DNA of 64,000 nt. Source: Thermoplasmata archaeon (GTDB lineage Archaea > Thermoplasmatota > Thermoplasmata > Thermoplasmatales > Thermoplasmataceae). The stretch's first letter is position 1. The number at the start of each line of letters is the position of its first letter. The notes under the pieces were generated by a model. The model was not told the origin of the DNA. It saw only the letters and a list, made by a program, of their open reading frames with translations, and did no database searches. The position numbers and the translations under genes were made by a program. Positions 1 to 64,000 of the stretch are shown piece after piece. The stretch is from positions 124,001-188,000 of the forward strand of contig JAJZJR010000001.1 in assembly GCA_021810045.1 (NCBI GenBank), given 5' to 3'.

Positions 1-257
1 CTGATGGAAGATTGGTTAACCTTGCAGTTGGACAGGGACATCCTGTTGAAATCATGGATATGAGTTTTGCAATTCAGGCCCTTACGGCAGAATACCTTGT
101 CAAGAACTACAAGAATCTTGAAAAGAAGGTTTATCCTGTTCCAAGGGAAATCGATCTAGAAGTTGCGAACCTTAAACTGAAGGGTCTTGGACTTTCCATC
201 GATAATCTTTCAGAGGAACAGAAGAAGTACGCAGAAGAATGGAAGGAAGGAACCTGA
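1..257 (+). CDS. ahcY: Adenosylhomocysteinase, C-terminal fragment
   Basis: This is the last 85 codons or so of S-adenosylhomocysteine hydrolase; the gene begins before the window and is open in frame from base 3. The enzyme reversibly splits S-adenosylhomocysteine into adenosine and homocysteine and removes the product inhibitor of methyltransferases. The visible part carries the family signature GHPxExMDMSFxxQ near the start. It ends in the pattern [11 protein letters not shown], the short archaeal-type C-terminus without the bacterial KPxHYRY tail. The next gene, apgM, starts 17 bases after the stop, so the two may share a transcript. The TTG at base 12 is an internal leucine codon, not a start. 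Confidence 0.93.
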
Positions 258-273
258 TAGGGTGAGTTGATCC

Positions 274-1488
274 ATGAAAAAGATCTTCCTTATTGTGCTG
301 GATGGCCTTGGCGACAGACCTAATGATGAACTAAAGGGGAGAACTGCCCTCCAGGCCGCATACAGACCAAACATGAATAGACTTACCAGGGAAGGTCAGG
401 GAGGGATGATGCACCCCGTATCCCCCGGATACAGAACGGGCTCAGACACCTCTCACCTTTCACTTCTCGGATATGACCCTGAAAAATTCTATACAGGCAG
501 AGGCCCATTTGAAGCAATGGGCCTTGGGATGACTGTTCTTGGCGGCGATGTGGCATTCAGGGCAAATTTTTCAACGGTGGACCAGGACGGAGTTGTACTG
601 GACAGAAGAGCTGGAAGAATTACCGAAGGCACCGATAAGCTTGCCCAGTCGCTTTCGTTTTCTGTGGATGGTGTTGAATTCTTTGTAAAGGCAGGAGTAG
701 AACACAGGGGTGCCCTGGTAATGCGGGGTAAAGGACTCTCTGATCTCATAACCGATTCCGATCCGCATGAAGCGGGACAAAAAGTACATGAAGTCAAGGC
801 CCTTGATGAGAAGGCGAAATTCACCGCTGAAGTCCTTAACAAGTATCTGTCAATTGCCAGAAAGAGACTCCGGGAACATGAGGTAAATCTTCAGAGAGAG
901 AAAGAAGGAAAAGCACCTGCAAATGAGCTCCTCATCCGGGGAGCTGGACAGGCTCCATCCCTGACGCCGTTTCACGAACTCTTTGGGATGAAAGCAGCAA
1001 GTATCTCCGGGATTCCCATGATTACAGGAATATGTAGGCTTGTGGGAATGGAAAGTATTAATGTGGAAGGCGCTACAGGTAGACTCGACAGTAATTTCAG
1101 GGCCAAATTTGAAGCTGCCTATAAAACCCTGGAAAAGTTCGATTTCCTCATAATGAACATAAAAGCAACTGACGTCGCGGGTCACGACGGGGATCCTGTG
1201 GCAAAAAGAGATGCCATACAGAGGATTGACGCTGCAATGAAGGACATTGACCACATACTTGGTGATACCGTGATCTGCATTACAGGTGACCATTCTACAC
1301 CATGCACAATGATGGACCACTCAGGAGATCCGCTTCCCATTCTTTTCAACACCCATGGTATAAGAAAAGATAATGCGGTTCTTTTCGACGAAATCTCTTG
1401 CACAAAGGGTACATACCACATTAACAGTGGTGATGTCATGAAGATTCTCCTGCAGCTGTCAGACAGGGCAGAAAAGTATGGAGCATGA
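274..1488 (+). CDS. apgM: 2,3-bisphosphoglycerate-independent phosphoglycerate mutase, archaeal type
   Basis: A 404-residue archaeal phosphoglycerate mutase that interconverts 3- and 2-phosphoglycerate in glycolysis and gluconeogenesis; enolase lies elsewhere in this window (42.6-43.8 kb). It belongs to the alkaline phosphatase superfamily. Visible metal and catalytic motifs are the N-terminal LIVLDGLGD (D10), PGYRTGSDTSHLSLLGYDP (S57 aligns with the phospho-serine position), GHDGDP near residue 307 and the C-terminal GDHSTP block. The length is normal for the family. The ATG is preceded by GGTGA at 8 bases, a fair ribosome-binding site, and the gene follows ahcY by 17 bases. A T-rich stretch downstream (1539-1553) could end transcription. 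Confidence 0.95.
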   Translation: MKKIFLIVLDGLGDRPNDELKGRTALQAAYRPNMNRLTREGQGGMMHPVSPGYRTGSDTSHLSLLGYDPEKFYTGRGPFEAMGLGMTVLGGDVAFRANFSTVDQDGVVLDRRAGRITEGTDKLAQSLSFSVDGVEFFVKAGVEHRGALVMRGKGLSDLITDSDPHEAGQKVHEVKALDEKAKFTAEVLNKYLSIARKRLREHEVNLQREKEGKAPANELLIRGAGQAPSLTPFHELFGMKAASISGIPMITGICRLVGMESINVEGATGRLDSNFRAKFEAAYKTLEKFDFLIMNIKATDVAGHDGDPVAKRDAIQRIDAAMKDIDHILGDTVICITGDHSTPCTMMDHSGDPLPILFNTHGIRKDNAVLFDEISCTKGTYHINSGDVMKILLQLSDRAEKYGA

Positions 1489-1538
1489 TCCTACTATAGT
1501 GAAAAACCTCTAGAAATAACGATTTTTCTGTTACAAAA

Positions 1539-1553
1539 TTTTTTTATTTTTTC
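1539..1553 (+). terminator. Oligo-T terminator candidate after apgM
   Basis: A run of T residues broken by a single A follows the apgM stop by about 50 bases. Archaeal RNA polymerase commonly terminates at such U-tracts without needing a hairpin, and none is visible here. It separates apgM from the promoter of the next gene. Confidence 0.45.
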
Positions 1554-1567
1554 TTCTGTCAAAAAGA

Positions 1568-1577
1568 TTATATATTA
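1568..1577 (+). promoter_or_regulatory. TATA box for the 1591 membrane gene
   Basis: TTATATATTA lies about 20 bases upstream of the ATG at 1591. This is the spacing expected for a leaderless or nearly leaderless archaeal transcript, and it supports that start codon. Confidence 0.55.
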
Positions 1578-1590
1578 ACCTGTTGATAGC

Positions 1591-2271
1591 ATGTCTGACA
1601 ATTGGATGACACCTAAGGCTTTTGGTTTGGGAAATATAAAGGAGAACTTCAAAATCCACAGTTTGAAGAAAGAGTACGACAAGAGCAAGAGAAAAGAAAT
1701 CCTCACCTATTCGCAGCCAAAGGGAATTTACTATTCAGTACTGTTTTCATTGCTTCTCTGGTGGATACCCATAGCTGGCCCTGCAATTGCAGGATATATT
1801 GGGGGTAGAAAATCGGGAAGTACTACAAAGGCAATAACATCCTCTCTCATAGCTACATCCATTATCATGATGATTACATTCCTCATGGCCCCATTCACAA
1901 CCGGCACTCTTGCAGGAGTGAACGATTATTTCAGCAACGGTGTTCTCACTGTTAGCCAGAGCCAGCTTTTTGCATATTCCGGACTTCTGAACGATTTGTA
2001 CACAGGTTATGGAGTTTACAAGACATTTTCATTGATACTCCCGGGCTCCCTTGTTCTACTTAACATATTCAGCTACACGGGAGGATTTATGAGCAACCTG
2101 AAAACACAGGAGGAAAATCTTTCCTACAGCTACATGAGCAGAGATATCGACGACAGGATCCGTGCAGTCAGATCGGCACCCAGAGTCCAGGTAGGCAGAA
2201 GGGTAATCAAAGAATTCACTGATGGAACAAATGATGATGAAGAGGGAGTCGGCGGCTGGAGCTATCTTTAA
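1591..2271 (+). CDS. Conserved hypothetical membrane protein
   Basis: A 226-residue protein I do not recognise. The N-terminal 40 residues are basic and soluble. They are followed by two closely spaced hydrophobic segments (about 45-70 and 80-103) joined by a Gly/Lys-rich turn (GGRKSGSTTKA), and by a third segment near 150-172. The last 50 residues are charged and end in an acidic cluster, DGTNDDEEG. This suggests an integral cytoplasmic-membrane protein with both ends probably inside. A TATA box 20 bases upstream supports the ATG. The gene lies 45 bases before serS on the same strand but shows no motif linking it to translation. Confidence 0.75.
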   Translation: MSDNWMTPKAFGLGNIKENFKIHSLKKEYDKSKRKEILTYSQPKGIYYSVLFSLLLWWIPIAGPAIAGYIGGRKSGSTTKAITSSLIATSIIMMITFLMAPFTTGTLAGVNDYFSNGVLTVSQSQLFAYSGLLNDLYTGYGVYKTFSLILPGSLVLLNIFSYTGGFMSNLKTQEENLSYSYMSRDIDDRIRAVRSAPRVQVGRRVIKEFTDGTNDDEEGVGGWSYL

Positions 2272-2316
2272 ACAAGCATAACAATTTTTTACCCCTATAA
2301 TCATAACCATCCATAA

Positions 2317-3642
2317 ATGATAGACATTAAGCTGCTCCGGGAAAACCCGGATTTATTTTATGATTCCTGCAAGGCCAGAGGCTTTGATACCAAGATCCTT
2401 GACCAGTTTTTTCAGCTGGATGAAAAATGGAGGGAAAAACTGAAGACTGTTAACCATCTCAAACATGAGAAGAACACCCTAAGCCTGGAAGTGTCAGAAT
2501 CAGTTAAGGCAGGAAGAGATCCTTCTGACATAAAGGAAAAAGTTAGAGAGATCAATACTCAAATAGGAACAATCGAGAGTGAGCAAAAAGACATAGATGA
2601 ATCCCGAACAAAAATTGTGAGGTTAATTCCTAATCTTCTTGACAGTGAAGTACCTCACTGCATGACTGAAGATGAAGCTGTTCTTGTGAAAACATGGGGC
2701 AAAGCTAGAGTGTTTCAGGACGATCTGGATTACTTCAATAAAGCAAGCAACGGAATGGATTACCAGTTACTTGACAACAGACCTGCAAGTCATGTTGACT
2801 TGATGCAGGACTTAGGATTAGTAGATCTAGAAAGGGCAGCGAAGACCTCTGGTGCAAGATTCTATTATATGAAAAACAGGCTTGTAAAGCTTGAACTTGC
2901 CCTCGTAAACTATGCTATTGATTTCCTCTCAGAAAGAGGTTTTGAGGTCGTTGAACCTCCGTTTATGCTTAACTACAAGGCCATGGAAGGTGCCACAGAT
3001 GTTGAAACCTTTAAGGACACCCTGTACAAGATAGAGGGGGAAGACCTGTATCTGATATCCACTGCAGAACATCCTCTTGCAGCCTTTTTCCAGGACGAGA
3101 TACTTGAAGAAAGCGCACTACCCATAAGACTTGCTGGCATGTCTCCATGTTTCAGGAAAGAAGCAGGTTCCCATGGAAAAGATACAAAGGGCATCTTCAG
3201 GGTACATCAGTTCACAAAGATAGAACAGTTCATTTACTGCAGACCTGAAGACTCATGGGATTTCTTTTCAGAGCTTGTTAAGAATTCGGAGGATATGTTC
3301 AGAAACCTTGATCTGCCATACAGGGTTGTAAATATATGCTCTGGCGACCTTGGGAACCTTGCAGCCAGAAAATTTGACATAGAAGCCTGGTTCCCTTCAC
3401 AGGGAAAATTCAGGGAAGTTGTATCCGCTTCCAATGATACTGATTACCAGGCCAGATCCCTCAATGTAAGGTACAGAACCAAGGGTGGCAGCAAATTCGT
3501 GCATACTCTCAACAGTACCGCTGTTGCTACAACGAGAACACTTGTTGCTATAATGGAGAACTATCAGTTAAAAAATGAAAAAGGATTCCAGGTACCAAAG
3601 GTCCTGGTACCCTATACTGGTTTTGAAACAATTACATTATAA
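2317..3642 (+). CDS. serS: Seryl-tRNA synthetase
   Basis: A 441-residue class II synthetase that charges tRNA-Ser (and selenocysteine tRNA where present). The N-terminal 110 residues form the long helical tRNA-binding arm (MIDIKLLRENPD start, then Lys/Glu-rich helices). The catalytic core shows the TAEHPLAAFF serine-site block near residue 250 and motif 2 (FRKEAGSHGKDTKGIFRVHQ) near 285-305. Motif 3 is the NSTAVATTRTLVAIMENYQ block near 400. This is the common bacterial/archaeal SerRS, not the rare zinc-dependent methanogen form. The gene ends 3 bases before the convergent GltD-like gene, so the two transcripts must overlap. Confidence 0.96.
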   Translation: MIDIKLLRENPDLFYDSCKARGFDTKILDQFFQLDEKWREKLKTVNHLKHEKNTLSLEVSESVKAGRDPSDIKEKVREINTQIGTIESEQKDIDESRTKIVRLIPNLLDSEVPHCMTEDEAVLVKTWGKARVFQDDLDYFNKASNGMDYQLLDNRPASHVDLMQDLGLVDLERAAKTSGARFYYMKNRLVKLELALVNYAIDFLSERGFEVVEPPFMLNYKAMEGATDVETFKDTLYKIEGEDLYLISTAEHPLAAFFQDEILEESALPIRLAGMSPCFRKEAGSHGKDTKGIFRVHQFTKIEQFIYCRPEDSWDFFSELVKNSEDMFRNLDLPYRVVNICSGDLGNLAARKFDIEAWFPSQGKFREVVSASNDTDYQARSLNVRYRTKGGSKFVHTLNSTAVATTRTLVAIMENYQLKNEKGFQVPKVLVPYTGFETITL

Positions 3643-3645
3643 TTT

Positions 3646-5100
3646 TTACTTCAATCTTTCTGCATATGCAGTCATAGCGGAAGTTGCTGAATATTTTTTC
3701 CACCTGTCCAGAATCGGTAGTCTGTCCTCGTTTACCTGATCCATCACATTAAGGTAGGATAGAATTCCAGACACTGCCCGGTCTGCGTCTCTTACTGCAC
3801 TTATAAGATCCTTGGAAGCGTTGGTTGAATCCCCGCCGGAGAATACTCCCTTGATGGAAGTCATCCCCATCTCGTTGATTATTGGCTGTCCGTGTGGTGT
3901 CAACCTAAGATTCCTGAGGTATTCGTCACCCATAAAACTGTAATCTGTTTCCTGACCCGTTGCCTCAACAATAAAGTCAACGTCAATTTCGTGTACCTTG
4001 TCTTTGTTGGGGACAGGTTTTGCACGGCCGCCCTTTTCAACTACCATTTCATTCTGCCAGTATCTGAGTTTTACAGCCCGGTTTCCTTCCTTGACATATT
4101 CAAAGGGAGTTACTTCCCAGACGTAGTTTACTTTCTCCTCAACGGCTTCCTCCAGCTCCTCATCTGCATTCATAGTGGGATAGCCAGGGCGATCTACCTC
4201 ACGGCGTCTGTACATGATGTATACGTTTTTGGCCCCTAGTCTCATGGAAGTTCTTGATGAGTCGTTGGCTGTGAAACCTCCTCCGATCACTACCACGTTT
4301 TTGCCTACATCAATATGTTCTCCAAAACTGACCCTTCTTAGGAATTCAGTTGCATGGATAACATTTTCAGCATCACTTCCGGGTGTTCCAGTCATGTGTG
4401 GTTTCTGGTTTCCAACTGACATGTACACGGCATCATGTGAATTGATTATCTCTTCAAAACTCACATTTTTGCCAATTTCTGTATTAAGCTTGACATCGAC
4501 GCCTTGCGAGGTTATGAAACCGATTTCCTTGTCAAGAATCTCCTGTGGGAGCCTGTATCTTGGAATTCCGGTCTTCATGAATCCGCCCAGAGCAGGGAGT
4601 TTCTCATACAAGGTTACTTTTACACCCTGTATAGAAAGATAGTAGGCTGCGGTTAATCCTGAAGGTCCTCCACCAATGACTGCTACTTTCTTTCCTATGA
4701 ATTTCTTTCTTGGTAAGTTTAGTATTTCACCATAATCGTTGAACTTGTCTGCGGCATATCGTTTTAAGTGTCTGATTGCAATTGGGCCCCCTGTATCATA
4801 CATGACACAAATGTCCTCACAGAGGTGAGTGCATACTCTGCCGATAATTGCTGGGAATGGAAGATTTTCGAAGACTATCCTTACTGTCTGCGCTGGATCG
4901 CCAACCGCTGTGCTGTTAATATACCCCCCAATATCAAGGCTGGCCGGGCATGCCTGCGTACAAATATTGCAGCCAATACATCTGCTGGCTTCAGCCACTG
5001 CTTCACTATCAGTGTACCCCTTGACCGGCTCGAGATTGAAGTTGTCAACCCTCGCTTGGGGGTCTTCATGTGCTATTTTGACACGCTCAAAATTAAGCAT
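3646..5100 (-). CDS. GltD-like NAD(P)-binding flavoprotein with 4Fe-4S cysteines
   Basis: A 484-residue homologue of the small (beta) subunit of glutamate synthase and of related NADPH:acceptor oxidoreductases. The N-terminal domain has the iron-sulfur cysteines C41, C44, C47 and C51 (CIGCNICTQAC) and a second Cys group at C90, C94 and C98. An FAD-binding motif AVIGGGPSGLTAAYY lies near residue 140. A second dinucleotide motif VVVIGGGFTAND lies near 270, an ATGQETD block follows, and a C-terminal SGGDS block closes the FAD fold. No glutamate synthase large subunit is adjacent, so it may work with a partner encoded elsewhere or serve another NADPH-linked reaction, such as sulfide dehydrogenase or an Nfn-like reaction. 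Its exact substrate cannot be decided here. Confidence 0.88.
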   Translation of the reverse strand: MLNFERVKIAHEDPQARVDNFNLEPVKGYTDSEAVAEASRCIGCNICTQACPASLDIGGYINSTAVGDPAQTVRIVFENLPFPAIIGRVCTHLCEDICVMYDTGGPIAIRHLKRYAADKFNDYGEILNLPRKKFIGKKVAVIGGGPSGLTAAYYLSIQGVKVTLYEKLPALGGFMKTGIPRYRLPQEILDKEIGFITSQGVDVKLNTEIGKNVSFEEIINSHDAVYMSVGNQKPHMTGTPGSDAENVIHATEFLRRVSFGEHIDVGKNVVVIGGGFTANDSSRTSMRLGAKNVYIMYRRREVDRPGYPTMNADEELEEAVEEKVNYVWEVTPFEYVKEGNRAVKLRYWQNEMVVEKGGRAKPVPNKDKVHEIDVDFIVEATGQETDYSFMGDEYLRNLRLTPHGQPIINEMGMTSIKGVFSGGDSTNASKDLISAVRDADRAVSGILSYLNVMDQVNEDRLPILDRWKKYSATSAMTAYAERLK

Positions 5101-5186
5101 TGTACGACCCTACCCTTTAATCTCCACATTAATTATAAACGTTTTTTCGCGCATTGAGCAAATTTAGTATTGTGATAGATTAGCAT

Positions 5187-5591
5187 TCATGTTAACCTCG
5201 GTATTACCAACATGGCAAAGAACAGGTTAAAGAGAACAATAATACTCATAGCTACATAGAGTCTGTTCTTATCCTTGATGAAGTCTATTATGGCAATGAA
5301 AACAACAGATATTGGTGTGAAAATGAGTACCCATAATCCGGTGGCAATGTAATAAACTCCATCTAAAGTAACTATCCCATTAGGGATTCCCCCCAATGGA
5401 ATGAATTTTGAATTGAAATTCATGTTATTGAAATTTGAAATTGAAGACAGAGTCTGGTTCAGGCCTCCATTCCTGACAAAGAGTAATATGGTCCCGAATA
5501 CGATGAAGAAGAGACTGATATATACACCAGATCTGAGTATATAGCTTGTAATAAGATCCAGATCAATTTCCTTTTGCATTTTTTTCACCAC
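5187..5591 (-). CDS. DUF1634 membrane protein, partner of TauE/SafE
   Basis: A 134-residue membrane protein with three hydrophobic segments (about 17-38, 73-93 and 111-130). It matches DUF1634, a family typically encoded next to TauE/SafE transporters, as here. Its start overlaps the end of the upstream transporter gene by 29 bases, so the two are translationally linked. The biochemical role of DUF1634 is not established; an accessory subunit of the exporter is the natural inference from gene order. Confidence 0.8.
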   Translation of the reverse strand: MVKKMQKEIDLDLITSYILRSGVYISLFFIVFGTILLFVRNGGLNQTLSSISNFNNMNFNSKFIPLGGIPNGIVTLDGVYYIATGLWVLIFTPISVVFIAIIDFIKDKNRLYVAMSIIVLFNLFFAMLVIPRLT

Positions 5592-6549
5592 CTTTCACTG
5601 TGTAGAAATATAAGGCAACAATCATGACTACTGCGAATAAAATTGAAACAACTGTCTCAAGTAATGGCGTGATATTCAATACAGTTGATTTCTGCAACCC
5701 TCTGAGAAGCATTTCTATGCCAAGGAATGACAATATGGCAAAGAATATCCACCTTATGTTCTTGTTCGTTATTTTTACCAGGATCTTGGCCCCTATGAAT
5801 GAACCAATAAGAACACCCAATGCTGTAGCAGCAGCAATGAATACCTGGATATACCCGTTATACCAGTATATTGAACTCCCGGTGGCAGCTGTGATGCCGA
5901 TCATGAAATTACTGGTTGTGGTAGTTACCTTCATTGGCAGGTTCATTGCCCAGTCCATCCCCAGAACCTTCAAAGCGCCGCTACCGATTCCTAGAAGTCC
6001 GGAAATAACTCCTGCAAAGAACATAATAATTTCAGCAAGCCACCATCTGACTCCTTCGTAACTGATCCTTTTTTTCAGTCTCTGATCATAGTATGAGCCG
6101 GCCAGCTGGAACAACTTTGTAGACCAGTCTGCTTTTCTGGGAAGAGGTTCCTCGTATTTTCCTCTCTGGATTGTTGGAATTAATGAACCCAGAAGAACCA
6201 TACCAAAAATGATGTAAATTAACCAGGAATAATTGTTGTTGTTGATATATACTGCTGTAAGTGAGCCCACGATTGCCCCTGCAGTAGTGGCAATTTCAAG
6301 GCCGATACCAATCTTCACATTGGTTATTTTTTCTCTTGTGTAAGCACTGGCACTTCCTGCTGAAGTTGCGATTGTTGAAACAAGGCTTGCACCAGTTGCG
6401 TAAATGATAGGTATCCCGTAGAAAAGGGAAAGAACAGGAACAAGTACAGTGGCTCCGCCGAGACCAGTGAGTGAACCGATTGTCCCAGCAGCGATTCCTC
6501 CTGCAACTATGGAGATAAACCTAAGTGCTATATACAAAATAGCAGTCAT
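5563..6549 (-). CDS. TauE/SafE-family membrane transporter
   Basis: A 328-residue integral membrane protein of the TauE/SafE family, whose members export sulfite, sulfoacetate or related small organosulfur anions. Two homologous halves can be seen. The first starts with GGIAAGTIGSLTGLGGATVLVPVLSLFYG and the second with FFAGVISGLLGIGSGALKVLGM near residue 175; both have the glycine-rich GLxGxGG-like signature. The central soluble loop (about 128-170) is charged. It is operonic with the DUF1634 gene. In an acidophile with sulfur-rich surroundings, a sulfur oxyanion substrate is plausible but not shown. Confidence 0.88.
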   Translation of the reverse strand: MTAILYIALRFISIVAGGIAAGTIGSLTGLGGATVLVPVLSLFYGIPIIYATGASLVSTIATSAGSASAYTREKITNVKIGIGLEIATTAGAIVGSLTAVYINNNNYSWLIYIIFGMVLLGSLIPTIQRGKYEEPLPRKADWSTKLFQLAGSYYDQRLKKRISYEGVRWWLAEIIMFFAGVISGLLGIGSGALKVLGMDWAMNLPMKVTTTTSNFMIGITAATGSSIYWYNGYIQVFIAAATALGVLIGSFIGAKILVKITNKNIRWIFFAILSFLGIEMLLRGLQKSTVLNITPLLETVVSILFAVVMIVALYFYTVKGGEKNAKGN

Positions 6550-6689
6550 TTACCTTGTATCTCTGGTTACTATAAATTTATCTTCAGAAACATAGGTAAA
6601 ATTGGAAAAATTGGCTATTTTCTCATTAACCGATTTTTGTGATTGTTGTTATTAATTTAATTATAGCATTATGTTTGAATCATCAGGCA

Positions 6690-8597
6690 TCAGGAAATTT
6701 TCCCGTTGTGCACCACGAATGACTGAGTGGATGAGGTTGTGCCGTAGTAGGCTATTATCCTGTATTTACCGTTGAAAGGTATTTGCTGCAATGAATTATC
6801 TGGTAAAATAGTGATTCTTGCACCATTGTTTTCCATGCTAACATTTGCATGATGCCAGAGATAACCATTGAGATTGGGAACTGGGCCCCATGGTATAATC
6901 CTGTACATCAACTGGTTGTAACTAAAGTTCTTGCCGGAAATCCCAAGGTCCAAGGAAATTGATGTTATATTCTTACTATTGGTTGACACCACTGATAGAC
7001 CACTTATACTGATGGAACCGGATTGTTGGTGTGCTTCATGAAAAGCTAATGGTACTCCTACAAGGATTAAGGTCAGGATTATAGCAATAACCCGTTTCTT
7101 AATTGGAAAACTTATGCTGGTTTTATCAGGTTTTTCACTTTTTTTCTCATCATACATCATTATCGCAGGTATGATAAGGGCAATAAAGGGCCAAAAGACA
7201 ACATAATCAGAAAGAAATCTATAATTGAACAGGAAAATTATCAGTGGAAATGCAATGAATGCATACTTAAGTCTATCGTAGTAGAATATGTAAAGAACGA
7301 TGAATGAAACCACAAGAGATAGTATCATTATTGTGAAGAATTCTTTAGTGAGTGACAATATGCCCAGGAAAGCAAGTTGAGATGGGCCAAAACCTACGCC
7401 CATTATGGGATCAATAGCAGGAGACAGGATGGAGTTAAAAAACATAACCGGACTTTGAATTATGAAACTTATGTTTGGTAGCAGGAATCCTGCCACAGCA
7501 AGAATTAGCCATAAGAATGCTTTTTTTCTCCCAGACTCCCTGTAAATGAAGATAAAAAAGAATGGAAATGCCAGCCACGGGATTTGTTTTACTGCCATAG
7601 CAAGCCCCATAGTAAACCCTGATACTGCCGGTTTTTTGTATAGGTAAAGAGAAAGTATAAACAGAGCTACCCATACAATGTCCGGATAGCCAAGTGCTGT
7701 CTGCAGAAGGTATCCCGGATCCAGTAGAAGAATAAATACAGGCATAAGGGCAAGAGTTCTATTTTTTATCTTTGAGTGTGTTAAAAAAATTATCACTGGT
7801 GGAAGTGCAAAGAGTGGGAGGAGAGTCAATGTTGGTGGAATACCAATAAACTGTGCAGGCAAATAAGAGAAAAAAGCAATTGCGGGATAGGATAAGTTAG
7901 TAACAAGACCTCCGGTAAGAAGTGGTGTCCCTATACTTAGCGGGTAACCTGGAAGACTTGAATGAAAATAACTGAAAACCCCTGCAGTATTGGACGATAT
8001 ATAGGGGTTAATACCTTCCAGGAAGAGGTGCGATGAGTACAAATTTAGTAACATTTCATCCGTAGGGTACCTTGGTGAGCCGTACCAGAATGCAATAGCC
8101 CATACTATTGTCAACCCTGCAATGGGAATGTAATACCATTTAGTCTTATCATTTTCCTTCTTTACCTCTCGAAAGTGTATCGCAGCAATACCTGATAAAA
8201 GAAATAGCGTAAGTATTATGAGAAGGATTTCCAGATATGTGGGATAACTGTTGAATCGCTGGATACCTGAAAGGAAAAATGGAACCAAAAGATAAATGCC
8301 ATAACTGAGAATTCCAAATGGCAAGAACTTCCTGATTTTTGTACTTCTACTGCTGGCTTCAAATGTCTTCCATACTTTTACTGCATAGTTATAAAGGAAT
8401 CTGGGCAACGGATTAATCAATCCCAGCAAAAGAGAGAAAAATCCTGCCACAATGAAAAGTGATTCCAGTATTATGAGAATGATTCCCTCGTAACCAAGCA
8501 AATTCCAAAGTATCTGAGGTACGATAATCAATGATGAGCTAATAGCTATAAATAACAGCCTGATGAATAATATAGGATTTTCATGGGTTTCATTCAC
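6690..8597 (-). CDS. Multi-spanning GT-C type glycosyltransferase
   Basis: A 635-residue protein with about a dozen hydrophobic segments and a C-terminal beta-rich region of about 110 residues (from 525), probably exposed outside. The first large loop contains YPTDEMLLNLYSSHLFLEG near residue 180. This acidic loop after a membrane segment is characteristic of GT-C enzymes, which use polyprenyl-phosphate-linked sugars. It overlaps the upstream GT2/GtrA gene by 4 bases. That gene would make dolichyl-phosphate sugar inside and pass it across the membrane for this enzyme to use. The acceptor, an S-layer glycoprotein or lipid, is unknown. Confidence 0.75.
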   Translation of the reverse strand: MNETHENPILFIRLLFIAISSSLIIVPQILWNLLGYEGIILIILESLFIVAGFFSLLLGLINPLPRFLYNYAVKVWKTFEASSRSTKIRKFLPFGILSYGIYLLVPFFLSGIQRFNSYPTYLEILLIILTLFLLSGIAAIHFREVKKENDKTKWYYIPIAGLTIVWAIAFWYGSPRYPTDEMLLNLYSSHLFLEGINPYISSNTAGVFSYFHSSLPGYPLSIGTPLLTGGLVTNLSYPAIAFFSYLPAQFIGIPPTLTLLPLFALPPVIIFLTHSKIKNRTLALMPVFILLLDPGYLLQTALGYPDIVWVALFILSLYLYKKPAVSGFTMGLAMAVKQIPWLAFPFFFIFIYRESGRKKAFLWLILAVAGFLLPNISFIIQSPVMFFNSILSPAIDPIMGVGFGPSQLAFLGILSLTKEFFTIMILSLVVSFIVLYIFYYDRLKYAFIAFPLIIFLFNYRFLSDYVVFWPFIALIIPAIMMYDEKKSEKPDKTSISFPIKKRVIAIILTLILVGVPLAFHEAHQQSGSISISGLSVVSTNSKNITSISLDLGISGKNFSYNQLMYRIIPWGPVPNLNGYLWHHANVSMENNGARITILPDNSLQQIPFNGKYRIIAYYGTTSSTQSFVVHNGKIS

Positions 8598-9676
8598 TTT
8601 TCACTTTCCCTCCAAACATAGAATGTTGAGGAGAGATAAGTTACGAGGAAAGCACAGACAATTCCAACAAAATCGCCAATTTCTACACTTATCATGCTGG
8701 ATTTGTTTATAAGCCCAGTTATTAGGCCCAAATAGAAAATTCCAGCATTCACGCTGATACCTGAAAGACTGAATAGATTGAACCTTGCCAGTCTGAACAA
8801 AAATGTCGATGGTTTTGTGTATCTCTTCTTGAAAGTGAATCTGTCATTAAGAACAAAATTTGACACCACACTGGCCTCAACTGCAAGAGGACTTGCTGGG
8901 AATCCTATAGGCCCATAGAGAAGTGATAATATCAGTTCATTTACCAGTATCCCGGACATTCCCACTATTACATATCTTACAATGTTGCCCTTCCTTAAGA
9001 TAAGCGATGCGAAACTGGCAATATCATTGAATTTCAGTTTACTTTTCCCTTTGATCCTTTTCTCAAACTTTATGGGAAACTCACTTACTTTAAAGCCGTT
9101 TCCGATTATTCTTCTCAGAATATCAATCTGGCCTGCATAGGAAGGACTGATTGGTTCTGTAAGATTGGAATCAAGGAGGAATTCCATGGCTCTTGCAGAA
9201 TAAACTCTGTAACCTCCCGTAGTGTCTTTTACTTTGGCAGAAAATGTTGATCTGAAGGCAATGTTCCCTCCAAAACTGATAATCCTTCGTATAATTGTGT
9301 CTCCGTTTTTTCCTCCGGAAACGTATCTTGAACCTATGACGAGATCTGCATTCTTTTCGACAGCAGTTCTCAGGAGATCAGGTATATAATCGGGGTTGTG
9401 TGAAAAATCAGAATCCATAACAACTGCATACCGGCATGAACTGGGCAGTCTTCTGAAACCTTCCAGTATGGCAGAAACAAGTCCCATTCTTGTATTTCTT
9501 TCCACCAGATGCACATTTCCCCAGGAGCTGCAAAGCTGTTGGGTTCCGTCATTGCTCCCGTCGTCCACAATGTAAACCGTGTATTTCTCCAGTTTAGGAA
9601 GAAGGTTTTCCAGATTTGCCCTTTCGTTAATTACGGGTAGAATTATGGCAACGCTGTCAACCTCAGTATCAGGCAT
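8594..9676 (-). CDS. Dolichyl-phosphate mannose synthase-like GT2 fused to a GtrA membrane domain
   Basis: A 360-residue fusion. Residues 8-215 form a GT2 glycosyltransferase of the DPM1 type: VYIVDDGSNDGT is the nucleotide-sugar site and VMDSDFSHNPDYI carries the catalytic acidic motif. Residues 225-355 contain about four hydrophobic segments of the GtrA family, which is thought to flip or anchor polyprenyl-linked sugars. It probably builds dolichyl-phosphate-hexose at the cytoplasmic face. It is the first gene of a two-gene unit with the GT-C gene (4-base overlap) and is divergent from pdxS, with an AT-rich TATA-like GATTTAAACC upstream. Confidence 0.88.
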   Translation of the reverse strand: MPDTEVDSVAIILPVINERANLENLLPKLEKYTVYIVDDGSNDGTQQLCSSWGNVHLVERNTRMGLVSAILEGFRRLPSSCRYAVVMDSDFSHNPDYIPDLLRTAVEKNADLVIGSRYVSGGKNGDTIIRRIISFGGNIAFRSTFSAKVKDTTGGYRVYSARAMEFLLDSNLTEPISPSYAGQIDILRRIIGNGFKVSEFPIKFEKRIKGKSKLKFNDIASFASLILRKGNIVRYVIVGMSGILVNELILSLLYGPIGFPASPLAVEASVVSNFVLNDRFTFKKRYTKPSTFLFRLARFNLFSLSGISVNAGIFYLGLITGLINKSSMISVEIGDFVGIVCAFLVTYLSSTFYVWRESEK

Positions 9677-9780
9677 TGTTTTTCGAATGTGTTATGTGTG
9701 TTTAGGTTTAAATCTTTGTGCTGTTTTATAGCCCATTTTATGTAAAAAAACCGTTTTTTACCTCTTTTCCAACCCCATAA

Positions 9781-9792
9781 ATGTATTTATAA
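9781..9792 (+). promoter_or_regulatory. TATA box for pdxS
   Basis: The AT-rich element ATGTATTTATAA lies about 30 bases before the pdxS ATG at 9819. This spacing fits a leaderless or very short-leader transcript. Confidence 0.5.
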
Positions 9793-9818
9793 TCTTTTCC
9801 GATACAATCTGGATTATC

Positions 9819-10829
9819 ATGTCCACAGACATCTCACAATTGAGATTTGGCGAAGAACTCATTAAACGGGGTTTTGCCAAGATGACAAAGGGTGGCGTCA
9901 TTATGGACGTTACAACTGCAGAACAGGCAAAAATTGCGGAAGATGCAGGCGCTGTTGCAGTCATGGCCCTTGAGAGAGTTCCAGCAGATATCAGGGCAGC
10001 CGGCGGCGTAGCAAGAATGGCAGATCCCGAGAAAATAAAGGAAATTTTGAACTCTGTTTCAATACCCGTGATGGCTAAGGTAAGAATTGGCCACGTTTCA
10101 GAAGGATACACACTTGAAGCCCTGGGGGTGGATATGCTCGATGAGAGCGAAGTGCTCACGCCTGCTGACCCATTTTTCCATGTGTACAAAAAACAGCTGA
10201 AAGTCCCTGTGGTTTGTGGAGCCAGGACCCTTCCCGAAGCTGTAAGAAGAATTGTGGAAGGTGCAGCAATGATACGTACAAAGGGTGAAGCTGGAACCGG
10301 AAACGTTGTTGAAGCCGTAAGACACATTAGAATGGTAAATGAAGAAATAGGCATCATCAAAGACCTGAGTCAGGAAGAATTGAAAAAAGTCTCAGAAAAA
10401 GTAGCTGAAAACTATCGTGTACTCAGGAAGACCGCATCGGAAGACCTTTTTGGTGATGAGAACTACCTTACCGGCTATAATCTGTTCTATGGACAGAACC
10501 TGGAGAAAATGGAAGCTGAAGTCCTGAAAGTCCTAAAGGAAGTAAGAAGACTAGGAAGACTTCCAGTAGTTAATTTCGCCGCCGGAGGAGTTGCAACCCC
10601 AGCCGATGGTGCATTGATGATGAAACTCGGAATGGATGGAGTCTTTGTTGGTAGTGGAATATTTAAATCAACTGATCCAAAAAGAATGGCCAAGGCAGTT
10701 GTTGAAGCAGTTGAGAACTACGAAGATTACAAGATAATTGGAAACGTTTCTTCAGGCCTGTCTGGAATGCAAGGAATGGAAATAGAAAAGATGCCAAAGG
10801 AGCAGAGGCTCCAGGAAAGAGGTTGGTAG
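9819..10829 (+). CDS. pdxS: Pyridoxal 5'-phosphate synthase, PdxS subunit
   Basis: A 336-residue PdxS (Pdx1), the lyase that makes pyridoxal phosphate from ribose 5-phosphate, glyceraldehyde 3-phosphate and ammonia. The barrel begins [13 protein letters not shown] (D30). The substrate Lys is in [11 protein letters not shown] (K87), and the phosphate-binding stretch [16 protein letters not shown] follows near residue 150. Its glutaminase partner PdxT is not in this window. The length is typical of archaeal members with an internal extension before the final [15 protein letters not shown] block. The reading frame stops at a single TAG (10827-10829) and continues in the same frame directly into the DUF92 membrane protein. 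Confidence 0.97.
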
Positions 10830-10943
10830 TCCATCTATAACTTACCGGATACCCTACTGATATTTGCCATTCTGGCAATTCTTTTCATAGCCTCACGTGC
10901 TTTTAACATCTTCGACCTGAAAGGCACCACTGCAGCACTGATT

Positions 10944-11570
10944 GTGGGGCTTATTGTGGCCTTTTTCGGTTCAATTCAGTGGCTAATAGTCCTTTTGGTG
11001 TTTGCAATAAGCTCACACTTTGCGACAAAAGCCTACTTCGATACAAAGAAGAAACAGCATGTACAGGAGGGCTTAGCCGGAGAAAGAAGGGTATCAAATG
11101 TGTTTTATGCTGCTGTTATCGGTATTGCGATTGCGTCACTGAACCTTGCCAGTGTATTTGCACATCCCATTTATTTCCATTATTTTGAGCTATTTTCTAT
11201 TTCCCTGGCAGTTGTGAGTTCAGATACCTTTGCCTCTGAGATCGGTCAAATCGACAAGAAAGTTTACATGATCACAAATTTAAAGAGAACTACTCCAGGA
11301 ATAAATGGAGGGATCTCATTAACTGGAGAAGCTGCTGCACTTTTAGGAGCATTTATTGTAGCTATAACTTATGGGGTTTTGAACTCTTCAGGCCTGAACC
11401 TGATAAGCATTTTGCTTGTAGGTGGGCTGGGATTCCTCGGCTGCCAAATTGACAGTATTCTCGGGGCAACTCTTGAGAATAGAAACAAGATGAGTAAGGG
11501 CCAGGTCAATTTTTCTGCATCACTAATTTCTGTTTTAATTGCTATACCAATACTATTTTTCCTGTTATAG
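10944..11570 (+). CDS. DUF92 family membrane protein (start uncertain)
   Basis: A membrane protein of the DUF92 family, of unknown biochemical role, with about six hydrophobic segments. Conserved DUF92 features include SSDTFASEIGQ near residue 90, TPGINGGISLTGEAAALLGA near 122-141, and GFLGCQIDSILGATLE near residue 160-175. The coordinates start at the first standard start codon, a GTG at 10944. However, the family's first membrane segment is encoded upstream in the same frame from 10830 (it reads SIYNLPDTLLIFAILAILF), with no ATG, GTG or TTG after the pdxS TAG. Real translation must therefore begin at a rare codon (ATC 10833, CTG 10857 or ATA 10860), come from readthrough, or give a shorter protein. 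Confidence 0.8.
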   Translation: MGLIVAFFGSIQWLIVLLVFAISSHFATKAYFDTKKKQHVQEGLAGERRVSNVFYAAVIGIAIASLNLASVFAHPIYFHYFELFSISLAVVSSDTFASEIGQIDKKVYMITNLKRTTPGINGGISLTGEAAALLGAFIVAITYGVLNSSGLNLISILLVGGLGFLGCQIDSILGATLENRNKMSKGQVNFSASLISVLIAIPILFFLL

Positions 11571-11666
11571 ATATTGAAGGCAGAATTTTATTTTTATAAT
11601 TTGTTTATAGTTTTCCGGAAAATGTTATTGTTGACAGCAGTGCCGTTCTCAAAATGTTATGCAATC

Positions 11667-11960
11667 CTATGCATAACCTCTGTTCGGAACGTATGCCATC
11701 TCAGTCCTTCCTGATCCGGAAAGCTCAGGTTGCTTTCCGGTGTACGGGTATTCGTCCATCATGGATGGCAAAGGGGTTGCCACACTCACGGGGAACGGAT
11801 CTCCGCATAGATCATGTCCACGAAAGGAAATAGCCAGTGAGGCTAACCTGTCCCTGTCGTAGTCCCGATCACAGTTGTTACAACTGGATATCTTCCAGGT
11901 AGGGTGCTTTACATTACCACCACATACAGGACACTCGGATGAGGTCCCCCCCGGATTCAC
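11667..11960 (-). pseudogene. TnpB (IS200/IS605 OrfB) C-terminal remnant
   Basis: A fragment of about 97 codons that matches the very C-terminal part of TnpB, the RNA-guided nuclease of IS200/IS605 elements. It shows the zinc-finger pair CPVCGG and CNNC followed by DYDRDRLASLAI, which aligns with the last RuvC catalytic motif, where HDRDxNAA is usual. About 300 upstream residues are missing: the frame is closed by a TGA just upstream, around 11985. The tail is Pro/Gly-rich. No TnpA gene is near. It is best read as a decayed insertion-sequence remnant with no function of its own. Confidence 0.8.
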
Positions 11961-11971
11961 CGGATGATTTC

Positions 11972-11998
11972 CAGGGATGTGAAATCATCACATCCCTG
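11972..11998. repeat. Perfect 11-bp hairpin beside the TnpB remnant
   Basis: CAGGGATGTGA (11972-11982) and its exact reverse complement TCACATCCCTG (11988-11998) are separated by 5 bases. It sits immediately upstream of the TnpB fragment. It may be a relic of an IS200/IS605 structure, where hairpins mark transposon ends, or the product of an internal deletion joining a new sequence. The rest of 11,999-12,206 holds nothing I can assign. Confidence 0.6.
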
Positions 11999-12206
11999 TT
12001 TATTGTACATGGTGGAAACACTCTTCTGTCTATGTGAAAAATGAGTAAATGGGACTATTGTGCAGGATGCACAACATTTCACAGGATCAATCAGTGTTTT
12101 CCATTGGCTGTTAAAACTCTTGTTGTTAATGTTAATTCACGAATGAAATTAAGATTTCCAACTGGCAAAAGATGTTGTAAAAATATGGATTAAAGAAAAT
12201 AATATT

Positions 12207-12842
12207 TTAAGTCTTTACGAAAAATATGTTTCCATTAGCCGAGGTTGGACCTGTAGCCGCATTAATTGTTACAAACAGAATCTGTCCCTTTGACATCAGC
12301 TTAAGGGCAGTGGCGTTTAACTGTGCCGTAAAGTTGAATGTATACTTGCCACCAGTATATTGGGTATTTTTTGTAAATGACTGGAACAGATGGAAAGTTA
12401 TATTCTGGTTTGTGTAAGTTTCAGCCAGCCTTGTTGCATTCTCTGCGATAGATTTGTTCACAGAGCTATTGAGAGTAGCACCTAATTGCAGGGTTGCATT
12501 CTTTGTCTGGTTATACGTTATATTATATATCCTGTCGAATGTAGAATTATATGCACTGAGGTTCTGCAATGACGGTGCTTCGACTGTTATATTAATTGCG
12601 CCGGAAGGTATTGTTGCAAGTATTGACACTGCGAATGTTACATTGGAAGTGGAGTCTGACACATTGACCGTGTATGACTGATTTGACGCGTTGTAGAAAC
12701 CGCTTGCAGCGTTTGATGTAATACCCGTAATAGTTGTTCCAGAAGCTTTTGAAGGTAGTAGGTGGTTTGTTCCAAAGGCTCCTCCTATAATTATTACAGC
12801 TATTACCAGGAATCCAATCCATCCTTTGATATTGCTTGCCAT
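12207..12842 (-). CDS. Membrane-anchored extracytoplasmic protein of the bc-type operon
   Basis: A 211-residue protein with a single N-terminal hydrophobic helix (residues 8-26, WIGFLVIAVIIIGGAFG) that acts as signal anchor. An extracytoplasmic domain of about 180 residues follows. The domain is very rich in Asn, Thr and Ser, with many N-x-S/T sequons (for example YNASNQS, YNITYN, NKSIAENAT), so it is probably heavily glycosylated and beta-rich. No cofactor motif (CxxCH, Cys/His copper set) is visible. It is the last gene of the Rieske/cytochrome b operon, 1 base after the crotonase-fold gene. This suggests a respiratory accessory role, but no family is recognised. Confidence 0.75.
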   Translation of the reverse strand: MASNIKGWIGFLVIAVIIIGGAFGTNHLLPSKASGTTITGITSNAASGFYNASNQSYTVNVSDSTSNVTFAVSILATIPSGAINITVEAPSLQNLSAYNSTFDRIYNITYNQTKNATLQLGATLNSSVNKSIAENATRLAETYTNQNITFHLFQSFTKNTQYTGGKYTFNFTAQLNATALKLMSKGQILFVTINAATGPTSANGNIFFVKT

Positions 12843-12843
12843 T

Positions 12844-13533
12844 TTAATTTCTAACTCCTTTTTCCTTTGATTTAGTTACATCTTGAGTATTTTCTTCATT
12901 GAGTCTCGACAATATAGCGAGGTGTTCCTCACCAAGTGTTTCTCTTATGTACCTCATTCTGTTTTTTCTCTTTAAAACCATTTTGAAACTGCTGTTTTCC
13001 TGAATCAGCGATTTTGATTCTCCCAGCAGGTTGGTAGATTCAAAAATGTAATCACAATTTATGCCTTCAAGTGCATTTTTTACTTCTGTTCTGGAAAATC
13101 TTGAAGAAGTAAGGGATCCGGCCATTGCAAACATATATTCCCTGTTGAAACCGAGTTTTACTTCCGGGGAACTTATTACTGTATCACAAAGAAGGGCCAG
13201 TTCATAGCCGATATCTATTGCGTCCCCGTTTACGATGGCATAAAGCGGTTTTTCCACGGAGTAAACTATTGATGCTAATGCCCTCAGCGAATTCAGCATT
13301 TCTCCGGGTTTATCCCAGCCTACCAACTCATTTGCAAAAAGCTCATTCTGCCCAGTGATTGCAATACTTTCCACAGAGGAATCTATGGAAGCTGTACTTA
13401 TTGCCATCATTAGCTCGTCAAGTGTTTGCTTTCTTATCCTTCCGGTAGAGGAACTGCGTATGACGATAAGTCCTACTTCGTCCTCTCTCCAAAAGGAGAT
13501 GTCCTCAAATCCCTTTACTCTTATATCACTCAT
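12844..13533 (-). CDS. Crotonase-fold (enoyl-CoA hydratase-like) protein in the cytochrome b operon
   Basis: A 229-residue protein with the crotonase/enoyl-CoA hydratase fold. The stretch YAIVNGDAIDIGYELALLCD (about 101-120) matches the family's oxyanion-hole and helix region, and PEVKLGFNREY follows. The two catalytic glutamates of true hydratases cannot be seen with confidence, and the oxyanion glycine pattern GGG is replaced by GDAID. The activity may therefore be altered or lost. It overlaps the cytochrome b gene by 8 bases and precedes the exported protein by 1 base. Its place inside a respiratory operon is odd and unexplained. Confidence 0.78.
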   Translation of the reverse strand: MSDIRVKGFEDISFWREDEVGLIVIRSSSTGRIRKQTLDELMMAISTASIDSSVESIAITGQNELFANELVGWDKPGEMLNSLRALASIVYSVEKPLYAIVNGDAIDIGYELALLCDTVISSPEVKLGFNREYMFAMAGSLTSSRFSRTEVKNALEGINCDYIFESTNLLGESKSLIQENSSFKMVLKRKNRMRYIRETLGEEHLAILSRLNEENTQDVTKSKEKGVRN

Positions 13534-15199
13534 TGTAGAACGCTGCCCTGTAAATTCTCATTATTGTGCCTGCCAGTACCAGAATGAAACCGAGGCCAAT
13601 TCCGAATTCTGCGTTTGAAAGAGATCCTATTGGATCAAGCTGCATTATGAAGTATATGATCACTATTGTTCCGATAGTCAGCAGTGCTGAAATGACCATG
13701 GCTACATTCTTGCTCATGTGATACGTATTGGGGCTTTGAACCTTTTTCTCTTCCTCCATGGAACGATTTGCGGATTTCATTGTTCCTACTGCACCAAACA
13801 CCATCACTCCACCAGTAAACAGGGAGGTTACCACATTAAGTCCACTTGCATGAACAAGGGTTGCCGTGAAGTTTTGACCAAAGTTGTAGGCTGCAAACAT
13901 CAGCACAAAAAGGAAAATGAGGAACGAGGCTGTAATTTTGCTCGTGCTAACCTTGAATTTTCCTTTCTTGTAAAGTCTGGAAAGCATTGTAACTCCAGTT
14001 ACTACTATAACAAATGGTGGTACGAACACTGCAGCTACTTCCCAGTCAGGTATCTGGACTCCCGGTGTTAATGCTCCCCAGGCCGACAGAATAGCCATAT
14101 ACAGAATTCCCAGTATTCCAAAAGAGGTAACAAGTGGTCTGGACAGTGGGTGAAGATCGTCGGTCGTATCTATGAATGGAAGCAGAAGGAAGTAGACAAG
14201 CGGCACTATTCCAAACACTGCGGTTGCTGCCAGGGCTGAAAGTGGTCCAGCTATTGCAAATATTTTGAAATCAACGGCCTTGTAAACAAAGAGAAGGAAC
14301 CATGGCGGGTATGCTGGAACATAAGCTGCCAGTGGACTGCTTGGTGAAACCTGTGGGAACGGTGAAAAGAGAGCAGGCACATTTGGAAGCAGTGCTATGA
14401 TGGAGGGGATAATCATAAGCAACCCGAAACTGTATAACGCCAGTTGCGTCATGAAACCAAAGTTGTAGGGATACCACTTTTTGTGTTTTTCTTCCTCTGT
14501 GTCTACTGCAGGTGCCTTGTGGTTTACATCTTTGTGTGATGGCATAATTCCATTTGCCTCGGCAAGCCAGAAGTGAGCACCAAACAGAACACCAATAAGC
14601 AGAACCAGGATGATGTGCCAAGCCAGCATATGGATGAACAAACTTGTGGATGTCCCGTTTCCAAAGAATATTGCTTCAAGGGAGTTTCCAAGGAATGGTG
14701 TAGCCTGAGCTATACCTCGGCCGACATCGGTGGCGTCTGCGGAAAGGACATCACCAGTCATCGAATATCCGAAGAAACCGACTCCGACAGTAACCGCCAG
14801 AAGGAGTACCCCAATAACCCACTGCAACTGTCTTGGTTTCTTATACGAACCGAAGAAATAATTCCTGTACATGTGGACATATATCAGGAATATCATTGCA
14901 TATGCACCATAGAGATGAGTAGTAAGCATGAATGAACCAAAGGGGATGGTATTTATGATGGCCTCAGTAGACACATATGCTTCTGAAGGATTGTAATAAA
15001 GCAGAAGCAGCAGTCCCGTTATTATCTGATATACAAATGCCATGCTGATTAAGGCACCTGTCCAGTACCATATGCCGCCCCTTTTCCTCATATAATCAGG
15101 AACTTTCTTAAGGGGAAGTTCCTCGATGTGCATTGGATCAGGCCCTAATATTTCCCCTTTCTGGGGTACTTTTATGAGTTTAAATTTACTCTCTGCCAT
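13526..15199 (-). CDS. Cytochrome b of a bc1-type complex
   Basis: A 557-residue di-heme cytochrome b that would oxidise quinol and pass electrons to the Rieske protein encoded just upstream. Four heme-ligand histidines are visible with classic spacing: H95 and H109 in one helix, H195 and H209 in another. The quinol-oxidation motif PEWY is represented by PPWF near residue 297. The N-terminal half resembles cytochrome b6. The C-terminal half carries further helices and an additional C-terminal pair (about 480-550). About 12 membrane segments are visible in all. No cytochrome c1 is encoded nearby, as is usual in archaeal acidophiles. The start overlaps no gene and lies 13 bases after the Rieske stop. 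Confidence 0.93.
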   Translation of the reverse strand: MAESKFKLIKVPQKGEILGPDPMHIEELPLKKVPDYMRKRGGIWYWTGALISMAFVYQIITGLLLLLYYNPSEAYVSTEAIINTIPFGSFMLTTHLYGAYAMIFLIYVHMYRNYFFGSYKKPRQLQWVIGVLLLAVTVGVGFFGYSMTGDVLSADATDVGRGIAQATPFLGNSLEAIFFGNGTSTSLFIHMLAWHIILVLLIGVLFGAHFWLAEANGIMPSHKDVNHKAPAVDTEEEKHKKWYPYNFGFMTQLALYSFGLLMIIPSIIALLPNVPALFSPFPQVSPSSPLAAYVPAYPPWFLLFVYKAVDFKIFAIAGPLSALAATAVFGIVPLVYFLLLPFIDTTDDLHPLSRPLVTSFGILGILYMAILSAWGALTPGVQIPDWEVAAVFVPPFVIVVTGVTMLSRLYKKGKFKVSTSKITASFLIFLFVLMFAAYNFGQNFTATLVHASGLNVVTSLFTGGVMVFGAVGTMKSANRSMEEEKKVQSPNTYHMSKNVAMVISALLTIGTIVIIYFIMQLDPIGSLSNAEFGIGLGFILVLAGTIMRIYRAAFYNE

Positions 15200-15212
15200 T
15201 TATAATACCTCT

Positions 15213-15950
15213 TTAAGCACCTGCTACACTCACTTGTGTAACTTTTGTTGTTGTGGTACCGCTGGGGAAAGGTGTTCCACCTTCAAGATCGCTTGGTTTT
15301 CCGTATATTGTTGGGCCAAGCATGCTTTTGACCCTGTATGTATCTGTAAAAGGATCAAAATCGAGAACCACATTTGGAAGCGGTTTGGCGGTTGGCCCCG
15401 TAACAACGGCTGCTCCTTTTAATGGATCATAAGTACTACCATGGCAGTTGCAATGAATGTAACCTGTAGGACTATCTAAAGTAGGATGTCCCGGTATAGA
15501 AGTTCCTCCACTGTAATAATGTATAATTGGTGGCACGCACCCCAGATGCTGGCAGATCGCACTGAATGATACAACCGAACCGTACGGACCTACACCGCCA
15601 GGGGATCTGAAAACTGCACCAGTGGCGGGGATAGTTACGTTTTGAGGTGTAACTCTCACATCATTATTGCTCTTGTTCCCCAATCGAATGAGAAAATTGG
15701 GATCGTTGTCCAGAGGATAATAAAAGATGTAGGCCTTTGTGCTGTTTACCTTAATGTCAGAGGTATGTATTGGGGCGCCTGTTGCTTCGTCTACAAGTGT
15801 AAGGGTTGGAAACGAAGTAAGCCCGGCGGCAGGAGTTATCAGGTTCCTGATAACGCCATTAGCAACCCCGACAACCGCTGCTCCTGCAGAAACTACGATC
15901 ATGGCCTTCAGGAAATTCCTCTTTCCCTGATCTATTGGCTCATCGTCCAT
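15213..15950 (-). CDS. Rieske 2Fe-2S protein
   Basis: A 245-residue Rieske protein. Ligands C133 and H135 lie in CQHLGC, and C167 and H170 in CNCHGS. C138 and C169 would form the usual disulfide. The N-terminus reads GKRNFLKAM before a hydrophobic helix (16-33), a Tat-like signal with KR instead of RR that probably stays as a membrane anchor. The domain has a 25-residue insertion between the two cluster motifs. It is the first gene of an operon with cytochrome b, the crotonase-fold protein and an exported protein, and acts at the outer face of the membrane in quinol oxidation. Confidence 0.95.
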   Translation of the reverse strand: MDDEPIDQGKRNFLKAMIVVSAGAAVVGVANGVIRNLITPAAGLTSFPTLTLVDEATGAPIHTSDIKVNSTKAYIFYYPLDNDPNFLIRLGNKSNNDVRVTPQNVTIPATGAVFRSPGGVGPYGSVVSFSAICQHLGCVPPIIHYYSGGTSIPGHPTLDSPTGYIHCNCHGSTYDPLKGAAVVTGPTAKPLPNVVLDFDPFTDTYRVKSMLGPTIYGKPSDLEGGTPFPSGTTTTKVTQVSVAGA

Positions 15951-16273
15951 GATAGATGAATATAACTACTGTATAAGTTTTTTTTCGATTTAAGAGTCAC
16001 TACAATTTAATCTTTTATGTCTTCTGATAATTGAAAAATGACATTAAAACGGGATTGTTCGAAATTAATAAGACAAGATTAAGCTCATAAGGAGAGAGAG
16101 CGCATGTCCTGAAAGAAGTACCACGCATGGGATAAATCCATACAATAGGATATAATGTGCCTGAAATTCCCAATAGAACTGCAACTGTGCATGATGATAT
16201 CACATTGGCACTTTTAAAATTAGAAATCTGGATATCCAGAAATCTTCATATAGTAGATATCCTTATTATTTGT
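15951..16273. other. Intergenic region between divergent Rieske and 16274 genes
   Basis: About 320 bases without a convincing gene. An ORF can be opened from 16157, but its first 39 codons read as promoter DNA. A 12-base palindrome CTGGATATCCAG lies at 16229-16240, and an AT-rich CATATAGTAGATAT follows just before the start at 16274. Promoters for both neighbours must lie here. No RNA gene was recognised. Confidence 0.5.
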
Positions 16274-16741
16274 ATGGTTAAAGACACCGAAAAAGAGGAA
16301 AATGAAGAATCAGAATCTAAGCAGAATATTTCTGTAAAGGGAGTAAGGAGAGATATCTACGGCAGAATACTGAAACTTACCAGGGATACCGGACAAACAC
16401 TTGGAGATATTACTAACGAAGCCTACAGAACATTTCTGTCAGGAGTTGAGGGTGCAAAACATCTGTCCAGGAATTTCATAGAAGGAGCCACTAAGAGTTC
16501 GGTAAAGTATGTTGAGAACATTAAAAACCTTACAATAAACGGACAGGATCTGGCAGATATTTCCACAAAAGTGGTATTCAAGAATATCGATACGCTGGTT
16601 TTTGAGGATATGACAACAGAAGATGTGGCAAAGCATATAGAGAGCCTTTCGAACATAAAAGTGATAGTGATACCAAAAACTGTAAGCAAAGCCTCAATCT
16701 TACTTAGGTCAACTCTCATTGATGAGATTAGAGTTGCCTAA
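16274..16741 (+). CDS. Hypothetical protein next to tRNA-Val
   Basis: A 155-residue soluble protein starting MVKDTEKEENEE. An earlier start at 16157 is possible but would translate the AT-rich promoter-like DNA, so the ATG at 16274 is preferred. The first 20 residues are acidic and probably disordered. They are followed by KGVRRDIYGRILKLTRDTGQTL and helical segments, then a C-terminal alpha/beta part (FKNIDTLVFEDMT, IKVIVIPKTV). I do not recognise the family. It ends 60 bases before the tRNA and is the last host gene on the left of the casposon. Confidence 0.65.
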   Translation: MVKDTEKEENEESESKQNISVKGVRRDIYGRILKLTRDTGQTLGDITNEAYRTFLSGVEGAKHLSRNFIEGATKSSVKYVENIKNLTINGQDLADISTKVVFKNIDTLVFEDMTTEDVAKHIESLSNIKVIVIPKTVSKASILLRSTLIDEIRVA

Positions 16742-16761
16742 TTGACCTCATAGCCATGAAA

Positions 16762-16770
16762 ATAATATAT
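16762..16770 (+). promoter_or_regulatory. TATA box for tRNA-Val
   Basis: ATAATATAT lies about 36 bases upstream of the mature tRNA 5' end. It would place transcription start a few bases before the tRNA. Confidence 0.45.
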
Positions 16771-16801
16771 GCCCATTGAATACGTGAACCTGCCATCAGC
16801 A

Positions 16802-16874
16802 GGGCTCGTAGTCTAGTGGTTATGATACCGCCCTTACAAGGCGGTGGTCACCGGTTCAAATCCGGTCGGGCCCA
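16802..16874 (+). tRNA. tRNA-Val (anticodon UAC)
   Basis: A 73-base intron-free tRNA reading valine codons GUA/GUN. The acceptor stem GGGCTCG pairs with CGGGCCC (one G-U pair), and the discriminator is A at 16874. The anticodon stem CCGCC/GGCGG encloses the loop CTTACAA with anticodon TAC, and the T-arm carries the GGTTCAAATCC pattern. CCA is not encoded. The last four bases (16871-16874) are also the first four bases of the casposon target-site duplication, so the insertion left the tRNA intact. Confidence 0.97.
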
Positions 16875-16884
16875 TTAATTATTT
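16871..16884 (+). repeat. Left target-site duplication of the casposon
   Basis: CCCATTAATTATTT directly abuts the left terminal inverted repeat, and the identical 14 bases recur at 28670-28683 directly after the right one. The first four bases belong to tRNA-Val. A 14-base duplication is in the range known for casposase insertions. Confidence 0.95.
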
Positions 16885-16928
16885 GGGGATATAGATAAGG
16901 CCGAAAAACGTGCCGCTTTTTATATCCC
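16885..16928 (+). repeat. Left terminal inverted repeat of the casposon
   Basis: 44 bases beginning GGGGATATAGATAAGG and ending TTTATATCCC. It is the reverse complement of 28626-28669 except for one T/C difference at 16917. It contains nested palindromic ends (GGGATATA... and ...TATATCCC), so each repeat can itself fold. Confidence 0.96.
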
Positions 16929-17010
16929 ATTTTAAAAATTTTATTCATCATTATGAGATTATAGTCAATTCTCAAGAAGAAAATTATTTAGATTTCAAGA
17001 GGTCAATTTC

Positions 17011-18390
17011 TTAGAAGATCACTTGTTTTAGCTTTGTGTCAATGAATTCATCTATTTCCTCAAACATACTTTCTCTTGAAAACTCTAAGAGTTCTACTAA
17101 ATCATCTTCACTCAATGCAATTATATATCTATCTGGAAGGTAGCTTCTACATCTGTTTATCACTTTCTCTTTATCTTCAATTTTCCTACAGACCAAGATT
17201 CCGAAGTTGCCCCTATTGTTGTTGAACCTTCCTGCTAACTGGTCGAATTCAGCGTTTGCCGGGTCATGTGAAATATTCTTGACCTCTATCATAGGATAAT
17301 TACAGTTTACTATATTTGTTAGTTTGAGGAAGAAACCATCCCTTGCTGAATTTGTGAAAACAATATCCAGTCTTTTAATTCCGTCTGCCGTTTTGAATTC
17401 CATGAGTAAATTCTTGAGGGCCCCTCTGAAAATTCTTCCCAGTGCGTGGGCCACTATTCGCTGATATTCGTATGCACCATCATGACCAGGTATAATTTTC
17501 TTCAATCGTTCAATGTACAAATTCTCAATGGACAGTTCCTCTGGATTGGGTTCTATAATTTTTGTCGAAGCTTTCTGCTCTACGATTTTCAATTTTGATG
17601 TGGTTGGGTTTTTAATAGATTCATCTAGTGGAATATGCTCTCGTATTTTTTCCTGTGTTAATAACCCTCTGAATAGACTTTCATCCATTCTTTTGTATAA
17701 GCGAGCATCGTCAGGGACATTGAATCTCTTTTCTAGTTTGAATCCATAGAGATACATAACTTCATCTAGTTCTTCGACTTGAAAATATTTATAGAAGGTC
17801 TTAAAGTGGGTTTTCTTTCCCATCCAAAGTCCATCACCTAGATTGTTCTTGCCCTCTTCTTTGATCTTCTTGTAAGAACCTTCTTTTTGAGCTAACCACA
17901 ATAAATATTTTCCATCGTTAATCTTTTGGTGCAAGATATCCAATAGTATTAGTCTTTCAGCAGGTACAGGCATGACCGGAGGCACATTCAAAAGTAGAGC
18001 AAGGTCATATTTTTTTGAATTAGATATAAATGGATTAGGGAAAAGTAATTTCTCGAATCTTTTACCGTGTTTAGAAGCAATTTTGACATTTCTCTTTGTG
18101 ATGTCGTTTTCCCCAAGTTCTTCAAACTCAACTGCACCTACATTTTTTCCTTGTTTCAGTAAGAAAGGAATGTTTTTCAATTTTCCAGCACCGAATTCCA
18201 GTACAGATTCAATTTCACCATATTCACTGTTTGAAAATATATTCTTCAGAGTTGTCTGAAGAGCTTTACTTGGCTCACCTTGTGATGGGGCCGAGCCCGT
18301 CACATCAACAACTACTTCTTTTAAATTGTCATCGTCATCAGTAGGAACCCTGAATCTGTAAATTGGAGATTTCCACAGCAAATCTGTCAT
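17011..18390 (-). CDS. Methyltransferase-like domain fused to a PD-(D/E)XK nuclease domain
   Basis: A 459-residue casposon cargo protein. Residues 40-240 look like a Rossmann-fold methyltransferase: VLEFGAGKLKNIPFLLKQG (E65, G67, G69) resembles the AdoMet-binding motif I, and VGAVEFEE the next acidic strand. Residues 290-430 form a restriction-endonuclease-like domain with D342 (RLDIVF), E369-x-K371 (MIEVKNIS) and Q384, the PD-(D/E)XK pattern. This suggests a one-protein restriction or anti-phage nuclease in which the first domain recognises or modifies nucleic acid. No classical (D/N)PPY motif is visible; NVPPVMP at 135-141 could stand in for it. It has its own promoter and a palindrome at its start, and is the leftmost gene of the element. 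Confidence 0.72.
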   Translation of the reverse strand: MTDLLWKSPIYRFRVPTDDDDNLKEVVVDVTGSAPSQGEPSKALQTTLKNIFSNSEYGEIESVLEFGAGKLKNIPFLLKQGKNVGAVEFEELGENDITKRNVKIASKHGKRFEKLLFPNPFISNSKKYDLALLLNVPPVMPVPAERLILLDILHQKINDGKYLLWLAQKEGSYKKIKEEGKNNLGDGLWMGKKTHFKTFYKYFQVEELDEVMYLYGFKLEKRFNVPDDARLYKRMDESLFRGLLTQEKIREHIPLDESIKNPTTSKLKIVEQKASTKIIEPNPEELSIENLYIERLKKIIPGHDGAYEYQRIVAHALGRIFRGALKNLLMEFKTADGIKRLDIVFTNSARDGFFLKLTNIVNCNYPMIEVKNISHDPANAEFDQLAGRFNNNRGNFGILVCRKIEDKEKVINRCRSYLPDRYIIALSEDDLVELLEFSRESMFEEIDEFIDTKLKQVIF

Positions 18391-18620
18391 TTTGAACTAT
18401 CCGCAAAGTTTGAGTAATAATGTTATTACTAACGTAGTAAACTTCATATTTATATAAAATTATTCTTGTAATTGTCTATTTAATTAATTGCATTGTAAAT
18501 TACCCCCTTCTTGAATGAAAACCAAGAGCATGGATAGATAACAGATAAAGACTCAAAGAAGTCTGGAGAAATGACTTGCTGAATAGACTCGAATAACTGA
18601 AACCAGTGTGCTCTGAAGCC
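18391..18620. promoter_or_regulatory. Promoter and operator-like palindrome of the MTase-nuclease gene
   Basis: For the leftward gene at 18390, a TATA box TTATATAAA lies at 18449-18457. A palindrome AGTAATAA-TG-TTATTACT lies at 18413-18430, where transcription should begin, so a bound protein there would block it. The remainder up to the polB stop at 18621 shows no gene. Confidence 0.55.
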
Positions 18621-21272
18621 TTATGAATTGGCTTGAACTTCTAAATCTTTATCGGGCAAATTCGATCCATTAAAGGACTTGATAAGGATTCTGTGAATCT
18701 TTGACCTATTCCTCAATCCCTTTCCATTTCTGACTTTCTGTTTGAAATTCCTTAATCCTCGCTCTGAAATTCCCAAGGTCTTGACCACATTAGGTTTGAG
18801 TGTCAAAGTCCACTGAATGAAAGCTTCCTTGTTCTGGTACTCGAGATATGAATCATTGCTTACGCCGAATACACTGACTTCATCGATATTGTTTGATTCC
18901 TTGCCTATGTACCTGATTCGGTCAGAGAATACTTGTTTCCTTTGGGCTTTATTGTCAAGATAGTCGAACTTGTTATCGTTATGCCTTACGTATGCTGTTA
19001 ACACATCTTCAAGTGATTTCCAGTACTCTTTTGAGGAAAAGGGCAATTCAATTGAAGATTTGCCAGTCCTGTAATCTATGAATTCCTTATACTGGATTCC
19101 TCTTGTCTCCTTCGAGAATGGTAATGTCGGAATAACATCATTTTTCTCAGAACCTACGAGAATGAAGTTGAAGGGTTTTATCTGTTTATTAAGGGCTTTG
19201 TTTTGGTTCATTTTCTTGAATCGGTTTAGAATCAAAGGTTTGGAAACGGTGATTTGAGATACTGCCATCTTTTCTGAGTAATTTTCAAATCTATTGTTCA
19301 AGATGTCTCTCCAAATCTGTTTTCCTTCTATATCCTTAAGATGGCCTAATCCGTGTGTGGAATACTTGAGTATTTCTTTCTTTCCATTGACAGTTCTATA
19401 CAGACAATATCGCTTTGCTGATATTCCATAAAAAATTATGTTATTCAACGGATTCTTCCTTTCATCCTCTTCTATCTTGAACATTTCAACATTCATTGAA
19501 TAGGGGTTCAATGGCCTGAAAAATTCCTGGATATATTTGACAGAATCAGGGTTGACAAATATCGAATCTGTATCGCAATATGCAAAATAGCCATTTGATT
19601 CCGCTATGTTTTCTGCCAATGCCAGAATCAGTCTTGCAGAACCAGTTATCAAGGTTGCCATTATCGGATTGAAGTATGACCCCTGTTTCTCAACCCTTTC
19701 AGTCCTGAAAGGGAACTGGTCAACCGAATAGACATTAACATCAAGTGGATTCTCAAGGGTTTCCGCATTCTCTTCAATGTAAAATCCGTATGATGTTGCA
19801 TTTGCAATAATCTTCAATATTAACTGAATCTGGTCTTTATCCAGTCTATTGGATTTCTTGACCCTGATCCTTTCCTCTATGACCTTGCGTATGAAATCAT
19901 CACTTGAGTTAACTTCGATATCAGATATTTTAACATTTTTCAAGTGTGATTGTTTGCGTTCGGGATAAAACGTAAAAGCCTGAATAATCTCAGGGGTCTT
20001 TCCAGTTAGTATCTTTGAAGCGATAATATCTTCAATAGTATACCACAACTCTTTGTCAGATGTTAGATAGTTAATTCCGATGTTCTTTGTTAACCTGGAA
20101 TATTCCATTCTAACAGGTAAGATGTCGCTGTTAGGTTTAACTTTAACAATTGAGTGCATTTCAGATTTATGCCATATCTCTGGGTTTCTGAGGTCTTCAA
20201 TCTTTAAAGAATTAACAAATTCACTAACAGCGATAACATTTTCCTTTACTTTTAATTTGGCGGATTTCAGGAATCTATCCAAGTTTAACAGAGAGTAAAC
20301 AGTTGGATACATTGAGGTAAAATCAAGATAGCTAACTCTGACAGGTTTATTCCTGATCCTAACCTCAGTACGTCCACCATAATACGAACTCATAACAAAA
20401 CCTAACACATCCTTTGGAAAGTCTGGATTGCATTCCATAAACGGTTTTATTCCCATTTTGTTAAGATATCCCTTTCCTATTGTTGCTGGTGAATAGAGCT
20501 TGTTAACTGGGTTAGACAGGTTAAACATCTCATATCGTTTCAGAGCAGATTGATACAATTCAGATGTTATTCTAACGTCATTTATGTTGTAGTCGATGTA
20601 TTTCTCGTTGATTTTCCCATGCTGTTCAATCCGAGTTTTTCTTGAAACATTGAAATCACTGCATGCCGAATCCAACGAATGTGATCTATCTGTTAATGCA
20701 AAAGTTAGAGTCTTGAGATCAACAAAGTATCCTGAATAATGCCTGTATCTCTTATCACTCGCTTTTCTCAACGGCCTTGCAAATGAAATGAAAGACCTTT
20801 TCTGGTCTATGCTCTGTATACGAATTCGTGGATTCCTCACATCCTCTGACAGCTTTAGGGAAAATCCGTCTTTTGTTTTGCGTGAGATTCCATAACTAAT
20901 TGCCAATCTTGACAAGTCAAAAGGCAGGTTAAAGCCTATAACCTCAGCTCTCATTCTGAAGGCGTATGGGTAAAACAGGTTATCCACAAAATCTCTGACA
21001 CTCATGACCTGTATGTTATTTTTTGACCCGTAAACTTCAATGATTTTTCTTTTATCATCCTGAATATCACCATAATACAGATACCAATCTTCTTTGAAAC
21101 CGGTGCTAATCTTTGTTCTGATAAGACATGATCCAAAAGTCAGGTTTTGATACTGATCTATGGTAGTCTCAGTGTCCAGAACCAGCGTGATGTTTGGATT
21201 ATGATAATCTGGTTCTTTGTACTTGAATTCTGGCCGGTTATCCGTGTATGCTCTCACAAAGATATCGCTCAT
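18621..21272 (-). CDS. polB: Casposon family B DNA polymerase
   Basis: An 883-residue family B DNA polymerase that presumably copies the casposon. The 3'-5' exonuclease motifs are intact: D33-T-E35 (LVLDTETT), N115..F118-D119 (GFNLPFDL) and Y228-NIN-D232. Polymerase motifs are YYGGR (297-301), motif A DFTSMYP (317-323), motif B K487..NATSYG (491-496), motif C YCDTDS (565-570), and a KRY element after it. It is the last gene of a five-gene leftward operon and overlaps the HNH gene by 4 bases. It closely fits the polymerases carried by euryarchaeal casposons. I cannot tell whether it is protein-primed: no clear TPR2-type insertion can be identified by eye. Confidence 0.93.
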   Translation of the reverse strand: MSDIFVRAYTDNRPEFKYKEPDYHNPNITLVLDTETTIDQYQNLTFGSCLIRTKISTGFKEDWYLYYGDIQDDKRKIIEVYGSKNNIQVMSVRDFVDNLFYPYAFRMRAEVIGFNLPFDLSRLAISYGISRKTKDGFSLKLSEDVRNPRIRIQSIDQKRSFISFARPLRKASDKRYRHYSGYFVDLKTLTFALTDRSHSLDSACSDFNVSRKTRIEQHGKINEKYIDYNINDVRITSELYQSALKRYEMFNLSNPVNKLYSPATIGKGYLNKMGIKPFMECNPDFPKDVLGFVMSSYYGGRTEVRIRNKPVRVSYLDFTSMYPTVYSLLNLDRFLKSAKLKVKENVIAVSEFVNSLKIEDLRNPEIWHKSEMHSIVKVKPNSDILPVRMEYSRLTKNIGINYLTSDKELWYTIEDIIASKILTGKTPEIIQAFTFYPERKQSHLKNVKISDIEVNSSDDFIRKVIEERIRVKKSNRLDKDQIQLILKIIANATSYGFYIEENAETLENPLDVNVYSVDQFPFRTERVEKQGSYFNPIMATLITGSARLILALAENIAESNGYFAYCDTDSIFVNPDSVKYIQEFFRPLNPYSMNVEMFKIEEDERKNPLNNIIFYGISAKRYCLYRTVNGKKEILKYSTHGLGHLKDIEGKQIWRDILNNRFENYSEKMAVSQITVSKPLILNRFKKMNQNKALNKQIKPFNFILVGSEKNDVIPTLPFSKETRGIQYKEFIDYRTGKSSIELPFSSKEYWKSLEDVLTAYVRHNDNKFDYLDNKAQRKQVFSDRIRYIGKESNNIDEVSVFGVSNDSYLEYQNKEAFIQWTLTLKPNVVKTLGISERGLRNFKQKVRNGKGLRNRSKIHRILIKSFNGSNLPDKDLEVQANS

Positions 21273-21670
21273 AGAATCACCGGATATCTTGATGTCAGGT
21301 ATTCTGCAATCAGCTTGTATATGCCAATACCTGTTCTTTCATGCTTCAATTCACAAATGTCAATAATTCCCCTCTCCAAGAGAATTTCAGAATTCTGGTA
21401 ATTCCATAACCTCTGTTTGTCTGTTAGCCTTCTATGGCATTCCAGACATACGGTCATAACCTCGTTGCCATGACTTCTACCTCTGATGTGATGCACTTCC
21501 AACTTTGTTGGTGATTTGCAAATCTCACAATCGTTCTTCTTGTCTCTATGCTCATTCTCTAAAATATCCGTTATCCAGTCAATAGACTCTTGGTATTCAC
21601 TGTCAATAATTTCCTTGGCCCTGAATATGCCTTCTAATATTGCACTGGATATGGATATCTTGGAATTCAA
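21269..21670 (-). CDS. HNH endonuclease of the casposon
   Basis: A 133-residue HNH nuclease, a conserved casposon companion gene. The metal-binding frame is CEIC (C48, C51) followed by LEVHHIRGRSHGNE (catalytic H60/H61, N69) and CLECHRRL (C75, C78, H79). The N-terminal 40 residues are helical and may bind DNA. It overlaps polB and the upstream gene by 4 bases each, so it is made with the polymerase. Proposed roles in casposons include processing replication or excision intermediates; none is proven here. Confidence 0.9.
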   Translation of the reverse strand: MNSKISISSAILEGIFRAKEIIDSEYQESIDWITDILENEHRDKKNDCEICKSPTKLEVHHIRGRSHGNEVMTVCLECHRRLTDKQRLWNYQNSEILLERGIIDICELKHERTGIGIYKLIAEYLTSRYPVIL

Positions 21671-22317
21671 GACTTGTAAATCTCCCAGAATTCCGGTTCT
21701 TCTTGACTTTCAGCAATTTCATACAGCTTATCTGGGTCTGTTTCGAAGTGGTGTAATTCACCATTGGCATCTTTGAAAGGTTTCCTGAATGACTTCAAGA
21801 CATCTGTCTTTCCTGTTCTCAAAAATTCCCTAACAGCAGAGTTATACTTTCCTATTCTTGATGCAGTTCGTGAATCTCTGATTTCAACCCAAGACTGTTT
21901 GCCCTTCTCATTAAGACTCATGACCCTTGATATTCTATCCTGAGACTTTGGAGTCCATTTTCCTCTGACTTTCAGAAAAGCATTGGTGTTCTTGATAACG
22001 GTTTCAGGAGATGTGTGCAACTCTCTTGACGCACTTGAAAGCGATTCACCATCCCTGACTTTTCTTAGAACTTCAAGTGATTTTTCCCTTTGATTCAGTT
22101 CTTTCCTAGAAATAGATTTCCATGAATGTTTGTATATTGGTTCAGGTTTTATTGTTGATACAACTCTTTCCTTGGATTTTGGATGACCTCTTATCTGTGA
22201 TAATGAAGCGTTTGGATATTTTGCATGCAACCTGGTGATTCTATTCCGGTATGAATCTGAACCATTGAAGCTGGATAGCCAATCCTGAAATGTCCTGTAT
22301 TCCGGTGAAAATGTCAT
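21667..22317 (-). CDS. Casposon protein with helix-turn-helix-like repeats
   Basis: A 216-residue basic protein with no firm family match. A helix-turn-helix-like segment appears near residues 84-115 (VRDGESLSSASRELHTSPETVIKNT). An earlier stretch, LHAKYPNASLSQIRGHPKSKER, has a similar Lys/Arg-rich helix pattern. The C-terminal 40 residues are acidic (FETDPDKLYEIAESQEEPEF). It sits between the HNH gene and the next small gene with 4-base overlaps on both sides, so it is co-translated with the polymerase. A DNA-binding role in replication or transposition is the natural guess. Confidence 0.7.
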   Translation of the reverse strand: MTFSPEYRTFQDWLSSFNGSDSYRNRITRLHAKYPNASLSQIRGHPKSKERVVSTIKPEPIYKHSWKSISRKELNQREKSLEVLRKVRDGESLSSASRELHTSPETVIKNTNAFLKVRGKWTPKSQDRISRVMSLNEKGKQSWVEIRDSRTASRIGKYNSAVREFLRTGKTDVLKSFRKPFKDANGELHHFETDPDKLYEIAESQEEPEFWEIYKS

Positions 22318-22787
22318 TTGGAATCGCCTTTGAGCAATGTGCTGAATTTTTCATAAGCTGTGCTGTCAAACAGGTTCTCAAAAAGAATTATGTCAGATTC
22401 AAGAAAACGGTGCTTTTTGAAGAGGTCGGCAAAATCTGAAACTTCTATTTCCGAAATAGGCTCTTTAGTTATTAGTGAAATAACGATCTTATTGAGGGCC
22501 AAGGCAGTAAGAACTTCAAATATTACCCCAATTGTTTTGCCCCTGTACCATAGTGAATTGCATTCTGACACTGACAAGAGGTAGGGCTTCATTGACCTCT
22601 TACCTTTGAACTCATTGCTATTTGGGTTAATCGTGATTGAATGCCCAAATGAATTCAGGAAATAGAGGTCATTCATCTCCGTTGGTGTGTTGTATAATCT
22701 GATTGAATGAGCATAGTAGATTTTATTCACTCCGTGAGCATCGATATTTGAACTGTATGTCTGGTTATCCGACCAATCAGACATCAT
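22314..22787 (-). CDS. Hypothetical casposon protein
   Basis: A 157-residue protein I do not recognise. It has a Ser/Tyr/Asn-rich N-terminus (MSDWSDNQTYSSNIDAHGVNK begins the frame) and a central hydrophobic stretch IGVIFEVLTALALNKIVISLI (about 85-105) that could be a buried helix rather than a membrane span. The C-terminus is acidic and helical. It overlaps both neighbours by 4 bases in the leftward polB operon. A replication or regulatory accessory role is possible, but nothing in the sequence is diagnostic. Confidence 0.62.
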   Translation of the reverse strand: MMSDWSDNQTYSSNIDAHGVNKIYYAHSIRLYNTPTEMNDLYFLNSFGHSITINPNSNEFKGKRSMKPYLLSVSECNSLWYRGKTIGVIFEVLTALALNKIVISLITKEPISEIEVSDFADLFKKHRFLESDIILFENLFDSTAYEKFSTLLKGDSK

Positions 22788-22972
22788 TTTTTCTCACTCT
22801 CTGGATTCCAAATGCCAAATGTCTCACGATTCAGCTTATTCCTTACAGAACCACACCTTGGGCGTTTCACCCTGTATTTTGGAATGCCCTTAGAATAATT
22901 CCATTCATGCCCACAAACCAAGCATTTCACTGGTGTCTTGACAATTTTTTGTTCACTCGCATCTATCACCAC
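22784..22972 (-). CDS. Small zinc-ribbon-like casposon protein
   Basis: A 62-residue basic protein, first gene of the leftward operon. It has CLVCGHEW (C18 and C21) and, 20 residues on, RPRCGSVRNKLNRE. The fourth cysteine expected of a zinc ribbon (CPRC) is Arg here, so the ribbon is degenerate unless a His completes it. It starts with tandem GTG codons (22972 or 22969). It overlaps the next gene by 4 bases and is divergent from the winged-helix regulator across 52 bases. It may be a small DNA-binding or regulatory protein. Confidence 0.65.
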   Translation of the reverse strand: MVIDASEQKIVKTPVKCLVCGHEWNYSKGIPKYRVKRPRCGSVRNKLNRETFGIWNPESEKK

Positions 22973-22988
22973 ATCACATATTATGTGG

Positions 22989-23024
22989 AAATATTCTAAT
23001 AGTCAGTTGACTATACTTTAGTCA
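22989..23024. promoter_or_regulatory. Shared divergent promoter and operator in the casposon
   Basis: The 52-base gap between the two casposon operons has one AT-rich core, AATATTCTAAT (about 22989-23000), that could serve as TATA element in both directions. Next to it is the palindrome TAGTCA-GT-TGACTA (23000-23013), with a further AGTCA half-site (23020-23024) touching the ATG of the winged-helix gene. A repressor bound here would shut off its own gene and probably the polB operon. Confidence 0.6.
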
Positions 23025-23654
23025 ATGGCTTATGATAGATTCCGGACTCAAAAGGAAACGAAAGAGAGGAATGAGAGACTGGTTCTGAAACTGCTTTTTG
23101 ATTCACCAATGAGATTCAAGGATTTGCTGGAAGAGACCGGACTATCAAGAGCTGGTCTTGATATGATATTGAAAAGACTTCAAGAGACAAAACAGATAGA
23201 ATCCATTATCGATAGTGGGAAACCTGCCTATTCACTAACAAAGAAAGGTGAAAAGACAGTAAAAGCAATCCCCATTATTCAGGATAACTTAGAATCTATA
23301 CTCAAGGTAAAACACGAATATTCCAATGAAATGGGAAAATTCAAACTTGGATACAAAGGGATAAACTTTGACGTGTTGAATGATGCTCAAGTAGATGCCA
23401 ACCTTACAAACGTTTTTAAGGAAATTGTAAAGGAATGCCTCAAGAAATCAGAGAATACCATAGCGGAAATTCCCAGTATTATCAGGGATAAATCAGAACT
23501 AAAGGGAAAAATGGTACTTGCTCTCACAATTGATTTTGATGATATGAGAGAGCAATTTCTGAATAGAAATAATAAAACTTGGAAAAAATTCGGATTGAAA
23601 TGGGAAAATGAGGAAGATTGGGAAAGACTATTTTCAGGGGATGATCCAAAATGA
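23025..23654 (+). CDS. Winged-helix transcriptional regulator of the casposon
   Basis: A 209-residue regulator. Residues 10-85 form a winged helix-turn-helix: RLVLKLLFDSPMRFKDLLEE, TGLSRAGLDMILKRL as recognition helix, then a wing, GKPAYSLTKKGEKTV. The remaining 120 residues are helical with a C-terminal acidic/aromatic part (KTWKKFGLKWENEEDWERLF). It is the first gene of the rightward operon and overlaps the casposase gene by 4 bases, so the two are made together. AGTCA half-sites around its own start suggest autorepression. Winged-helix genes beside cas1 are common in casposons. Confidence 0.85.
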   Translation: MAYDRFRTQKETKERNERLVLKLLFDSPMRFKDLLEETGLSRAGLDMILKRLQETKQIESIIDSGKPAYSLTKKGEKTVKAIPIIQDNLESILKVKHEYSNEMGKFKLGYKGINFDVLNDAQVDANLTNVFKEIVKECLKKSENTIAEIPSIIRDKSELKGKMVLALTIDFDDMREQFLNRNNKTWKKFGLKWENEEDWERLFSGDDPK

Positions 23655-24892
23655 ATCCATTGCTGTTATCTGGATTTGGAATAACCATTGAGGTTAACAA
23701 GGCCCGCTTGACCGTAAAACAAAAGGATGAAATTGTTGAGTTTGAGCCTCACAGAATGCCTTACGATTCCATTGTCATTGACGGCCATTACGGTTCTGTG
23801 AGTTTTGAGGCCATGCGTTGGTTATCCAAACATGATGTGTCTGTTATCCTGTTAAACTGGAATGGCAACCTTTTATCATCAACATTCCCAAAAGAAGGTA
23901 ATAACGGTCAACTGAGAATAAAACAGTATGAAAAATACCTCAATGCAGAGGAAAGAACGTTCATAGCGGAAAAAATAATAAATGAAAAAATAGAAAAATC
24001 ACTTGTTTTTCTTGAAAATCTATCAAATTTCTATAAAAAAATAAATTTTGAAAAAATAAAAAATATATTTTCCAAGGAATTTGAGGATTTTAATTTGAAA
24101 AAAGAAAAAATCAAGAAAAATAAAATAAATACAGAAAAAAGCGATTTAAAAAAGAAAATAACTGATTTAATGATGTATGAAGGCAGAGTAGCATCTGCCT
24201 ACTGGTCTGAATTGTCAATTATTTTCAATAAAATAGCACCGGAATTTAATTTTCAGTCCAGAAAAAACCTCTCATATTCCTGGAATATGAATGCATCTGA
24301 CCCGATAAATGCCCTGCTGAATTATGGATACGCAATTCTTGAGGGAATGATCAGAAAATGCATCAATTCAGTTGGTCTTGACCTCTCAATTGGATTTTTA
24401 CATGAAATAGCACCGTCAAAATATCCATTGGTATACGATTTTCAGGAATTATTCAGACATGTTGTGGATTATTCAGTTATCCAAATTCTTGAATCCGGTT
24501 TAAAAAAATCAGATTTTATAACAACCGAAAATTATCATATTCGGTTGAAGCCAAATACAGCAAAATTATTGATTGAAAAAATCAAAGAGAATTTCAATCA
24601 GCGTTATGATTTTAGAAATAAAAAGCACACTCTTGAAAATATAATGCTTGAGGATATAAGGGAATTTGGGAAATATCTATCAGAAAAGTCAAAGAACTTT
24701 GAATTTTTTATGCCCGAAATAAATATAAAGAGAAATGACAGCATCAACTTGAGGAAAAAAATAGAGTCAATCGAGCCAGAAGAAAGAAAAAAACTAAAAA
24801 TTAATAAATCAACATTGTGGTATCAACAAAAGAAAATTAAAGAAGGTAAGCCGGTTAAACTTTACGAAAAGACTAAAGTGAAAATCTCATGA
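23651..24892 (+). CDS. cas1: Casposase (Cas1-family integrase)
   Basis: A 413-residue Cas1 homologue that acts as the transposase: it joins the 3' ends of the excised element to staggered positions in target DNA. The N-terminal beta domain includes DSIVIDGHYGSVSFEAMRWL (39-58) and SVILLNWNGNLL (64-75). The helical catalytic domain has the Cas1 residues E177 (YEGRVASAYW), H251 (GFLHE) and E266 (YDFQELFRH). A lysine-rich segment (127-170) precedes it. After the Cas1 domain an extra tail (about 365-413, with INKSTLWYQQKKIKEGKP) resembles the C-terminal helix-turn-helix of casposases and is absent from CRISPR Cas1. The gene is strikingly AT-rich from 23.9 to 24.9 kb. It overlaps both neighbours by 4 bases; no cas2 or array is present. 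Confidence 0.95.
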   Translation: MNPLLLSGFGITIEVNKARLTVKQKDEIVEFEPHRMPYDSIVIDGHYGSVSFEAMRWLSKHDVSVILLNWNGNLLSSTFPKEGNNGQLRIKQYEKYLNAEERTFIAEKIINEKIEKSLVFLENLSNFYKKINFEKIKNIFSKEFEDFNLKKEKIKKNKINTEKSDLKKKITDLMMYEGRVASAYWSELSIIFNKIAPEFNFQSRKNLSYSWNMNASDPINALLNYGYAILEGMIRKCINSVGLDLSIGFLHEIAPSKYPLVYDFQELFRHVVDYSVIQILESGLKKSDFITTENYHIRLKPNTAKLLIEKIKENFNQRYDFRNKKHTLENIMLEDIREFGKYLSEKSKNFEFFMPEINIKRNDSINLRKKIESIEPEERKKLKINKSTLWYQQKKIKEGKPVKLYEKTKVKIS

Positions 24893-25806
24893 ATAACACT
24901 AGTTTTCCTAAATTTGATGAATTTTTATCTCCAATACTAAATTATTGCAAAGACAAACAAGAACACACACTTTCGGAGACCATAGATAAAATGGCGTATT
25001 ATTTTAGAATGAGCGATGACCAGAAAAATGCTCTCTTGCCTAGTGGTAAACGCACCTACATCTATGATAGAGTTGAATGGGCAATCACTTACCTTGTTCA
25101 AGCTGGGTTATTAGAGAGAACTGGCAGGTCAAAGTTCAAAATATCAGAGCTAGGGTTGAATGAACTTTCTGTAATGCCAGAGAAAATACCATACTCCTAT
25201 CTGCAAAAATTCCCATCTTTTGTGAAATTCAAGGAACTACGCCATCAGAAGAAAAAAAATAATGACAATTCCGAAAGTATGACCCCAGATGAGGAACTTG
25301 AAGTCCTTTTCGAAAAAAGGGAAGATATTCTCATACAAAATTTATTAAGTGCAATTTCCAACATAAAACCTTCAGACTTTGAAAGACTCATTATAGATTT
25401 AGTCCTAGCTCTTGGATATGGGAAAAATCATGAGGAAATGGCAAGAGTCTTAGGGAAAACAGGTGACCAAGGAATAGACGGGGAGATATCACAGGATAAA
25501 CTTGGTTTTGATAAAATATATCTTCAGGCTAAAAAATGGGATTCCAAAAGTTCAATTGGTTCAGGTCAAATAAGGGATTTTATAGGCGCATTAACAATCA
25601 AAAACGCATTAAAAGGGATTTTCATAACAACAGCTTCATTTTCAAAGGAAGCTAAAGAAACAGCCTTGAAAGATAACACTCACAAGATCGTTCTGATAGA
25701 TGGAGATGAACTGGCTAGTCTGATGATTGAGAACGGGATTGGTGTAAGATCTGTCAGAAATTATGAATCAAAGGAAATTGATGAAGACTATTTTGAATCC
25801 TTTTGA
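24889..25806 (+). CDS. mrr: Mrr-type (type IV) restriction endonuclease
   Basis: A 305-residue protein with the two-part Mrr layout. The N-terminal winged-helix domain (about 1-105) contains YDRVEWAITYLVQAGLLERTG. The C-terminal nuclease domain (155-295) shows GDQGIDGEI (D197), YLQAKKW (Q213-x-K215) and QIRDF (Q227), the Mrr variant of the PD-(D/E)XK centre in which Q replaces the E. Mrr proteins cut modified or foreign DNA. It overlaps the casposase gene by 4 bases, so it is part of the same operon, and it lies 15 bases ahead of the type IIG-like gene. Confidence 0.9.
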   Translation: MNNTSFPKFDEFLSPILNYCKDKQEHTLSETIDKMAYYFRMSDDQKNALLPSGKRTYIYDRVEWAITYLVQAGLLERTGRSKFKISELGLNELSVMPEKIPYSYLQKFPSFVKFKELRHQKKKNNDNSESMTPDEELEVLFEKREDILIQNLLSAISNIKPSDFERLIIDLVLALGYGKNHEEMARVLGKTGDQGIDGEISQDKLGFDKIYLQAKKWDSKSSIGSGQIRDFIGALTIKNALKGIFITTASFSKEAKETALKDNTHKIVLIDGDELASLMIENGIGVRSVRNYESKEIDEDYFESF

Positions 25807-25821
25807 AGGGTGTGAAATGAA

Positions 25822-28515
25822 ATGAAGAATTCCAAGGGGCAAGAAGAATATGAAATAGATTTCGAAAGAGTTGTAGAGTTAGTTTCCAAATATGAACAGA
25901 TAAAGAAATCAGGTGAAATCAAGAAGTACAATGAAGAATCCACAAAGAAGGATTTCATCTTGCCCTTGTTTGAAGCCCTTGGTTGGAATGTATATAACAG
26001 GGCCAAAAGAAATGATTCTATCAGTGCAGAGGAAACCATTTCCAAGAAGAGAGTGGATTATGGTTTCCGTATAAACGGTATTCCTAAGTTTTTCCTTGAA
26101 GCCAAATCCCTGAAAGAAGAAAATATACAGACAAATCCTAAATACATTACCCAAGCAATAGACTACGCCTGGATGAAATCGTGTTCATGGGCGATATTGT
26201 GTAATTTTGAAACTATTGCAGTATTTAATGCAGATTGGAAAGGATCAAACTTTGGAAATAACCTATTGTTTGTTCTTCATCCCAACGATTTCATTTCTGA
26301 TAAGAGATTTGAACATCTCTCAAAGGTTGCATTCATAAAAAATGAACTTGACGATGTTGCTTCGAAATATGGCAAGAAGCAAACAAAGAATACGATCAAC
26401 AAACAGCTCTTGAACGATATGATCCTATTCCGTGAGGTTCTTACAAAGGATATTGTAAGAAATAATCAGGATAAACATCTCTCTCAAGATGACCTTGATG
26501 AATCAGTCCAGAGGATTCTTGACCGTTTGATCTTCATTAGGAATGCAGAGGACAGAGAGCTTGAAGAAAATCGCCTACAATCCAATGTAAGACAATGGGC
26601 TTCGAGGGGAAAGGGTGAGTTGGTCAAGGAAATTTCAAAAGTGTACTCATACTTTGATGATCAATACAACAGCAAACTTTTTGCAAAGCATCTTTGTGAT
26701 CACCTGTATCTTGACAATGAGGTACTGCTTGAGGTAATCGAGGGCTTGAATCATTCAAAGGATAATTCATACAGGTATGATTTCTCAATAATCGAATCCG
26801 ATGTTCTTGGAAATATTTATGAGCAGTATTTGGGGAATATCCTCAAAACTACACCAAAAAGGGCAAAATTATCTGAATCCAAAACACATAGAAAAGAACA
26901 GGGTATTTACTATACACCTTCTACCATAGTTGATTACATCGTTAACAACACTGTTGGAGAATACCTCAAAACGCACACACCAGAGGAAATCAAAAACGTT
27001 AAGATACTTGACCCCGCATGCGGTTCTGGAAGCTTTCTTATTCGTGTATACAAAGAGCTTGAAAATTATTGGAAAGAAGAACTTAAGCTCAACGAAAGTG
27101 ATTTGAAACAAACAAGGTTTGATATTGAAAATTCAGAGAAAGTGTATACTCTTAAAACCGAGATTCTCAAAAATAACATCTTTGGCGTTGACCTAGATCC
27201 AAAAGCAGTAGAAATTGCTCAACTGAATTTGTTATTACAGATTTCAGAGAGAAAACATAGATTGCCAGAACTTCAAAAGAATATAAAGATTGGAAACAGT
27301 CTGATAGACGATTCTTCTGTAAGCGACAGGGCATTTGTGTGGGAAAAGGAATTCGAGGCCATAATGAAAGAGGGTGGGTTTGACATCGTGGTAGGTAATC
27401 CGCCTTATTTTAACGTTAAATCTGATGATGTGTTGAAGGCCTCAAGGGTGTATAGGGAAATAGCTAATGGCGTGGTTAATTCCGCTTCTTTGTTTATGCA
27501 AAAAGGGAAGTCATTGTTGCGGGAATCTGGTTATCTTGGGTACATTGTGCCAAAATCGTTTCTAATAGTTGATTCCTGGAAAACTATCAGAAATAACCTA
27601 TTACAAACTAGGTTTACTTCTTTAAAGGATGTTAGTGTCGCATTCGAAGATGTTGGGTTAGAGCAAGTTGTCTTCATTAACCAAAATGTCCAAAACAAAG
27701 ATTCGCAAGTACGTATTGACGTTCTAGACGGGACATCTTTTCTGATTCCTCAGTCATTTTTCGAAGAACGTCAACTAATACTCACATCTATGTATCCAGA
27801 CCTTTTGAATATTGTTAAGAAAATAGAAAAGGACTCAATTGAGTTAGGCGAAATTTCTGAAATGCCTAGAGGTGTAACTGTTAAGTCTAGTGAGTATGAG
27901 CCAGTCTACAAAAATAATAATCTCCAAGTATTGGGTGGTACAAATGTTGAGAGATATTTAATCAAAGATGGTAATAAACGTAAACCAAACAGGTACTTAC
28001 CCAAAGACGATAAAAGACTGTTTTCAAAGAAGAATTTGTTCATCCCCAATAGGATTGTCTACCAAAATATAGTATCAAGCGTTCCTAAGATTGTGGCTAC
28101 AATAGATCAAAAAGGTATACCAACTGATGATACACTCAACAACCTATTAATTAAAAATGACAACTTCAATTATAATTATGTATTGGGAATACTAAATTCA
28201 AACCTAATGACTTTTTACCTGAGATATGCGATAATTAACAATTCTACTCTTACAGTACATCTTGATAAACCATACTTGGGTTTGATTCCCATAAAGAAAG
28301 TATCTCCAGAAAAGCAGACAGAGATAGGGGGCTTAGTCAATGAACTTCTAACCGTTTATAGTGAAATTTCGGAAGAAAGTTCTCAATTTAATGATAAGAG
28401 TATTAGGCTTAGAACCTATGCACGTTCTATTGAGAATAAGTTAAATTTGGCTATCAATGACTTATACGGCATAAATAAACAAGATGCTGAGAGGATTAAA
28501 ATATTGATTTCATGA
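25822..28515 (+). CDS. Type IIG-like restriction-modification protein (Eco57I-like)
   Basis: An 897-residue single-chain restriction-methylation protein. An N-terminal nuclease domain has D79 (RVDYGF) and E93-x-K95 (FLEAKS). A helical spacer leads to the adenine methyltransferase domain with motif I DPACGSGSF (D397 onward), the acidic FGVDLDPKAVEIAQLNLLLQI and the catalytic N526-PPY (VGNPPYF). The C-terminal half is a target-recognition domain (about 650-897) with a TaqI-like specificity region. Cutting and modification in one protein means no separate immunity gene is required. It is the last gene of the rightward casposon operon and ends about 110 bases before the right terminal repeat. Confidence 0.92.
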   Translation: MKNSKGQEEYEIDFERVVELVSKYEQIKKSGEIKKYNEESTKKDFILPLFEALGWNVYNRAKRNDSISAEETISKKRVDYGFRINGIPKFFLEAKSLKEENIQTNPKYITQAIDYAWMKSCSWAILCNFETIAVFNADWKGSNFGNNLLFVLHPNDFISDKRFEHLSKVAFIKNELDDVASKYGKKQTKNTINKQLLNDMILFREVLTKDIVRNNQDKHLSQDDLDESVQRILDRLIFIRNAEDRELEENRLQSNVRQWASRGKGELVKEISKVYSYFDDQYNSKLFAKHLCDHLYLDNEVLLEVIEGLNHSKDNSYRYDFSIIESDVLGNIYEQYLGNILKTTPKRAKLSESKTHRKEQGIYYTPSTIVDYIVNNTVGEYLKTHTPEEIKNVKILDPACGSGSFLIRVYKELENYWKEELKLNESDLKQTRFDIENSEKVYTLKTEILKNNIFGVDLDPKAVEIAQLNLLLQISERKHRLPELQKNIKIGNSLIDDSSVSDRAFVWEKEFEAIMKEGGFDIVVGNPPYFNVKSDDVLKASRVYREIANGVVNSASLFMQKGKSLLRESGYLGYIVPKSFLIVDSWKTIRNNLLQTRFTSLKDVSVAFEDVGLEQVVFINQNVQNKDSQVRIDVLDGTSFLIPQSFFEERQLILTSMYPDLLNIVKKIEKDSIELGEISEMPRGVTVKSSEYEPVYKNNNLQVLGGTNVERYLIKDGNKRKPNRYLPKDDKRLFSKKNLFIPNRIVYQNIVSSVPKIVATIDQKGIPTDDTLNNLLIKNDNFNYNYVLGILNSNLMTFYLRYAIINNSTLTVHLDKPYLGLIPIKKVSPEKQTEIGGLVNELLTVYSEISEESSQFNDKSIRLRTYARSIENKLNLAINDLYGINKQDAERIKILIS

Positions 28516-28625
28516 TAGACTTTTGTCATTCCTTAAAGTGATAATTATGGTTCCAATAGGAATTCAGATCGTTAGACTTGGAATTTTCTTTTAAATCTGA
28601 TAAGGTCAAGTAAAATTTTTGAAAA

Positions 28626-28669
28626 GGGATATAAAAGGCGGCACGTTTTTCGGCCTTATCTATATCCCC
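28626..28669 (-). repeat. Right terminal inverted repeat of the casposon
   Basis: 44 bases that mirror 16885-16928 with a single difference. The element ends at the fourth C of a seven-C run; the next three C's belong to the target duplication. Confidence 0.96.
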
Positions 28670-28683
28670 CCCATTAATTATTT
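28670..28683 (+). repeat. Right target-site duplication of the casposon
   Basis: CCCATTAATTATTT, identical to 16871-16884. It carries a copy of the last four tRNA-Val bases followed by the sequence that originally lay downstream of the tRNA. Confidence 0.95.
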
Positions 28684-28790
28684 TTTTATCAAAAACCAAG
28701 AAAATTGTTGTTCCTGAAAATAGAATTCAGATAGTTCCTCAAAAATAAGAGATTGTCTAATTATAGCCATAAAAACTGATAATTTGTTAG

Positions 28791-29441
28791 ATGTTTAGAG
28801 ACAGGAAAGAGGCAGGTCAGAAACTCGCATTGGCCCTCGAGAAATACAGCAAAGAGAACGTAATAGTTTATGGTCTAACGCGTGGTGGTGTTCCAGTTGC
28901 CTATGAAGTGGCAATTTTCCTAAATGCACCATTGGAGGCGTTCATTGTTAAAAAACTGGGAGCCCGGTATCAGGAGGAGTTGGCACTTGGTGCCGTAACC
29001 GAAGGAGAAAATCCTGTAATCTATTACAACAGGGAAATCCTGTCCCACCTTAATATCCAGGAAGATTACTTGAAAGAGGCTGTCAGAAAAAAGATGAAGG
29101 AAATTACAGCTCTTCAGGGCATCCTGAGGCAAGGGAAAAACATATTTCTCCATAAGGAGGCCATAGCAATAGTTGTAGATGATGGAGTCGCCACAGGTTC
29201 CACCATGATAGCAGCTATCCAATTTTTCAGAAAATTTGGACAGAAAAAAATTGTAGCTGCAATTCCGGCCGGACAGATTTCTGTGCTTGAAGAACTGAAA
29301 AAGTTTGCAGATGAAGTTATCTGTGTCGAACCGGTTTCTTACATGGAGGCAGTCGGAGAATTCTATGGAGAATTCGAGCAGGTGGAAAGTGAGTCTGTAT
29401 TGAGGATTTTAAAAGACGCTGAAAACAGGAGTAAGAAATAG
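28791..29441 (+). CDS. Phosphoribosyltransferase-family protein
   Basis: A 216-residue type I phosphoribosyltransferase-fold protein. The PRPP-binding loop is AIVVDDGVATGSTMIAAI (about residues 124-141), with the paired acidic residues and the GxATGSTM turn. An N-terminal YGLTRGGVPVAYEVA loop (residues 24-38) is the second conserved element. The family contains purine salvage enzymes and proteins of unknown substrate; the hood that would decide specificity is not diagnostic by eye. It is the first host gene to the right of the casposon, and its stop lies 3 bases from the convergent P-type ATPase gene. Confidence 0.85.
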   Translation: MFRDRKEAGQKLALALEKYSKENVIVYGLTRGGVPVAYEVAIFLNAPLEAFIVKKLGARYQEELALGAVTEGENPVIYYNREILSHLNIQEDYLKEAVRKKMKEITALQGILRQGKNIFLHKEAIAIVVDDGVATGSTMIAAIQFFRKFGQKKIVAAIPAGQISVLEELKKFADEVICVEPVSYMEAVGEFYGEFEQVESESVLRILKDAENRSKK

Positions 29442-29443
29442 AA

Positions 29444-32098
29444 TTATGCATTTACAGAATTCATAGGCCTGCGTTTCAGGTAATACTGCAATACCTTAAC
29501 AGCCTCCATCCAGAATGTTGCTGCTGCTGTTCCGAAGATTGTTATTAACCAATCCACTGCTGAAAGATCTGCAGTATGTATGATGGATTGCAAAGGAGGT
29601 ACTATGGTGATAATAAATAAACTCAAAAAAACCAGGATTCCCCATATCAGTACAACTTTGTTTGAGAAGATTCCCTTGAAAATAACGGGTTCTCTTTCGG
29701 TTCTCAGGTTATGGGCAAGGAAAAGCTGAGCAAGTACCCAGGCGGAAAATGCAGCAGTCTGTGCCCGTTCAAGATTTCCTGATGTGTTCAGAATGTAAAA
29801 GTAGATTCCTGAAACTGCTATTGCAATGGCTACTGAAGATATGAGGACTGAAATGATCAAACGCCTGTTGAGAAATGTCGAGCCTTTTTTTCCGCCAGTG
29901 AATGTCATCAGACCAATTTCCTCTCTTTCATAGAGGAATCCACCCAGTGCTGCAACATCGAGAAGCAATTCCATGACTATGATCTGGATAGGAGAAAAGG
30001 GAAATGGTATAGCCAAAATGATGGGGACAAACAGAATCATAACCAGGGAGAGTTTAATGCTTATTTCATACTTGATGCTCTTTTTCAGTGTGTACAAGAT
30101 CTCTCTTCCCTCATGTACGGCTTCTACTATGGTTGAGAAATCATCATCAAGAAGAATCATGTCCGCTGCTTCTCTTGCAACCGCAGTACCCCTAACCCCC
30201 ATGGCTATGCCAATTTCTGCCTTTTTCAGGGCGGGTGAATCGTTTACGCCGTCACCTGTAACCGCTACAGATTCTCCCTTTTCCTGAAGAAGTCTGACCA
30301 ATCTGTATTTGTCTTCAGAAGTAATCCTGGCATAAACAGAAATTTTATCCATCTCATTGGAAAGAGTCTGATCATCCATTTTACTCAGATCTGGTCCAGT
30401 CAATACTTTTCCTGAAGAATTTATCCCCACACTGTCGGCAATCGCCCTTGCAGTTCTGGGATGGTCACCTGTTAACATGATCACTTTTATGCCTGCATTC
30501 TGGCAGGCCAGTATGGAGTGCTTTACTTCCTCCCTGGGAGGATCAATGAAACTTATGAGACCGAGAAAGTGAAGTTCCTTTTCCACATCATCTCTTTCCG
30601 GAAATCTCTGATCCATCTTCCTGAATGCAACGGCGATGACCCGTTCACCCCTGGAAGATATCTCTTCCACATCCTCCAAAATCTTTTGCGAAAAGTCCCT
30701 GTGGGAAGGATTTACAGCAGAACTGTCATTTAGAGCATGTGCACTCCTTGCAAGAATAGCTTCTGGAGCACCACTGGAGAAGGATACAATTGAATTTTCA
30801 GAGGTTTCATATACATAAGATGAGAGTTTCAGTTTGTTGTCGAAACCGAACTCGTCCATGAGACGGTATTTTCTATTAATTTCACTCAAACGTGGATTTC
30901 TGGAAGTGAAGTAATCAAAAACTGCTACTTCCATTGGATCTTTATGAGTCTTCATTGCGTTTTCGCCAAGGTTCAATGTACCTGTCGCGAGTATTGATGC
31001 TACCTCCATAAAATCCGGAGTTTCTCTATATTCTTCCTGATGTGGAAGGTAATGAACACCTGAAACGGACATCTTGTTTTCTGTGATGGTCCCCGTTTTA
31101 TCTGTCGCGATAACTGTTACGCTTCCAAGTGTTTCCGCAGCCCTAAGGTCCTTTACAACAGCGTTATGCCTGGAAAGAGCATAAGCACCAATTGCCAGAG
31201 TTATTGATATAATAACAGGGAGCTCTTCCGGCACAGTGGCAAATGCCATGGATAATCCTGTCAACAGCATATCCCCTAATGGTTCACCTTCGAAATAACC
31301 GACCAGAGGAACAATGACGCTGAACATCACCGCCAGAGTGGCGAGAACTATAATCAGTTTAGAGAGCGATAACTGCAGAGGAGTTTTTTCAGATTCGCCA
31401 GACTCGGTCAATCTGGCAACTCTTCCAAGTTCTGTATTTTTGCCTGTTGAAGTTACAACTGCTTTTCCTGATCCCTGAACAACCATTGTTCCCGAGAATA
31501 CCATATTGGGCATTTCCGTGATTTGATTGCTGACAGGCTTTAATTCTTCGTCTTTAAGCACATAGAATGACTCCCCGGTTAGAGAAGATTCATCAACCTT
31601 TAGAGAGTGGGATTCAATTAATCTTCCATCTGATGGGACAACATCACCAGCAGACAGCAATATAATGTCCCCTGGAACAATGCTGGCTGTTTTTACATCC
31701 CTTGCAGTACCATCACGTATTACTTTTGCAAGAGGCATACGCATATCCCTGAGGGCATCGATTGAGACTTTGGCTTTGTTAAGATTATATGTTTCTATCC
31801 CTACCACAATGAGAACAATAACAACAATTGTTATGGAGTCCCGCGGATCTCCAATTATTGAGTATAGTATTGCAATAATAACCAGTATGAAAATCATAGG
31901 TTCTCTAAGTTCTCTCAGAAATATACCTATGAATCCTGTTTCTTTTTCCAGTTCAATTTCATTTTTGCCGAATTTCCTTAGTCTTTCCTGTGCCTCGGCA
32001 TTATCCAGTCCCCTGTGTCTGTCAGAGCCAAGGCTTGAAATTACCTTTTCAACCGTATCAGTAGAGGCTCCCTCCGCATTCAGAGGTCCCATCATCAA
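29444..32098 (-). CDS. P-type cation-transporting ATPase (P2-like)
   Basis: An 884-residue ion pump. The actuator domain has SLTGES near residue 175. The phosphorylation site is ATDKTGTIT (Asp near 333), directly after a membrane helix with PEELP near 292, where calcium pumps have PEGLP. The hinge motifs TGDHPRTA and TGDGVNDSPALKKAEIGIAMG are intact. About ten membrane helices fit the P2 class. The PEELP variant and lack of a metal-binding N-terminal domain exclude copper and zinc pumps. Calcium, sodium or proton remain possible. It runs convergent with the phosphoribosyltransferase gene. Confidence 0.92.
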   Translation of the reverse strand: MMMGPLNAEGASTDTVEKVISSLGSDRHRGLDNAEAQERLRKFGKNEIELEKETGFIGIFLRELREPMIFILVIIAILYSIIGDPRDSITIVVIVLIVVGIETYNLNKAKVSIDALRDMRMPLAKVIRDGTARDVKTASIVPGDIILLSAGDVVPSDGRLIESHSLKVDESSLTGESFYVLKDEELKPVSNQITEMPNMVFSGTMVVQGSGKAVVTSTGKNTELGRVARLTESGESEKTPLQLSLSKLIIVLATLAVMFSVIVPLVGYFEGEPLGDMLLTGLSMAFATVPEELPVIISITLAIGAYALSRHNAVVKDLRAAETLGSVTVIATDKTGTITENKMSVSGVHYLPHQEEYRETPDFMEVASILATGTLNLGENAMKTHKDPMEVAVFDYFTSRNPRLSEINRKYRLMDEFGFDNKLKLSSYVYETSENSIVSFSSGAPEAILARSAHALNDSSAVNPSHRDFSQKILEDVEEISSRGERVIAVAFRKMDQRFPERDDVEKELHFLGLISFIDPPREEVKHSILACQNAGIKVIMLTGDHPRTARAIADSVGINSSGKVLTGPDLSKMDDQTLSNEMDKISVYARITSEDKYRLVRLLQEKGESVAVTGDGVNDSPALKKAEIGIAMGVRGTAVAREAADMILLDDDFSTIVEAVHEGREILYTLKKSIKYEISIKLSLVMILFVPIILAIPFPFSPIQIIVMELLLDVAALGGFLYEREEIGLMTFTGGKKGSTFLNRRLIISVLISSVAIAIAVSGIYFYILNTSGNLERAQTAAFSAWVLAQLFLAHNLRTEREPVIFKGIFSNKVVLIWGILVFLSLFIITIVPPLQSIIHTADLSAVDWLITIFGTAAATFWMEAVKVLQYYLKRRPMNSVNA

Positions 32099-32233
32099 GA
32101 TAATAATAATTCATGCATTCAAGTATTAAATCCCTAATTAACGGCGCCAGCAAAATGTTCGTATGAGATAGTTCATTTTAGTTACAAATTGGATTTACAA
32201 AATATTATTAATCCCGCTGAAGTTTAGCATCCA

Positions 32234-32746
32234 ATGGCAGAGTCAAGGCCAACGTGGGACCAGTACTTCATGAGGATGGCTTTTCTGGCAGCTTCGAGGG
32301 CAAATTGCACAAGAAGAAAGGTTGGGGCCGTCATTGTAAAGGATAAAAACGTCCTGGCAACAGGGTACAACGGACCCCCCTCAGGAACGGTGCATTGTGA
32401 TGAGGTTGGCTGTATCAGAGATGACCTGAACGTCCCGTCGGGAGAAAGACATGAACTGTGCAGAGGTCTTCACGCTGAACAGAATGCGATCATTCAGGCT
32501 GCTGTACATGGCGTGAGCATCAGTGGTGCAACTATATACATTACCACACATCCGTGCATTGTCTGCTCAAAAATGATAATGAATTCACAGATCAAGGAAA
32601 TAGTCTATGCCCAGGGTTATCCTGACGAACTCGCAGAACTAATGCTTCTTGAAAGCAGTATTAAGAAGAGAAGATTTGAGCTGCCCGAGGAAGAGACCAA
32701 GGCTATGCTCGGAGAATTTTATGCCAAGATGCCGGGAAACGATTAA
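32234..32746 (+). CDS. Deoxycytidylate (dCMP) deaminase family protein
   Basis: A 170-residue zinc deaminase of the dCMP deaminase (ComEB) group, which makes dUMP for thymidylate synthesis. The zinc site is HAEQNAI (catalytic Glu with the His ligand) and [11 protein letters not shown] with two cysteine ligands. The preceding insert [24 protein letters not shown] carries extra Cys/His typical of this subfamily, and [17 protein letters not shown] is the nucleotide-binding start. It ends 35 bases before the DedA gene, with that gene's TATA box in between. Confidence 0.92.
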
Positions 32747-32750
32747 CGAT

Positions 32751-32761
32751 CTTTATATATA
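32751..32761 (+). promoter_or_regulatory. TATA box for the DedA gene
   Basis: TTTATATATAA lies about 25 bases before the GTG at 32782, which supports a leaderless transcript starting at that GTG rather than at the later ATG (32806). Confidence 0.5.
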
Positions 32762-32781
32762 AGTGATTAAGATCGGATTTA

Positions 32782-33438
32782 GTGTTTAATATAGCACTAG
32801 CTACGATGGTGTCGAATTACATCATCACGGTAATTCAAACTCTAGGTTATCCAGGCATATTCTTCCTTATGCTGCTTGAGGGGTTACTCCTACCAATACC
32901 TTCTGAAGTAGTCATGATTTTCGGCGGGGTTCTTGCTTTTACAGGGGAACTCCCCCCGGAGCTTGGAATACCGGCATTCATAATTCTTCTTTTAGTAGGT
33001 AGCCTCGGCAATATGGTGGGTGCTTTCCTGGCATATATGCTGGGAGATTATGGAGGAATACCACTTATCCTTAGATACGGCCGCTATGTGATGCTTGACA
33101 AAAGCTCCATAGACTGGACACAGTACTGGTTTGAAAAATACGGTACACCTGCAGTTTTCCTTACGAGACTTGTCCCGGTATTCAGAACATTCATATCAAT
33201 ACCGGCTGGAGTTGCCAAAATGAACAGGGGGCACTTTCTGACCCTTACTTTTGTAGGTGCTCTCATCTGGGATTCAGTGCTCATATACTTTGGATACCTG
33301 CTTAAACTGAACTGGGAGAGCATTCTTACATTTTTCAACAAGTTTACAGATGTGGCCGTTGCTGCACTTGCAATTCTTGTAGTTGCATGGCTTTACACAA
33401 AACTCAGGAAAAGAAGATTAAACGTATCTAAAAATTAA
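32782..33438 (+). CDS. DedA-family membrane protein
   Basis: A 218-residue membrane protein of the DedA (SNARE-associated, VTT) family, whose members move lipids or maintain membrane potential. Conserved family features are LEGLLLPIPSEVVMIFGG (about 31-48) with the acidic and proline residues, GSLGNMVGAFLAYMLG, and FLTRLVPVFRTFISIPAG (about 126-143) with the key Arg residues. A GTG at 32782 fits the TATA box; the ATG at 32806 would be an alternative. The C-terminus is Lys/Arg-rich and cytoplasmic. It ends convergent with the complex II operon. Confidence 0.9.
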   Translation: MFNIALATMVSNYIITVIQTLGYPGIFFLMLLEGLLLPIPSEVVMIFGGVLAFTGELPPELGIPAFIILLLVGSLGNMVGAFLAYMLGDYGGIPLILRYGRYVMLDKSSIDWTQYWFEKYGTPAVFLTRLVPVFRTFISIPAGVAKMNRGHFLTLTFVGALIWDSVLIYFGYLLKLNWESILTFFNKFTDVAVAALAILVVAWLYTKLRKRRLNVSKN

Positions 33439-33456
33439 AAATTTTTTTAAAAAATT
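33431..33456. terminator. Bidirectional A/T-rich terminator
   Basis: Alternating runs of A and T between the convergent DedA gene and the complex II operon give an oligo-T tract on both strands. They could end both transcripts; the stops of both genes lie within the tract. Confidence 0.5.
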
Positions 33457-33640
33457 AATGTTTATTTGAAGACCATGGAGCTGCTATTGAAAGGAAATAT
33501 ACAATAAAGCCCACGGCCGCAAATACAACCAGCTCATTCACAGGGATTTTAAGGAAATGGTAGAGTAGCCCACCGATTTCAATAATAAAAAGTCCCACGA
33601 AGAATAATGGATATCTTACACTGCTTAGATTTCTTGCCAT
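33455..33640 (-). CDS. Small two-helix membrane protein of the first complex II operon
   Basis: A 61-residue protein with two hydrophobic segments (about 9-28 and 35-53). The frame opens at a GTG (33649), but the ATG at 33640 is preferred: a good ribosome-binding sequence, GAGGTG, lies 6 bases before it and overlaps the stop of the upstream anchor gene. This couples the two genes. It is the last gene of the flavoprotein/iron-sulfur/anchor operon, so it may be a small extra membrane subunit. No family was recognised. Confidence 0.7.
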   Translation of the reverse strand: MARNLSSVRYPLFFVGLFIIEIGGLLYHFLKIPVNELVVFAAVGFIVYFLSIAAPWSSNKH

Positions 33641-33650
33641 ATTTAACACC

Positions 33651-34376
33651 TCAGTGCAAAAGCACTATGTTTGGAATTACTCCAGCAACTGTGGCTCTTA
33701 TGAACAGATCAACCAGGAAGAACATTGTAAGGCTTAGCCAGGCATATGTCTCGTGATGTATGTTGAGTTTGGTCTGTCCGAAGAACAGCTTCTTTCTGAC
33801 ATTGTGTTTGCAGCTGAAACAGTCCACACTTCCTCCAATGAGATGCCTGATTGCGTGGCATGAGAATGTGTAAAGCGTCACGAATGCTGTGTTCACTATG
33901 AGTAGAATGCCTCCAAGTGTAAGTGTCACACCACCCTGGTATGTGAGTGAAACAAAGATATCGTAATAGAAGAACGGTAGAATTGCAACTGCGAAGTACA
34001 CGAAGTATCTGTGCAGGTTCTCAAGTCTGAAAAACCTCGTTTCTCCTGTATATTCCCTTCCCTTGAATTCTGCCCTGAATCCTATTTCACAAGTTCTGGG
34101 ATGGTTGAAAACGTGCCTGTGATAATCCTTTCTGTAAGCGTAGCAGGTAAGTCTGAAGAGACCTACAAAAGGCAATACTGCAACCGTTGGCGAATAGAAT
34201 GGATCTGTAAGGCCGTACTTAACCGCAACCGGGTAATTGATCATCAGGAATATGCCCACAACCAGGAGAAGTATGAATGACCACAGTCTCCAGTTTGGTT
34301 CAAGGAATTCCTTTGGGATGAGTCTTGTCATGGATTTGTTTGTTTTAGGTCTTGTCTGATTCTGATTACCTATCAT
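33651..34376 (-). CDS. Membrane anchor subunit of the first complex II (Sdh1-like)
   Basis: A 241-residue membrane protein with five hydrophobic segments. Several histidines stand near segment ends: LHRYFVYFAV, SCHAIRHLIGGS and NIHHETYAW. They are candidate heme or quinone contacts, and a CFSC pair lies near residue 190. Its size and place after the iron-sulfur subunit match the single large anchor of the mycobacterial Sdh1-type enzyme rather than the paired small SdhC/SdhD. It lies 1 base after the iron-sulfur gene's stop. It fixes the complex to the membrane and passes electrons to or from quinone. Confidence 0.78.
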   Translation of the reverse strand: MIGNQNQTRPKTNKSMTRLIPKEFLEPNWRLWSFILLLVVGIFLMINYPVAVKYGLTDPFYSPTVAVLPFVGLFRLTCYAYRKDYHRHVFNHPRTCEIGFRAEFKGREYTGETRFFRLENLHRYFVYFAVAILPFFYYDIFVSLTYQGGVTLTLGGILLIVNTAFVTLYTFSCHAIRHLIGGSVDCFSCKHNVRKKLFFGQTKLNIHHETYAWLSLTMFFLVDLFIRATVAGVIPNIVLLH

Positions 34377-34377
34377 T

Positions 34378-35130
34378 TTAAACCACCCTCTTCTCCTTGG
34401 TTCGTCTCCTTTTCAATAGCATTGCAAGTGGGTCATATGTCATATCCACGGCCCTTTCTTTTTCCTGGATAATTGCATTGTCAGTAATGTGAATGTGTTC
34501 CGGGCAGACATCCTGGCAGCATTTTGTAATGTTGCAGAATCCAAGTCCTCCAACCTTGTTTAGGAATGTAGATCTGTCTATGGAATCAACAGGATGCATA
34601 TCCAGGGATGCGGCTTTCACAATATGTGCCGGTCCAAAGTAGGGGGTGTTATGTTCCCTGACCACGTGACATACATCCTGGCAGAGGAAACACTGAATAC
34701 ATTTCTTGAATTCCTTGGATCTCTCAATATCCTCCTGGTGCATTTTCCAGGGCATTTCTAAATCTTCCTTTGGGGTGAACTTAGGTATCTGCCTTAGAAT
34801 ATCCCAGTTCTCCGAAACATCGGTGACGAGATCCCTGATAACAGGGAAGGCGCCCATTGGAGAAACAGTAATATTATGCCCAACAGTGTCGATTCTTGTT
34901 TTACACATAAGTTTAGGCTTACCGTTTATCTCAGCTGCACAGGAACCACATTTTGCTGCTTTGCAGTTCCATCTGATTGCCAGTGTGGTGTCGAGTTTTT
35001 CCTGAACGTACCTCACAGCGTCAAGGACCACCATTCCGTCCACTAATGGGACTTCAAATTTATCATAATGCCCCTTCTCATCAACGGATGGATCCTGTCT
35101 GTAAATATTCAAGGTTATCTTTTCTTCCAT
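34378..35130 (-). CDS. sdhB: Complex II iron-sulfur subunit (Sdh1-like)
   Basis: A 250-residue iron-sulfur subunit. The plant-ferredoxin 2Fe-2S ligands are in CKAAKCGSCAAEINGKPKLMC. The C-terminal clusters are in CIQCFLCQDVCHVV and CNITKCCQDVCPEHI. The N-terminal domain is ferredoxin-like, followed by a helical domain, as in all succinate dehydrogenases and fumarate reductases. It abuts the flavoprotein gene (1-base overlap) and the anchor gene. It transfers electrons between the FAD subunit and the membrane. Confidence 0.92.
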   Translation of the reverse strand: MEEKITLNIYRQDPSVDEKGHYDKFEVPLVDGMVVLDAVRYVQEKLDTTLAIRWNCKAAKCGSCAAEINGKPKLMCKTRIDTVGHNITVSPMGAFPVIRDLVTDVSENWDILRQIPKFTPKEDLEMPWKMHQEDIERSKEFKKCIQCFLCQDVCHVVREHNTPYFGPAHIVKAASLDMHPVDSIDRSTFLNKVGGLGFCNITKCCQDVCPEHIHITDNAIIQEKERAVDMTYDPLAMLLKRRRTKEKRVV

Positions 35131-36848
35131 CAGTAAACCTCCGGTTTTACATACTGCTTTAACTCTTCTGGAACTTCCGGAACTTGTATTGTCTCGAATT
35201 TCATTCCATCGTTTTCCTTGACTATTGTTATATTTTTAAGCCACTCTTTGTTCTTCTTAGGGAAGTCTCTCCTTGTATGTGCTCCCCTGCTTTCGGGCCT
35301 CATTATGGCTGACCTGACAATTGCTTCGGTTGCAACCAGCATGTTTCCAAGTTCCAGTGCAGCCAGAAGACCATGATTGTACTTCCTTCCGCCTGGTGCA
35401 CCAACTGCCGGGTACTTTTCCTTTAATTTCAGAATGGTCTCAAGGGCTATCTGCAGATGTTCTGCATCTCTCACTATTCCTACATTATCAGACATAGTGG
35501 TAGTGAGCTCATCGATGAGATCGTATGCGTTTGTTCCTTCAGGTTTGAGGAGTGAAAGGACCCTTTCAATTTCCTGGTTTACTACAGATTCGTCAACATC
35601 CAGGAGTTCTACATTCTTCACGAATTCAGAAGCACCTTCTCCGACCTTCTTGCCGAAAACCAGAATATCACTCATTGAGTTTCCGCCAAGTCTGTTTGCC
35701 CCATGCAGACCGCACGCAATTTCTCCGGCTGCAAACAAACCATCTACTGTCGTGGCACCGGTATCCGGGACAACACGTACACCGCCCATCTGATAATGCA
35801 CAGTGGGGGCGACCTCCATCATTTCCTTTGTGATGTCAACGCCTGCGAATTCCATGAACTGCATGTACATGCTTGGCAGTTTCTGCTTAACGAACTCTGC
35901 ACCTTTGTAGGAAATGTCAAGATAAACGCCGCCGTGCTCCGTTCCTCTTCCGGCCTGTATTTCTGCGTAATTGGCCCTTGCCACAACATCCCTGGCATCA
36001 AGCTCTTTTTTCTGAGGTGAGTATTTCAGCATATACCTTTCCTTGTCCTTGTTGTAAAGTATACCGCCTTCACCTCTTACCCCTTCTGTTACAAGGAGAC
36101 CTCTGACACCTGGAGGATAAACCATTCCTGTAGGGTGGAACTGGATCATCTCCATGTCCTGTAGAGTAGCACCGGCTCTGTAAGCCAGTCCTAACCCGTC
36201 TCCTGTGGACTCCCATGAATTGGATGTAATTTTAAACACCCTGCCACAGCCTCCAGTGGCAAGTACAACTGCCTTTGCCCTGAAGAGATGGAATTCTCCC
36301 TTGTCCATCTTCATGCCCACTGCACCAATTACACGGCCATCCTTTTTCAGGAGGTTTGTAATATACATTTCATCAAATATCGTGACATTTTCCCGGTGTA
36401 TAATCTGGTCCTGAAGTGTTCTTATAATTTCAAGACCTGTTCTGTCTCCTACGTGACACAGTCTTCTGTAAGAGTGGCCTCCAAAAGCCCTCTGTAGAAT
36501 CCTGCCATCTGGTGTTCTGTCGAAGACAGCCCCATACCTTTCAAGTTCATGAACTCTCTGAGGAGCTTCTTTGGCAAGAATTTCTGCCATTCTCCAGTTT
36601 CCGATATATACGCCTTCTTCTACTATATCACCAAAGTGTACCTGCCAGTTATCCTGAGGGTCAACGTTACCCAGGGCAGCTGCCATTCCTCCTTCAGCCA
36701 TCACAGTATGGGCTTTGCCCAGCAATGACTTTGAAACAACAGTTACCCTAAGGCCAGCGTCAGATGCAGCAAGTGCAGCCCTCATGCCAGCCCCGCCTGC
36801 TCCGATGATAAGAATGTCCGATTCAGTTTTTAAATATTGCTCAGCCAT
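35130..36848 (-). CDS. sdhA: Complex II flavoprotein subunit (Sdh1-like)
   Basis: A 572-residue FAD subunit of a succinate dehydrogenase/fumarate reductase. FAD binding is by DILIIGAGGAGMRAALAA. The histidine of HTVMAEGGMAAALGNVD is the usual covalent flavin site. Active-site blocks include QFHPTGMVYPPGVRGLLVTEGVRGEGG and RGTEHGGVYLDIS, and SRGAHTRRDFP closes the fold. The RAFGGHSYRRLCHVGDRTG and WQVHFGDIVEEG segments are of the mycobacterial Sdh1 kind. The frame opens at 36857, but the ATG at 36848 (MAEQYLK) is the likelier start. It is the first gene of a four-gene operon and differs clearly from the second flavoprotein at 38730. Confidence 0.93.
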   Translation of the reverse strand: MAEQYLKTESDILIIGAGGAGMRAALAASDAGLRVTVVSKSLLGKAHTVMAEGGMAAALGNVDPQDNWQVHFGDIVEEGVYIGNWRMAEILAKEAPQRVHELERYGAVFDRTPDGRILQRAFGGHSYRRLCHVGDRTGLEIIRTLQDQIIHRENVTIFDEMYITNLLKKDGRVIGAVGMKMDKGEFHLFRAKAVVLATGGCGRVFKITSNSWESTGDGLGLAYRAGATLQDMEMIQFHPTGMVYPPGVRGLLVTEGVRGEGGILYNKDKERYMLKYSPQKKELDARDVVARANYAEIQAGRGTEHGGVYLDISYKGAEFVKQKLPSMYMQFMEFAGVDITKEMMEVAPTVHYQMGGVRVVPDTGATTVDGLFAAGEIACGLHGANRLGGNSMSDILVFGKKVGEGASEFVKNVELLDVDESVVNQEIERVLSLLKPEGTNAYDLIDELTTTMSDNVGIVRDAEHLQIALETILKLKEKYPAVGAPGGRKYNHGLLAALELGNMLVATEAIVRSAIMRPESRGAHTRRDFPKKNKEWLKNITIVKENDGMKFETIQVPEVPEELKQYVKPEVY

Positions 36849-36857
36849 GAGAATCAC

Positions 36858-37184
36858 TTATTTACAGCTAGCTTTTTGTGTTGATGCATCCGACTTTAAT
36901 AAAAGTTTTAATGATATTAAGCCAGCAAGTTTTAGCTGGTTTTTCCTGATAAGTAATATAAATTAAGGAAAGACTTTGATAATCCTGGAAACACTCCCAA
37001 ACCATATTTGTGTGAGATCTATTTTGCTTACACGATATGATAATGAGAAAACTATCAGATGTCCCTTAATGGTAACTCTGCAATCGTAGATAATTTCCCT
37101 TAGATTGTCTGTCTTCCTTCGATATCAAGCGATATGCCTGAACATCCTATTAGCGAAAATGCCACCTAGAAGTTATGAGAAAAA
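36858..37184. other. Intergenic region between the two complex II operons
   Basis: About 330 bases with no gene. The end near the flavoprotein holds AT-rich TATA-like DNA (AAGTAATATAAATT read on the plus strand, about 36950-36963) for its leftward promoter. A weak CCAGC/GCTGG hairpin followed by five T's lies at 36922-36944. The other end must contain the terminator of the second operon. No RNA gene or repeat was recognised. Confidence 0.5.
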
Positions 37185-37586
37185 TTATGGGATAGTCATC
37201 TGAGCTACCACCAATGAAAGTACAGTTCCATAAATTATAGAGACAATATACACCCCCATTATTGCCCAGGAAACCCCCTTTCTTCCCCTTGTGGAGATAC
37301 CAGTCTCGTAAATTATTCCCTTGAGGCCATTAAGGCCGTGATATGTTACTATCCATAAAAATACAAGAAAGAAGGCAAGCCACCATGGATTGCTCAGATT
37401 CCCCACGACGGTGTCAAATAATTCAACTGGACTCCCTCCATTAATATGTGCAACATAGAGATGCACCCCAAGGAAAAATATTATGAATGCTCCTGTGGCT
37501 GCCTGGAAAAGCCATTGGATGGAGCCCATTGAACGTGCCTTTTTATTAATTGTTCCTTCTGATTTCATATTCATATTACTCATCAT
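37185..37586 (-). CDS. sdhD: Complex II membrane subunit, SdhD-like
   Basis: A 133-residue protein with three hydrophobic segments (about 26-46, 68-89 and 103-125), fitting the second small anchor of complex II. TYHGLNGLKGIIYE near residue 82-95 carries the histidine expected at the quinone or heme site. It overlaps the preceding SdhC gene by 4 bases. It is the last gene of the second complex II operon. Confidence 0.82.
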   Translation of the reverse strand: MMSNMNMKSEGTINKKARSMGSIQWLFQAATGAFIIFFLGVHLYVAHINGGSPVELFDTVVGNLSNPWWLAFFLVFLWIVTYHGLNGLKGIIYETGISTRGRKGVSWAIMGVYIVSIIYGTVLSLVVAQMTIP

Positions 37587-37990
37587 ACACCAGCCCCTGA
37601 CAGCAAGACTTGCCAGGCATAGTATAGAAACAGCAGCATGAGAATCATTGCAACTGATTCAAACACAAAAAACAGGAGTTTGTGGTGTTTAAGTCCCAGG
37701 CCTGCCTCATTCAGCATAAGTCTGATTCCATTGGCACCATGATAGAATATTACCAGTGAAAGGAGAATATCCATTACAATAAAAATATCATAAGGACCGT
37801 AGGTAAAGGAAGTGATCAGGCTGTTGAACGTGACCCCACCTCTGAGTAAATTGGATAACACAAAGAAGTGTAGGTACAGATACAGCACAATGACTATTCC
37901 AGATATTCTGTGCATTGCATAGGCAAAGAAACCGATCCCTTTGTGGAGGAAATTGAACCATCCTATTATCCCTGTATTACCTCCGGGCAT
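37583..37990 (-). CDS. sdhC: Complex II membrane subunit, SdhC-like
   Basis: A 135-residue membrane subunit with three hydrophobic segments. The signature YAMHRISGIVIVLYLYLHF (about 21-39) matches the SdhC HRxSG motif, with the later histidine as heme b ligand candidate. FYHGANGIRLMLNEAG near residue 88-103 is the second family motif. The gene overlaps the iron-sulfur gene by 14 bases and the SdhD gene by 4 bases, so all are coupled. It anchors the complex and shapes the quinone pocket. Confidence 0.87.
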   Translation of the reverse strand: MPGGNTGIIGWFNFLHKGIGFFAYAMHRISGIVIVLYLYLHFFVLSNLLRGGVTFNSLITSFTYGPYDIFIVMDILLSLVIFYHGANGIRLMLNEAGLGLKHHKLLFFVFESVAMILMLLFLYYAWQVLLSGAGV

Positions 37991-38720
37991 CTTTCTCCCT
38001 CCTGAAAAACTGCTTCAGTTCATGTGCAATACCTGATCTCCTTAGAATCTGGATTGCTTTAGATGGATCAACATCCTTGGGACAAACTTCAGAACATTCA
38101 CCCGCGTAATGACACAGGGCAGTCCCATTTTCACCGCCAGTAATATCGAGTCTCACATTAGAACCCTGATCCCTGCTATCCAGGTTGTACCTGAGGGCTG
38201 CGGCGAGTGCAGCCGGCCCTATGTAATTTTCGTCAGAACCGGATATTGGACAGGCTGCAAGACACAGGCCACATTTTATGCACATTGAATATTGCTCATA
38301 AAGCTTGAACTGTTCCGGAGTCTGCAGTAACTCTTTATTATGTTCCTCCTCGTCTTTCCTGATAATATAAGGTTTCACAGACTTGTACTTCTCAAAAAAT
38401 GGATCGATATCCACAACCAGGTCCTTAATCACCTCATAATGAGGAAGTGGGGAAACCCTGATAACTTCAGAGTTCAGAGAATCAGCAATGGTTGAACATG
38501 CCATTCTGGGTTTCCCGTTTATTGACATGGAACAGCTACCACAGATCTCCATCCTGCATGAGTGCCTGAATGCAAGCGTTCCATCAAGATTCTCGCTTAT
38601 GTATGTAAGCCCTTCAAGAACAGTTGATATCTTCTTCTTTGGAACCTGAAATCTATCGTGTCTTATGGAGCCTTTTCCATCATTCCTCTCTATATCAAAG
38701 ACATAATTTTCCGATGGCAT
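37977..38720 (-). CDS. sdhB: Complex II iron-sulfur subunit (second complex)
   Basis: A 247-residue iron-sulfur subunit. The 2Fe-2S ligands are in CRMEICGSCSMSINGKPRMAC. The 4Fe-4S/3Fe-4S ligands are in CIKCGLCLAACPISGS and CHYAGECSEVCPKDVDPSKAI. It is the standard succinate dehydrogenase iron-sulfur protein and is more canonical than the copy at 34378. It is separated from the flavoprotein gene by 9 bases and overlaps SdhC by 14. Confidence 0.93.
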   Translation of the reverse strand: MPSENYVFDIERNDGKGSIRHDRFQVPKKKISTVLEGLTYISENLDGTLAFRHSCRMEICGSCSMSINGKPRMACSTIADSLNSEVIRVSPLPHYEVIKDLVVDIDPFFEKYKSVKPYIIRKDEEEHNKELLQTPEQFKLYEQYSMCIKCGLCLAACPISGSDENYIGPAALAAALRYNLDSRDQGSNVRLDITGGENGTALCHYAGECSEVCPKDVDPSKAIQILRRSGIAHELKQFFRREKDARR

Positions 38721-38729
38721 TATATCACT

Positions 38730-40448
38730 TCAGTAAACTCTTGCAGCAGGTTGCCATTTGGTTATGACAACATCTCTGTAGTGAAATTCCGGTCCTTCCC
38801 GGGTATATTTTATAATTGTATGCTTAAGGAAGTTCTTGTCATCCCTTTCAGGATAATCATTTCTGTAGTGCGCTCCTCTGCTTTCTTTCCTCATCAGAGC
38901 ACCTACAGTTATCATTTCTGCAAGATCAAGCATAAATCCCAGCTCTAATGTTTCCTGCAACTGGAGGTTGAATACTCCTGATTTGTCGCCCACAGTTATG
39001 TTCTCATAGCGTAACTTAAGGTCCCTGATATTCCTGGCTTGTTTTTCAAGCTCACTTTCAGTTCTCAGAACTCCAACGTTGAGGTCCATCCCGGTTCTCA
39101 GGTCTTCCCTTATGCTGGCAACGTTCTCTCCTCCCTTATTCTTCAGGATGTTTTCCCAGATCCTCTTTTCCTCGATCATTACTTTATTTCTTTCTAGTTC
39201 CGGGATTTCATGTGAAGAGGCCCACTTTGCAGCCTTAACTCCCACAACATTACCAAATGCAAGACATTCATTTGTTGAATTGGAACCCAGTCGATTTGCA
39301 CCGTGTATACTTATTGCAGCGTTTTCTCCTGCTCCAAATACACCTGGAACTGATGTTTCAGTGAAGATGTTGACATCTATTCCGCCCATGGTATAGTGTG
39401 TAGCCGGCCTCACAGGTATTGGTTCCTCCGCCGGATCGATTTTATTGAATTTCTTTGCTATATCTGTAATCATTGGAAGACGTTCCTCAAGCTTGTCAGC
39501 TATGTGAGTAAGATCCAGATGAATATGCGGGGTGTCGCCATGTTCATCCTTGTAACCTCGGCCTGCGAGTATTTCCCACATCATTGCCCTTGAAACAATG
39601 TCCCTTGGTGCCTCCTCCAGCTTAGTCGGTGCATATTTTTCCATAAATCTCTTATTTTCTGAATTCCTCAGATAGCCACCTTCAGCCCGTGCTGCCTCTG
39701 TGATAAGTATTCCAGATGGAATGAGACCTGTAGGATGAAACTGCATGAACTCCATGTCTTTAAGAGAAAGACCAGCCCTGTATACTATGGCATCTCCATC
39801 GCCCGTCACGGAACTGGCATAAGTGCTGAACTCGTAAAGACGGCCAGCTCCCCCTGCAGCAAATATGAGTGATTTTCCCTGAAAAGCAACAAATTCACCT
39901 GTGTGTAGATTAATAGCGGTAAGGCAGTTGAATTGATTATTCTCAATTATTGCAGAGGTTACGAAGAATTCATTGTAAAAGTGGATCCGGTCATACATTT
40001 GACACCTGCTGAAAAGTGTCTGCATTACATGAAAGCCGGTTTTATCTGCAGCAAATGTAGCCCTTGGGAAACTGAGACCTCCAAAATCCCTTTGGGAAAT
40101 AGTTCCATCAGCATTCCGGGACCAGGGACAACCCCAACGGTCTGTGGTGTAAATCTGTTCGGGAACTATTTTTACAAATTCTTCGACAGCATCCTGATCA
40201 GCGAGATAGTCACTCCCCTTTATTGTATCAAAGGAGTGAAGATCGAAACTGTCTTTGGGATTCAGCACGGCACTTGTGCCACCTTCTGCTGAAACGGAAT
40301 GGGAACGCAATGGATAGAGTTTTGATACAAGCCCAACAGAGACAGTTGGATTACTTTCAACAGCAGAAATGGCGGCCCTCAATCCTGCCATTCCACCACC
40401 CATAATTATGACGTCTTCCTTGATTATCTCCAAATGTAACCCTATCAA
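38730..40448 (-). CDS. sdhA: Complex II flavoprotein subunit (second complex)
   Basis: A 572-residue flavoprotein of the succinate dehydrogenase/fumarate reductase family, distinct from the one at 35130. FAD binding is by VIIMGGGMAGLRAAISA. The flavin-linked histidine lies in LRSHSVSAEGGTSAVLNPKD, and active-site blocks include QFHPTGLIPSGILITEAARAEGG and RGAHYRNDYPERDD. The frame opens at TTG 40448, with AAGGAG 5 bases upstream; a second TTG at 40433 is also possible. It is the first gene of the sdhABCD operon. The paired small anchors suggest the main succinate:quinone reductase. Confidence 0.93.
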   Translation of the reverse strand: MIGLHLEIIKEDVIIMGGGMAGLRAAISAVESNPTVSVGLVSKLYPLRSHSVSAEGGTSAVLNPKDSFDLHSFDTIKGSDYLADQDAVEEFVKIVPEQIYTTDRWGCPWSRNADGTISQRDFGGLSFPRATFAADKTGFHVMQTLFSRCQMYDRIHFYNEFFVTSAIIENNQFNCLTAINLHTGEFVAFQGKSLIFAAGGAGRLYEFSTYASSVTGDGDAIVYRAGLSLKDMEFMQFHPTGLIPSGILITEAARAEGGYLRNSENKRFMEKYAPTKLEEAPRDIVSRAMMWEILAGRGYKDEHGDTPHIHLDLTHIADKLEERLPMITDIAKKFNKIDPAEEPIPVRPATHYTMGGIDVNIFTETSVPGVFGAGENAAISIHGANRLGSNSTNECLAFGNVVGVKAAKWASSHEIPELERNKVMIEEKRIWENILKNKGGENVASIREDLRTGMDLNVGVLRTESELEKQARNIRDLKLRYENITVGDKSGVFNLQLQETLELGFMLDLAEMITVGALMRKESRGAHYRNDYPERDDKNFLKHTIIKYTREGPEFHYRDVVITKWQPAARVY

Positions 40449-40574
40449 AAAACTCCTTGACTTTTAAAAGGCCGTACTCTTAGAATTACGCCATTCCCTT
40501 TACATAAATGATCCTGTATAAGACATGCTAATTAAAAAGCAGGAATATGTTGTAATTTTCTTTCGCCAAAAATG

Positions 40575-40622
40575 TTTAAATAAATTGATGTAATTGTCAG
40601 TTGTCAACTAATGGTTGACAAC
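40575..40622 (+). promoter_or_regulatory. TATA box and palindromic operator of the hsp20 gene
   Basis: A TATA element, TTTAAATA (40575-40582), is followed by the perfect palindrome GTTGTCAAC-TAATG-GTTGACAAC (40600-40622), which covers the predicted transcription start. A protein bound there would block RNA polymerase. The ribosome-binding site AGGAGG follows at 40624-40629. Confidence 0.7.
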
Positions 40623-40636
40623 AGGAGGATGTAAAC

Positions 40637-41188
40637 ATGGCATACAGAAGAAAGAGAGATGATGAATGGAGAGACACATTTGATGAGTTCTTTGAGGACT
40701 TTGGTTTTGACTTCGACAAATTAAACGAAAGGATGATGAAGATTTGGGACAAGATGCTTCACGACCCTGATGTGCAAACATTCGGACCGTATGTTTATGG
40801 GTGGTCTTACAAGATGGGACCTGATGGCAAGCCGGTCTTTGAAGAGTTCGGAAACGTTCCGCAGGGAAGAAGTTTCGGCAGGGAACCCAGGATGCTTGAA
40901 AAAAATGTGAGGGAACCTATCACCGATCTTAATGAAGACCAGGAGAAAATATACATCACTTATGAACTCCCAGGTATAAACAAAGAGAATATCCAGCTGA
41001 ATGTCTCTGAGTACAACGTAACCATGGAGGTAAAAGAGGGCCCACGGAAATATTATAAGAGCATTGATCTTGATTATGAAATTAAGCCGGATACTGCAAG
41101 TGCAAAGTTCAACAATGGTATCCTGGATGTTACCGTGAACCGGGCCGCAAAGGGTGCTGAAGGAGGAAGGAAGATATCAATTGAGTGA
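40637..41188 (+). CDS. hsp20: Small heat-shock protein (Hsp20/alpha-crystallin)
   Basis: A 183-residue small heat-shock chaperone that holds unfolding proteins. The first 85 residues are a variable acidic/aromatic arm (DEFFEDFGFDFDKLNERMMK). The alpha-crystallin domain begins near 92 (ITDLNEDQEKIYITYELPGI) and ends with the conserved FNNGILDVTV near residue 158-167. The usual C-terminal I-x-I anchor is only partly seen (KISIE end). The ATG has AGGAGG at 7 bases. The palindrome at 40600-40622 and the downstream wHTH gene, 12 bases away, suggest a self-contained heat-shock unit. Confidence 0.94.
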   Translation: MAYRRKRDDEWRDTFDEFFEDFGFDFDKLNERMMKIWDKMLHDPDVQTFGPYVYGWSYKMGPDGKPVFEEFGNVPQGRSFGREPRMLEKNVREPITDLNEDQEKIYITYELPGINKENIQLNVSEYNVTMEVKEGPRKYYKSIDLDYEIKPDTASAKFNNGILDVTVNRAAKGAEGGRKISIE

Positions 41189-41200
41189 GGATAGGAGAAA

Positions 41201-41800
41201 ATGATTGACGAGGAAATTTTATCCCTGATTTCGGCCATTGAGAATAACACCAGAAGAGAGATACTGAGGGGATTAATCCTTGATCAATCCTATGCCTTAC
41301 AGATCAGCAGATGGATTGGTGTGTCACAGCAGGCGATCAACAAACAGCTTGACCTGCTTGAGAAAGCAAATCTAATCCTTTCTGCTGGAGTAATTCCAAG
41401 CAGTTCTGGAGCACCAAGAAAAATATACAAACCAACCGGATTTTCAACACTTGTCGCAGATTATTCGAGGAACTATATTGAAGTAAAAAGGTATGAAATA
41501 CCTGACAGAGAACATGAGGAAATAGCCGATACCAAAATTCCACCAAAAGAACTTATAGATAAGCTCCTCAAAACAGACGAGGAACTTGATAATCTCATGG
41601 AAAAGAGACTTGAACTTGTTCAGAAAAAAGACAGTCTGCTGGGAAGATTGCACTATTACATCAATGCAATATCACCTGACGAAATGACCAGAAACATACT
41701 GATCGATTACTGTGATTACCTGGATCCGAAGTACGTGTCAGGAAAATACAATATACCGATTACATTTGTTATGCAGGTAGTTGAAACCTACCTGAAATAA
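41201..41800 (+). CDS. Phr-like winged-helix heat-shock regulator
   Basis: A 199-residue ArsR-like winged-helix protein. The DNA-binding part is residues 8-75: IENNTRREILRGLIL, then QISRWIGVSQQAINKQLDLLEKANLI as helix-turn-helix, and a wing ending GAPRKIYK. Residues 105-150 form a charged coiled coil (LLKTDEELDNLMEKRLELVQKK), and the rest is helical. The layout and length are like Phr, the Pyrococcus repressor of hsp20 and other heat-shock genes. It follows hsp20 by 12 bases with a GGAG site, so it may control that operon through the palindrome. It overlaps the convergent dphB gene by 13 bases. Confidence 0.8.
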   Translation: MIDEEILSLISAIENNTRREILRGLILDQSYALQISRWIGVSQQAINKQLDLLEKANLILSAGVIPSSSGAPRKIYKPTGFSTLVADYSRNYIEVKRYEIPDREHEEIADTKIPPKELIDKLLKTDEELDNLMEKRLELVQKKDSLLGRLHYYINAISPDEMTRNILIDYCDYLDPKYVSGKYNIPITFVMQVVETYLK

Positions 41801-42561
41801 CTGCATTTTTTAGTAAATTTTTCTGCGAATGCCTCTTCATTGTGGTTCAGTTCTGCCGGTATAACCAATGCAGCAGGGAATTCTGCAAACCTTGCCCCAA
41901 TAATATTGGACACGCTATCGAAGATTAGCCGCTCACCTTCCTGAGATACCCTGGAAAGAGAGAAGACCTTGCTCTCATCATTCAGGAAATGATACCCGTA
42001 CTTCTCTTCCATTCGTAATATGGTTTCAAGTGCTTCGTGGGGAAACATTGTTCTTTTGTCTTTCAGATCAAGCAGTAGAATTGTATGCTGATTCTGGGAA
42101 AGATTGGTCTGAATTTTCTCAGCTACACTCTTTGGAAGGAAATTCTCCTGAGGGAATGGTACAGATACAGGAGGCCCCATTCTGTAAGGAAAAAGGCCTA
42201 TCTTGCCCGGAATAACGGAAATTATTGAGGCATTTTCATATGTTACTACTTCAGCTCCAGCAGTCAAGGCATCGGCGCGAAGCTGGTTGTGTGTGGTGGC
42301 AGATAATGGGTCCCCGGTAATAACCATGGAGACATTCTGGTATACAGACTTCTGGATTAATTCCTCTTCGTTTTCAACAAATTCCCTGTCTGCAGAAAGA
42401 ACTTTCTTACCTAGAAGTTTTTCAAGCTCCCTTATGGTTCCCTGCGGTGATATGGAAGTATATGTCTCGTAGTAAATAATATCTGAGAGTTTTAGGACTT
42501 CCAGCTGTTCAAGCGTTAGGCTCCTGATACCTCTCAGGCCGAGGCCCACCAGATTAAGCAT
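41788..42561 (-). CDS. dphB: Diphthine synthase
   Basis: A 257-residue AdoMet-dependent methyltransferase that trimethylates the modified histidine of elongation factor 2 on the way to diphthamide. The start MLNLVGLGLRGIRSLTLEQLE and the blocks IYYETYTS, VITGDPLSATTH and HNQLRADALTAGAEV are the family hallmarks of the tetrapyrrole-methylase fold. The length is standard for archaea. It runs convergent with the Phr-like gene (13-base overlap) and lies 10 bases after the enolase stop, so it is probably co-transcribed with enolase. Confidence 0.96.
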   Translation of the reverse strand: MLNLVGLGLRGIRSLTLEQLEVLKLSDIIYYETYTSISPQGTIRELEKLLGKKVLSADREFVENEEELIQKSVYQNVSMVITGDPLSATTHNQLRADALTAGAEVVTYENASIISVIPGKIGLFPYRMGPPVSVPFPQENFLPKSVAEKIQTNLSQNQHTILLLDLKDKRTMFPHEALETILRMEEKYGYHFLNDESKVFSLSRVSQEGERLIFDSVSNIIGARFAEFPAALVIPAELNHNEEAFAEKFTKKCSYFR

Positions 42562-42571
42562 TTATCTCTGC

Positions 42572-43783
42572 CTAGAAGAAGTCTTCCTCTATTCTAATGA
42601 GCTCGTTCAGCTTGGCTAGCCTCTCGCCACCAATCGTTCCTGTTTTTATGAATTCAGCACCAAATGCCACTGAGAGGTGTGCAATGAAGTCATCCGTGGT
42701 TTCTCCGCTCCTGTGGGAAACAGTTCTGCTTATTCCGGCTTCCGTTGCCATTTTGACAGTCTCAACAGTGCTGGAGAGGGTTCCAATCTGGTTTACTTTG
42801 ATCAGGATTCCGCTTGTAGATCCCAGCTCGATTCCTTTTTTTAGCCTTTCTGGGTTGGTGGTGTAAAGATCATCACCCACAATAACGCTGTTCTTTCCAA
42901 CTTTCTTTGTTACTTCTGCAAATCCCTCGAAATCCGTGTCTTCAATGGGATCCTCGATAAAGTAAAAGCCAAGATCCTTGGAAAAATGGGCTGCAAAGTC
43001 TATCTGTTCATCTCTTGATTTGATTCCTTCCCTGTAATGGTATTTCCCGTCTTTGAAGAATTCAGTTGCAGCAAAATCCGTACCAAGGAGTATCTTGACC
43101 TTGTGTTCTGCAGAAATTTCCTTTGTTGCCTCTTTTATAATATCTACAGCTTCCATGTCACTTATGCTTGCCGTCCAGGCTTTCTCGTCCCCGAGACCAA
43201 CACTTACTCCCTTCAGTTTATCAGACAGAAGTTCTCCGATCCTCTTGTGAACTCTTGTGTTTATATAGGCAGATTCAAGAAACGTTTTACCTTGGGTAGA
43301 TACCAGAAATTCCTGAATTGTGGTTCCATTTTTCGAGTGCCTGCCGCCACCAATTACATTTCCCATCGGTCTTGGGAGTGATCTGGAGAACATCCCGCCA
43401 ACGTACTTGTAAAGGGGAATGTCCAGTGCCTGGGCCACTGCCTTGGCATTTGCGATTGAAATAGCAGTCGCCATATTTCCCCCAATATTTGAGAGATATT
43501 CTGACCCATCGAGTTCCCTTAAAAGAGTATCCAGACTGTTCTGATCAAGGGCGTTAAAACCGATGATTTTGTTCTTTACGTTCTTTTCAAAGAATTTGAT
43601 TGACTCGTCTGGACCACCTTTTGCGAATGCCTGCATTTCAGTCGCCCCGGTGCTTGCACCAGATGGTGCTGCACAGACTCCAGTTGAATATTCAAGATCA
43701 ACGGTTGCTTCAACTGTAAAATTACCTCTTGAGTCAATTACTTTTCTTGCCCTTACATCTATAATAGGAATGTGAGACATCAT
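42572..43783 (-). CDS. eno: Enolase
   Basis: A 403-residue enolase that dehydrates 2-phosphoglycerate to phosphoenolpyruvate. Visible blocks: [16 protein letters not shown] at the start, [16 protein letters not shown] (the mobile catalytic loop), [11 protein letters not shown] and [13 protein letters not shown] with metal ligands, [17 protein letters not shown] with the catalytic lysine, and [15 protein letters not shown]. It is slightly shorter than the common 420-430 residues. It may form a unit with dphB downstream (10 bases). Confidence 0.96.
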
Positions 43784-43812
43784 GCATAAAAGAAATAGGG
43801 AATAAAGTTAAA

Positions 43813-44340
43813 TTACTTTTTCACTGGACGAAGATTGTCCCTGTACCGTCTGCAGAATGTGTTGTAGTTGTTCTTGTAATCTTCCCATAGTTTCTTGTAT
43901 TCTCCATTTACTTTACCTATAACCTTAGCAGGCACCCCAGCTGCAATGCCTTCATCAGGTATCTCTGAACGGTTGCGTACAACTGCGCCCTCAGCAACTG
44001 CTGCCCAGGTTCCAACCTTGGCAAAGTCAGATATGGTTGAATTCATGCCTACAACAGCCCAGTCGTTTATTGTTGGGGTGTGTATCACCGACATATGACC
44101 CAGCGTAACATGTTTTCCAATAGTGGTCTTCTCTCCAGGTCTTGCATGGATTACAACATTATCTTCAACAGCTGTGAAGTCTCCGACCTCTATTTCTCCG
44201 TAATCTCCCCTGAGAACTGCCCCGGGCCCGATCCATACTTCCCTGCCTATCTTAACATTACCAATTATGACTGCATCCGGGAAAACATAAGCTGTTTCCT
44301 CTATCACCGGCACTTTTCCTTCAAATTCGTATATTGGCAT
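43813..44340 (-). CDS. Gamma-class carbonic anhydrase-like hexapeptide protein
   Basis: A 175-residue left-handed beta-helix protein with hexapeptide repeats (VIIGNVKIG, VWIGPGAVLRGDYG, VEDNVVIHARPG). The three zinc/iron ligand histidines of gamma carbonic anhydrases are placed correctly: H in VVIHARPG and two in VTLGHMSVIHTPTI. The usual HGC after the third ligand is HTP here. It may hydrate carbon dioxide, but the family also includes proteins of unsettled activity. It starts with ATG at 44340 and lies 30 bases upstream of the enolase start. Confidence 0.88.
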   Translation of the reverse strand: MPIYEFEGKVPVIEETAYVFPDAVIIGNVKIGREVWIGPGAVLRGDYGEIEVGDFTAVEDNVVIHARPGEKTTIGKHVTLGHMSVIHTPTINDWAVVGMNSTISDFAKVGTWAAVAEGAVVRNRSEIPDEGIAAGVPAKVIGKVNGEYKKLWEDYKNNYNTFCRRYRDNLRPVKK

Positions 44341-44370
44341 GGATAAAGGATCACCGATGATTTAATGAAA

Positions 44371-45258
44371 TCATTGGGAGAATTGTTTTAAAATCTGCTC
44401 TCCAGTCTTATCAAAATCCATGAATGGCCTTTTTATGGCTTCAGCTGACACCAATGAACCGATTTTAATTGCTGCTTCAATTGAACTGTCTTTCCAGAGT
44501 GCAAAATAAAAACCAGCCCTGAAAGCATCACCTGCCCCTATTGTATCATAAGGTTTCTCTACCAATGTTGCAGGAAAGTCGTAAGAGTCCCCCTCATGTA
44601 AATATGTTGATCCTCTTGCCCCCCTGGTAATGATGAGGTTCTTGCAATATGCTGGTAGCTTTCCGCTGGAGATCCCCAATAATTCTTCAGCCTTTGCTGA
44701 TTCGCCTTCATTCAAGATTGCAAGATCAGATATTTCAAGCATTTTTCCCAGATTTTCCTTATTGTACCGGTAGTTGATTTCCTGTCCTGGGTCAAAAACT
44801 ATTTTTGAGCCCTCAAATTGCCGGCTCATTGATAAGTAATCATCGGGAAGTCCCGTTCCAAAATGCACCCATTCATAACCTTCCTGATCTAATGTTATCC
44901 TGCCTTCAAGAGGTTTGTTCATTGGTCCCTGAAAAAAATAATAAATCTGATCCTGACCGTCTGAGGCAGCATATCCAATTGGTCCCATATCCTCGGGATC
45001 AACATAAAGGTGAGACGTGTCTGCTCCAATTTTCTTGAGGAAATTTATGTATCTTTCATGGGATTTCAATCCAACTGCTGAAAATAAATGAAATGGAAGC
45101 CCAAGTTTTGCCCCTATCAAGGCAATGTTTCCAGCTGTGCCCCCATAATTTTCCCTTAAGGAGTTAACGGCAACCGAACCTTTTGTGGGAAAAAAATCAA
45201 TGTTCATTGTAACATCTATTGCCACATGGCCGAACAAGGCGAGGAAATTCTTTTTCAT
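44371..45258 (-). CDS. PfkB-family carbohydrate or nucleoside kinase
   Basis: A 295-residue ribokinase-family (PfkB) kinase. The N-terminal glycine-rich part includes NYGGTAGNIALIGAKLGLPF, and the C-terminal signature DTIGAGDAFRAGF contains the catalytic Asp. The lid contains DMGPIGYAASDGQDQ. Substrates in this family range from ribose, fructose and 2-keto-3-deoxygluconate to adenosine. The non-phosphorylated Entner-Doudoroff route of Thermoplasma uses such a kinase elsewhere, but specificity cannot be read here. It is 30 bases from the Cgi121-like gene. Confidence 0.9.
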   Translation of the reverse strand: MKKNFLALFGHVAIDVTMNIDFFPTKGSVAVNSLRENYGGTAGNIALIGAKLGLPFHLFSAVGLKSHERYINFLKKIGADTSHLYVDPEDMGPIGYAASDGQDQIYYFFQGPMNKPLEGRITLDQEGYEWVHFGTGLPDDYLSMSRQFEGSKIVFDPGQEINYRYNKENLGKMLEISDLAILNEGESAKAEELLGISSGKLPAYCKNLIITRGARGSTYLHEGDSYDFPATLVEKPYDTIGAGDAFRAGFYFALWKDSSIEAAIKIGSLVSAEAIKRPFMDFDKTGEQILKQFSQ

Positions 45259-45288
45259 CTTTCTTGAATCGGGCTGGAAATATAAAGA

Positions 45289-45729
45289 CTATATGGAAAG
45301 TTCGATCTTTGCCATTCTTGAAAATATCAGATTGTCATATTTGACTTCTCTTTCGATAATTGGTATCTTGGATTCTGAATGTAAATTACCATTGCAGAGA
45401 TGCTCAAACTCCATGAGGTCCTCCTGATCCGTATAAACAGCAAGAATACTTTTTGTGGAACTGGTTATACCAATTTCCTCCTGAGCTTTTGATATCTGTT
45501 TCTCGCCTGACATCAACATCAGAAATGCTGATTCAGGGCGTTTTATTTTTTCAGAATTTTCTATGAGCCTTTTGGCCCTTTCGTACGCTATGACTACCTG
45601 CTCTAAACTGATAACCTTGGCTGCATCAACAATGGAAAAAAAATCATTATGGCTGGCACCGAGAAAGTCTTTCATTGACGAAAGACAATCCCAGGCCAGT
45701 AGATTGTAATATTTTATTTCAGGCAACAT
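45289..45729 (-). CDS. KEOPS Cgi121-like protein
   Basis: A 146-residue protein starting [17 protein letters not shown]. The C-terminal half, with [15 protein letters not shown] and [22 protein letters not shown], resembles Cgi121, the KEOPS subunit that binds tRNA for the t6A modification. The frame could open further upstream, at 45870, but that would put 47 codons inside the lonB gene in another frame. The ATG at 45729 overlaps lonB by 11 bases and gives the usual length of the family. No other KEOPS gene is in the window. Confidence 0.72.
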
Positions 45730-47683
45730 TTGTTCCAGGCCTGGTCCCCTGTTTTCCGCCACCAAACATCTTGGAATTGAGGAAATCAGCGACCGAAGAG
45801 AGGAACTTCTGTTTCTCAGGGCTTGCAATGAGAGCATTGTCCCATACCTCCCTGATATCTGTGGCTGCAATGATCTCTATCTTGCCCTCGTGAGCCTGAT
45901 CAAGGACAATATCACCAAAGTTAGCCGCGGGAACAATGACCCTCTTCATTCCGGCCTCAATGGCTGCCTCAACTTTTGCAGTAACTCCACCTACCGGAAG
46001 AACTGCTCCTCTCACACTTAGTGACCCTGTCATGGCTACAGTCTGATCTATTGGGATATTTTCAATTGCAGAGATCACAGCTGTTGCTATGGACACGCTT
46101 GCTGAATCACCTTCAACACCCTCATATGTTCCTATGAACTGAATGTGGATGTCAAGATCGGAAATGTCTTTCCCACTGAGTTTCTTGAAAACTGCGGAGA
46201 CGTTCTGGACTGCTTCCTTTGCAATTTCACCAAGTTTTCCAGTTGCGATTACAACGCCGTTGCCCTTGTGCTGTGCTGGAGTTACTTCGGCAACAATAGG
46301 CATTACTATCCCCGTGTAGTCCGCCATGCCAGTGTTGGCACCAACCACTGCAAGTCCGTTGACCATACCAACCTGTGAACCTTCGCTCCTGAAAGTCTGA
46401 TATGTCTTCCTTATCTGGATTGATCTATCCGCAACCTGCTGCTCAAGTGGTTTGCTCAAAGCCTTTGCCGAGACTACCTGTCTTGCGGAAACAATGTCGG
46501 TTTTCTCTGTTATTGCTATATCTCCAGCAACTCGTATCAGACCACCGAGTTCTCTTAGTCTTAGGGTTAGCTTACCCTTTCTTCCTGATCTCTTCTGGGC
46601 CTCTTTAACAATCTCAGTGATTGCCCCCATATCGAAGTGTGGAATCTTCTTGTCTTTGAGGATTTCCTGGGCGATGAACTGAACAAGCTTATGTCTGTTT
46701 TCATCGTTATCTTCCATGGTGTCATTGACATAGACCTCGTAACCATATCCTCTTATTCTTGACCTTAGAGCCGGGTGAATACCCTGTACTGCATCAAGAT
46801 TTCCAGCCGCAACGAGAACAAAATCGCAAGGAACCGGCTCCGTTTGAACCATGGCACCTGCGCTCCTTTCACTCTGGCCTGAAATTGAAAATTTCTTTTC
46901 CTGCATTGCAGTAAGAAGTGCCTGCTGGCTTTCTGGTCTCAGAAGATTCATTTCATCCACGAACAGAACACCCTTGTGAGCTTTGTGAATGTTACCTGCC
47001 TCTACCCTGTCGTGTGCAGGTGTTTCAAGACCGCCAGACTGGAATGGATCATGTCTTACATCGCCAAGAAGTGCACCTGAATGTGCTCCTGTTGAGTCTA
47101 TAAATGGAGGCTTGTCAGATGGAGTATGCGTAACAAGCAGCTTTGGTACTAAAGCACGTTCCATCCTCATTCCCGGATTAAGTGCCATTATCATATATAT
47201 GAAAAGGGCTGCAAATATTGCCAGGAAGGCTATTGTATAATTGCTGAACGCTATTGATGCGACAATCCCAAGGAAAATCACCGAAATTATGATGAAGAGA
47301 ACTCCCCTTGAACGATCTTTTCTTTCCCTTTCAGCTTTTATCTGGTACTGCCTTACTATCTCCTTACCCTTGCCGGCCGGGAGTGTCTTAACCTTTGGCC
47401 TGTTGGTGTCTTCAGGGTTCGGAAATACAAGTATATCTTCAAGCTCATCCTTTGGCAGGAAATCTACCATAGACTGGGCGAGCATAGATTTTCCAGTCCC
47501 AGGTTCACCAATAAGAAGAACATGTCTCTTCTGAAGAGCCGCTTTCTTCACGACTTCTCTGGCCTCCTCCTGGCCCACAACCTGGTCAAAAAGAATCCTG
47601 GGTACCTGAACATCTTTCGTGGAATTGATGTTTAACTTCTTTACCCATTCATCTACAGATTCTACCGTACTATCCACCACCAC
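45719..47683 (-). CDS. lonB: Membrane-bound archaeal Lon protease (LonB)
   Basis: A 654-residue AAA+ protease. Walker A is [11 protein letters not shown] (about residues 56-66). Two membrane helices (about 125-165) are inserted inside the ATPase domain, which is the archaeal LonB design. Walker B is [11 protein letters not shown]. The protease dyad is Ser of [11 protein letters not shown] and Lys of [16 protein letters not shown]. It degrades damaged proteins at the membrane. It starts at a GTG (47683), and a nearby ATG is out of frame. It overlaps the Cgi121-like gene by 11 bases. Confidence 0.96.
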
Positions 47684-47993
47684 TTCATTTAAATTTAATT
47701 ATTAAGTCTTTCTGGCTTTATATGAGATTTCATTGGATACTTTTACATCTATCCCAAGATTCAGACAATAAGCCATTTTTCAAGATTACCGGATAAGTGT
47801 AAATCGCGATACCATATTATTCATAAATTAAAATAAACTTGTGCTCAGGCGGCTATTTGGAATAATTATAACCTAAATCATAACTCAACTAATAATGAAC
47901 TCCATCAACAAATGTTTGAATAAATTGCATCAATAATTTTAAAAAGTAAATTAAGGAGGAGATGGAAAATCATGAATATGGTTTTGAAAGATT
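47684..47993. other. Intergenic region upstream of lonB
   Basis: About 310 bases between the divergently oriented lonB promoter and the end of the HTH gene. TATA-like AT-rich DNA near 47690-47705 should serve lonB. A strong ribosome-binding sequence AAGGAGGAG (47952-47960) on the plus strand stands before two very short frames (ATG 47961, 34 codons; ATG 47971, 19 codons) that run into the HTH gene from the other side. I do not call either as a gene. Confidence 0.4.
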
Positions 47994-48335
47994 TTATCCT
48001 ATTTCCACAGCGAAAACTTTCTTGTGGTTAAACATGGTCCTGAGACCTTTAATGTCTTCTACGTAGTCCTGGTTCACCTTATAGTACTTGAAACCATTTT
48101 TTGTCTGCTCAATTGATATGAGCCCGAGACCCACAAGCGATTCTTCTCCGGTGTATCTGATCCCTAATCCCTCCAGGCAACCCTTTACATTTGAAGGATC
48201 TGATTTTACGGCCCTGGATATCTCAGAAAGATAGGATCGATATGGATAAATGGAAAGCATATAGAAGAGAACCTTGCGCCTCAATTCGCTTCGGTTCAAT
48301 GATCTTATGATGTTTCCATCTGCTATTAACTCCAT
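47994..48335 (-). CDS. Winged-helix DNA-binding protein
   Basis: A 113-residue protein with a winged-helix look: RSELRRKVLFYMLSIYPYRSYLSEISRAVKSDPSNVKGCLEGLGI includes a helix-turn-helix, and YTGEESLVGLGLISIEQTKNGFKYYKV the wing. It belongs to a small archaeal family of unknown regulators. The frame can open at 48380, but those first codons (IYIYL) encode the TATA box (48351-48365), which lies about 23 bases before the ATG at 48335. That ATG is therefore the likely leaderless start. Confidence 0.75.
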   Translation of the reverse strand: MELIADGNIIRSLNRSELRRKVLFYMLSIYPYRSYLSEISRAVKSDPSNVKGCLEGLGIRYTGEESLVGLGLISIEQTKNGFKYYKVNQDYVEDIKGLRTMFNHKKVFAVEIG

Positions 48336-48350
48336 AACATCAAATTCGCT

Positions 48351-48365
48351 TAGATATATATAAAT
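48351..48365 (-). promoter_or_regulatory. TATA box of the winged-helix gene
   Basis: Read on the minus strand, ATTTATATATATCTA centres about 23 bases upstream of the ATG at 48335. It decides the start in favour of that ATG. Confidence 0.55.
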
Positions 48366-48493
48366 GTTCTTGGCAGACAATATACATGTACCCTCAAATA
48401 CACGTTTTTACACATATTTACCTACATACTTTGTCGGACAACATCAGACAATTCAGCCATTTCCCTGTTTTCTTTTTATGCAGATAATAATAA

Positions 48494-50263
48494 TCATAGC
48501 ATAGGAAGCACAAATCTGAATATTGCAATTGATGCTATTATGCTGGACGGTATTGTAATAATGATGGTGTATTTGGCCATTCTCAGGGAGTTGAAGACCG
48601 AATCTATGAGTCTCTGATAGGTATTTTCCTCCCCCATCTTCACCTTTACGATGTGACTCTTCATTCCTATCCTGACATCAGTAATAGTATTCTTGGCCAT
48701 GAGAACAGTCCGTTTTATCATGTCAGCTGCATCCATTGGACTGCCGCTCCTGCCCAGAGGGTTAATGTCTAGGTTGTTTGCATTTACATAATGATTGTCA
48801 GTTGTGTAAATTTCAAGATTGCTTATCTCATTTTCAACAAGTTTTCTTGATAGATCTACGACTTCCCTTGTAATGTTGTTTGAATCTGTAAGAACAACTG
48901 CCTGATATTTTCCGCCTGCTTCGGTTACGATTGCCTGGATTCCCATTGAACCCAGTTCAGCCATGGGTTCGTGAATTCTGTAATATCCCATCCTTGCAGG
49001 GAATTTGTTCTCAAGCCTGTTTAATTCACGTGAGAATGCTTTGTCCATACCTTCACAGTTATCCAGTTCCGGAGCCTTTTCAACAAAGCAGTTCTGGGCA
49101 TCGATAACTGCGAATTCCTTGAGTGCAGTCCTCTCGACATAATGCATGATTTCGAGACCTTCCCTTAGTTTTACATCGTCAAAGGGCTCTCTTTCAGGGA
49201 TAATTGCACCAAAGCCAAATTTGCCGAACTTCTGCATGCCTATAACATATTTTCCAACATTTATTCTCTTGAATCTTGAGATAGTGTCAACGTATTCCAT
49301 TCCATTGAGGCAGTGCATTACACCAGACGCTATTTCATCAATATCGGTATCACCTGAACAGTTGTTGCTGTTCGTTGTTGTTGTGTGGAATACCATCAGG
49401 TCTGTACCAAGATCTGATAAGCGATGCTGCAGTCTCAGAGGAAGATCACTTGAGCCCAATGTTCCAAACGGACCCGGATGTACATAAGGAAAAACCATTG
49501 TAACAAGGCGGGAGTCATCCTTTCTCATTACGTCTACTACCTTAACCGGAACACGTCTGCTGTGCGCATATAGTTGTGCAAAGAATTTGTTGCCAACCTC
49601 AAGGCTCTCGGCACTATTGTTATAATTAAGGAACATCTGGATTATCTTTGTAGCACTTTCACCATATTCCTTGGAAAATTCTTTTGTAGAGCTCTTTACA
49701 AAAATAATACCGCCAATGATGTAGATTATTGAAGAGATTATGAATGGGATCACGGTTGCAAGATCCCTGAACGCAATAGTCAGGGCGAAAATTGCAGCAT
49801 AAGTGTAATTGAGTGCTGGAATGAAAAATTTTGAAAGTTTATCAGAATAATAGGTGTAGAAAATGAGTACTCTCAGAAGAGTAGCTGACGAGATTGAAAC
49901 CATAAGCAGGGCTTCAAGGCTTTGAAACAGGTGAACAATAGATATTATCCAGAAGAAAATTGATGATAAGCCCAGCGACATGAAATTCAGGTAAAGTATT
50001 CTTCTTGCTGGAAAATGAGTTCTTGTGATCCTGACGAAGAGAAGATCCAAAGATATTACAAGCAGATATGACCCCAGAACCCCCACAAGAACGATGAACA
50101 GATTCATTATAAACACAAAATCCACCAGGAGCACTAATGCTGTCAAAGCTACCAGAATGCTCCAATGAGGCGATTTTTTCACCATTTTTGTGAGATCAGA
50201 AAATGCTTTCCCTTCCTGTTCCAGCTCTCTCACTGAACTGGTATATCCTTCTTTATTAAACAT
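48494..50263 (-). CDS. DUF2070 family membrane protein
   Basis: An archaeal DUF2070 protein of 589 residues (ATG 50263; a TTG at 50293 would add ten residues). About seven membrane segments occupy the first 220 residues. The soluble C-terminal part carries the family signature FPYVHPGPFGTLGSSDLP near residue 260, followed by FHTTTTNSNNCSGDTD. It also has Asp/His/Cys-rich motifs that look like a metal-dependent hydrolase centre (HPGPFG, NSNNCSGDTD, AVIDAQNCF). A final hydrophobic helix closes the protein. The activity is unknown. It lies next to the ATP-NAD kinase-like gene, 53 bases from that gene's stop. Confidence 0.88.
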   Translation of the reverse strand: MFNKEGYTSSVRELEQEGKAFSDLTKMVKKSPHWSILVALTALVLLVDFVFIMNLFIVLVGVLGSYLLVISLDLLFVRITRTHFPARRILYLNFMSLGLSSIFFWIISIVHLFQSLEALLMVSISSATLLRVLIFYTYYSDKLSKFFIPALNYTYAAIFALTIAFRDLATVIPFIISSIIYIIGGIIFVKSSTKEFSKEYGESATKIIQMFLNYNNSAESLEVGNKFFAQLYAHSRRVPVKVVDVMRKDDSRLVTMVFPYVHPGPFGTLGSSDLPLRLQHRLSDLGTDLMVFHTTTTNSNNCSGDTDIDEIASGVMHCLNGMEYVDTISRFKRINVGKYVIGMQKFGKFGFGAIIPEREPFDDVKLREGLEIMHYVERTALKEFAVIDAQNCFVEKAPELDNCEGMDKAFSRELNRLENKFPARMGYYRIHEPMAELGSMGIQAIVTEAGGKYQAVVLTDSNNITREVVDLSRKLVENEISNLEIYTTDNHYVNANNLDINPLGRSGSPMDAADMIKRTVLMAKNTITDVRIGMKSHIVKVKMGEENTYQRLIDSVFNSLRMAKYTIIITIPSSIIASIAIFRFVLPML

Positions 50264-50315
50264 TTTGCTAATTTTTAACAAAAAATCTATCAATTGCCGA
50301 ATATTTTTCGGAGAA

Positions 50316-51386
50316 CTAAAATATTACCGGCATAAGTTTGAATCTCCCATAGCTGAAGAGGACCTTGATGTACTTTGGTTTAGTAATCGACTCGCTGTCC
50401 CAGATATCGATGTATAGGCCCTTCAGATACATCAGTTTCTCCTCTGATGCGACAACCATTATGTTTGCAAACCCGACGCGTGAAAGAATGCGCGTAGAAA
50501 GCTGTTTATTACCTCTTCCAAGAAGAAAGCCCTGTCCGCCTATTGGAGAAAGAACGATCTTTGTCTTATTTTCTGATACTGCGAAAATTTCGTCTTCGCT
50601 CAGGTCCTTTCCCAAGAGTTTTTTATTTCGCACCAGATCAAAACCGAGCAGGCTGCTGTCCAGACCGAGTAATAAATTGATTGATTTGCAGGTTGATCCT
50701 GGGCCTATTAGATAATTGACCTCATCCTCCATGCCATCTATGATGTACTGTCCAATTGACTCCATGCTTGTTGCAGGATATTCTGCCTTGGATTCTGACA
50801 TCATGAATTCACTTTTTGGGATGAGAAGTTCTCCATAGGAGGAAAGTTCCATTTCGCCCTTTTCATATGAGATTTCATTTAAATCAATAACATCGGCCCT
50901 GATAAAATCCACAATTTTACCGGAAGCCATCATTCTAATCATTTGAACCGCTCTTGCGATGCTTATGGCGAAAACTGAACTGAACATTTTTGTTCCAAGC
51001 GGCACGCCAATGACCGGTCTTGTGTAACCTGAGTCAACTATGTCCCTTGCTGTTCCATCGCCTCCAAAAAACACCAGAATATCCGGATCTTGCTGAAGAA
51101 TGATTTTTGATGCCTTTACAGTATCACTGGAGTTGCATTCCCCGCTGTAAGAATACACGACAGAATAATTATGAACTCCCGAAATTTCAAAAGCTTCCTC
51201 TCCCATTTTCCCGGAAGCGGTCAGGTACTCCATTTTCAGGTCTCCCACCTCTTCAAGAAATTCTACTGCTTTTTCAAGGGATGTGGATCGCGGGCAGTCC
51301 TTCAGGCTGAGACTGTCTGAGCCTTTTAAGTTGAATAGCTGGCCGCAACCAGCCACAGGATTTACAAGAAAACCGATTTTCAGCAT
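50316..51386 (-). CDS. ATP-NAD kinase-like protein
   Basis: A 356-residue protein of the ATP-NAD kinase/AcoX fold. The start MLKIGFLVNPVAGCGQ and the block PDILVFFGGDGTARDIVD with the GGDG nucleotide motif are diagnostic, followed by VIGVPLGTKMFSSVFA. The larger size and divergent C-terminus match the archaeal AcoX-like subgroup rather than the classical NAD kinase, so the true substrate is uncertain. It lies 10 bases from the M50-like gene stop and probably shares its transcript. Confidence 0.87.
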   Translation of the reverse strand: MLKIGFLVNPVAGCGQLFNLKGSDSLSLKDCPRSTSLEKAVEFLEEVGDLKMEYLTASGKMGEEAFEISGVHNYSVVYSYSGECNSSDTVKASKIILQQDPDILVFFGGDGTARDIVDSGYTRPVIGVPLGTKMFSSVFAISIARAVQMIRMMASGKIVDFIRADVIDLNEISYEKGEMELSSYGELLIPKSEFMMSESKAEYPATSMESIGQYIIDGMEDEVNYLIGPGSTCKSINLLLGLDSSLLGFDLVRNKKLLGKDLSEDEIFAVSENKTKIVLSPIGGQGFLLGRGNKQLSTRILSRVGFANIMVVASEEKLMYLKGLYIDIWDSESITKPKYIKVLFSYGRFKLMPVIF

Positions 51387-51396
51387 CTGTCAAACC

Positions 51397-53121
51397 TCAG
51401 CCTGTATATTGGGCAACCGCAGCTGTGTAAGACTCATTGTAAGCAACTATATACCAGTAATGCGGTTGTGAGTTGAGCGTCATGTTGATTTCTGTTGTAC
51501 TACCCTGCTGGATAGTAAAAATTGTGGCAGAATTTGGGTTTGCATAAAGGTAGGCGAGTTTTGAGTTGACAGTTATGCTAAGACTGCTGCTGGGATGATA
51601 GGTAAATGAAATATTTGGGCCGCCAATTGAAACAATGTGGATGTTCTCATTTCTGAAGGATGTTAGTGAAAGTGAGATTGAACCATTATGTTCCGGATGC
51701 ATTGTGTACGGATTATTGTTGTTGAATAACATAAGCGTACTTACATTGACCTTTAGGACCGACAGTGCTATACTCTTGTAAAAACTGCCCGAATATACCG
51801 TGAGAACGTAATTGTGGAATCCTGGTTGTATGCTTGAAGGAGGATCGATCCTTAGCGAATAATTATACTGACTGCCTGGAGTAATGGATTTGCTTTCACC
51901 AGAGAGGTCAAAACTTACAGATGGGGAAATTTCGAATGCTGGAACTATGGTAGACTGCCCGGTATTGTTCACGGTAACATTGAAAGTTACCAGGCTGTTT
52001 CCGGGATTTGTTAAAAGAAAGTATTCCTGGGACACGTTGGCACTGAAGCTGCTTGAGTTTGTGTGAAAGGGAAACGGGGCCAGTCCCAAGACAATGATGG
52101 CAAATGCCACCACAGCGATGGCTTTTGTGTTGACATGTATTCCAGATATGTTGTTCAGAGGCTGTGGACCCTTCATTCCCACCAATAGGGCAAAAACTGC
52201 AAGAATAATCCATGGCGGGTAAATTATACTAAGTATGATGATGACGAGGAGAGATATGTAAGAAAGATATTGTGCCTTTCTTCCAAACAGTGCTGATGAT
52301 ATTAACCCCCCATCAAGGAAGCCAAGCGGGAGAGCATTGAATGCAGTTATAACGATCCCGGCCCATCCTGCAAGTGCCAGTGGATCAAGAATACCATTGG
52401 ATGGAATCAACGGGTTAGCCATGAATTGCAGTACCAATGGAGAACCTATGGTCTGAACAGGAGAATTAACAATAGGGGCGGATGGTGGGAAATTGAATGT
52501 TATAAGTGAGCCTATTATGAGAAATATAAGGGATATGAAAAACCCTGTTATGATTGAGTAACCTCCAGATTCGATCATGGCTTTTCTGCTTACATAAGGC
52601 CTGTTCGGGGAATTTATTAGCCCCATTGACCCAAGGCCAAGTGGATTCGGAATTAAAATTGGAAATGGATAATCCATGCCGTTCTTCTTTAATGCGACAT
52701 ATTTTGCGGCTTCCCTCCCGGCAAAGATTACTGTCAGGGGAAGCATATAGAATAAAAGAGATGTGGAGATATTTGCAAGAATATTTCCTGGTCCCTGATA
52801 ACTGACCTGGTAGGTATATCCGAAATAAGCTGAAAACCCAATAGTTGCCGCAAGAAGAATAAGCTTTATCCGGTAATCTGTACTGTTCTTTGTTGATGGT
52901 TTAGGCATCACAATGATTTCGTCTACTTCACCTGTGCTTGTAAATGTTAGAAATCCTAGTTTTTCCAGTTCCTTGGCTAGTTTTACAAAATTCTGTTCGG
53001 GTTTAATATGAAATTCTGGAACCCTGATGGTAACTGTATCTTCTCCTCCACTATACGAAGTATATTCGTAATATTTAGATACGGTATCAAGAATGAGCTT
53101 TCGAACTTCCTGTTCTGTCAT
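51397..53121 (-). CDS. M50 (site-2 protease)-like membrane protein without zinc-binding histidines
   Basis: A 574-residue membrane protein with the frame of an archaeal M50 protease: helices from residue 85, a second family block NALPLGFLDGGLISSALFG (262-280, D270), and extra helices. However, the catalytic HExxH is replaced by FAGREAAKYVA, so H is R136 and K140; only E137 remains. The zinc site should be lost. An N-terminal soluble domain (1-75) and a C-terminal exported beta-rich domain (about 340-574) with Asn/Ser-rich NPxNSLVTFNVTVNNTG repeats follow. It may be a pseudo-protease that binds substrates. It is 21 bases from alaS. Confidence 0.82.
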   Translation of the reverse strand: MTEQEVRKLILDTVSKYYEYTSYSGGEDTVTIRVPEFHIKPEQNFVKLAKELEKLGFLTFTSTGEVDEIIVMPKPSTKNSTDYRIKLILLAATIGFSAYFGYTYQVSYQGPGNILANISTSLLFYMLPLTVIFAGREAAKYVALKKNGMDYPFPILIPNPLGLGSMGLINSPNRPYVSRKAMIESGGYSIITGFFISLIFLIIGSLITFNFPPSAPIVNSPVQTIGSPLVLQFMANPLIPSNGILDPLALAGWAGIVITAFNALPLGFLDGGLISSALFGRKAQYLSYISLLVIIILSIIYPPWIILAVFALLVGMKGPQPLNNISGIHVNTKAIAVVAFAIIVLGLAPFPFHTNSSSFSANVSQEYFLLTNPGNSLVTFNVTVNNTGQSTIVPAFEISPSVSFDLSGESKSITPGSQYNYSLRIDPPSSIQPGFHNYVLTVYSGSFYKSIALSVLKVNVSTLMLFNNNNPYTMHPEHNGSISLSLTSFRNENIHIVSIGGPNISFTYHPSSSLSITVNSKLAYLYANPNSATIFTIQQGSTTEINMTLNSQPHYWYIVAYNESYTAAVAQYTG

Positions 53122-53142
53122 CAGTTGGCCTCAGATTCAGAG

Positions 53143-55824
53143 TTAATCCAAAATTGCCCTTATTAAGCTTTTATCTAACCTGAATGCCCCGGAAAGCTGT
53201 GCATGTCTGTTACTGCCCTGCACATTTGCACCTGTTTTGGCAGCAAGTTTCTCTGCGATTGCCTTTGCATCTGCCTTGGTGGAAATAATCATGAGGTCGG
53301 AAAATTCTCCCTTAATGTTAACGATGAACGCCAGGTCCTTCCTGAGAGAGAACACTGCACTGACTATTCCTTTTAGTCCCTCGTCGCTGAATGATCCTGA
53401 AATAAAAATAGAATCTGAACCGGAAATGTCAAGTCTCTGGGCTCCTGCTATTGCTGAATCAATCATATCTTTCAGGTGTTTTTCTTTCTCTTTTTTCATT
53501 TCAAGGTTTTCGGAAATCAGCTTCCCGAGAGATTCCCTGACTTTATCCTGTACAGTTGACAATGCACCTTCAACAAACTGTTCATTTGCGTATATGTCCT
53601 GCACGTAATCCAGTGCTGCATCACCTGCGGCAAATGTAAACCTCTGTATTCCCTCCTGGATAGTTTCAACCTTCAGGATTTTCAGGAAACCAATTTCGGA
53701 TGTGTTCTTCAGATGAGTACCGCCACAGCCTTCGGCGTCGACGCCATCAATTTCAACAACCCTGATGGTATTTCCATCCGGAACACCGCCTTCAAATAAC
53801 CTGAACCCGTATTTTGCAATGGCTTTATTCCACTCAATGTTCCTGACTGCAATGGCTCTTCCCTGTGTGATATATTCAAGGCACTTCCTTTCTATCTGCC
53901 GTATTTCCTCATCCGATGGCTTCCGGAAATGAGTTATGTCTATCCTTGATCTGTCAACCCCTTTCTGGACCCCGCTCTGCCATACATGTTCACCGAGAAT
54001 TTCTCTTAAGACTCCAAGAAGAAGATGCGTTGACGAGTGATGAACCATAAGCCTGCGTCTTCTGAAGTAATCAACATGCCCAATAATTCTCGAGTGTTCC
54101 GGGATTTCAGTTTCAACCTTATGAACAATTGAGCGGCCATATCTGGTGGCACCCTGCATTTCAACTTTCTTTCCTTTGTAAGTGAAGTATCCAAGATCAG
54201 TGGGTTGTCCTCCTCCTTCCGGGTAGAAAGCTGTCTGGTTCGGTATAATCTCCTTGCCGTTTGAATGTAAAACAATGGCATTGAATTCCCTTATGCCTGT
54301 ATCATCATAGTATAGAGGCCTTGTAAATATGTCCGGGTACTTCTCTTTCTTCTTCTTCGCGACCTCAGGTTTTTCGTGGAGCGAAGTAATGAGGGAATTA
54401 AAATCTCCAGGAATGCTTATTTTCGCATTTCTTTTTTCCTTTACAATTCTTGCTGCAGTCTCAGGTATTATGCCCGATGAATCATAAAGGGTTACCAGAT
54501 CCTCTGTTGAAAGTGTGCCTTTTCTGTCATATATTCTTAGGACAAGACTTTCGCCTTTCTGTTCCAGTTCACTGTATTTTTTTTCCTCTTCATCAAGTGC
54601 TTCCAGAATGAAAGATTCCGGGAAATTCTTTATGATATCTTTCAGGTGCTCATGATGCAGTTTTATGAGTTCCCACAAAGATCCGGTGTAACCGCACTCT
54701 GCCTTTGCCCTGAGGGCCCTTCTTATGAGAAGTCTTGCGAGGTATCCCACCTTAACATTGCTTGGAATCACATAGTCCGAAAACAGAATAAGGAGGGTCT
54801 TTGTGTGATCGGCAATGGTGTATACGGCCTTTGCAGTATCAAACTGTCTTTCAAGGTCATCCCTGCTTTCAACAAGACCTTTTTTGGTTAACTCGGGCAG
54901 GCTCCTGTCAAGAACTGCTTCCCTGTCAAACGGTTCCATCTCGGCAGAATGCCTTGAGAGAAGGGCAAGGCTCTCAGGGTCCCATTGTGTTATACCTGAG
55001 TTCCTGACTATATGATCTATGGCATAGGGCAGTACAGCCTGATAAACGGTTGCCGTTCCATTTGACAGCCATACCAGCCTTTCAAGTCCATAGCCGGTAT
55101 CAACTATCATCATATCCATTTTTGAATATCTGTTCCCATCGATTTCAACAGGGCCTTCCGGATCAATGGACATGTCCATGAATACAAGGGTTGCAACTTC
55201 AAGTCCACCGATAAGGACCTCAAAAGCATTACCTCCATTTCCTCCCCCGGACCATGGTTTTTCCTTGTAGCTGATGAGTTGTGGATCAATGCCCATGGAT
55301 TCTGTGAGGAATCTGTGACAGTACTGTGTAGTTTCTTCTTTCCAGTAAACAAATTTGTCCTTATAGTTGAAAGAGTCGTGACACATCATTTCAAAGGAGG
55401 TCAGATGCCTCCCTGTTTCACCAACAAGATCTGTATCAAGCATTCTTACAGACGGCTGGGACATCGCGAGAGGATTTCCCGGTGGGGCAACCCTGCCTGA
55501 AGTAACATGAGGCTGAAAATTATAGATTGAAGCGTTAACCAGGAGAACGTCGTCCCGCCACCTGGGTACTACGGGGTATGGTCCGATGATCTTATGATTT
55601 TCCCTGAAAAAGTCCAGAAACAGAGATCTTACTTCATTGAGAGAATACTGTTTGTTGACTGGGCTGTTACCTATGAAAGAATAGGAATCACAGGGAGGGT
55701 CTCCACATGTTTTTCTGTCGCTGTCCAGTGTCCAGAAATAATGTCCGCATGAAATACATGATTTCTTTTGAAAGCCTGATTCTTTGAAAAATTCCAGATC
55801 CAATTCCCCTGTGGTTACTGACAT
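53143..55824 (-). CDS. alaS: Alanyl-tRNA synthetase, archaeal type
   Basis: An 893-residue class II synthetase that charges tRNA-Ala and edits mischarged serine. Archaeal traits: an N-terminal zinc motif CISCGHYFWTLDSDRKTCGDPPC, followed by the catalytic motifs (VNASIYNFQPHVTSG, TSFEMMCHDSFNYKDK, GYGLERLVWL). The editing domain has HHSSTHLLLGVL and CGGTH. The C-terminal oligomerisation/helical region ends with a DHHA1-like part (about 800-893). It is the full archaeal length. Confidence 0.97.
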   Translation of the reverse strand: MSVTTGELDLEFFKESGFQKKSCISCGHYFWTLDSDRKTCGDPPCDSYSFIGNSPVNKQYSLNEVRSLFLDFFRENHKIIGPYPVVPRWRDDVLLVNASIYNFQPHVTSGRVAPPGNPLAMSQPSVRMLDTDLVGETGRHLTSFEMMCHDSFNYKDKFVYWKEETTQYCHRFLTESMGIDPQLISYKEKPWSGGGNGGNAFEVLIGGLEVATLVFMDMSIDPEGPVEIDGNRYSKMDMMIVDTGYGLERLVWLSNGTATVYQAVLPYAIDHIVRNSGITQWDPESLALLSRHSAEMEPFDREAVLDRSLPELTKKGLVESRDDLERQFDTAKAVYTIADHTKTLLILFSDYVIPSNVKVGYLARLLIRRALRAKAECGYTGSLWELIKLHHEHLKDIIKNFPESFILEALDEEEKKYSELEQKGESLVLRIYDRKGTLSTEDLVTLYDSSGIIPETAARIVKEKRNAKISIPGDFNSLITSLHEKPEVAKKKKEKYPDIFTRPLYYDDTGIREFNAIVLHSNGKEIIPNQTAFYPEGGGQPTDLGYFTYKGKKVEMQGATRYGRSIVHKVETEIPEHSRIIGHVDYFRRRRLMVHHSSTHLLLGVLREILGEHVWQSGVQKGVDRSRIDITHFRKPSDEEIRQIERKCLEYITQGRAIAVRNIEWNKAIAKYGFRLFEGGVPDGNTIRVVEIDGVDAEGCGGTHLKNTSEIGFLKILKVETIQEGIQRFTFAAGDAALDYVQDIYANEQFVEGALSTVQDKVRESLGKLISENLEMKKEKEKHLKDMIDSAIAGAQRLDISGSDSIFISGSFSDEGLKGIVSAVFSLRKDLAFIVNIKGEFSDLMIISTKADAKAIAEKLAAKTGANVQGSNRHAQLSGAFRLDKSLIRAILD

Positions 55825-55850
55825 ATATTCTTCAACTACCCTCTATGTTT

Positions 55851-56609
55851 TCAAGGTTTCTCTGCAACAATTACAAACCTTTCCTTAAGGATAGTCCCTT
55901 CTTCCCTGTTAATATTGCCATTGATTAGAAGTTTATCAGGTGTTTCTTTCAGATAGATCTGCAGTTCATTACCTTCTTTGCTGTCCATTTTAACAGGAGA
56001 AAGCCATCTTTCCAAAGTGTATTCCTCGCTTGACGATATGACTTTTGTAATCCTGAAACCTGCATTCCCGATTAGATTCTTCCATGTTTCCAGCTTCTCT
56101 GCTGCAATATGCGAATGATCCCTTATGATTTCTATATGGTTGAATATGTCATTGTTATCTGCCTCAGGAACGGCCATATCAACAACTCCTATCCTCCCAC
56201 CCTTTTTCAATACCCTGAATGCTTCGCTAAGAAATTTCTTCTTGTCAGTGAAATGATGCGCGGCCCTTCTGCAGGTTGCAATATCGAACGTGTTATCTGA
56301 ATATGGGAGATTTGCCACATCCCCTACAGAAAAATCCAGATTTTGGATCTTGTCTTCGGCTGCAAGTTCTCTTGCCTTCTGCAACATCTCTTCTGTGCCG
56401 TCATAAGCCACTACTTTTGAAACAAGAGGTGCCAGTGCCATCGCGGTAAAACCTGTTCCTGATGCCAGATCTATTGCAACATCTGACGATATTGGGTTCA
56501 CCGCCTCAACAAGCTGCTGAAGGTCCTCCCCTTTTTTATGTGATTGGCTGTGAGCGTAAGCCTCTGCGTTTTTTGAAAAGAATTCCTTAAAATCTGACAT
56601 CAGTGCCAT
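55851..56609 (-). CDS. Class I SAM-dependent methyltransferase (UbiE-like)
   Basis: A 252-residue methyltransferase. AdoMet-binding motif I is VAIDLASGTGFTAMALA (about 44-60), followed by VVAYDGTEEM, LDFSVGDVANLPYSDNTFD and VLKKGGRIGVVDMAVPE, the classical UbiE/COQ5 order. It could act on a quinone precursor or a small molecule. It lies 27 bases after the alaS start on the same strand and 24 bases from the fibrillarin gene stop, so all three may be co-transcribed. Confidence 0.88.
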   Translation of the reverse strand: MALMSDFKEFFSKNAEAYAHSQSHKKGEDLQQLVEAVNPISSDVAIDLASGTGFTAMALAPLVSKVVAYDGTEEMLQKARELAAEDKIQNLDFSVGDVANLPYSDNTFDIATCRRAAHHFTDKKKFLSEAFRVLKKGGRIGVVDMAVPEADNNDIFNHIEIIRDHSHIAAEKLETWKNLIGNAGFRITKVISSSEEYTLERWLSPVKMDSKEGNELQIYLKETPDKLLINGNINREEGTILKERFVIVAEKP

Positions 56610-56633
56610 ATAGGAATTTTTTATTTATTAATT

Positions 56634-57278
56634 TCAGGACTTCTTCAACCTGATGAGATAATTCGCCTTTGAGTAGGGATGAAGGTTTATCACTTCTACG
56701 GGTCTGAAATCATCTATTTTTGCAATCTCTCTTTTAAGAATTTCATCTTCAGAGCCTTTGCCCGATATTGATCTGATTTTTAGAATCAGCATTGCATCCC
56801 TTGCTTTTGGAAATGCCCTGGCATTTGTGTTGAATATCTGTACCTGGTTCCTCTGGGCCACATCCTGGTATATGAAATCGATATTGTCCATGAAGAACGC
56901 ATATCTTTCAGGGACGGCTGCATCCTCCAGGATAGGATATATGTTTTCCCTTCTTTCAGCAAGGGAAATGAGTTTCACGAACGGATCATATGCTTTTTCC
57001 ACGGCAAATATCCTTCCCTCTGTACAAATATCTGAGAGGTGGGTGGTAGTTGTTCCGGTAGATGCCCCGAGATATAGAATGTTTGAATTTTTCCTAAAGG
57101 GCAGATCTTTGACTCTCTTCAGAATTGCTGCAGCTATCTTGCTGCGCTTTGGCTCCCACTCACGGAAGTATGTTTTCTCGATACGTTTGACGTCCTCTCC
57201 GTATATGGAATCGTTGTATTTTGTGGTAGTGTATAGTTTTCCACGTACTTTTGCAATTCCCAGCGATGCAAGATCCAA
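56634..57278 (-). CDS. flpA: Fibrillarin-like rRNA 2'-O-methyltransferase
   Basis: A 214-residue fibrillarin, the methyltransferase of box C/D guide RNPs that adds 2'-O-methyl groups to rRNA and tRNA. AdoMet motif NILYLGASTGTTTTHLSDI (about 70-88) and the KxRIFAVE-like EGRIFAVEKAY follow the usual pattern. The end of the protein, VINLHPYSKANYLIRL, has the conserved YxxxH-type edge. The length is normal for archaea. It is divergent from the MBF1 gene with about 78 bases between. Confidence 0.95.
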   Translation of the reverse strand: MDLASLGIAKVRGKLYTTTKYNDSIYGEDVKRIEKTYFREWEPKRSKIAAAILKRVKDLPFRKNSNILYLGASTGTTTTHLSDICTEGRIFAVEKAYDPFVKLISLAERRENIYPILEDAAVPERYAFFMDNIDFIYQDVAQRNQVQIFNTNARAFPKARDAMLILKIRSISGKGSEDEILKREIAKIDDFRPVEVINLHPYSKANYLIRLKKS

Positions 57279-57355
57279 TACGTCAAGAAGGCTTAATCAG
57301 CTAAAAAAGATATGTGTATTGTGAAACTGGCGGGAATTAACTTATTAAATCTGAT

Positions 57356-57823
57356 TTGAATATATTCGGGATAGATATGGATTGTGAAATGTGCGGGAAA
57401 AAGGTTCCACATCTGGAAAAGGTCAGAATTGAAGGAGCTGTCTTGAATGTATGTGATTCATGTGCAAAACTGGGAACACCCGCTGAGAGCATCAGAACCA
57501 GATATTCATCTCCTAGTGCCCACAGCAGTAATGAGCCGATAATAATTCCGCAGAAAAAAATAGTCGTTCCACCATCAAGGCCATCTTCCAGGAGAAAACG
57601 CAGAGACAACATTGAGGATCTTGATGTTGTTCCTGAATATGCTGAACTAATTAAGAGCGCTAGAGAGAAACTTTCCATAACCCAGGATGAGCTTGCCTCA
57701 AAGATACTGGAGAAAAAAAATGTTATAGCAAGTATAGAGAGAGGAGACCTACTCCCCGAAATCAAGACCGCCAGGAAACTCGAAAGGCTTCTTAACATAA
57801 AATTGCTGGAAAGCGAAGAGTGA
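57356..57823 (+). CDS. mbf1: Multiprotein bridging factor 1
   Basis: A 155-residue archaeal MBF1. The N-terminal zinc ribbon is CEMCGKKV and CDSC (MDCEMCGKKVPH, CDSCAKLG). It is followed by a Ser/Pro/Arg-rich linker and a Cro/C1-type helix-turn-helix (REKLSITQDELASKILEKKNVIASIERGD, about 100-130). In eukaryotes it bridges TBP to activators; archaeal MBF1 binds the ribosome and TBP. It ends at a hairpin terminator (57831). Confidence 0.93.
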   Translation: MNIFGIDMDCEMCGKKVPHLEKVRIEGAVLNVCDSCAKLGTPAESIRTRYSSPSAHSSNEPIIIPQKKIVVPPSRPSSRRKRRDNIEDLDVVPEYAELIKSAREKLSITQDELASKILEKKNVIASIERGDLLPEIKTARKLERLLNIKLLESEE

Positions 57824-57830
57824 TTCAAAT

Positions 57831-57858
57831 ATGGCAGAAATGCCATTTCTTTCTTTTT
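57831..57858 (+). terminator. Hairpin and T-tract terminator after mbf1
   Basis: ATGGCA-GAAA-TGCCAT (57831-57846) forms a 6-bp stem with a 4-base loop, directly followed by a T-rich run ending at 57858. It lies 8 bases after the mbf1 stop. Confidence 0.65.
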
Positions 57859-57945
57859 TGTACACTATTTAAGTGCTTTGAAACCTGCAGCATACAGAAA
57901 AAGCTTAAATAAGTCAGTTTTTTCTATTCTTTCAAGGTCGAAAAT

Positions 57946-58233
57946 TTGAAAATAGAAATCGGGCAAAGATTTGATTTTGAAATAGACAGGGAGGACGTGG
58001 AAAACGTAGACAGTGGCTCCATCATAGCCACATGGTTCCACATGGGCAACCAGATATACGTGGAACTGATGGTCAGCAAGACCCTGATCAAGGAAATAAA
58101 GGCATTCTTCAAGACCAACAGAAACAGAAGTGCTCTTGTCTCCATTGCAAGAATTTCAAAGTCAAAATATATTGTGAGCCCGACAGTTGTGCTTATAAAC
58201 AAGCAACTGAAGGACATCAAACAGATAAAATAA
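57946..58233 (+). CDS. Hypothetical small protein
   Basis: A 95-residue protein starting at TTG (57946). The N-terminal half is acidic beta-rich (EIGQRFDFEIDREDVENVDSGS, then IIATWFHMGNQIYVELMVS), the C-terminal half is basic (KEIKAFFKTNRNRSALVS). I do not recognise the family. A TATA-like GCTTAAATAAG lies near 57903-57912, about 35 bases upstream. Its stop lies 10 bases from the convergent 3-hydroxyacyl-CoA dehydrogenase gene. Confidence 0.72.
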   Translation: MKIEIGQRFDFEIDREDVENVDSGSIIATWFHMGNQIYVELMVSKTLIKEIKAFFKTNRNRSALVSIARISKSKYIVSPTVVLINKQLKDIKQIK

Positions 58234-58243
58234 TCGTTAAAAA

Positions 58244-59239
58244 TCAGTAGGTGTAAAAACCTCTCCCTGATTTTCTCCCCAGATAGCCTGCGTCAACCAT
58301 CCTTTTCAACAGCACCGATGGCCTGTACTTTGGATCGCCGAACTGCTGATAGAAGAGGTTACACACATCGAGGGTAACGTCCAGCCCAACCATATCTGCA
58401 AGCTCTAATGGTCCCATAGGCATTCCTGCACCTTTCTTCATGGCCAGGTCTATGTCCTTGGGAGATGCAACACCTTCGTCAAGGAGAAATATTCCTTCAT
58501 TGATCATTGGTACAAGCATCCTGTTAACTACAAACCCGGGAATTTCCTTAACTATGATTGGTACCATGGAACCTCTGTGGTTTTTTAACTGGGCCATGAA
58601 ATCCCTTACCTGTTCTGCCACAGAGTTATCTGTGTGTATTGACGGAACAATTTCCACCAATGGAAGTGTGTAAGGTGGGTTGAAGAAATGTGTTATAAGC
58701 ATTCTTTCCGGATGATCCATTCCTGAAGTGATTGATGTTATGCTTATGGAAGATGTATTTGAGGCAATTATGGTGTCTTGAGATACATTTTTGGCAACCT
58801 CTGAAAATACTTCTTTCTTCACATTGAGATTTTCAAAAACCGCCTCTATAACTAGATCAGAATCCTTGATTGTGGAATAATCCAAGGCAGGCTGAACCCG
58901 TTTCATCAGTTCTTCCTTATGACCAGAAGTGAACGAGGGAGTATTACCCTTCAGAATGAGCTCTTTCTGTTCTTCTGTAAGTTTTAGTCCATTCTTCTCA
59001 ATTCTTAAAATCTCCCTGTTCCCTTTTGATTCCTCAAATTTCACCAGACTTCCTGCAAATCCTTCGATACGCTTCATTCCTGCAGAGATCAGTGCCTCTG
59101 TCTGGTCTTTAAGATACACTGAATAACCGTTGAATGCCATTACCTCAGCGATGGCGGCACCCATGTTTCCAGCACCAATAACCGTGATTTTCTTAATGTC
59201 AGTTTTATCTCCCATGCCAAGTAATGGGCAGCCTTGCAT
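58244..59239 (-). CDS. 3-hydroxyacyl-CoA dehydrogenase
   Basis: A 331-residue dehydrogenase of the fatty-acid beta-oxidation type that oxidises 3-hydroxyacyl-CoA with NAD. The NAD-binding fold shows ITVIGAGNMGAAIAEVMAFNG (about 18-38). The active-site histidine is in MLITHFFNPPYTLPLVEIVPS, and EIPGFVVNRMLVPMINEGIFLLDEGVAS leads to the C-terminal domain. It is a single-domain form without the hydratase part. ATG at 59239 is used; ATG 59215 (MGDKTDIKK) is possible. Confidence 0.93.
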   Translation of the reverse strand: MQGCPLLGMGDKTDIKKITVIGAGNMGAAIAEVMAFNGYSVYLKDQTEALISAGMKRIEGFAGSLVKFEESKGNREILRIEKNGLKLTEEQKELILKGNTPSFTSGHKEELMKRVQPALDYSTIKDSDLVIEAVFENLNVKKEVFSEVAKNVSQDTIIASNTSSISITSITSGMDHPERMLITHFFNPPYTLPLVEIVPSIHTDNSVAEQVRDFMAQLKNHRGSMVPIIVKEIPGFVVNRMLVPMINEGIFLLDEGVASPKDIDLAMKKGAGMPMGPLELADMVGLDVTLDVCNLFYQQFGDPKYRPSVLLKRMVDAGYLGRKSGRGFYTY

Positions 59240-59325
59240 ATTTTACCTTGCACTAAATACTAAACAGGATATTCTCAATTGTAAAAGTATATATACAGCG
59301 AATTAACTATGTTTTTTGGTCATTG

Positions 59326-59460
59326 ATGTCAGGTAGAAAATTTTCAAGAGATGACCTGGAAATCGCCAGCGACGAAGAGTTTGATGAAATAGCTTTTGGA
59401 GAAGGAGAAAAGGGGAGGAAATATTCAGGGAACAACTCTCGTTCTATCTCTAGGAAATAG
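59326..59460 (+). CDS. Small ORF behind a strong TATA box
   Basis: A 44-residue frame beginning MSGRKFSRDDLE, with an acidic middle (SDEEFDEIAFGEGE) and a basic, Ser/Arg-rich end (RSISRK). A TATA box, GTATATATACAG (59287-59298), lies about 33 bases upstream, the right distance for a near-leaderless transcript, and no other gene uses it. It overlaps the convergent aspS 3' end by 36 bases. No family recognised; the gene call is tentative. Confidence 0.45.
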   Translation: MSGRKFSRDDLEIASDEEFDEIAFGEGEKGRKYSGNNSRSISRK

Positions 59461-60735
59461 AGTGACGGATCGAATGTTCGGTATGTCCAAAATAATCATC
59501 GTAAGCCTTTCAAGTCCCAAACCCCACCCTGCATGTGGTGGCATGCCGTACCTGAAAGCGTTTATATAAAACTCAAAATCGGAGGGGCTCAAACCCTTCT
59601 CCATAAATCTTTTTTCAAGCATGTCCGGATCATGCACCCTCTGTGCACCTGAAGTGACTTCCTTTTCTCCAAACTGAAGATCGTATGAATTTGTAAGCGT
59701 AGGATCCTCCGGATTTGGCATTGTATAGAAAGGCCTCACTGAAGCTGGCCATTCTGTTATGAAATAGAATCCTGGAAACTCTTTTCCTATTTCCCGGAGA
59801 TGTTCTGTATTGAAATCCTCCCCGAAGTTGAAAGTGAAACCTTTCTTCTCAATTATTTTAACGCAGTCCTTGTAAGTGATCCTCGGGAATGGGACTTCTG
59901 GAACCTCAAGTTTCTTTCCAAGAACTTCCAGAGATTCCAGATTATTTTTCAGAACCTCTTCTATGCCAGATTTCACAGCATTTTCAAGCATAGCCATGGC
60001 ATCGTTGTGGTCTGAAAAGCTCATTTCAATGTCCACAGATGTGAATTCATTGAGGTGTCTTGGGGTGTTATGTTCCTCTGCCCTGAACGCTGGACCAACT
60101 TCAAAAACCCTGTCCATACCGGATGACATGAGGATTTCCTTGTACAGTTGTGGACTCTGATTGAGGTAAGTTTCCTTCTCAAAGTATTTTACCCTGAATA
60201 AGTCCGCTCCACCCTCTGTTGCAGCTGCTACAACTTTTGGGGTGTGTACCTCAACGAAATTCTGGGACATGAGGTATTTTCTCATTCCCCATAGAAGAGA
60301 GCTTTCCACCCTGAATATCAGGTTATTCTCTGGCTTCCTGAGGTCAAGGAAACGGTTATTCAGTCTTGTGTCAAAATCGGCTTCTACCGGATCATTGATG
60401 CCCAGTGGAAGTGGTGAGCGTGAAATATTTAGTATATTAACACTGAGGGCCTGTATTTCCATGCCGCTCTTTGCACCGGATTTTCTGTCAACTTTCCCAT
60501 CAATTTCAAGCACTGATTCCCTGCTCAGTTCTGAAACGGTATCATAATTTGATATTGCATCCGGTTTAAGGGTTACCTGGACAGTCCCGGTGTGATCTCT
60601 TAGAATGATGAATGATATGCTTTTCAGGCGTCTTAAGTCCTGAACCCATCCGTTTAATCTTACTTTTTCTCCCTGCTCCACGGCAATAAGGTCCCTGATC
60701 AAAGTTCGGTTCATCTCCGTCTTCATTACTTCCAT
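59425..60735 (-). CDS. aspS: Aspartyl-tRNA synthetase, archaeal type
   Basis: A 436-residue class IIb synthetase. The N-terminal OB-fold binds the anticodon (LRRLKSISFIILRDHTGTVQVTLK). The catalytic core has motif 2 FRAEEHNTPRHLNEFTSVD, the FEVGPAFR segment before it, and the end block GMPPHAGWGLGLERL. It lacks the bacterial GAD domain, as archaeal enzymes do; some archaeal forms also charge tRNA-Asn. Starts at 60735, 60726 or 60714 are all possible; a TATA box near 60768-60776 supports the first, almost leaderless. Confidence 0.95.
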   Translation of the reverse strand: MEVMKTEMNRTLIRDLIAVEQGEKVRLNGWVQDLRRLKSISFIILRDHTGTVQVTLKPDAISNYDTVSELSRESVLEIDGKVDRKSGAKSGMEIQALSVNILNISRSPLPLGINDPVEADFDTRLNNRFLDLRKPENNLIFRVESSLLWGMRKYLMSQNFVEVHTPKVVAAATEGGADLFRVKYFEKETYLNQSPQLYKEILMSSGMDRVFEVGPAFRAEEHNTPRHLNEFTSVDIEMSFSDHNDAMAMLENAVKSGIEEVLKNNLESLEVLGKKLEVPEVPFPRITYKDCVKIIEKKGFTFNFGEDFNTEHLREIGKEFPGFYFITEWPASVRPFYTMPNPEDPTLTNSYDLQFGEKEVTSGAQRVHDPDMLEKRFMEKGLSPSDFEFYINAFRYGMPPHAGWGLGLERLTMIILDIPNIRSVTLFPRDRTRVVP

Positions 60736-60794
60736 TGATAAATGACTTTGTCTTTACGAACAAACTCTTTATAATACACAGAATATATTGATAA

Positions 60795-62069
60795 GTGAAG
60801 GTCTCTCCTATTGTATTGCTCTTCATTCTTTCCCTGGTTGCTATTTCCCTTGCAACGCCAAACAGCACTGCATCCACAGGACAAAGCGTTCTGGTGCTGA
60901 ATCTTCACGAGGAAATAGACCCGGGTTCCTCTCATTTCATTTCAAGTGCACTTTCTGGTGTCAACAGGAACAATACCGTTGCTGTGGTCATTGACATGAA
61001 CACACCTGGAGGGATCCTCCAGAATATGCTCGACATCATAAATGCTATAAACGCCACGCAGGCTAGAGGTGTTCCAGTTTACACGTATGTACCATCATAC
61101 GGGGGAGCAGCTTCAGCCGGATCATATATAGCCCTTGCTTCAACAGCTGTATACATGGGAAATGCCACCGCAATAGGTCCATCCACGCCGATCGTCGTTG
61201 GAGGAACCTCTCTGGAACAGAACCACACTGAGAATTATTTCATAGCTTACATGGGAGCACTTGCACAGGAAAATGGCCACAACGTCACTGCAGCTCAGAT
61301 TATGGTGTCCCAGGACCGTGCTTACACGGGACATGAAGCCATAGCAATTAACCTGGTCAACGGTTATGCCTCAAACCTGACCAGCTTCCTCTCCAAAATG
61401 GGCCTTGGCGGCTACAATGTTGTTACCCAGAATCCAAATTTTTATGATAATTTCCTTAGTTTCCTTAGCAATACAACAGTGGATGGTCTTCTTATACTGG
61501 TTGGTTCCATTGCAATACTTGCAGACATATATCATGGAACAGCTGTTCTGACCATTGTGGGTGTTGCATTCATAGCCCTTGGCCTTCTTGGAGCGGAGAT
61601 TGTAAGTGCATCACTTGTGGGGATAATCCTTGTATTGATTGGAGCACTGTTTATCTTCCTTGAGGCAAAAACGGGGCATGGGATAGCATTAATTAGCGGA
61701 GTTATCGTCACCATATTTGGAACTTTTATGCTGGCGTCACCATATCTCTCGAGCAATCCCGGTTATTCGCCTTCTCCATTTGGCACCGGAGACATTGTTG
61801 CTGCTATACTGATTGCAATTATAGCTATAGTTATAGGTCTTTTCGTGAGAAGAATAGCCCTGTCCCTGAAATCCAAAAAATACACTGGAGCTGAGATTCT
61901 TGTTGGGAAAACTGCTGTTGTGAGAAAACCAATAAATCCAATAGGAACAGTCTCCGTTGAAGGCATACAGTGGCGTGCAAGATCTGAAGATGGAAGCATA
62001 ATAGACCAGAATGCAAAAGTCACTATTGTAGGGAGAGAAGATCTTCTATTAGTGGTAAGGAAATCGTGA
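60795..62069 (+). CDS. NfeD-family membrane serine protease
   Basis: A 424-residue membrane protease of the NfeD/ClpP-class (1510-N type). A signal helix (residues 3-22) precedes an exported ClpP-like domain: VVIDMNTPGGIL supplies the oxyanion loop and GGAASAGSYIALAS the catalytic serine; the lysine follows in the later QDRAYTGHEA block or a neighbouring Lys. About five membrane helices (235-355) and a C-terminal NfeD OB-like domain (VGKTAVVRKPINPIGTVSVEG) complete the chain. It starts at a GTG (60795) with a TATA element shared with the divergent aspS promoter. Stomatin partners are usual but not here. Confidence 0.9.
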   Translation: MKVSPIVLLFILSLVAISLATPNSTASTGQSVLVLNLHEEIDPGSSHFISSALSGVNRNNTVAVVIDMNTPGGILQNMLDIINAINATQARGVPVYTYVPSYGGAASAGSYIALASTAVYMGNATAIGPSTPIVVGGTSLEQNHTENYFIAYMGALAQENGHNVTAAQIMVSQDRAYTGHEAIAINLVNGYASNLTSFLSKMGLGGYNVVTQNPNFYDNFLSFLSNTTVDGLLILVGSIAILADIYHGTAVLTIVGVAFIALGLLGAEIVSASLVGIILVLIGALFIFLEAKTGHGIALISGVIVTIFGTFMLASPYLSSNPGYSPSPFGTGDIVAAILIAIIAIVIGLFVRRIALSLKSKKYTGAEILVGKTAVVRKPINPIGTVSVEGIQWRARSEDGSIIDQNAKVTIVGREDLLLVVRKS

Positions 62070-62167
62070 TGCCTTTCTACTGAAATATGTTTTCAAAAAT
62101 GTAATAATTAAAAAAATAGCGTTCTCCATGTGTATTCTTTATATGTTTTCTTAAAATCAAGTAGTAT

Positions 62168-63136
62168 ATGCCCAAATACATCCTGGGTTTTGATGTTGGA
62201 GGAACAAAGATATCTGTAGTTCTTGGTGACGATTCAGGCAAAATACTGGGATCCCAGAGAAAACCTACAGTGAGGCATCTTGGAAGCAAAAGACTTGCAG
62301 AAGACCTTGTTAACATGGGACGTTCATTGCTTGACAAATTCGGGCTGAAAAAACCGGATGCTATTGGAGTTATCTTTGCAGGACTTGTAGACTCTGACAG
62401 GGGTGTTGTACTTACATCACCAAATATACTTGGATTGAGGAATTTCCCCATAAGCAAGGTTCTTGAGGATGAGTTTGGGACCAAAGTGTATCTGGAGAAT
62501 GATGCCACTGCTGCAACCATTGCAGAGAAGATCTTCGGAAATGGCAAGAATCTTGTAAATTTCGTCTACCTCACACTTAGCACCGGTATAGGGGGTGGAG
62601 CCTTCGTAGACGGGAAACTGTACCGTGGAGCCCATGGAATGGCTGGAGAATTTGGCCACATGGTAGTAATGTCAAACGGACCTATATGCGGGTGCGGGAG
62701 AAGAGGCTGCCTTGAAGCCATCGCAAGTGGAAAGGGCATTGCGAGAAGGGTTGCAGAGAATGTTACTGCAGTGAAAGAATCGGAGCTTTATTCAAAAATA
62801 CGCCCCTCGGACATTGATGCCAAGAAAGTTTTCGATTTCAAGAAAAAGGGAGACATGTTTTCCCAGCTTATCATTGAGGAAACAATATATTACCTGGCAG
62901 TGGGCATAGTAAACATAATTGACATATTTGACCCAGAAGCAGTGATTATTGGAGGGGGCATTGCAAACGCCGGGGATGAACTGTTCAAGCCTTTGAGGGT
63001 AGCAGTCCAGGAAGAATTCAAGACCATGCAGAGGCCTGTGAAAATTCTTAAGGGGTTGAAGAACGGGCATGATCTGAGCACCATTGCATTGCCCATTTAC
63101 CGCGAATCTCATGAAGTTTCAGCCGGATACAACTGA
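62168..63136 (+). CDS. ROK-family sugar kinase (glucokinase-like)
   Basis: A 322-residue ROK kinase. The ATP-binding start is LGFDVGGTKISVVLGD. The catalytic Asp is in YLENDATAATIAEKIFGNG, and the zinc-binding ROK signature is GPICGCGRRGCLEAIASG with preceding GAHGMAGEFGHM. Glucose is the likely substrate, but N-acetylmannosamine or fructose kinases share this pattern. A TATA-like TTTATATG lies about 25 bases upstream of the ATG. Confidence 0.92.
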   Translation: MPKYILGFDVGGTKISVVLGDDSGKILGSQRKPTVRHLGSKRLAEDLVNMGRSLLDKFGLKKPDAIGVIFAGLVDSDRGVVLTSPNILGLRNFPISKVLEDEFGTKVYLENDATAATIAEKIFGNGKNLVNFVYLTLSTGIGGGAFVDGKLYRGAHGMAGEFGHMVVMSNGPICGCGRRGCLEAIASGKGIARRVAENVTAVKESELYSKIRPSDIDAKKVFDFKKKGDMFSQLIIEETIYYLAVGIVNIIDIFDPEAVIIGGGIANAGDELFKPLRVAVQEEFKTMQRPVKILKGLKNGHDLSTIALPIYRESHEVSAGYN

Positions 63137-63192
63137 CTTTTTACAGTTTGTAAACCCAAAACCTTTAGAAATAACATGAAAACAGGTAATTA

Positions 63193-64000
63193 TTGAGCTT
63201 ATGGCATAACAGAAATTTCCTGCTTTACTGTGCCAAAATATCGGCCACTAATCTTGGTTATACACTTTATGTTATCACAGTTCCTGCCTACGCATTCCTG
63301 GTAAGCAGGAGCATTCTCTTCACCGGGATTGTCCTTTTCATTGAGTATGGAATCTATTCGTTGACATTCTTTGCGGGCCCTTTGGTAGACAGGGTTCATG
63401 ACAAGAGATTCATAATTTCGGCTTCTGAAATTGGTATTGGGCTAACTGCCCTGTTTCTTGGGTTAGAAATGCGTTTTGGTCATGGAAACCACTACATCTT
63501 CCTTTTTCTTGTTGGGGTAATAGCGGTGCTTTGGGATATTGCCTGGACTGCAGACCATGCTGTACTACCGTTGATTGTTGGTGATACAGAAATTGGGAAA
63601 GCAAATGGACTTGTCAGCGCACTGGGAAACGGGCATGTAGCTGCAGGACTGGCAATCGGTGGTTTCCTGTTTGCAATCCTTGATCCATTCTATTCTATTG
63701 TTATATATTCTATCTGTCTTTTCTTCACCGGAGCAATAGTGCTTGCCATACCTATGATTGCTGAAACTGGAATTGACAGAAAGAGGACCGGTTTCAAGGA
63801 AGGATGGAGGTATCTGATAGATGAACAGAAGCCCATGGTAGCTCTCTCTGTTGTTATCGCTATCTTTTCAGTGTTTTCTGCCGCCCCTGTTATTGCAGTC
63901 TCGTACCTTTACGCAGCCAGTTCTCCTTTTACATATTCCCTTCTTTTCTCCTTCTATTACATAGGTTCCATGTTTGCCGGACTGGTAATTGCCAGGAAAT
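63193..64000 (+). CDS. MFS transporter, N-terminal part (runs off the window)
   Basis: A long open frame of 269 codons with no stop, continuing past base 64000. It begins at TTG 63193 (LSLWHNRNFLLYCAKISA), with an AGGT near 63184 as possible ribosome-binding site. It has at least seven hydrophobic segments, and the loop GPLVDRVHDKRFI after segment two matches the MFS motif between helices 2 and 3. A central charged loop (AETGIDRKRTGFKEGWRYLI) separates the halves. A 12-helix transporter is expected; substrate unknown. It follows the ROK kinase gene by about 55 bases, so a sugar is conceivable. Confidence 0.82.
   Translation, partial: MSLWHNRNFLLYCAKISATNLGYTLYVITVPAYAFLVSRSILFTGIVLFIEYGIYSLTFFAGPLVDRVHDKRFIISASEIGIGLTALFLGLEMRFGHGNHYIFLFLVGVIAVLWDIAWTADHAVLPLIVGDTEIGKANGLVSALGNGHVAAGLAIGGFLFAILDPFYSIVIYSICLFFTGAIVLAIPMIAETGIDRKRTGFKEGWRYLIDEQKPMVALSVVIAIFSVFSAAPVIAVSYLYAASSPFTYSLLFSFYYIGSMFAGLVIARK

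Follow-up and report, generated by a model that had tools for sequence, protein, structure and literature searches.

The window, the whole 64,000-nucleotide stretch of DNA analysed here, carries a tRNA-Val(tac) gene at positions 16802–16874 (plus strand), identified by ARAGORN, Rfam and the target alignment, and next to its 3′ end an element of 11,785 bp (~11.8 kb) extending from 16885 to 28669. The element is bounded by terminal inverted repeats (TIRs) of 44 nt, located at 16885–16928 (left, plus strand) and 28626–28669 (right, minus strand), which are identical at 43 of the 44 positions; at the right end the terminal sequence is ...CTATATCCCC-3′. A weaker likeness continues beyond the 44 nt, up to 16960 on the left and from 28594 on the right, and results in a 76-nt pair with 88% identity. 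Exact inverted repeats within the 13.5 kb around the element reach 32 nt, whereas in 40 simulated sequences with matching dinucleotide composition none was longer than 20 nt.

The element is flanked by a perfect 14-bp target site duplication, CCCATTAATTATTT, at 16871–16884 and 28670–28683 (both plus strand). This sequence occurs at just these two sites in the window, and the probability of a 14-base identity arising by chance at a fixed position is ~1e-8. Because tRNA-Val ends at 16874, the CCCA of the left copy is the 3′ end of the tRNA: the last four nucleotides of the gene lie inside the duplication, and the insertion left the tRNA complete. Casposons are transposons that integrate by means of a Cas1 enzyme related to the Cas1 of CRISPR memory storage. 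Their TIRs range from 25 to 602 nt, and the median length of the target duplication is 15 nt; many casposons, though not all, insert at the 3′ end of a tRNA gene and keep that gene intact. The 44-nt TIR and the 14-nt duplication of the window element fall within the description of family 2 casposons. The element is more AT-rich (36% GC) than the window (41% GC). A TIR search of the host genome found a single TIR pair, at the tRNA-Val site, and neither a second copy nor a miniature element.

The genes form two divergent groups, in which every reading frame is open. The leftward group encodes proteins of 62, 157 and 216 amino acids, an HNH endonuclease, a family B DNA polymerase (PolB) and a 459-aa methyltransferase/nuclease-like protein; the rightward group encodes a winged-helix regulator, Cas1, an Mrr-type endonuclease and a type IIG enzyme. 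The initial annotation had described the locus as a complete casposon inserted at tRNA-Val, with 44-bp inverted termini carrying one mismatch, a perfect 14-bp target duplication, a Cas1-family integrase (23651–24892), a PolB (18621–21272), and HNH and winged-helix genes. All of this was confirmed, to the base at the termini. The present analysis adds that the duplication starts in the last four nucleotides of the tRNA, that the Cas1, PolB, HNH and HTH genes are open and that Cas1 belongs to the casposase clade. It also adds the restriction genes carried as cargo near either end, two short ORFs in the core and the promoter region between the divergent gene groups.

The Cas1 protein (413 aa, 23651–24892, plus strand), assigned by profile, alignment, tree and motifs, matches PF01867 (E = 2.5e-57), and all four catalytic residues, Glu177, His251, Asp263 and Glu266, are conserved. 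The Cas1-family profile aligned with the Methanosarcina mazei casposase (6OPM) over the full length, including the C-terminal HTH, with an E-value of 3.4e-129, whereas its top CRISPR Cas1 match gave 1.1e-45. The C-terminal HTH extension aligns with the 6OPM tail and with all relatives; removal of the HTH reportedly abolishes the activity of the M. mazei enzyme. A maximum likelihood tree was built from 39 proteins, 23 casposases and 16 CRISPR Cas1, with the Aciduliprofundum boonei casposase left out. The casposases separated from the 16 CRISPR Cas1 proteins with 100/100 support, and the window Cas1 fell among them, settling the check on grouping suggested with the initial annotation. Its partner in the tree is the Cas1 of G183 (100/99), and next to this pair are the proteins of Thermogymnomonas acidicola and G142 (100/99). 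On the evidence of these comparisons the window protein is a casposase, not a CRISPR Cas1. A search of the host genome (estimated 99.9% complete) gave no further Cas1, and the element itself showed no Cas2 or repeat-spacer array. In a scan of viral_contigs the Cas1 homologues were weak (21–28% identity).

PolB (883 aa, 18621–21272, minus strand) had no match below 1e-3 in Pfam and likewise none in NCBIfam, therefore the family call was based on motifs and fold comparison. The protein contains the full exonuclease and polymerase motif set (DTETT, NLPFD, YNINDV, DFTSMYPT, KIIANATSYG and CDTDS), and Foldseek matched the predicted fold to PolB structures with E-values down to 9.6e-11; with a pLDDT of 61 the model is a low-confidence one, so that the fold match supports family B but not details. 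The CDTDS form of motif C marks a small and divergent group of PolB proteins, which includes the polymerase of the A. boonei casposon (PMC7544198). The element has a family B polymerase of its own, which from its motifs and fold is predicted not to be the protein-primed type of family 1. Helices were predicted near the C-terminus (806–869), but in a pairwise comparison the HTH similarity of the PolB tail to that of Cas1 did not rise above chance (103 of 1000 shuffles scored equally high).

The HNH endonuclease (133 aa, 21269–21670, minus strand) was recognized by PF01844 at 3.2e-4, a score that narrowly misses the curated cut-off, and in relatives the HNH homologues adjoin PolB. The neighbouring 216-aa core protein (21667–22317, minus strand) has a predicted HTH and homologues in 19 other casposon loci; with its model (pLDDT 90) the fold search gave only insignificant matches to HTH regulators. 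It is followed by the 157-aa protein (22314–22787, minus strand), which by homology is shared with G183 and G142, and by the 62-aa protein (22784–22972, minus strand), a Cys-containing, by motif reading zinc-ribbon-like protein with homologues in G183 (90%) and in a Bathyarchaeota casposon. The HxlR-like winged-helix regulator (23025–23654, plus strand; PF01638, 2e-5) overlaps the start of cas1, and thaumarchaeal casposons have winged-helix homologues immediately upstream of cas1. The HNH and two HTH proteins, that of 216 aa with its HTH as a prediction, belong to the family 2 core set. None of the ten proteins of the element had a Pfam match to HEAT repeats; an HTH-HEAT protein belongs to the core of most, but not all, known family 2 casposons (PMC4046053).

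The divergent promoter region (22973–23024, 52 bp) is conserved more than the genes between the window and G183 copies. The palindrome TTGACTA-TACTT-TAGTCAA at 23007–23025, which runs into the start codon, is identical in G183 and may serve as an operator. It was preferred to a 16-bp palindrome at 22999–23014, which is imperfect in G183.

Both ends of the element carry putative restriction genes. The left cargo protein (459 aa, 17011–18390, minus strand) appears, by motif reading, to have a methyltransferase-like N-terminus and a PD-(D/E)XK-nuclease-like C-terminus; its matches were weak ones to PADLOC PDC-M36A and to PHROGs and nothing else, tblastn found no match in the relatives, and the gene is absent from the G183 copy, which has a different left cargo. 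On the right, the Mrr-type (type IV, methyl-directed) restriction endonuclease (305 aa, 24889–25806, plus strand) was identified by PF04471 (5.4e-31), PF14338 and PADLOC mREase_IV (1.9e-73). The type IIG restriction enzyme-methyltransferase (897 aa, 25822–28515, plus strand; Pfam and PADLOC) consists of an HSDR_N-like nuclease, an Eco57I-type methyltransferase and a TaqI_C-type specificity domain. The window and G183 type IIG proteins are ~78–90% identical up to the NPPY motif and diverge sharply beyond it, in the part where the specificity domain lies (limits from Pfam). This sharp divergence suggests that the specificity of the enzyme, whose function is predicted, was exchanged by recombination between copies. 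At residue 279 the G183 type IIG gene (L051/L052) contains an additional ~1.27 kb, which lies at the ends of the contig.

In the window the T-arm sequence TCAAATC of tRNA-Val occupies positions −15 to −9 relative to the insertion point, and the site reads TCAAATC-N8-CC. This is identical to the motif that in vitro mapping gave for the casposase of A. boonei, which needs TCAAATC at −15 to −9 and CC at +1/+2 (PMC6614799). The window element and six relatives all have their duplication beginning 8 bp past the T-arm TCAAATC of a tRNA gene; the tRNAs used are Val, Pro (three times), Glu, Ser and Arg, and one of the tRNA-Pro targets appears, by reading, to have an intron. Both TCAAATC and CC are present at the window, G183, G018 and REEA70 sites, whereas the remaining sites keep TCAAATC and have other bases in place of the CC. 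The host genome contains seven TCAAATC-N8-CCCA sites and none of the reversed pattern. Judged from the occupied sites, the in vitro rule TCAAATC-N8-CC holds in nature here. An element of an acidophile with a sister at another tRNA in another genus makes a good natural test of the rule.

The sister copy resides in ASS_A1 (CP009479.1; G183), which belongs to another genus. It sits at tRNA-Pro; its ends are near-identical to those of the window element, it is flanked by a 14-bp duplication of its own, CCCATCATATTCAT, and the tRNA-Val of this genome is unoccupied. In two genomes of the host's own genus, G001 and G002, tRNA-Val is followed by the same phosphoribosyltransferase gene after ~160 and 320 bp, respectively, with no element between. 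The block is not fixed at its site, a point on which the initial annotation had asked for a check. The tRNA-Val neighbourhood of G005 (L069:3957–7250) contains ~3.3 kb of other genes, and in G002 (L067:3129–4070) transposase-like fragments lie upstream of tRNA-Val.

The core proteins of the window and G183 copies are 75–90% identical, and the core DNA is 84% identical. The host proteins are mostly 44–61% identical (enoyl-CoA hydratase-like protein 44%, alanyl-tRNA synthetase 54%, cytochrome b 60%, Rieske protein 61%), with one, PdxS, at 77%. Since core identity exceeds host protein identity, the element most likely crossed between genera after the hosts had split. Two transposase-like frames interrupt PolB in the G183 copy, which is thus in decay. 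The host had been called Thermoplasmatales-like, and genome grouping agreed, placing it in one family with the genomes that carry the Acidiplasma aeolicum and Thermogymnomonas loci.

Full-length or nearly full-length casposases were detected in four of 117 Thermoplasmatales genomes: the host, G183, G018 and Thermogymnomonas. Among these, only the window and G018 elements were seen with both TIRs, the duplication and open PolB, HNH and Cas1 genes. Broken casposase remnants, counted by hand, were present in ~16 of the 117 genomes, mostly as fragments reaching the C-terminal HTH. The remnants suggest repeated casposon invasion and decay across the Thermoplasmatales. Related family 2 elements were found in thaumarchaeal, Aenigmarchaeota, Bathyarchaeota and other bins.

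Several of the remnant loci (L057, L058, L059, L060 and others) are on stretches that also carry tRNA genes. Three thaumarchaeal loci (L075, L077 and L080) contain TIR-bounded, family 2-type casposons of ~14 kb, each with a Cas1 and a PolB homologous to that of the window. They occupy tRNA-Pro, -Ser and -Glu, and their ends begin with GGGGTA(A/T)AGACA. Further casposases (L074, L085, L096, L089, L092 and L093) come from bins labelled Nanoarchaeota, bacterium, Acidobacteria and Aenigmarchaeota, and binning errors may account for some of them. The G142 casposon (L072:8862–15737, JAMCUS010000020.1) is near tRNA-Met. Just after its Cas1 there are three repeat-protein ORFs (768, 989 and 283 aa), HEAT-like by eye and composed of ~45 tandem 120-bp units, and two of them are preceded by a duplicated 3′ piece of the Cas1 gene encoding the HTH.

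The element was compared with described casposons. With AciBoo-C1 of A. boonei (family 2; PMC4046053, PMC6614799), likened by published description and not gene by gene, it has in common Cas1-HTH, a divergent PolB of the PolB_CDTDS type, HNH and HTH proteins, tRNA 3′-end insertion, a 14–15-bp duplication and the rule TCAAATC-N8-CC; AciBoo-C1 is at tRNA-Pro, not tRNA-Val, and the host groups differ. The casposons of M. mazei (PMC6977970, PMC10359463; 6OPM) have a Cas1 homologous over the full length including the HTH, and a 14-bp duplication overlapping the last four tRNA nucleotides. The terminus of the window element, ...TATATCCCC, agrees with that of the M. mazei element, 5′-TATATCCC (PMC6977970), but the M. 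mazei target starts with CGCA at tRNA-Leu and the Cas1 tree places the two far apart. Movement in vivo has been shown for the M. mazei element (PMC10359463), the only such case in the literature searched, whereas the window element is known from its sequence. NitNCS1-C1 of Nitrosotalea okcheonensis (family 2; PMC6563490) shares the family 2 gene set and a tRNA target, but has a thaumarchaeal host, a fragmented PolB and tRNA-Pro as its site. The ASS_A1 casposon, located by search, is near-identical in its ends, promoter region and core gene order; it differs in its tRNA-Pro site, in the PolB broken by a transposase-bearing insertion, in the left cargo and in the replaced type IIG specificity half.

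We are highly confident that the locus contains an intact, autonomous family 2 casposon; the likely mechanism of its insertion is as follows. The casposase (Cas1 plus HTH) would bind the casposon ends and the T-arm TCAAATC of the tRNA gene, and the 3′ ends of the element would be joined to the two target strands 14 bp apart, from the CC of the tRNA 3′ end. Fill-in repair would produce the 14-bp duplication and leave the tRNA intact. PolB may copy the element or fill gaps, the HNH and 216-aa proteins probably help end processing or targeting, and the divergent core operons are probably regulated by the winged-helix protein; as cargo, the restriction genes would protect both the host and the element. 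Other groups have reportedly shown strand transfer by the casposases of A. boonei and M. mazei, and by analogy the window casposase may be expected to catalyse it. We infer that the element moved by casposase activity and may still be active.

The perfect duplication, the 43/44 ends, the open core and cargo frames, the conserved catalytic residues and the same-genus species that lack the element all speak against a casposon by descent that has stopped moving and is kept as a stable tRNA-linked island for its restriction genes. We regard this reading as possible though doubtful. In its favour, the element is single-copy, its nearest known copy has 84%, not near-identical, DNA, casposons are mostly broken in the Thermoplasmatales, and an insertion disrupted the sister PolB. 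The earlier wording 'recently mobile' holds only in part: the ends, the duplication and the genes are intact, but the closest copy is 84% identical in DNA.

Transfer RNA 3′ ends are classic att sites and the direct repeat spans the tRNA end, as would also be the case for an island inserted by a tyrosine recombinase that picked up cas1 by chance. However, none of the ten element proteins matched a recombinase family, nor was any other recombinase or transposase found among them (Pfam and PADLOC; eight were also compared with PHROGs), and att sites do not come with long inverted termini. The fixed distance between TCAAATC and the repeat, at different tRNAs in the window and six relatives, is expected of a casposase and makes such an island very improbable. 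Still harder to credit is a displaced CRISPR adaptation module that is not a transposon: the Cas1 profile scores high and the winged-helix protein is weakly similar to Csa3, but Cas2 and a repeat-spacer array are missing from the element, the genome search gave no other Cas1, and the position of Cas1 in the casposase group, with a family 2 HTH tail, refutes this reading. The ends, the duplication, the target motif, the open frames, the casposase descent, the second site in another genus and the unoccupied sites are established, and the element is a well-preserved new example of the known family 2 casposons.

In vitro studies cover only three casposases (PMC9939771). For the Thermoplasmatales, the literature searched, with many subscription papers outside it, mentions only a 'casposon-associated protein' in E-plasma (PMC10354927) and gave no description of an intact casposon, which is not proof of priority. 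Two casposons bounded by TIRs and target duplications and with open core genes, those of the window and G018, among 117 Thermoplasmatales genomes are new. More speculatively, and with the odds against it, this acidophile casposon clade could be a still-mobile, travelling restriction island, with a constant core and constant ends but with a left cargo and a type IIG specificity half that are exchanged between copies. If so, the clade would spread by altering the restriction specificity of its hosts, the one studied here having yielded no CRISPR Cas1.

Follow-up and report, generated by a model that had tools for sequence, protein, structure and literature searches.

Casposons are archaeal mobile elements thought to be ancestral to CRISPR. 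The target site duplication (TSD) of the superfamily has a median length of 15 bp, and family-2 elements are defined in part by a family-B DNA polymerase (PolB) of the RNA-primed PolB3-related group. A documented hallmark of family-2 casposases is a C-terminal helix-turn-helix (HTH) (PMC4046053, PMC6977970). In the M. mazei casposase, E162, H232 and E247 are the catalytic residues and deletion of the HTH abolishes integration (PMC6977970); the casposon itself, MetMaz-C1, is mobile in vivo (PMC10359463). Mutagenesis of the A. boonei casposase showed that it needs TCAAATC 8 bp upstream together with C+1/C+2 (PMC6614799).

Here we analyse a window of 64,000 nucleotides from a Thermoplasmatales archaeon. 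The gene at 23651-24892 almost certainly encodes a casposase, the integrase/transposase of the complete family-2 casposon that occupies 16885-28669. The element is a clear new example of this known class and not a new kind. The initial annotation had proposed a Cas1 casposase in this gene, and its proposal is borne out by a solo Cas1 with a family-2 HTH lying within an element that is bounded by terminal inverted repeats (TIRs) and a TSD and carries PolB and HNH genes. The element boundaries, target site and cargo were absent from that annotation.

The element and its target site

The casposon measures 11,785 bp and is complete in sequence (Table 1). Its TIRs, one of the features that define the superfamily, are 76 nt long and 88% identical; a second such feature, the TSD, is a perfect 14-bp repeat that abuts both TIRs directly. 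G+C content is about 0.28-0.39 within the element and about 0.39-0.47 in most of the flanking DNA, with the 1 kb immediately to the left (0.36-0.39) resembling the element. The genes for the 157-aa protein, the HTH protein, the HNH nuclease, PolB and the 459-aa cargo protein run leftward, and those for the winged-HTH protein, Cas1, the Mrr-type enzyme and the type IIG enzyme run rightward, the ATG of the Mrr-type gene overlapping the cas1 stop codon. The HNH nuclease and HTH proteins are those expected of a family-2 core. PolB, also expected of the superfamily, retains all of its exonuclease and polymerase motifs (DTET, FNLPFD, YNINDV, DFTSMYP, NATSYG and YCDTDS), which are conserved across seven casposon PolBs; its profile match is a weak one to Pol alpha, and a Pfam search returned no match. 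The protein encoded at 17011-18390 has the look of a methyltransferase-plus-nuclease fusion, with weak matches to Methyltransf_23 and PDC-M36A.

Table 1. Positions of the casposon features and of the target gene within the window.
Feature	Position	Strand	Basis
tRNA-Val (TAC), target gene, intact after insertion	16802..16874	+	ARAGORN; empty site in congeners
T-loop motif TCAAATC, 8 bp before TSD	16856..16862	+	PMC6614799 comparison
Left TSD CCCATTAATTATTT	16871..16884	+	
Left TIR, begins GGGGATATAG	16885..16960	+	inverted-repeat comparison
Cargo: 459-aa methyltransferase-like protein, C-terminal match to candidate defence family PDC-M36A	17011..18390	-	weak matches
Family-B DNA polymerase (PolB), 883 aa	18621..21272	-	motifs
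HNH endonuclease	21269..21670	-	Pfam HNH 3.2e-4
HTH protein, conserved in related casposons	21667..22317	-	
157-aa protein, function unassigned, kept only in nearest casposons	22314..22787	-	
Winged-HTH protein (HxlR/Csa3-like), overlaps cas1 by 4 nt	23025..23654	+	
cas1, family-2 casposase, 413 aa	23651..24892	+	Pfam; alignment to M. mazei casposase; AlphaFold2; tree; Foldseek
Predicted C-terminal HTH tail of casposase, residues 345-413 (third helix 386-397)	24683..24889	+	M. mazei alignment; structure predictions
Cargo: Mrr-type (type IV) restriction endonuclease	24889..25806	+	Pfam Mrr_cat 5.4e-31; PADLOC mREase_IV 1.9e-73
Cargo: type IIG restriction-modification enzyme, 897 aa	25822..28515	+	PADLOC REase_MTase_IIG 1.2e-106; Pfam Eco57I
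Right TIR	28594..28669	-	inverted-repeat comparison
Right TSD CCCATTAATTATTT	28670..28683	+	

The left TSD copy takes in the final four bases of tRNA-Val(TAC) and continues beyond them. The target reads TCAAATC-CGGTCGGG-CCC; insertion at a tRNA 3' end, where TCAAATC precedes the TSD by 8 bp, is a family-2 trait. The pattern TCRAAT[CT], followed by a spacer of 7-8 bp before a run of C's, was present at all 11 sites compared, including the element's own (tRNA-Val, -Pro, -Met and -Ile and one unassigned tRNA-like end). The match between this target and the A. boonei motif supports the view that casposases recognise the T-loop of tRNAs and can thereby insert at many different tRNA genes. The T-loop is conserved in tRNAs, which would explain the use of different tRNA genes by close relatives; that conservation also means that a motif common to these sites is no proof on its own of recognition by the casposase.

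In two congeners the element is absent, and a phosphoribosyltransferase gene lies no more than a few hundred bases downstream of tRNA-Val(TAC); the same phosphoribosyltransferase gene sits beyond the right end of the casposon here. A further observation comes from the congener G002 (L077:2170-3316), in which the same tRNA-Val is followed by a duplicated tRNA 3' end and CCCATTTACAGCCA and then by an isolated casposon-like TIR; this is probably what is left of an earlier casposon displaced by another insertion.

With 12% of positions differing between the two TIRs, the insertion is perhaps not a recent one; the genome holds one copy of the element. Together with the finding that relics make up most of the related copies in the order, these points would suit a casposon that is complete in sequence and nonetheless dead, an old insertion whose restriction cargo the host keeps as the transposase heads toward decay. 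We consider this unlikely, though worth weighing: the frames of the Cas1, PolB, HNH and HTH genes are intact, conservation extends to the catalytic residues and the polymerase motifs, the two TSD copies remain identical, the insertion is missing from congeners, and TIRs that are copied together may differ from each other even in a re-inserted element.

The casposase

The product of the cas1 gene in this complete casposon matches Pfam Cas_Cas1 (PF01867) over residues 6-312 (2.5e-57). A genome-wide search found it to be the sole Cas1 in the 2.26-Mb genome and found no match to Cas2, the partner of Cas1 in the CRISPR-Cas adaptation module, in agreement with the initial annotation, which had noted the lack of Cas2. 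That annotation had also placed the catalytic residues at E177, H251 and E266; these align with E162, H232 and E247 of the M. mazei casposase (6OPM), and their columns are invariant across 11 relatives. By the Cas1 and Cas2 searches and the alignments, this is a cas1 unlinked to CRISPR-Cas with its catalytic residues intact, as the definition of a casposon asks. The closest PDB entry by sequence is 6OPM (E 5e-76). An AlphaFold2 model built from an 11-sequence alignment (mean pLDDT 80.5) likewise returned 6OPM as its top Foldseek match (4e-24), with Z 38.0 and rmsd 2.3 over 332 residues; the second-best fold match is A. fulgidus Cas1 (Z 32.1). In a tree that included the Cas1 proteins of related genomes, the protein groups with casposases and M. 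mazei (92/90), and its neighbour is the casposase of the uncultured archaeon ASS_A1 (100/99).

The Cas1 fold, and a score above the cut-off for the general cas1 model TIGR00287, would also suit a CRISPR-associated Cas1 that has lost its Cas2 and array or has them at another locus. We rejected this reading, whose probability we regard as negligible, on the Cas1 and Cas2 searches, the model scores and the tree: the genome has no Cas2 match, all type-specific CRISPR Cas1 models scored below their cut-offs, and the tree separates the protein from the CRISPR Cas1s of related genomes. The tail is moreover homologous to that of the M. mazei casposase, and the gene is a solo one inside an element whose TIR and TSD boundaries already refute this reading.

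The casposase extends about 65 residues past the Cas1 fold, in a tail that includes INKSTLWYQQKK. The HTH-like stretch noted there by the initial annotation is supported by alignment to the M. mazei C-terminal region, which continues through residue 404, and by helices that AlphaFold2 predicts at 365-373, 376-381 and 386-397 (block pLDDT 87-90), the third formed by the KSTLWYQQKK stretch. Modelled alone, the tail gives the same helices (pLDDT 76). A Foldseek search with the tail alone found no significant match among solved structures, so the case for an HTH is made by sequence homology and prediction; 6OPM is unusable as a template for the tail because the M. mazei HTH is disordered in it (PMC6977970). 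On this basis the tail is the predicted C-terminal HTH of family 2. Such a tail, as a documented family-2 hallmark, is not unusual (PMC4046053, PMC6977970).

A lysine-rich insert at residues 127-170 had also been singled out. The enrichment is real (15 Lys in 44 residues, with Lys at 11% elsewhere in the protein), but the insert does not stand out as special: it is eight residues longer in ASS_A1, the nearest relative, and nearly absent in Thermogymnomonas, which rules out a special domain. It is helical in the AlphaFold2 model and is best read as a length-variable helical linker. The sharp mid-gene rise in A+T content is likewise present, from 0.58-0.63 over codons 1-100 to 0.81 (codons 101-150) and 0.74 (151-200), followed by 0.62 (201-250) and a return to 0.69-0.73.

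The anatomy of the element is evident from its sequence, through the TIRs, the 14-bp TSD, the tRNA-Val target with its T-loop motif, the core genes and the empty sites in congeners. Every step of the mechanism past this anatomy we infer, largely by analogy. If the biochemistry of the M. mazei and A. boonei enzymes carries over, both casposon ends (3' ...CTATATCCCC) would be held by a tetramer of Cas1 that works without Cas2 (PMC6977970, PMC6614799, PMC10359463), and two staggered transesterifications 14 bp apart would join them at the tRNA 3' end via E177, H251 and E266. The HTH tail would be needed for integration, as it is in M. mazei, and plausibly reads the leader motif TCAAATC, a published suggestion with which our data are consistent. 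PolB, probably with the HNH and HTH proteins, would replicate the element and fill gaps. The cargo, consisting of Mrr, the type IIG restriction-modification enzyme and the methyltransferase-like protein, probably serves in host defence and travels with the element.

Relatives, relics and a putative cargo slot

Related casposons are located at many tRNAs in Thermoplasmatales, and many copies are relics, retaining just the Cas1 3' end and cargo. The longest downstream frame starts exactly on the cas1 stop (ATGA or TTGA) at 17 of the 22 Cas1 3' ends in this clade; two of those frames are short, and two further 3' ends have an in-frame ATG at the stop. Loci with cargo on the cas1 stop are L024, L026-L031, L033, L035, L041, L042, L049-L051 and L060, and the arrangement persists even at loci where only the final 100-150 codons of cas1 survive. 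The downstream genes belong to unrelated families (Mrr, type IIG, TIR-domain effector, AbiV, HEAT-repeat, glycosyltransferase, methyltransferase and amine oxidase). Among nine inspected cas1 3' ends, eight carry GTGA, GGTGA or AGGTGA 7 nt before the ATG, and the ninth carries GGAG 8 nt before it. We infer from these patterns that the cas1 3' end acts as a translation-coupled cargo slot; the site between PolB and the left TIR is possibly a second one, behind PolB.

Incomplete and rearranged elements were found as well. The G023 element (L027:6688-18062), at a tRNA-Pro, has both ends and a 15-bp TSD, lacks the PolB/HNH core and carries dTDP-sugar (RmlA/RmlD/RmlC-like) and glycosyltransferase genes; it is a cargo-only casposon derivative. 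In the MAG FK_Sedi_A_Bin.118, an element spans two contigs that share an exact 127-nt overlap inside cas1. Each of its ends has a copy of a 14-bp duplication, and its inverted repeat, 413 nt long at 97.6%, takes in the PolB 3' end. Because this repeat includes the PolB 3' end, the C-terminal PolB pieces seen by tRNA-side TIRs in relics can belong to a long inverted repeat, which argues against the separate composite element that we had entertained. At a tRNA-Met (L035:7654-16216), a tandem array repeats a Cas1 3' stub, a HEAT-repeat gene and a PolB 3' piece three times, with two junction copies 95% identical.

Beyond the order, three contigs binned as Micrarchaeota and one as Nanoarchaeota encode casposases at 50-56% identity, with TIRs and TSDs, at tRNA-Glu or tRNA-Ser (L037, L039, L043 and L045; host assignment is by binning only). 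The ends of L043 and L045 have adjacent TIR copies at tRNA-Glu, suggesting tandem insertions. A literature search, incomplete for casposon papers, returned only passing mentions that name casposons with Micrarchaeota or Nanoarchaeota, and a search of IMG/VR found no casposases. Contigs binned as Nitrosopumilus (L038 and L040) carry HTH-bearing, family-2-like casposases (50-54%); family-1 casposons without an HTH have been described from that genus.

Collectively, these observations raise a broader reading that we offer tentatively, judging it to fall just short of an even chance. Thermoplasmatales casposons would be exchangeable gene-delivery cassettes in which the cas1 3' end, with its Shine-Dalgarno-like GGTGA and its ATGA, is a built-in slot for the exchange of unrelated defence and surface-glycan genes. 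Once the mobile core had decayed, the Cas1 stub, cargo and TIR would persist at many tRNAs as casposon-born defence islands, and the non-autonomous, cargo-filled derivatives and the DPANN relatives suggest spread between the members of acidophile communities.

Comparison with known casposons

The casposon reported here joins family 2 with its limits fully mapped and its core genes intact; its site is empty in congeners, and the same element has inserted independently in another genus. The surrounding family offers a natural experiment on casposon cargo (restriction, abortive-infection and glycan genes) and decay, with a bearing on the route by which a Cas1 transposon might come to serve immunity. 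Of greater interest may be what the sequences suggest for Thermoplasmatales, namely the cargo slot and the pattern of relics.

The independent insertion is that of ASS_A1 (CP009479), whose casposase is 85% identical and whose element shares the gene order, the TIR ends and a TSD of 14 bp, there CCCATCATATTCAT. It differs in lying at tRNA-Pro(GGG), in having a different gene between PolB and the left TIR, and in that its PolB and type IIG genes appear interrupted by transposase genes (L024:9306-10501 and L067:62-1261). The PolB interruption is an rve-domain transposase; the other insert has no Pfam match and was called a transposase by eye.

The likeness to the A. boonei family-2 casposon is drawn from published features and not from sequence alignment: both have a solo Cas1 with a C-terminal HTH and PolB, HNH and HTH genes, and both use a tRNA 3' target with a 14-15 bp TSD that starts with CC and is preceded at 8 bp by TCAAATC (PMC4046053, PMC6614799). 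The target is tRNA-Pro in A. boonei, whereas it is tRNA-Val here, and the cargo here is Mrr and a type IIG enzyme. With MetMaz-C1, the present element shares the casposase fold (Z 38), the catalytic residues, the HTH tail, the TIR end ...TATATCCC and a 14-bp target (PMC6977970). The two casposases are about 36% identical, the lysine-rich linker insert belongs to the protein described here, and the target sequences differ.

Follow-up and report, generated by a model that had tools for sequence, protein, structure and literature searches.

In the portions of the literature available for this comparison, the plant protein EGY3 is described as the sole pseudoenzyme of the site-2 protease (S2P) family and as confined to plants (PMC9355673; also PMC12389704); it is the one S2P-class pseudoenzyme described so far, and its mechanism is not settled. 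The zinc ligands of the active enzyme SpoIVFB are given as H43, H47, and D137 in the relevant section of PMC11486902. The parts of archaeal S2P reviews and of the E-plasma genome paper that bear on these proteins present S2Ps as zinc proteases and make no mention of an inactive form, and a full-text literature search in which subscription journals are thinly covered returned no archaeal or bacterial pseudo-S2P.

Dead intramembrane proteases have become regulators among the inactive rhomboids, and an inactive subunit is likewise found in the mitochondrial processing peptidase, a member of the M16 family. As described in the available part of PMC3149277, the iRhoms resemble the protein studied here in being inactive relatives of an intramembrane protease, but they have the rhomboid fold, belong to serine chemistry, and are eukaryotic, and we claim no homology between them and the pseudo-S2P. 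The mitochondrial processing peptidase is a heterodimer with an alpha subunit that lacks zinc ligands, according to the available section of a review of inactive metallopeptidases (PMC11266112). It thus provides a precedent for a split between catalytic and zinc-less homologous subunits, although it is soluble and its heterodimer is stated outright, whereas for the pseudo-S2P we only infer one. The terms M50, S2P, site-2, and EGY3 occur 0 times in that review.

The pseudo-S2P described here is encoded in a 64,000-nucleotide stretch of DNA from a Thermoplasmata archaeon (the window). As far as the available accounts of EGY3 go, the two proteins are alike in that each is an S2P homologue that lacks the zinc motif, is conserved throughout a large clade, and coexists with active relatives in its cell. 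EGY3, however, is a eukaryotic thylakoid protein, whereas the pseudo-S2P is archaeal and has a predicted extracellular beta region; unlike EGY3, it also sits, by gene order, at the ancestral position and is accompanied by a complementary active copy. The pseudo clade arose inside an archaeal order, which speaks for an origin independent of that of EGY3.

Judged from its sequence, the product of the gene (Table 1) is almost certainly a catalytically dead S2P homologue. The first-pass annotation had proposed that the M50 frame is kept, with its LDGG motif, and that the HExxH site reads R136-E-A-A-K140. Both points were confirmed: the 574-aa frame is intact, residues 268 to 272 read F-L-D-G-G, the protein scores 31 bits against the Pfam Peptidase_M50 model (cut-off, 27.2), and the predicted fold of its membrane part matches that of MjS2P. 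Of the pseudo-form members scanned, 30 of 31 also match Peptidase_M50 at an E value of 0.01. An NCBIfam scan of the protein gave no relevant family, and comparison with the sequences of solved structures gave no useful match (the zinc metalloprotease aq_1964 at E = 0.39 and an unrelated transporter at E = 0.015).

Table 1. Features of the pseudo-S2P locus (positions are those of the window)
Feature	Position	Strand	Basis
Pseudo-site-2-protease gene, 574 aa	51397..53121	-	Open frame, ATG start; Pfam M50; MjS2P fold match
N-terminal alpha/beta domain, residues 1-80, predicted cytosolic	52882..53121	-	AlphaFold2 (AF2) models
Seven-helix S2P membrane core, residues 81-347, predicted catalytically dead	52081..52881	-	Helix calls; MjS2P Z 10.2
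R136-E137-A-A-K140 at HExxH site	52702..52716	-	[RK]E..[KR] in 76/76 scorable family rows
Beta-hairpin, residues 155-169, at place of S2P re-entrant loop	52615..52659	-	Predicted strands 155-159, 164-169
L269-D270-G271-G272; D270 corresponds to third zinc ligand in active S2P	52306..52317	-	Asp in 78/78 family rows
Extracellular (predicted) two-domain beta (Ig-like) region, residues 357-574	51400..52053	-	AF2 strands; Ig-like structure matches
alaS (alanyl-tRNA synthetase), ancestral upstream neighbor	53143..55824	-	Name read from sequence
NAD-kinase-like gene, 10 bp downstream of pseudo-S2P	50316..51386	-	Pfam NAD_kinase
DUF2070 membrane protein gene, next in run, 22-bp gap	48494..50293	-	Pfam DUF2070, 432 bits

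The whole protein was modeled with AlphaFold2 from 36 rows (pLDDT 78). Because a fold search with this model was swamped by the Ig-like domains of the ectodomain, the membrane part was folded separately, and the first 350 residues modeled alone (32 rows) gave a pLDDT of 81 and a pTM of 0.80. The predicted core helices span residues 81-109, 114-146, 179-210, 247-262, 270-300, 302-314, and 330-347, with the predicted beta-hairpin between helices 2 and 3. The best structural match of the predicted core is MjS2P (3b4r; Z 10.2, rmsd 4.8, 183 residues), which is also the top Foldseek row for the predicted membrane part (E = 3e-3), followed by SpoIVFB (8vjm; Z 8.0, rmsd 4.7, 182 residues). The core is thus still predicted to be S2P-like, sharing with both enzymes its fold, the conserved Glu, and the LDG Asp, and by motif positions R136, K140, and D270 correspond to H43, H47, and D137 of SpoIVFB. 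Residues 4 to 75 of the model resemble small alpha/beta domains such as EpsM/PulM (Z ~7), which may reflect just a common arrangement.

The replacement of the zinc motif extends to the whole family, as alignment of the orthologues indicated. Relatives were present in 112 of the 117 genomes of the order that were searched, and the window's taxonomic family (f1) contributed 78 long-form rows from 76 of its 77 genomes, with all 19 genera represented; 2 of these rows cannot be scored at the motif, owing to a contig that ends early and to a run of N. In the 76 scorable rows, and in 19 of 19 genera, the motif is [R/K]-E-x-x-[K/R], occurring as R-E-K in 43 rows, R-E-R in 31, and K-E-K in 2, and HExxH is found nowhere along any of the 78 rows. 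The motif glutamate is constant (76/76), as is the LDGG Asp (78/78). Named records in the family include Acidiplasma aeolicum VT, a Cuniculiplasma sp., E-plasma, and clone ASS_A1, which marks it as the family of the acid-loving Thermoplasmatales; the record of A. aeolicum VT is among the members with a replaced motif. HExxH is retained in 35 of 35 long-form orthologues from sister families f2 to f6 of the order, in all 40 class-level relatives read from outside the order (of ~154 matched), and in 10 of 10 phylum-level rows read from outside the class. Orthologues with an intact HExxH had been named beforehand as a sign of a recent mutation or sequencing error; such orthologues do exist outside the family, including all 35 sister rows, but none lies within it, and this distribution marks HExxH as the ancestral state and not the pseudo motif as a recent error.

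In an 85-row tree that omitted the motif columns, the pseudo forms group in a single clade (support, 100) whose stem is long (1.57 changes per column), and the motif state changes once. A 39-row tree also recovers the pseudo clade (100/100) and unites it with the short and active long forms of the order (100/99). On these trees, loss of the zinc ligands is a single event and an old one.

The active long-form S2P of the sister families, which lies behind alaS, is the positional and sequence orthologue of the pseudo-S2P and has the same ectodomain, differing by its HExxH (35/35). The AlaRS gene adjoins the pseudo gene at 74 of 78 loci and, in sister families, the active long-form gene at 31 of 35; at the class level, it is directly adjacent in 5 of 40 loci, where flanks are often short. 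By gene order, then, the pseudo form is the copy that holds the ancestral place behind alaS. On the downstream side and within the flanks examined, the NAD-kinase-like neighbor occurs at 53 of 78 family loci and at 0 of 35 sister-family loci, and the DUF2070 neighbor occurs at 43 of 78 family loci.

A second, active paralogue had been suggested as something to look for elsewhere in the genome, and it was found with its HExxH intact. The window's genome encodes three further M50 proteins (L001, L002, and the short L004), each with HExxH, of which L002 (359 aa, at L002:1105-2181) is the nearest relative of the pseudo-S2P. L002 stops directly after the last membrane helix, at the point where the long form continues into the ectodomain. 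By hand count, its orthologues, whole or partial, are present in 70 of the 77 family genomes, among them all 35 of good quality; the 7 family genomes without it are 62 to 84% complete. The short form keeps HExxH in 18 of 18 loci and again in a further 22 of 22, some of them from the same genomes. It adjoins a NurA-like gene (name read from sequence) in 12 of 18 loci, and the pseudo gene and the active short gene are unlinked. Since the dead copy has both the ancestral place and the ancestral layout, the active copy would be the one that was moved and shortened, and since the ancestral ectodomain is in the dead copy and HExxH is in the short one, catalysis and ectodomain have been divided between two genes. 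The short copy may have come from duplication within the family, as a clade of pseudo and short forms is not rejected (p-AU 0.439 in the 39-row tree), or it may have come by transfer from a sister family, as it stands beside family f2 in the 85-row tree (support, 84). A scan of viral contigs for a virus-borne origin, made with a narrow pattern, gave zero matches, which is a weak result.

In genus g15 (L167, L168, and L169), the active short S2P has LDGS in place of LDGG, beside an intact HESAH. The active short S2P of one closed genome (G060) is broken into two pieces (L260, L261, and L262), one of them at the end of the record with a 76-bp exact overlap, and both lie beside 1.3-kb repeats that are 99% identical. 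The split is perhaps an assembly or insertion effect, and the broken short copy means that the pair is maybe not obligatory in that genome.

The beta region that the first-pass annotation took to be an exported domain is predicted as such by the AF2 model; seven helices, with the basic N-terminal side taken as cytosolic, would place it outside the cell. Residues 358 to 459 match Ig-like domains (e.g., 8jmw; Z 11.1, rmsd 2.7, 101 residues), and comparison of 75 pseudo-form tails with 34 tails of the active long form shows homology across 226 columns (probability 99.4%, E = 1.7e-21). Ten of the 13 N-x-S/T sequons in the window's protein lie at or after residue 351, and the 75 family tails average 10.3 sequons per ectodomain, compared with 4.5 in shuffled tails. 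Binding of glycoproteins, which the first-pass annotation had suggested for this domain, would be no more than a candidate role; with its predicted Ig-like fold and its wealth of sequons, the ectodomain may itself be glycosylated.

These patterns are best explained by duplication followed by division of labor. In this account, each genome of the order's ancestor carried a single such S2P, behind alaS, in which one chain joined the zinc site and the outer beta region. Of the two copies in the window's family, the alaS-linked one has given up catalysis but retains the outer region, and the other has kept HExxH and lost the outer region. As for mechanism, we think it likeliest, though with somewhat less than an even chance, that the pseudoprotease acts as a noncatalytic partner of the active copy. 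The pseudo form would then be the noncatalytic half of a split S2P, with a dead core that still holds transmembrane segments through a conserved groove and an ectodomain that senses or binds the outer part of substrates. It might present substrates to the active copy or restrain that copy, and the short copy would cut them, either as part of a heterodimer or through a controlled hand-over. We favor this reading because the parts of a single ancestral protein are now distributed over two genes, both of which have been kept. On the other hand, as the active copy has lost the ectodomain, this region could serve something unrelated to cutting. Distances between pseudo forms and those between active forms correlate beyond the AlaRS distances (partial r = 0.56, 41 genomes), but the NAD-kinase-like and DUF2070 proteins, used as controls against the short form, gave 0.50 (27 genomes) and 0.61 (10 genomes), respectively. 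With controls nearly as high or higher, the correlation is unspecific and was not used as support for partnership.

It is also conceivable, if somewhat unlikely, that the dead core works alone, binding the transmembrane segments of surface proteins in order to stabilize, retain, or deliver them, as an escort or decoy in the manner of EGY3 or of the inactive rhomboids (iRhoms), with which the first-pass annotation had compared the protein, and leaves the active S2P untouched. Conservation of the groove and hairpin positions is consistent with such a role, as are the Ig-like domains of the ectodomain and its excess of sequons, and both models offer precedents, EGY3 being reported to stabilize chloroplast superoxide dismutase and iRhoms to remove rhomboid substrates (available portions of PMC9355673 and PMC3149277, respectively). 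A lone escort, however, leaves unexplained why the part missing from the active copy is precisely the one retained in the inactive copy. A quite improbable alternative is a receptor, in which the ectodomain senses the outside and the core relays a signal to the N-terminal cytosolic domain. The three-part layout of N-terminal alpha/beta domain, seven helices, and ectodomain would suit this role, but the N-terminal region is also present in the active short and long forms and so is not a new output domain, and the Pfam scan gave no effector domain.

Rates of change indicate that the gene is maintained. Of 23 pairs, 17 gave a finite whole-gene dN/dS, ranging from 0.043 to 0.226. In seven pairs, it is 0.035 to 0.087 for the core, 0.060 to 0.199 for the ectodomain, and 0.005 to 0.049 for the short active form, with the core value below that of the ectodomain in 5 of the 7; one of the seven (G104/G105) is doubtful, its pseudo copies being much more alike than its short ones. 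Purifying selection acts strongly on the dead core, although in most of the seven pairs the core evolves faster than the active copy. Selection for a noncatalytic role, which had been read from the clean double replacement, is supported by the single ancient loss, its spread over 19 genera, the low dN/dS, and the invariant Glu and Asp. We consider it very unlikely that the membrane part is a mere anchor: loss of catalysis with retention of the ectodomain would fit an anchor, but the low core values, mostly under those of the ectodomain, argue that the core is more than that, and the intramembrane R/K, E, K/R, and D are retained in all scorable rows. Relaxed selection after the loss, also considered, is contradicted by dN/dS. 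One of the genomes of the doubtful pair, G105, carries two pseudo-S2P genes (L014 and L035). One of them, on a small contig, is all but identical to its G104 counterpart, while the short copies of the two genomes differ strongly, and this extra gene represents either a contaminating contig or a recent transfer.

The nature of the replaced residues was compared between 59 active rows and 26 pseudo rows. His occupies positions 136, 140, 273, and 318 in each of the 59 active rows and is replaced at these four sites in all or nearly all 26 pseudo rows: position 136 is Arg in 26 of 26, position 140 is Lys in 15 and Arg in 11, position 273 is Leu in 20, and position 318 is Gly in 21. Gln268 of the active rows is mostly Phe or Tyr in pseudo rows, and Asn86 is Lys or Arg. 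E137, D270, G101, P128, P158, G164, G167, G193, G271, and G315 are kept in 26 of 26 pseudo rows and N262 and P265 in 25, and the hairpin residues G164 and G167 are invariant in pseudo and active forms alike. The Arg and Lys might take over the two positive charges of the lost zinc ion, with R136 and K140 balancing E137 and D270 within the membrane so that the core stays folded. Such pairing would account for both sites being basic in every row and for the unvarying acids. More tentatively than for the partnership itself, we suggest that Thermoplasmatales-type archaea have turned an ancestral S2P into a two-subunit machine, with a short zinc-bearing cutter and a zinc-free pseudo-subunit that bears the outer sensing region and holds a buried Arg/Lys-Glu/Asp cluster in place of the zinc ion. 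The invariant Glu and Asp of the catalytic site could instead mean that the protein is still a protease, through another metal site or another chemistry. We regard this as highly improbable, as two of the three zinc ligands are now basic, no HExxH occurs elsewhere, and the only column that is mostly His or Cys in pseudo rows (353) lies outside the core. A recent mutation or sequencing error has a negligible probability even though the window's assembly comprises 81 contigs: all 76 scorable rows, from 19 genera and with A. aeolicum VT among them, share the replaced motif, which rules it out.

The window's family would represent a second, apparently independent origin of a pseudo-S2P, reached through a duplication that can be traced, and if the proposed split into two subunits is true, it would mark the first description of an S2P pseudoenzyme from a prokaryote. 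The ancestral state, in which one enzyme combined both parts, is known, and an active copy survives. The proposal makes the clear prediction that the two halves still act in one pathway. Comparing active orthologues with dead ones encoded at the same locus may also help reveal how a zinc site becomes a stable nonmetal membrane core.

Other parts of the window contain further genes of potential interest. A LonB-type membrane protease gene lies a few genes downstream of the pseudo-S2P (45719-47683), and a 635-aa minus-strand protein encoded at 6690-8597 has no Pfam match at an E value of 0.001. The region from 16000 to 30000 is AT-rich (GC, 0.32 to 0.38) and encodes an 883-aa minus-strand protein with no Pfam match (18621-21272), Cas1 (23651-24892), and an Eco57I-type restriction-modification protein (25822-28515). 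This region is likely a defense island.
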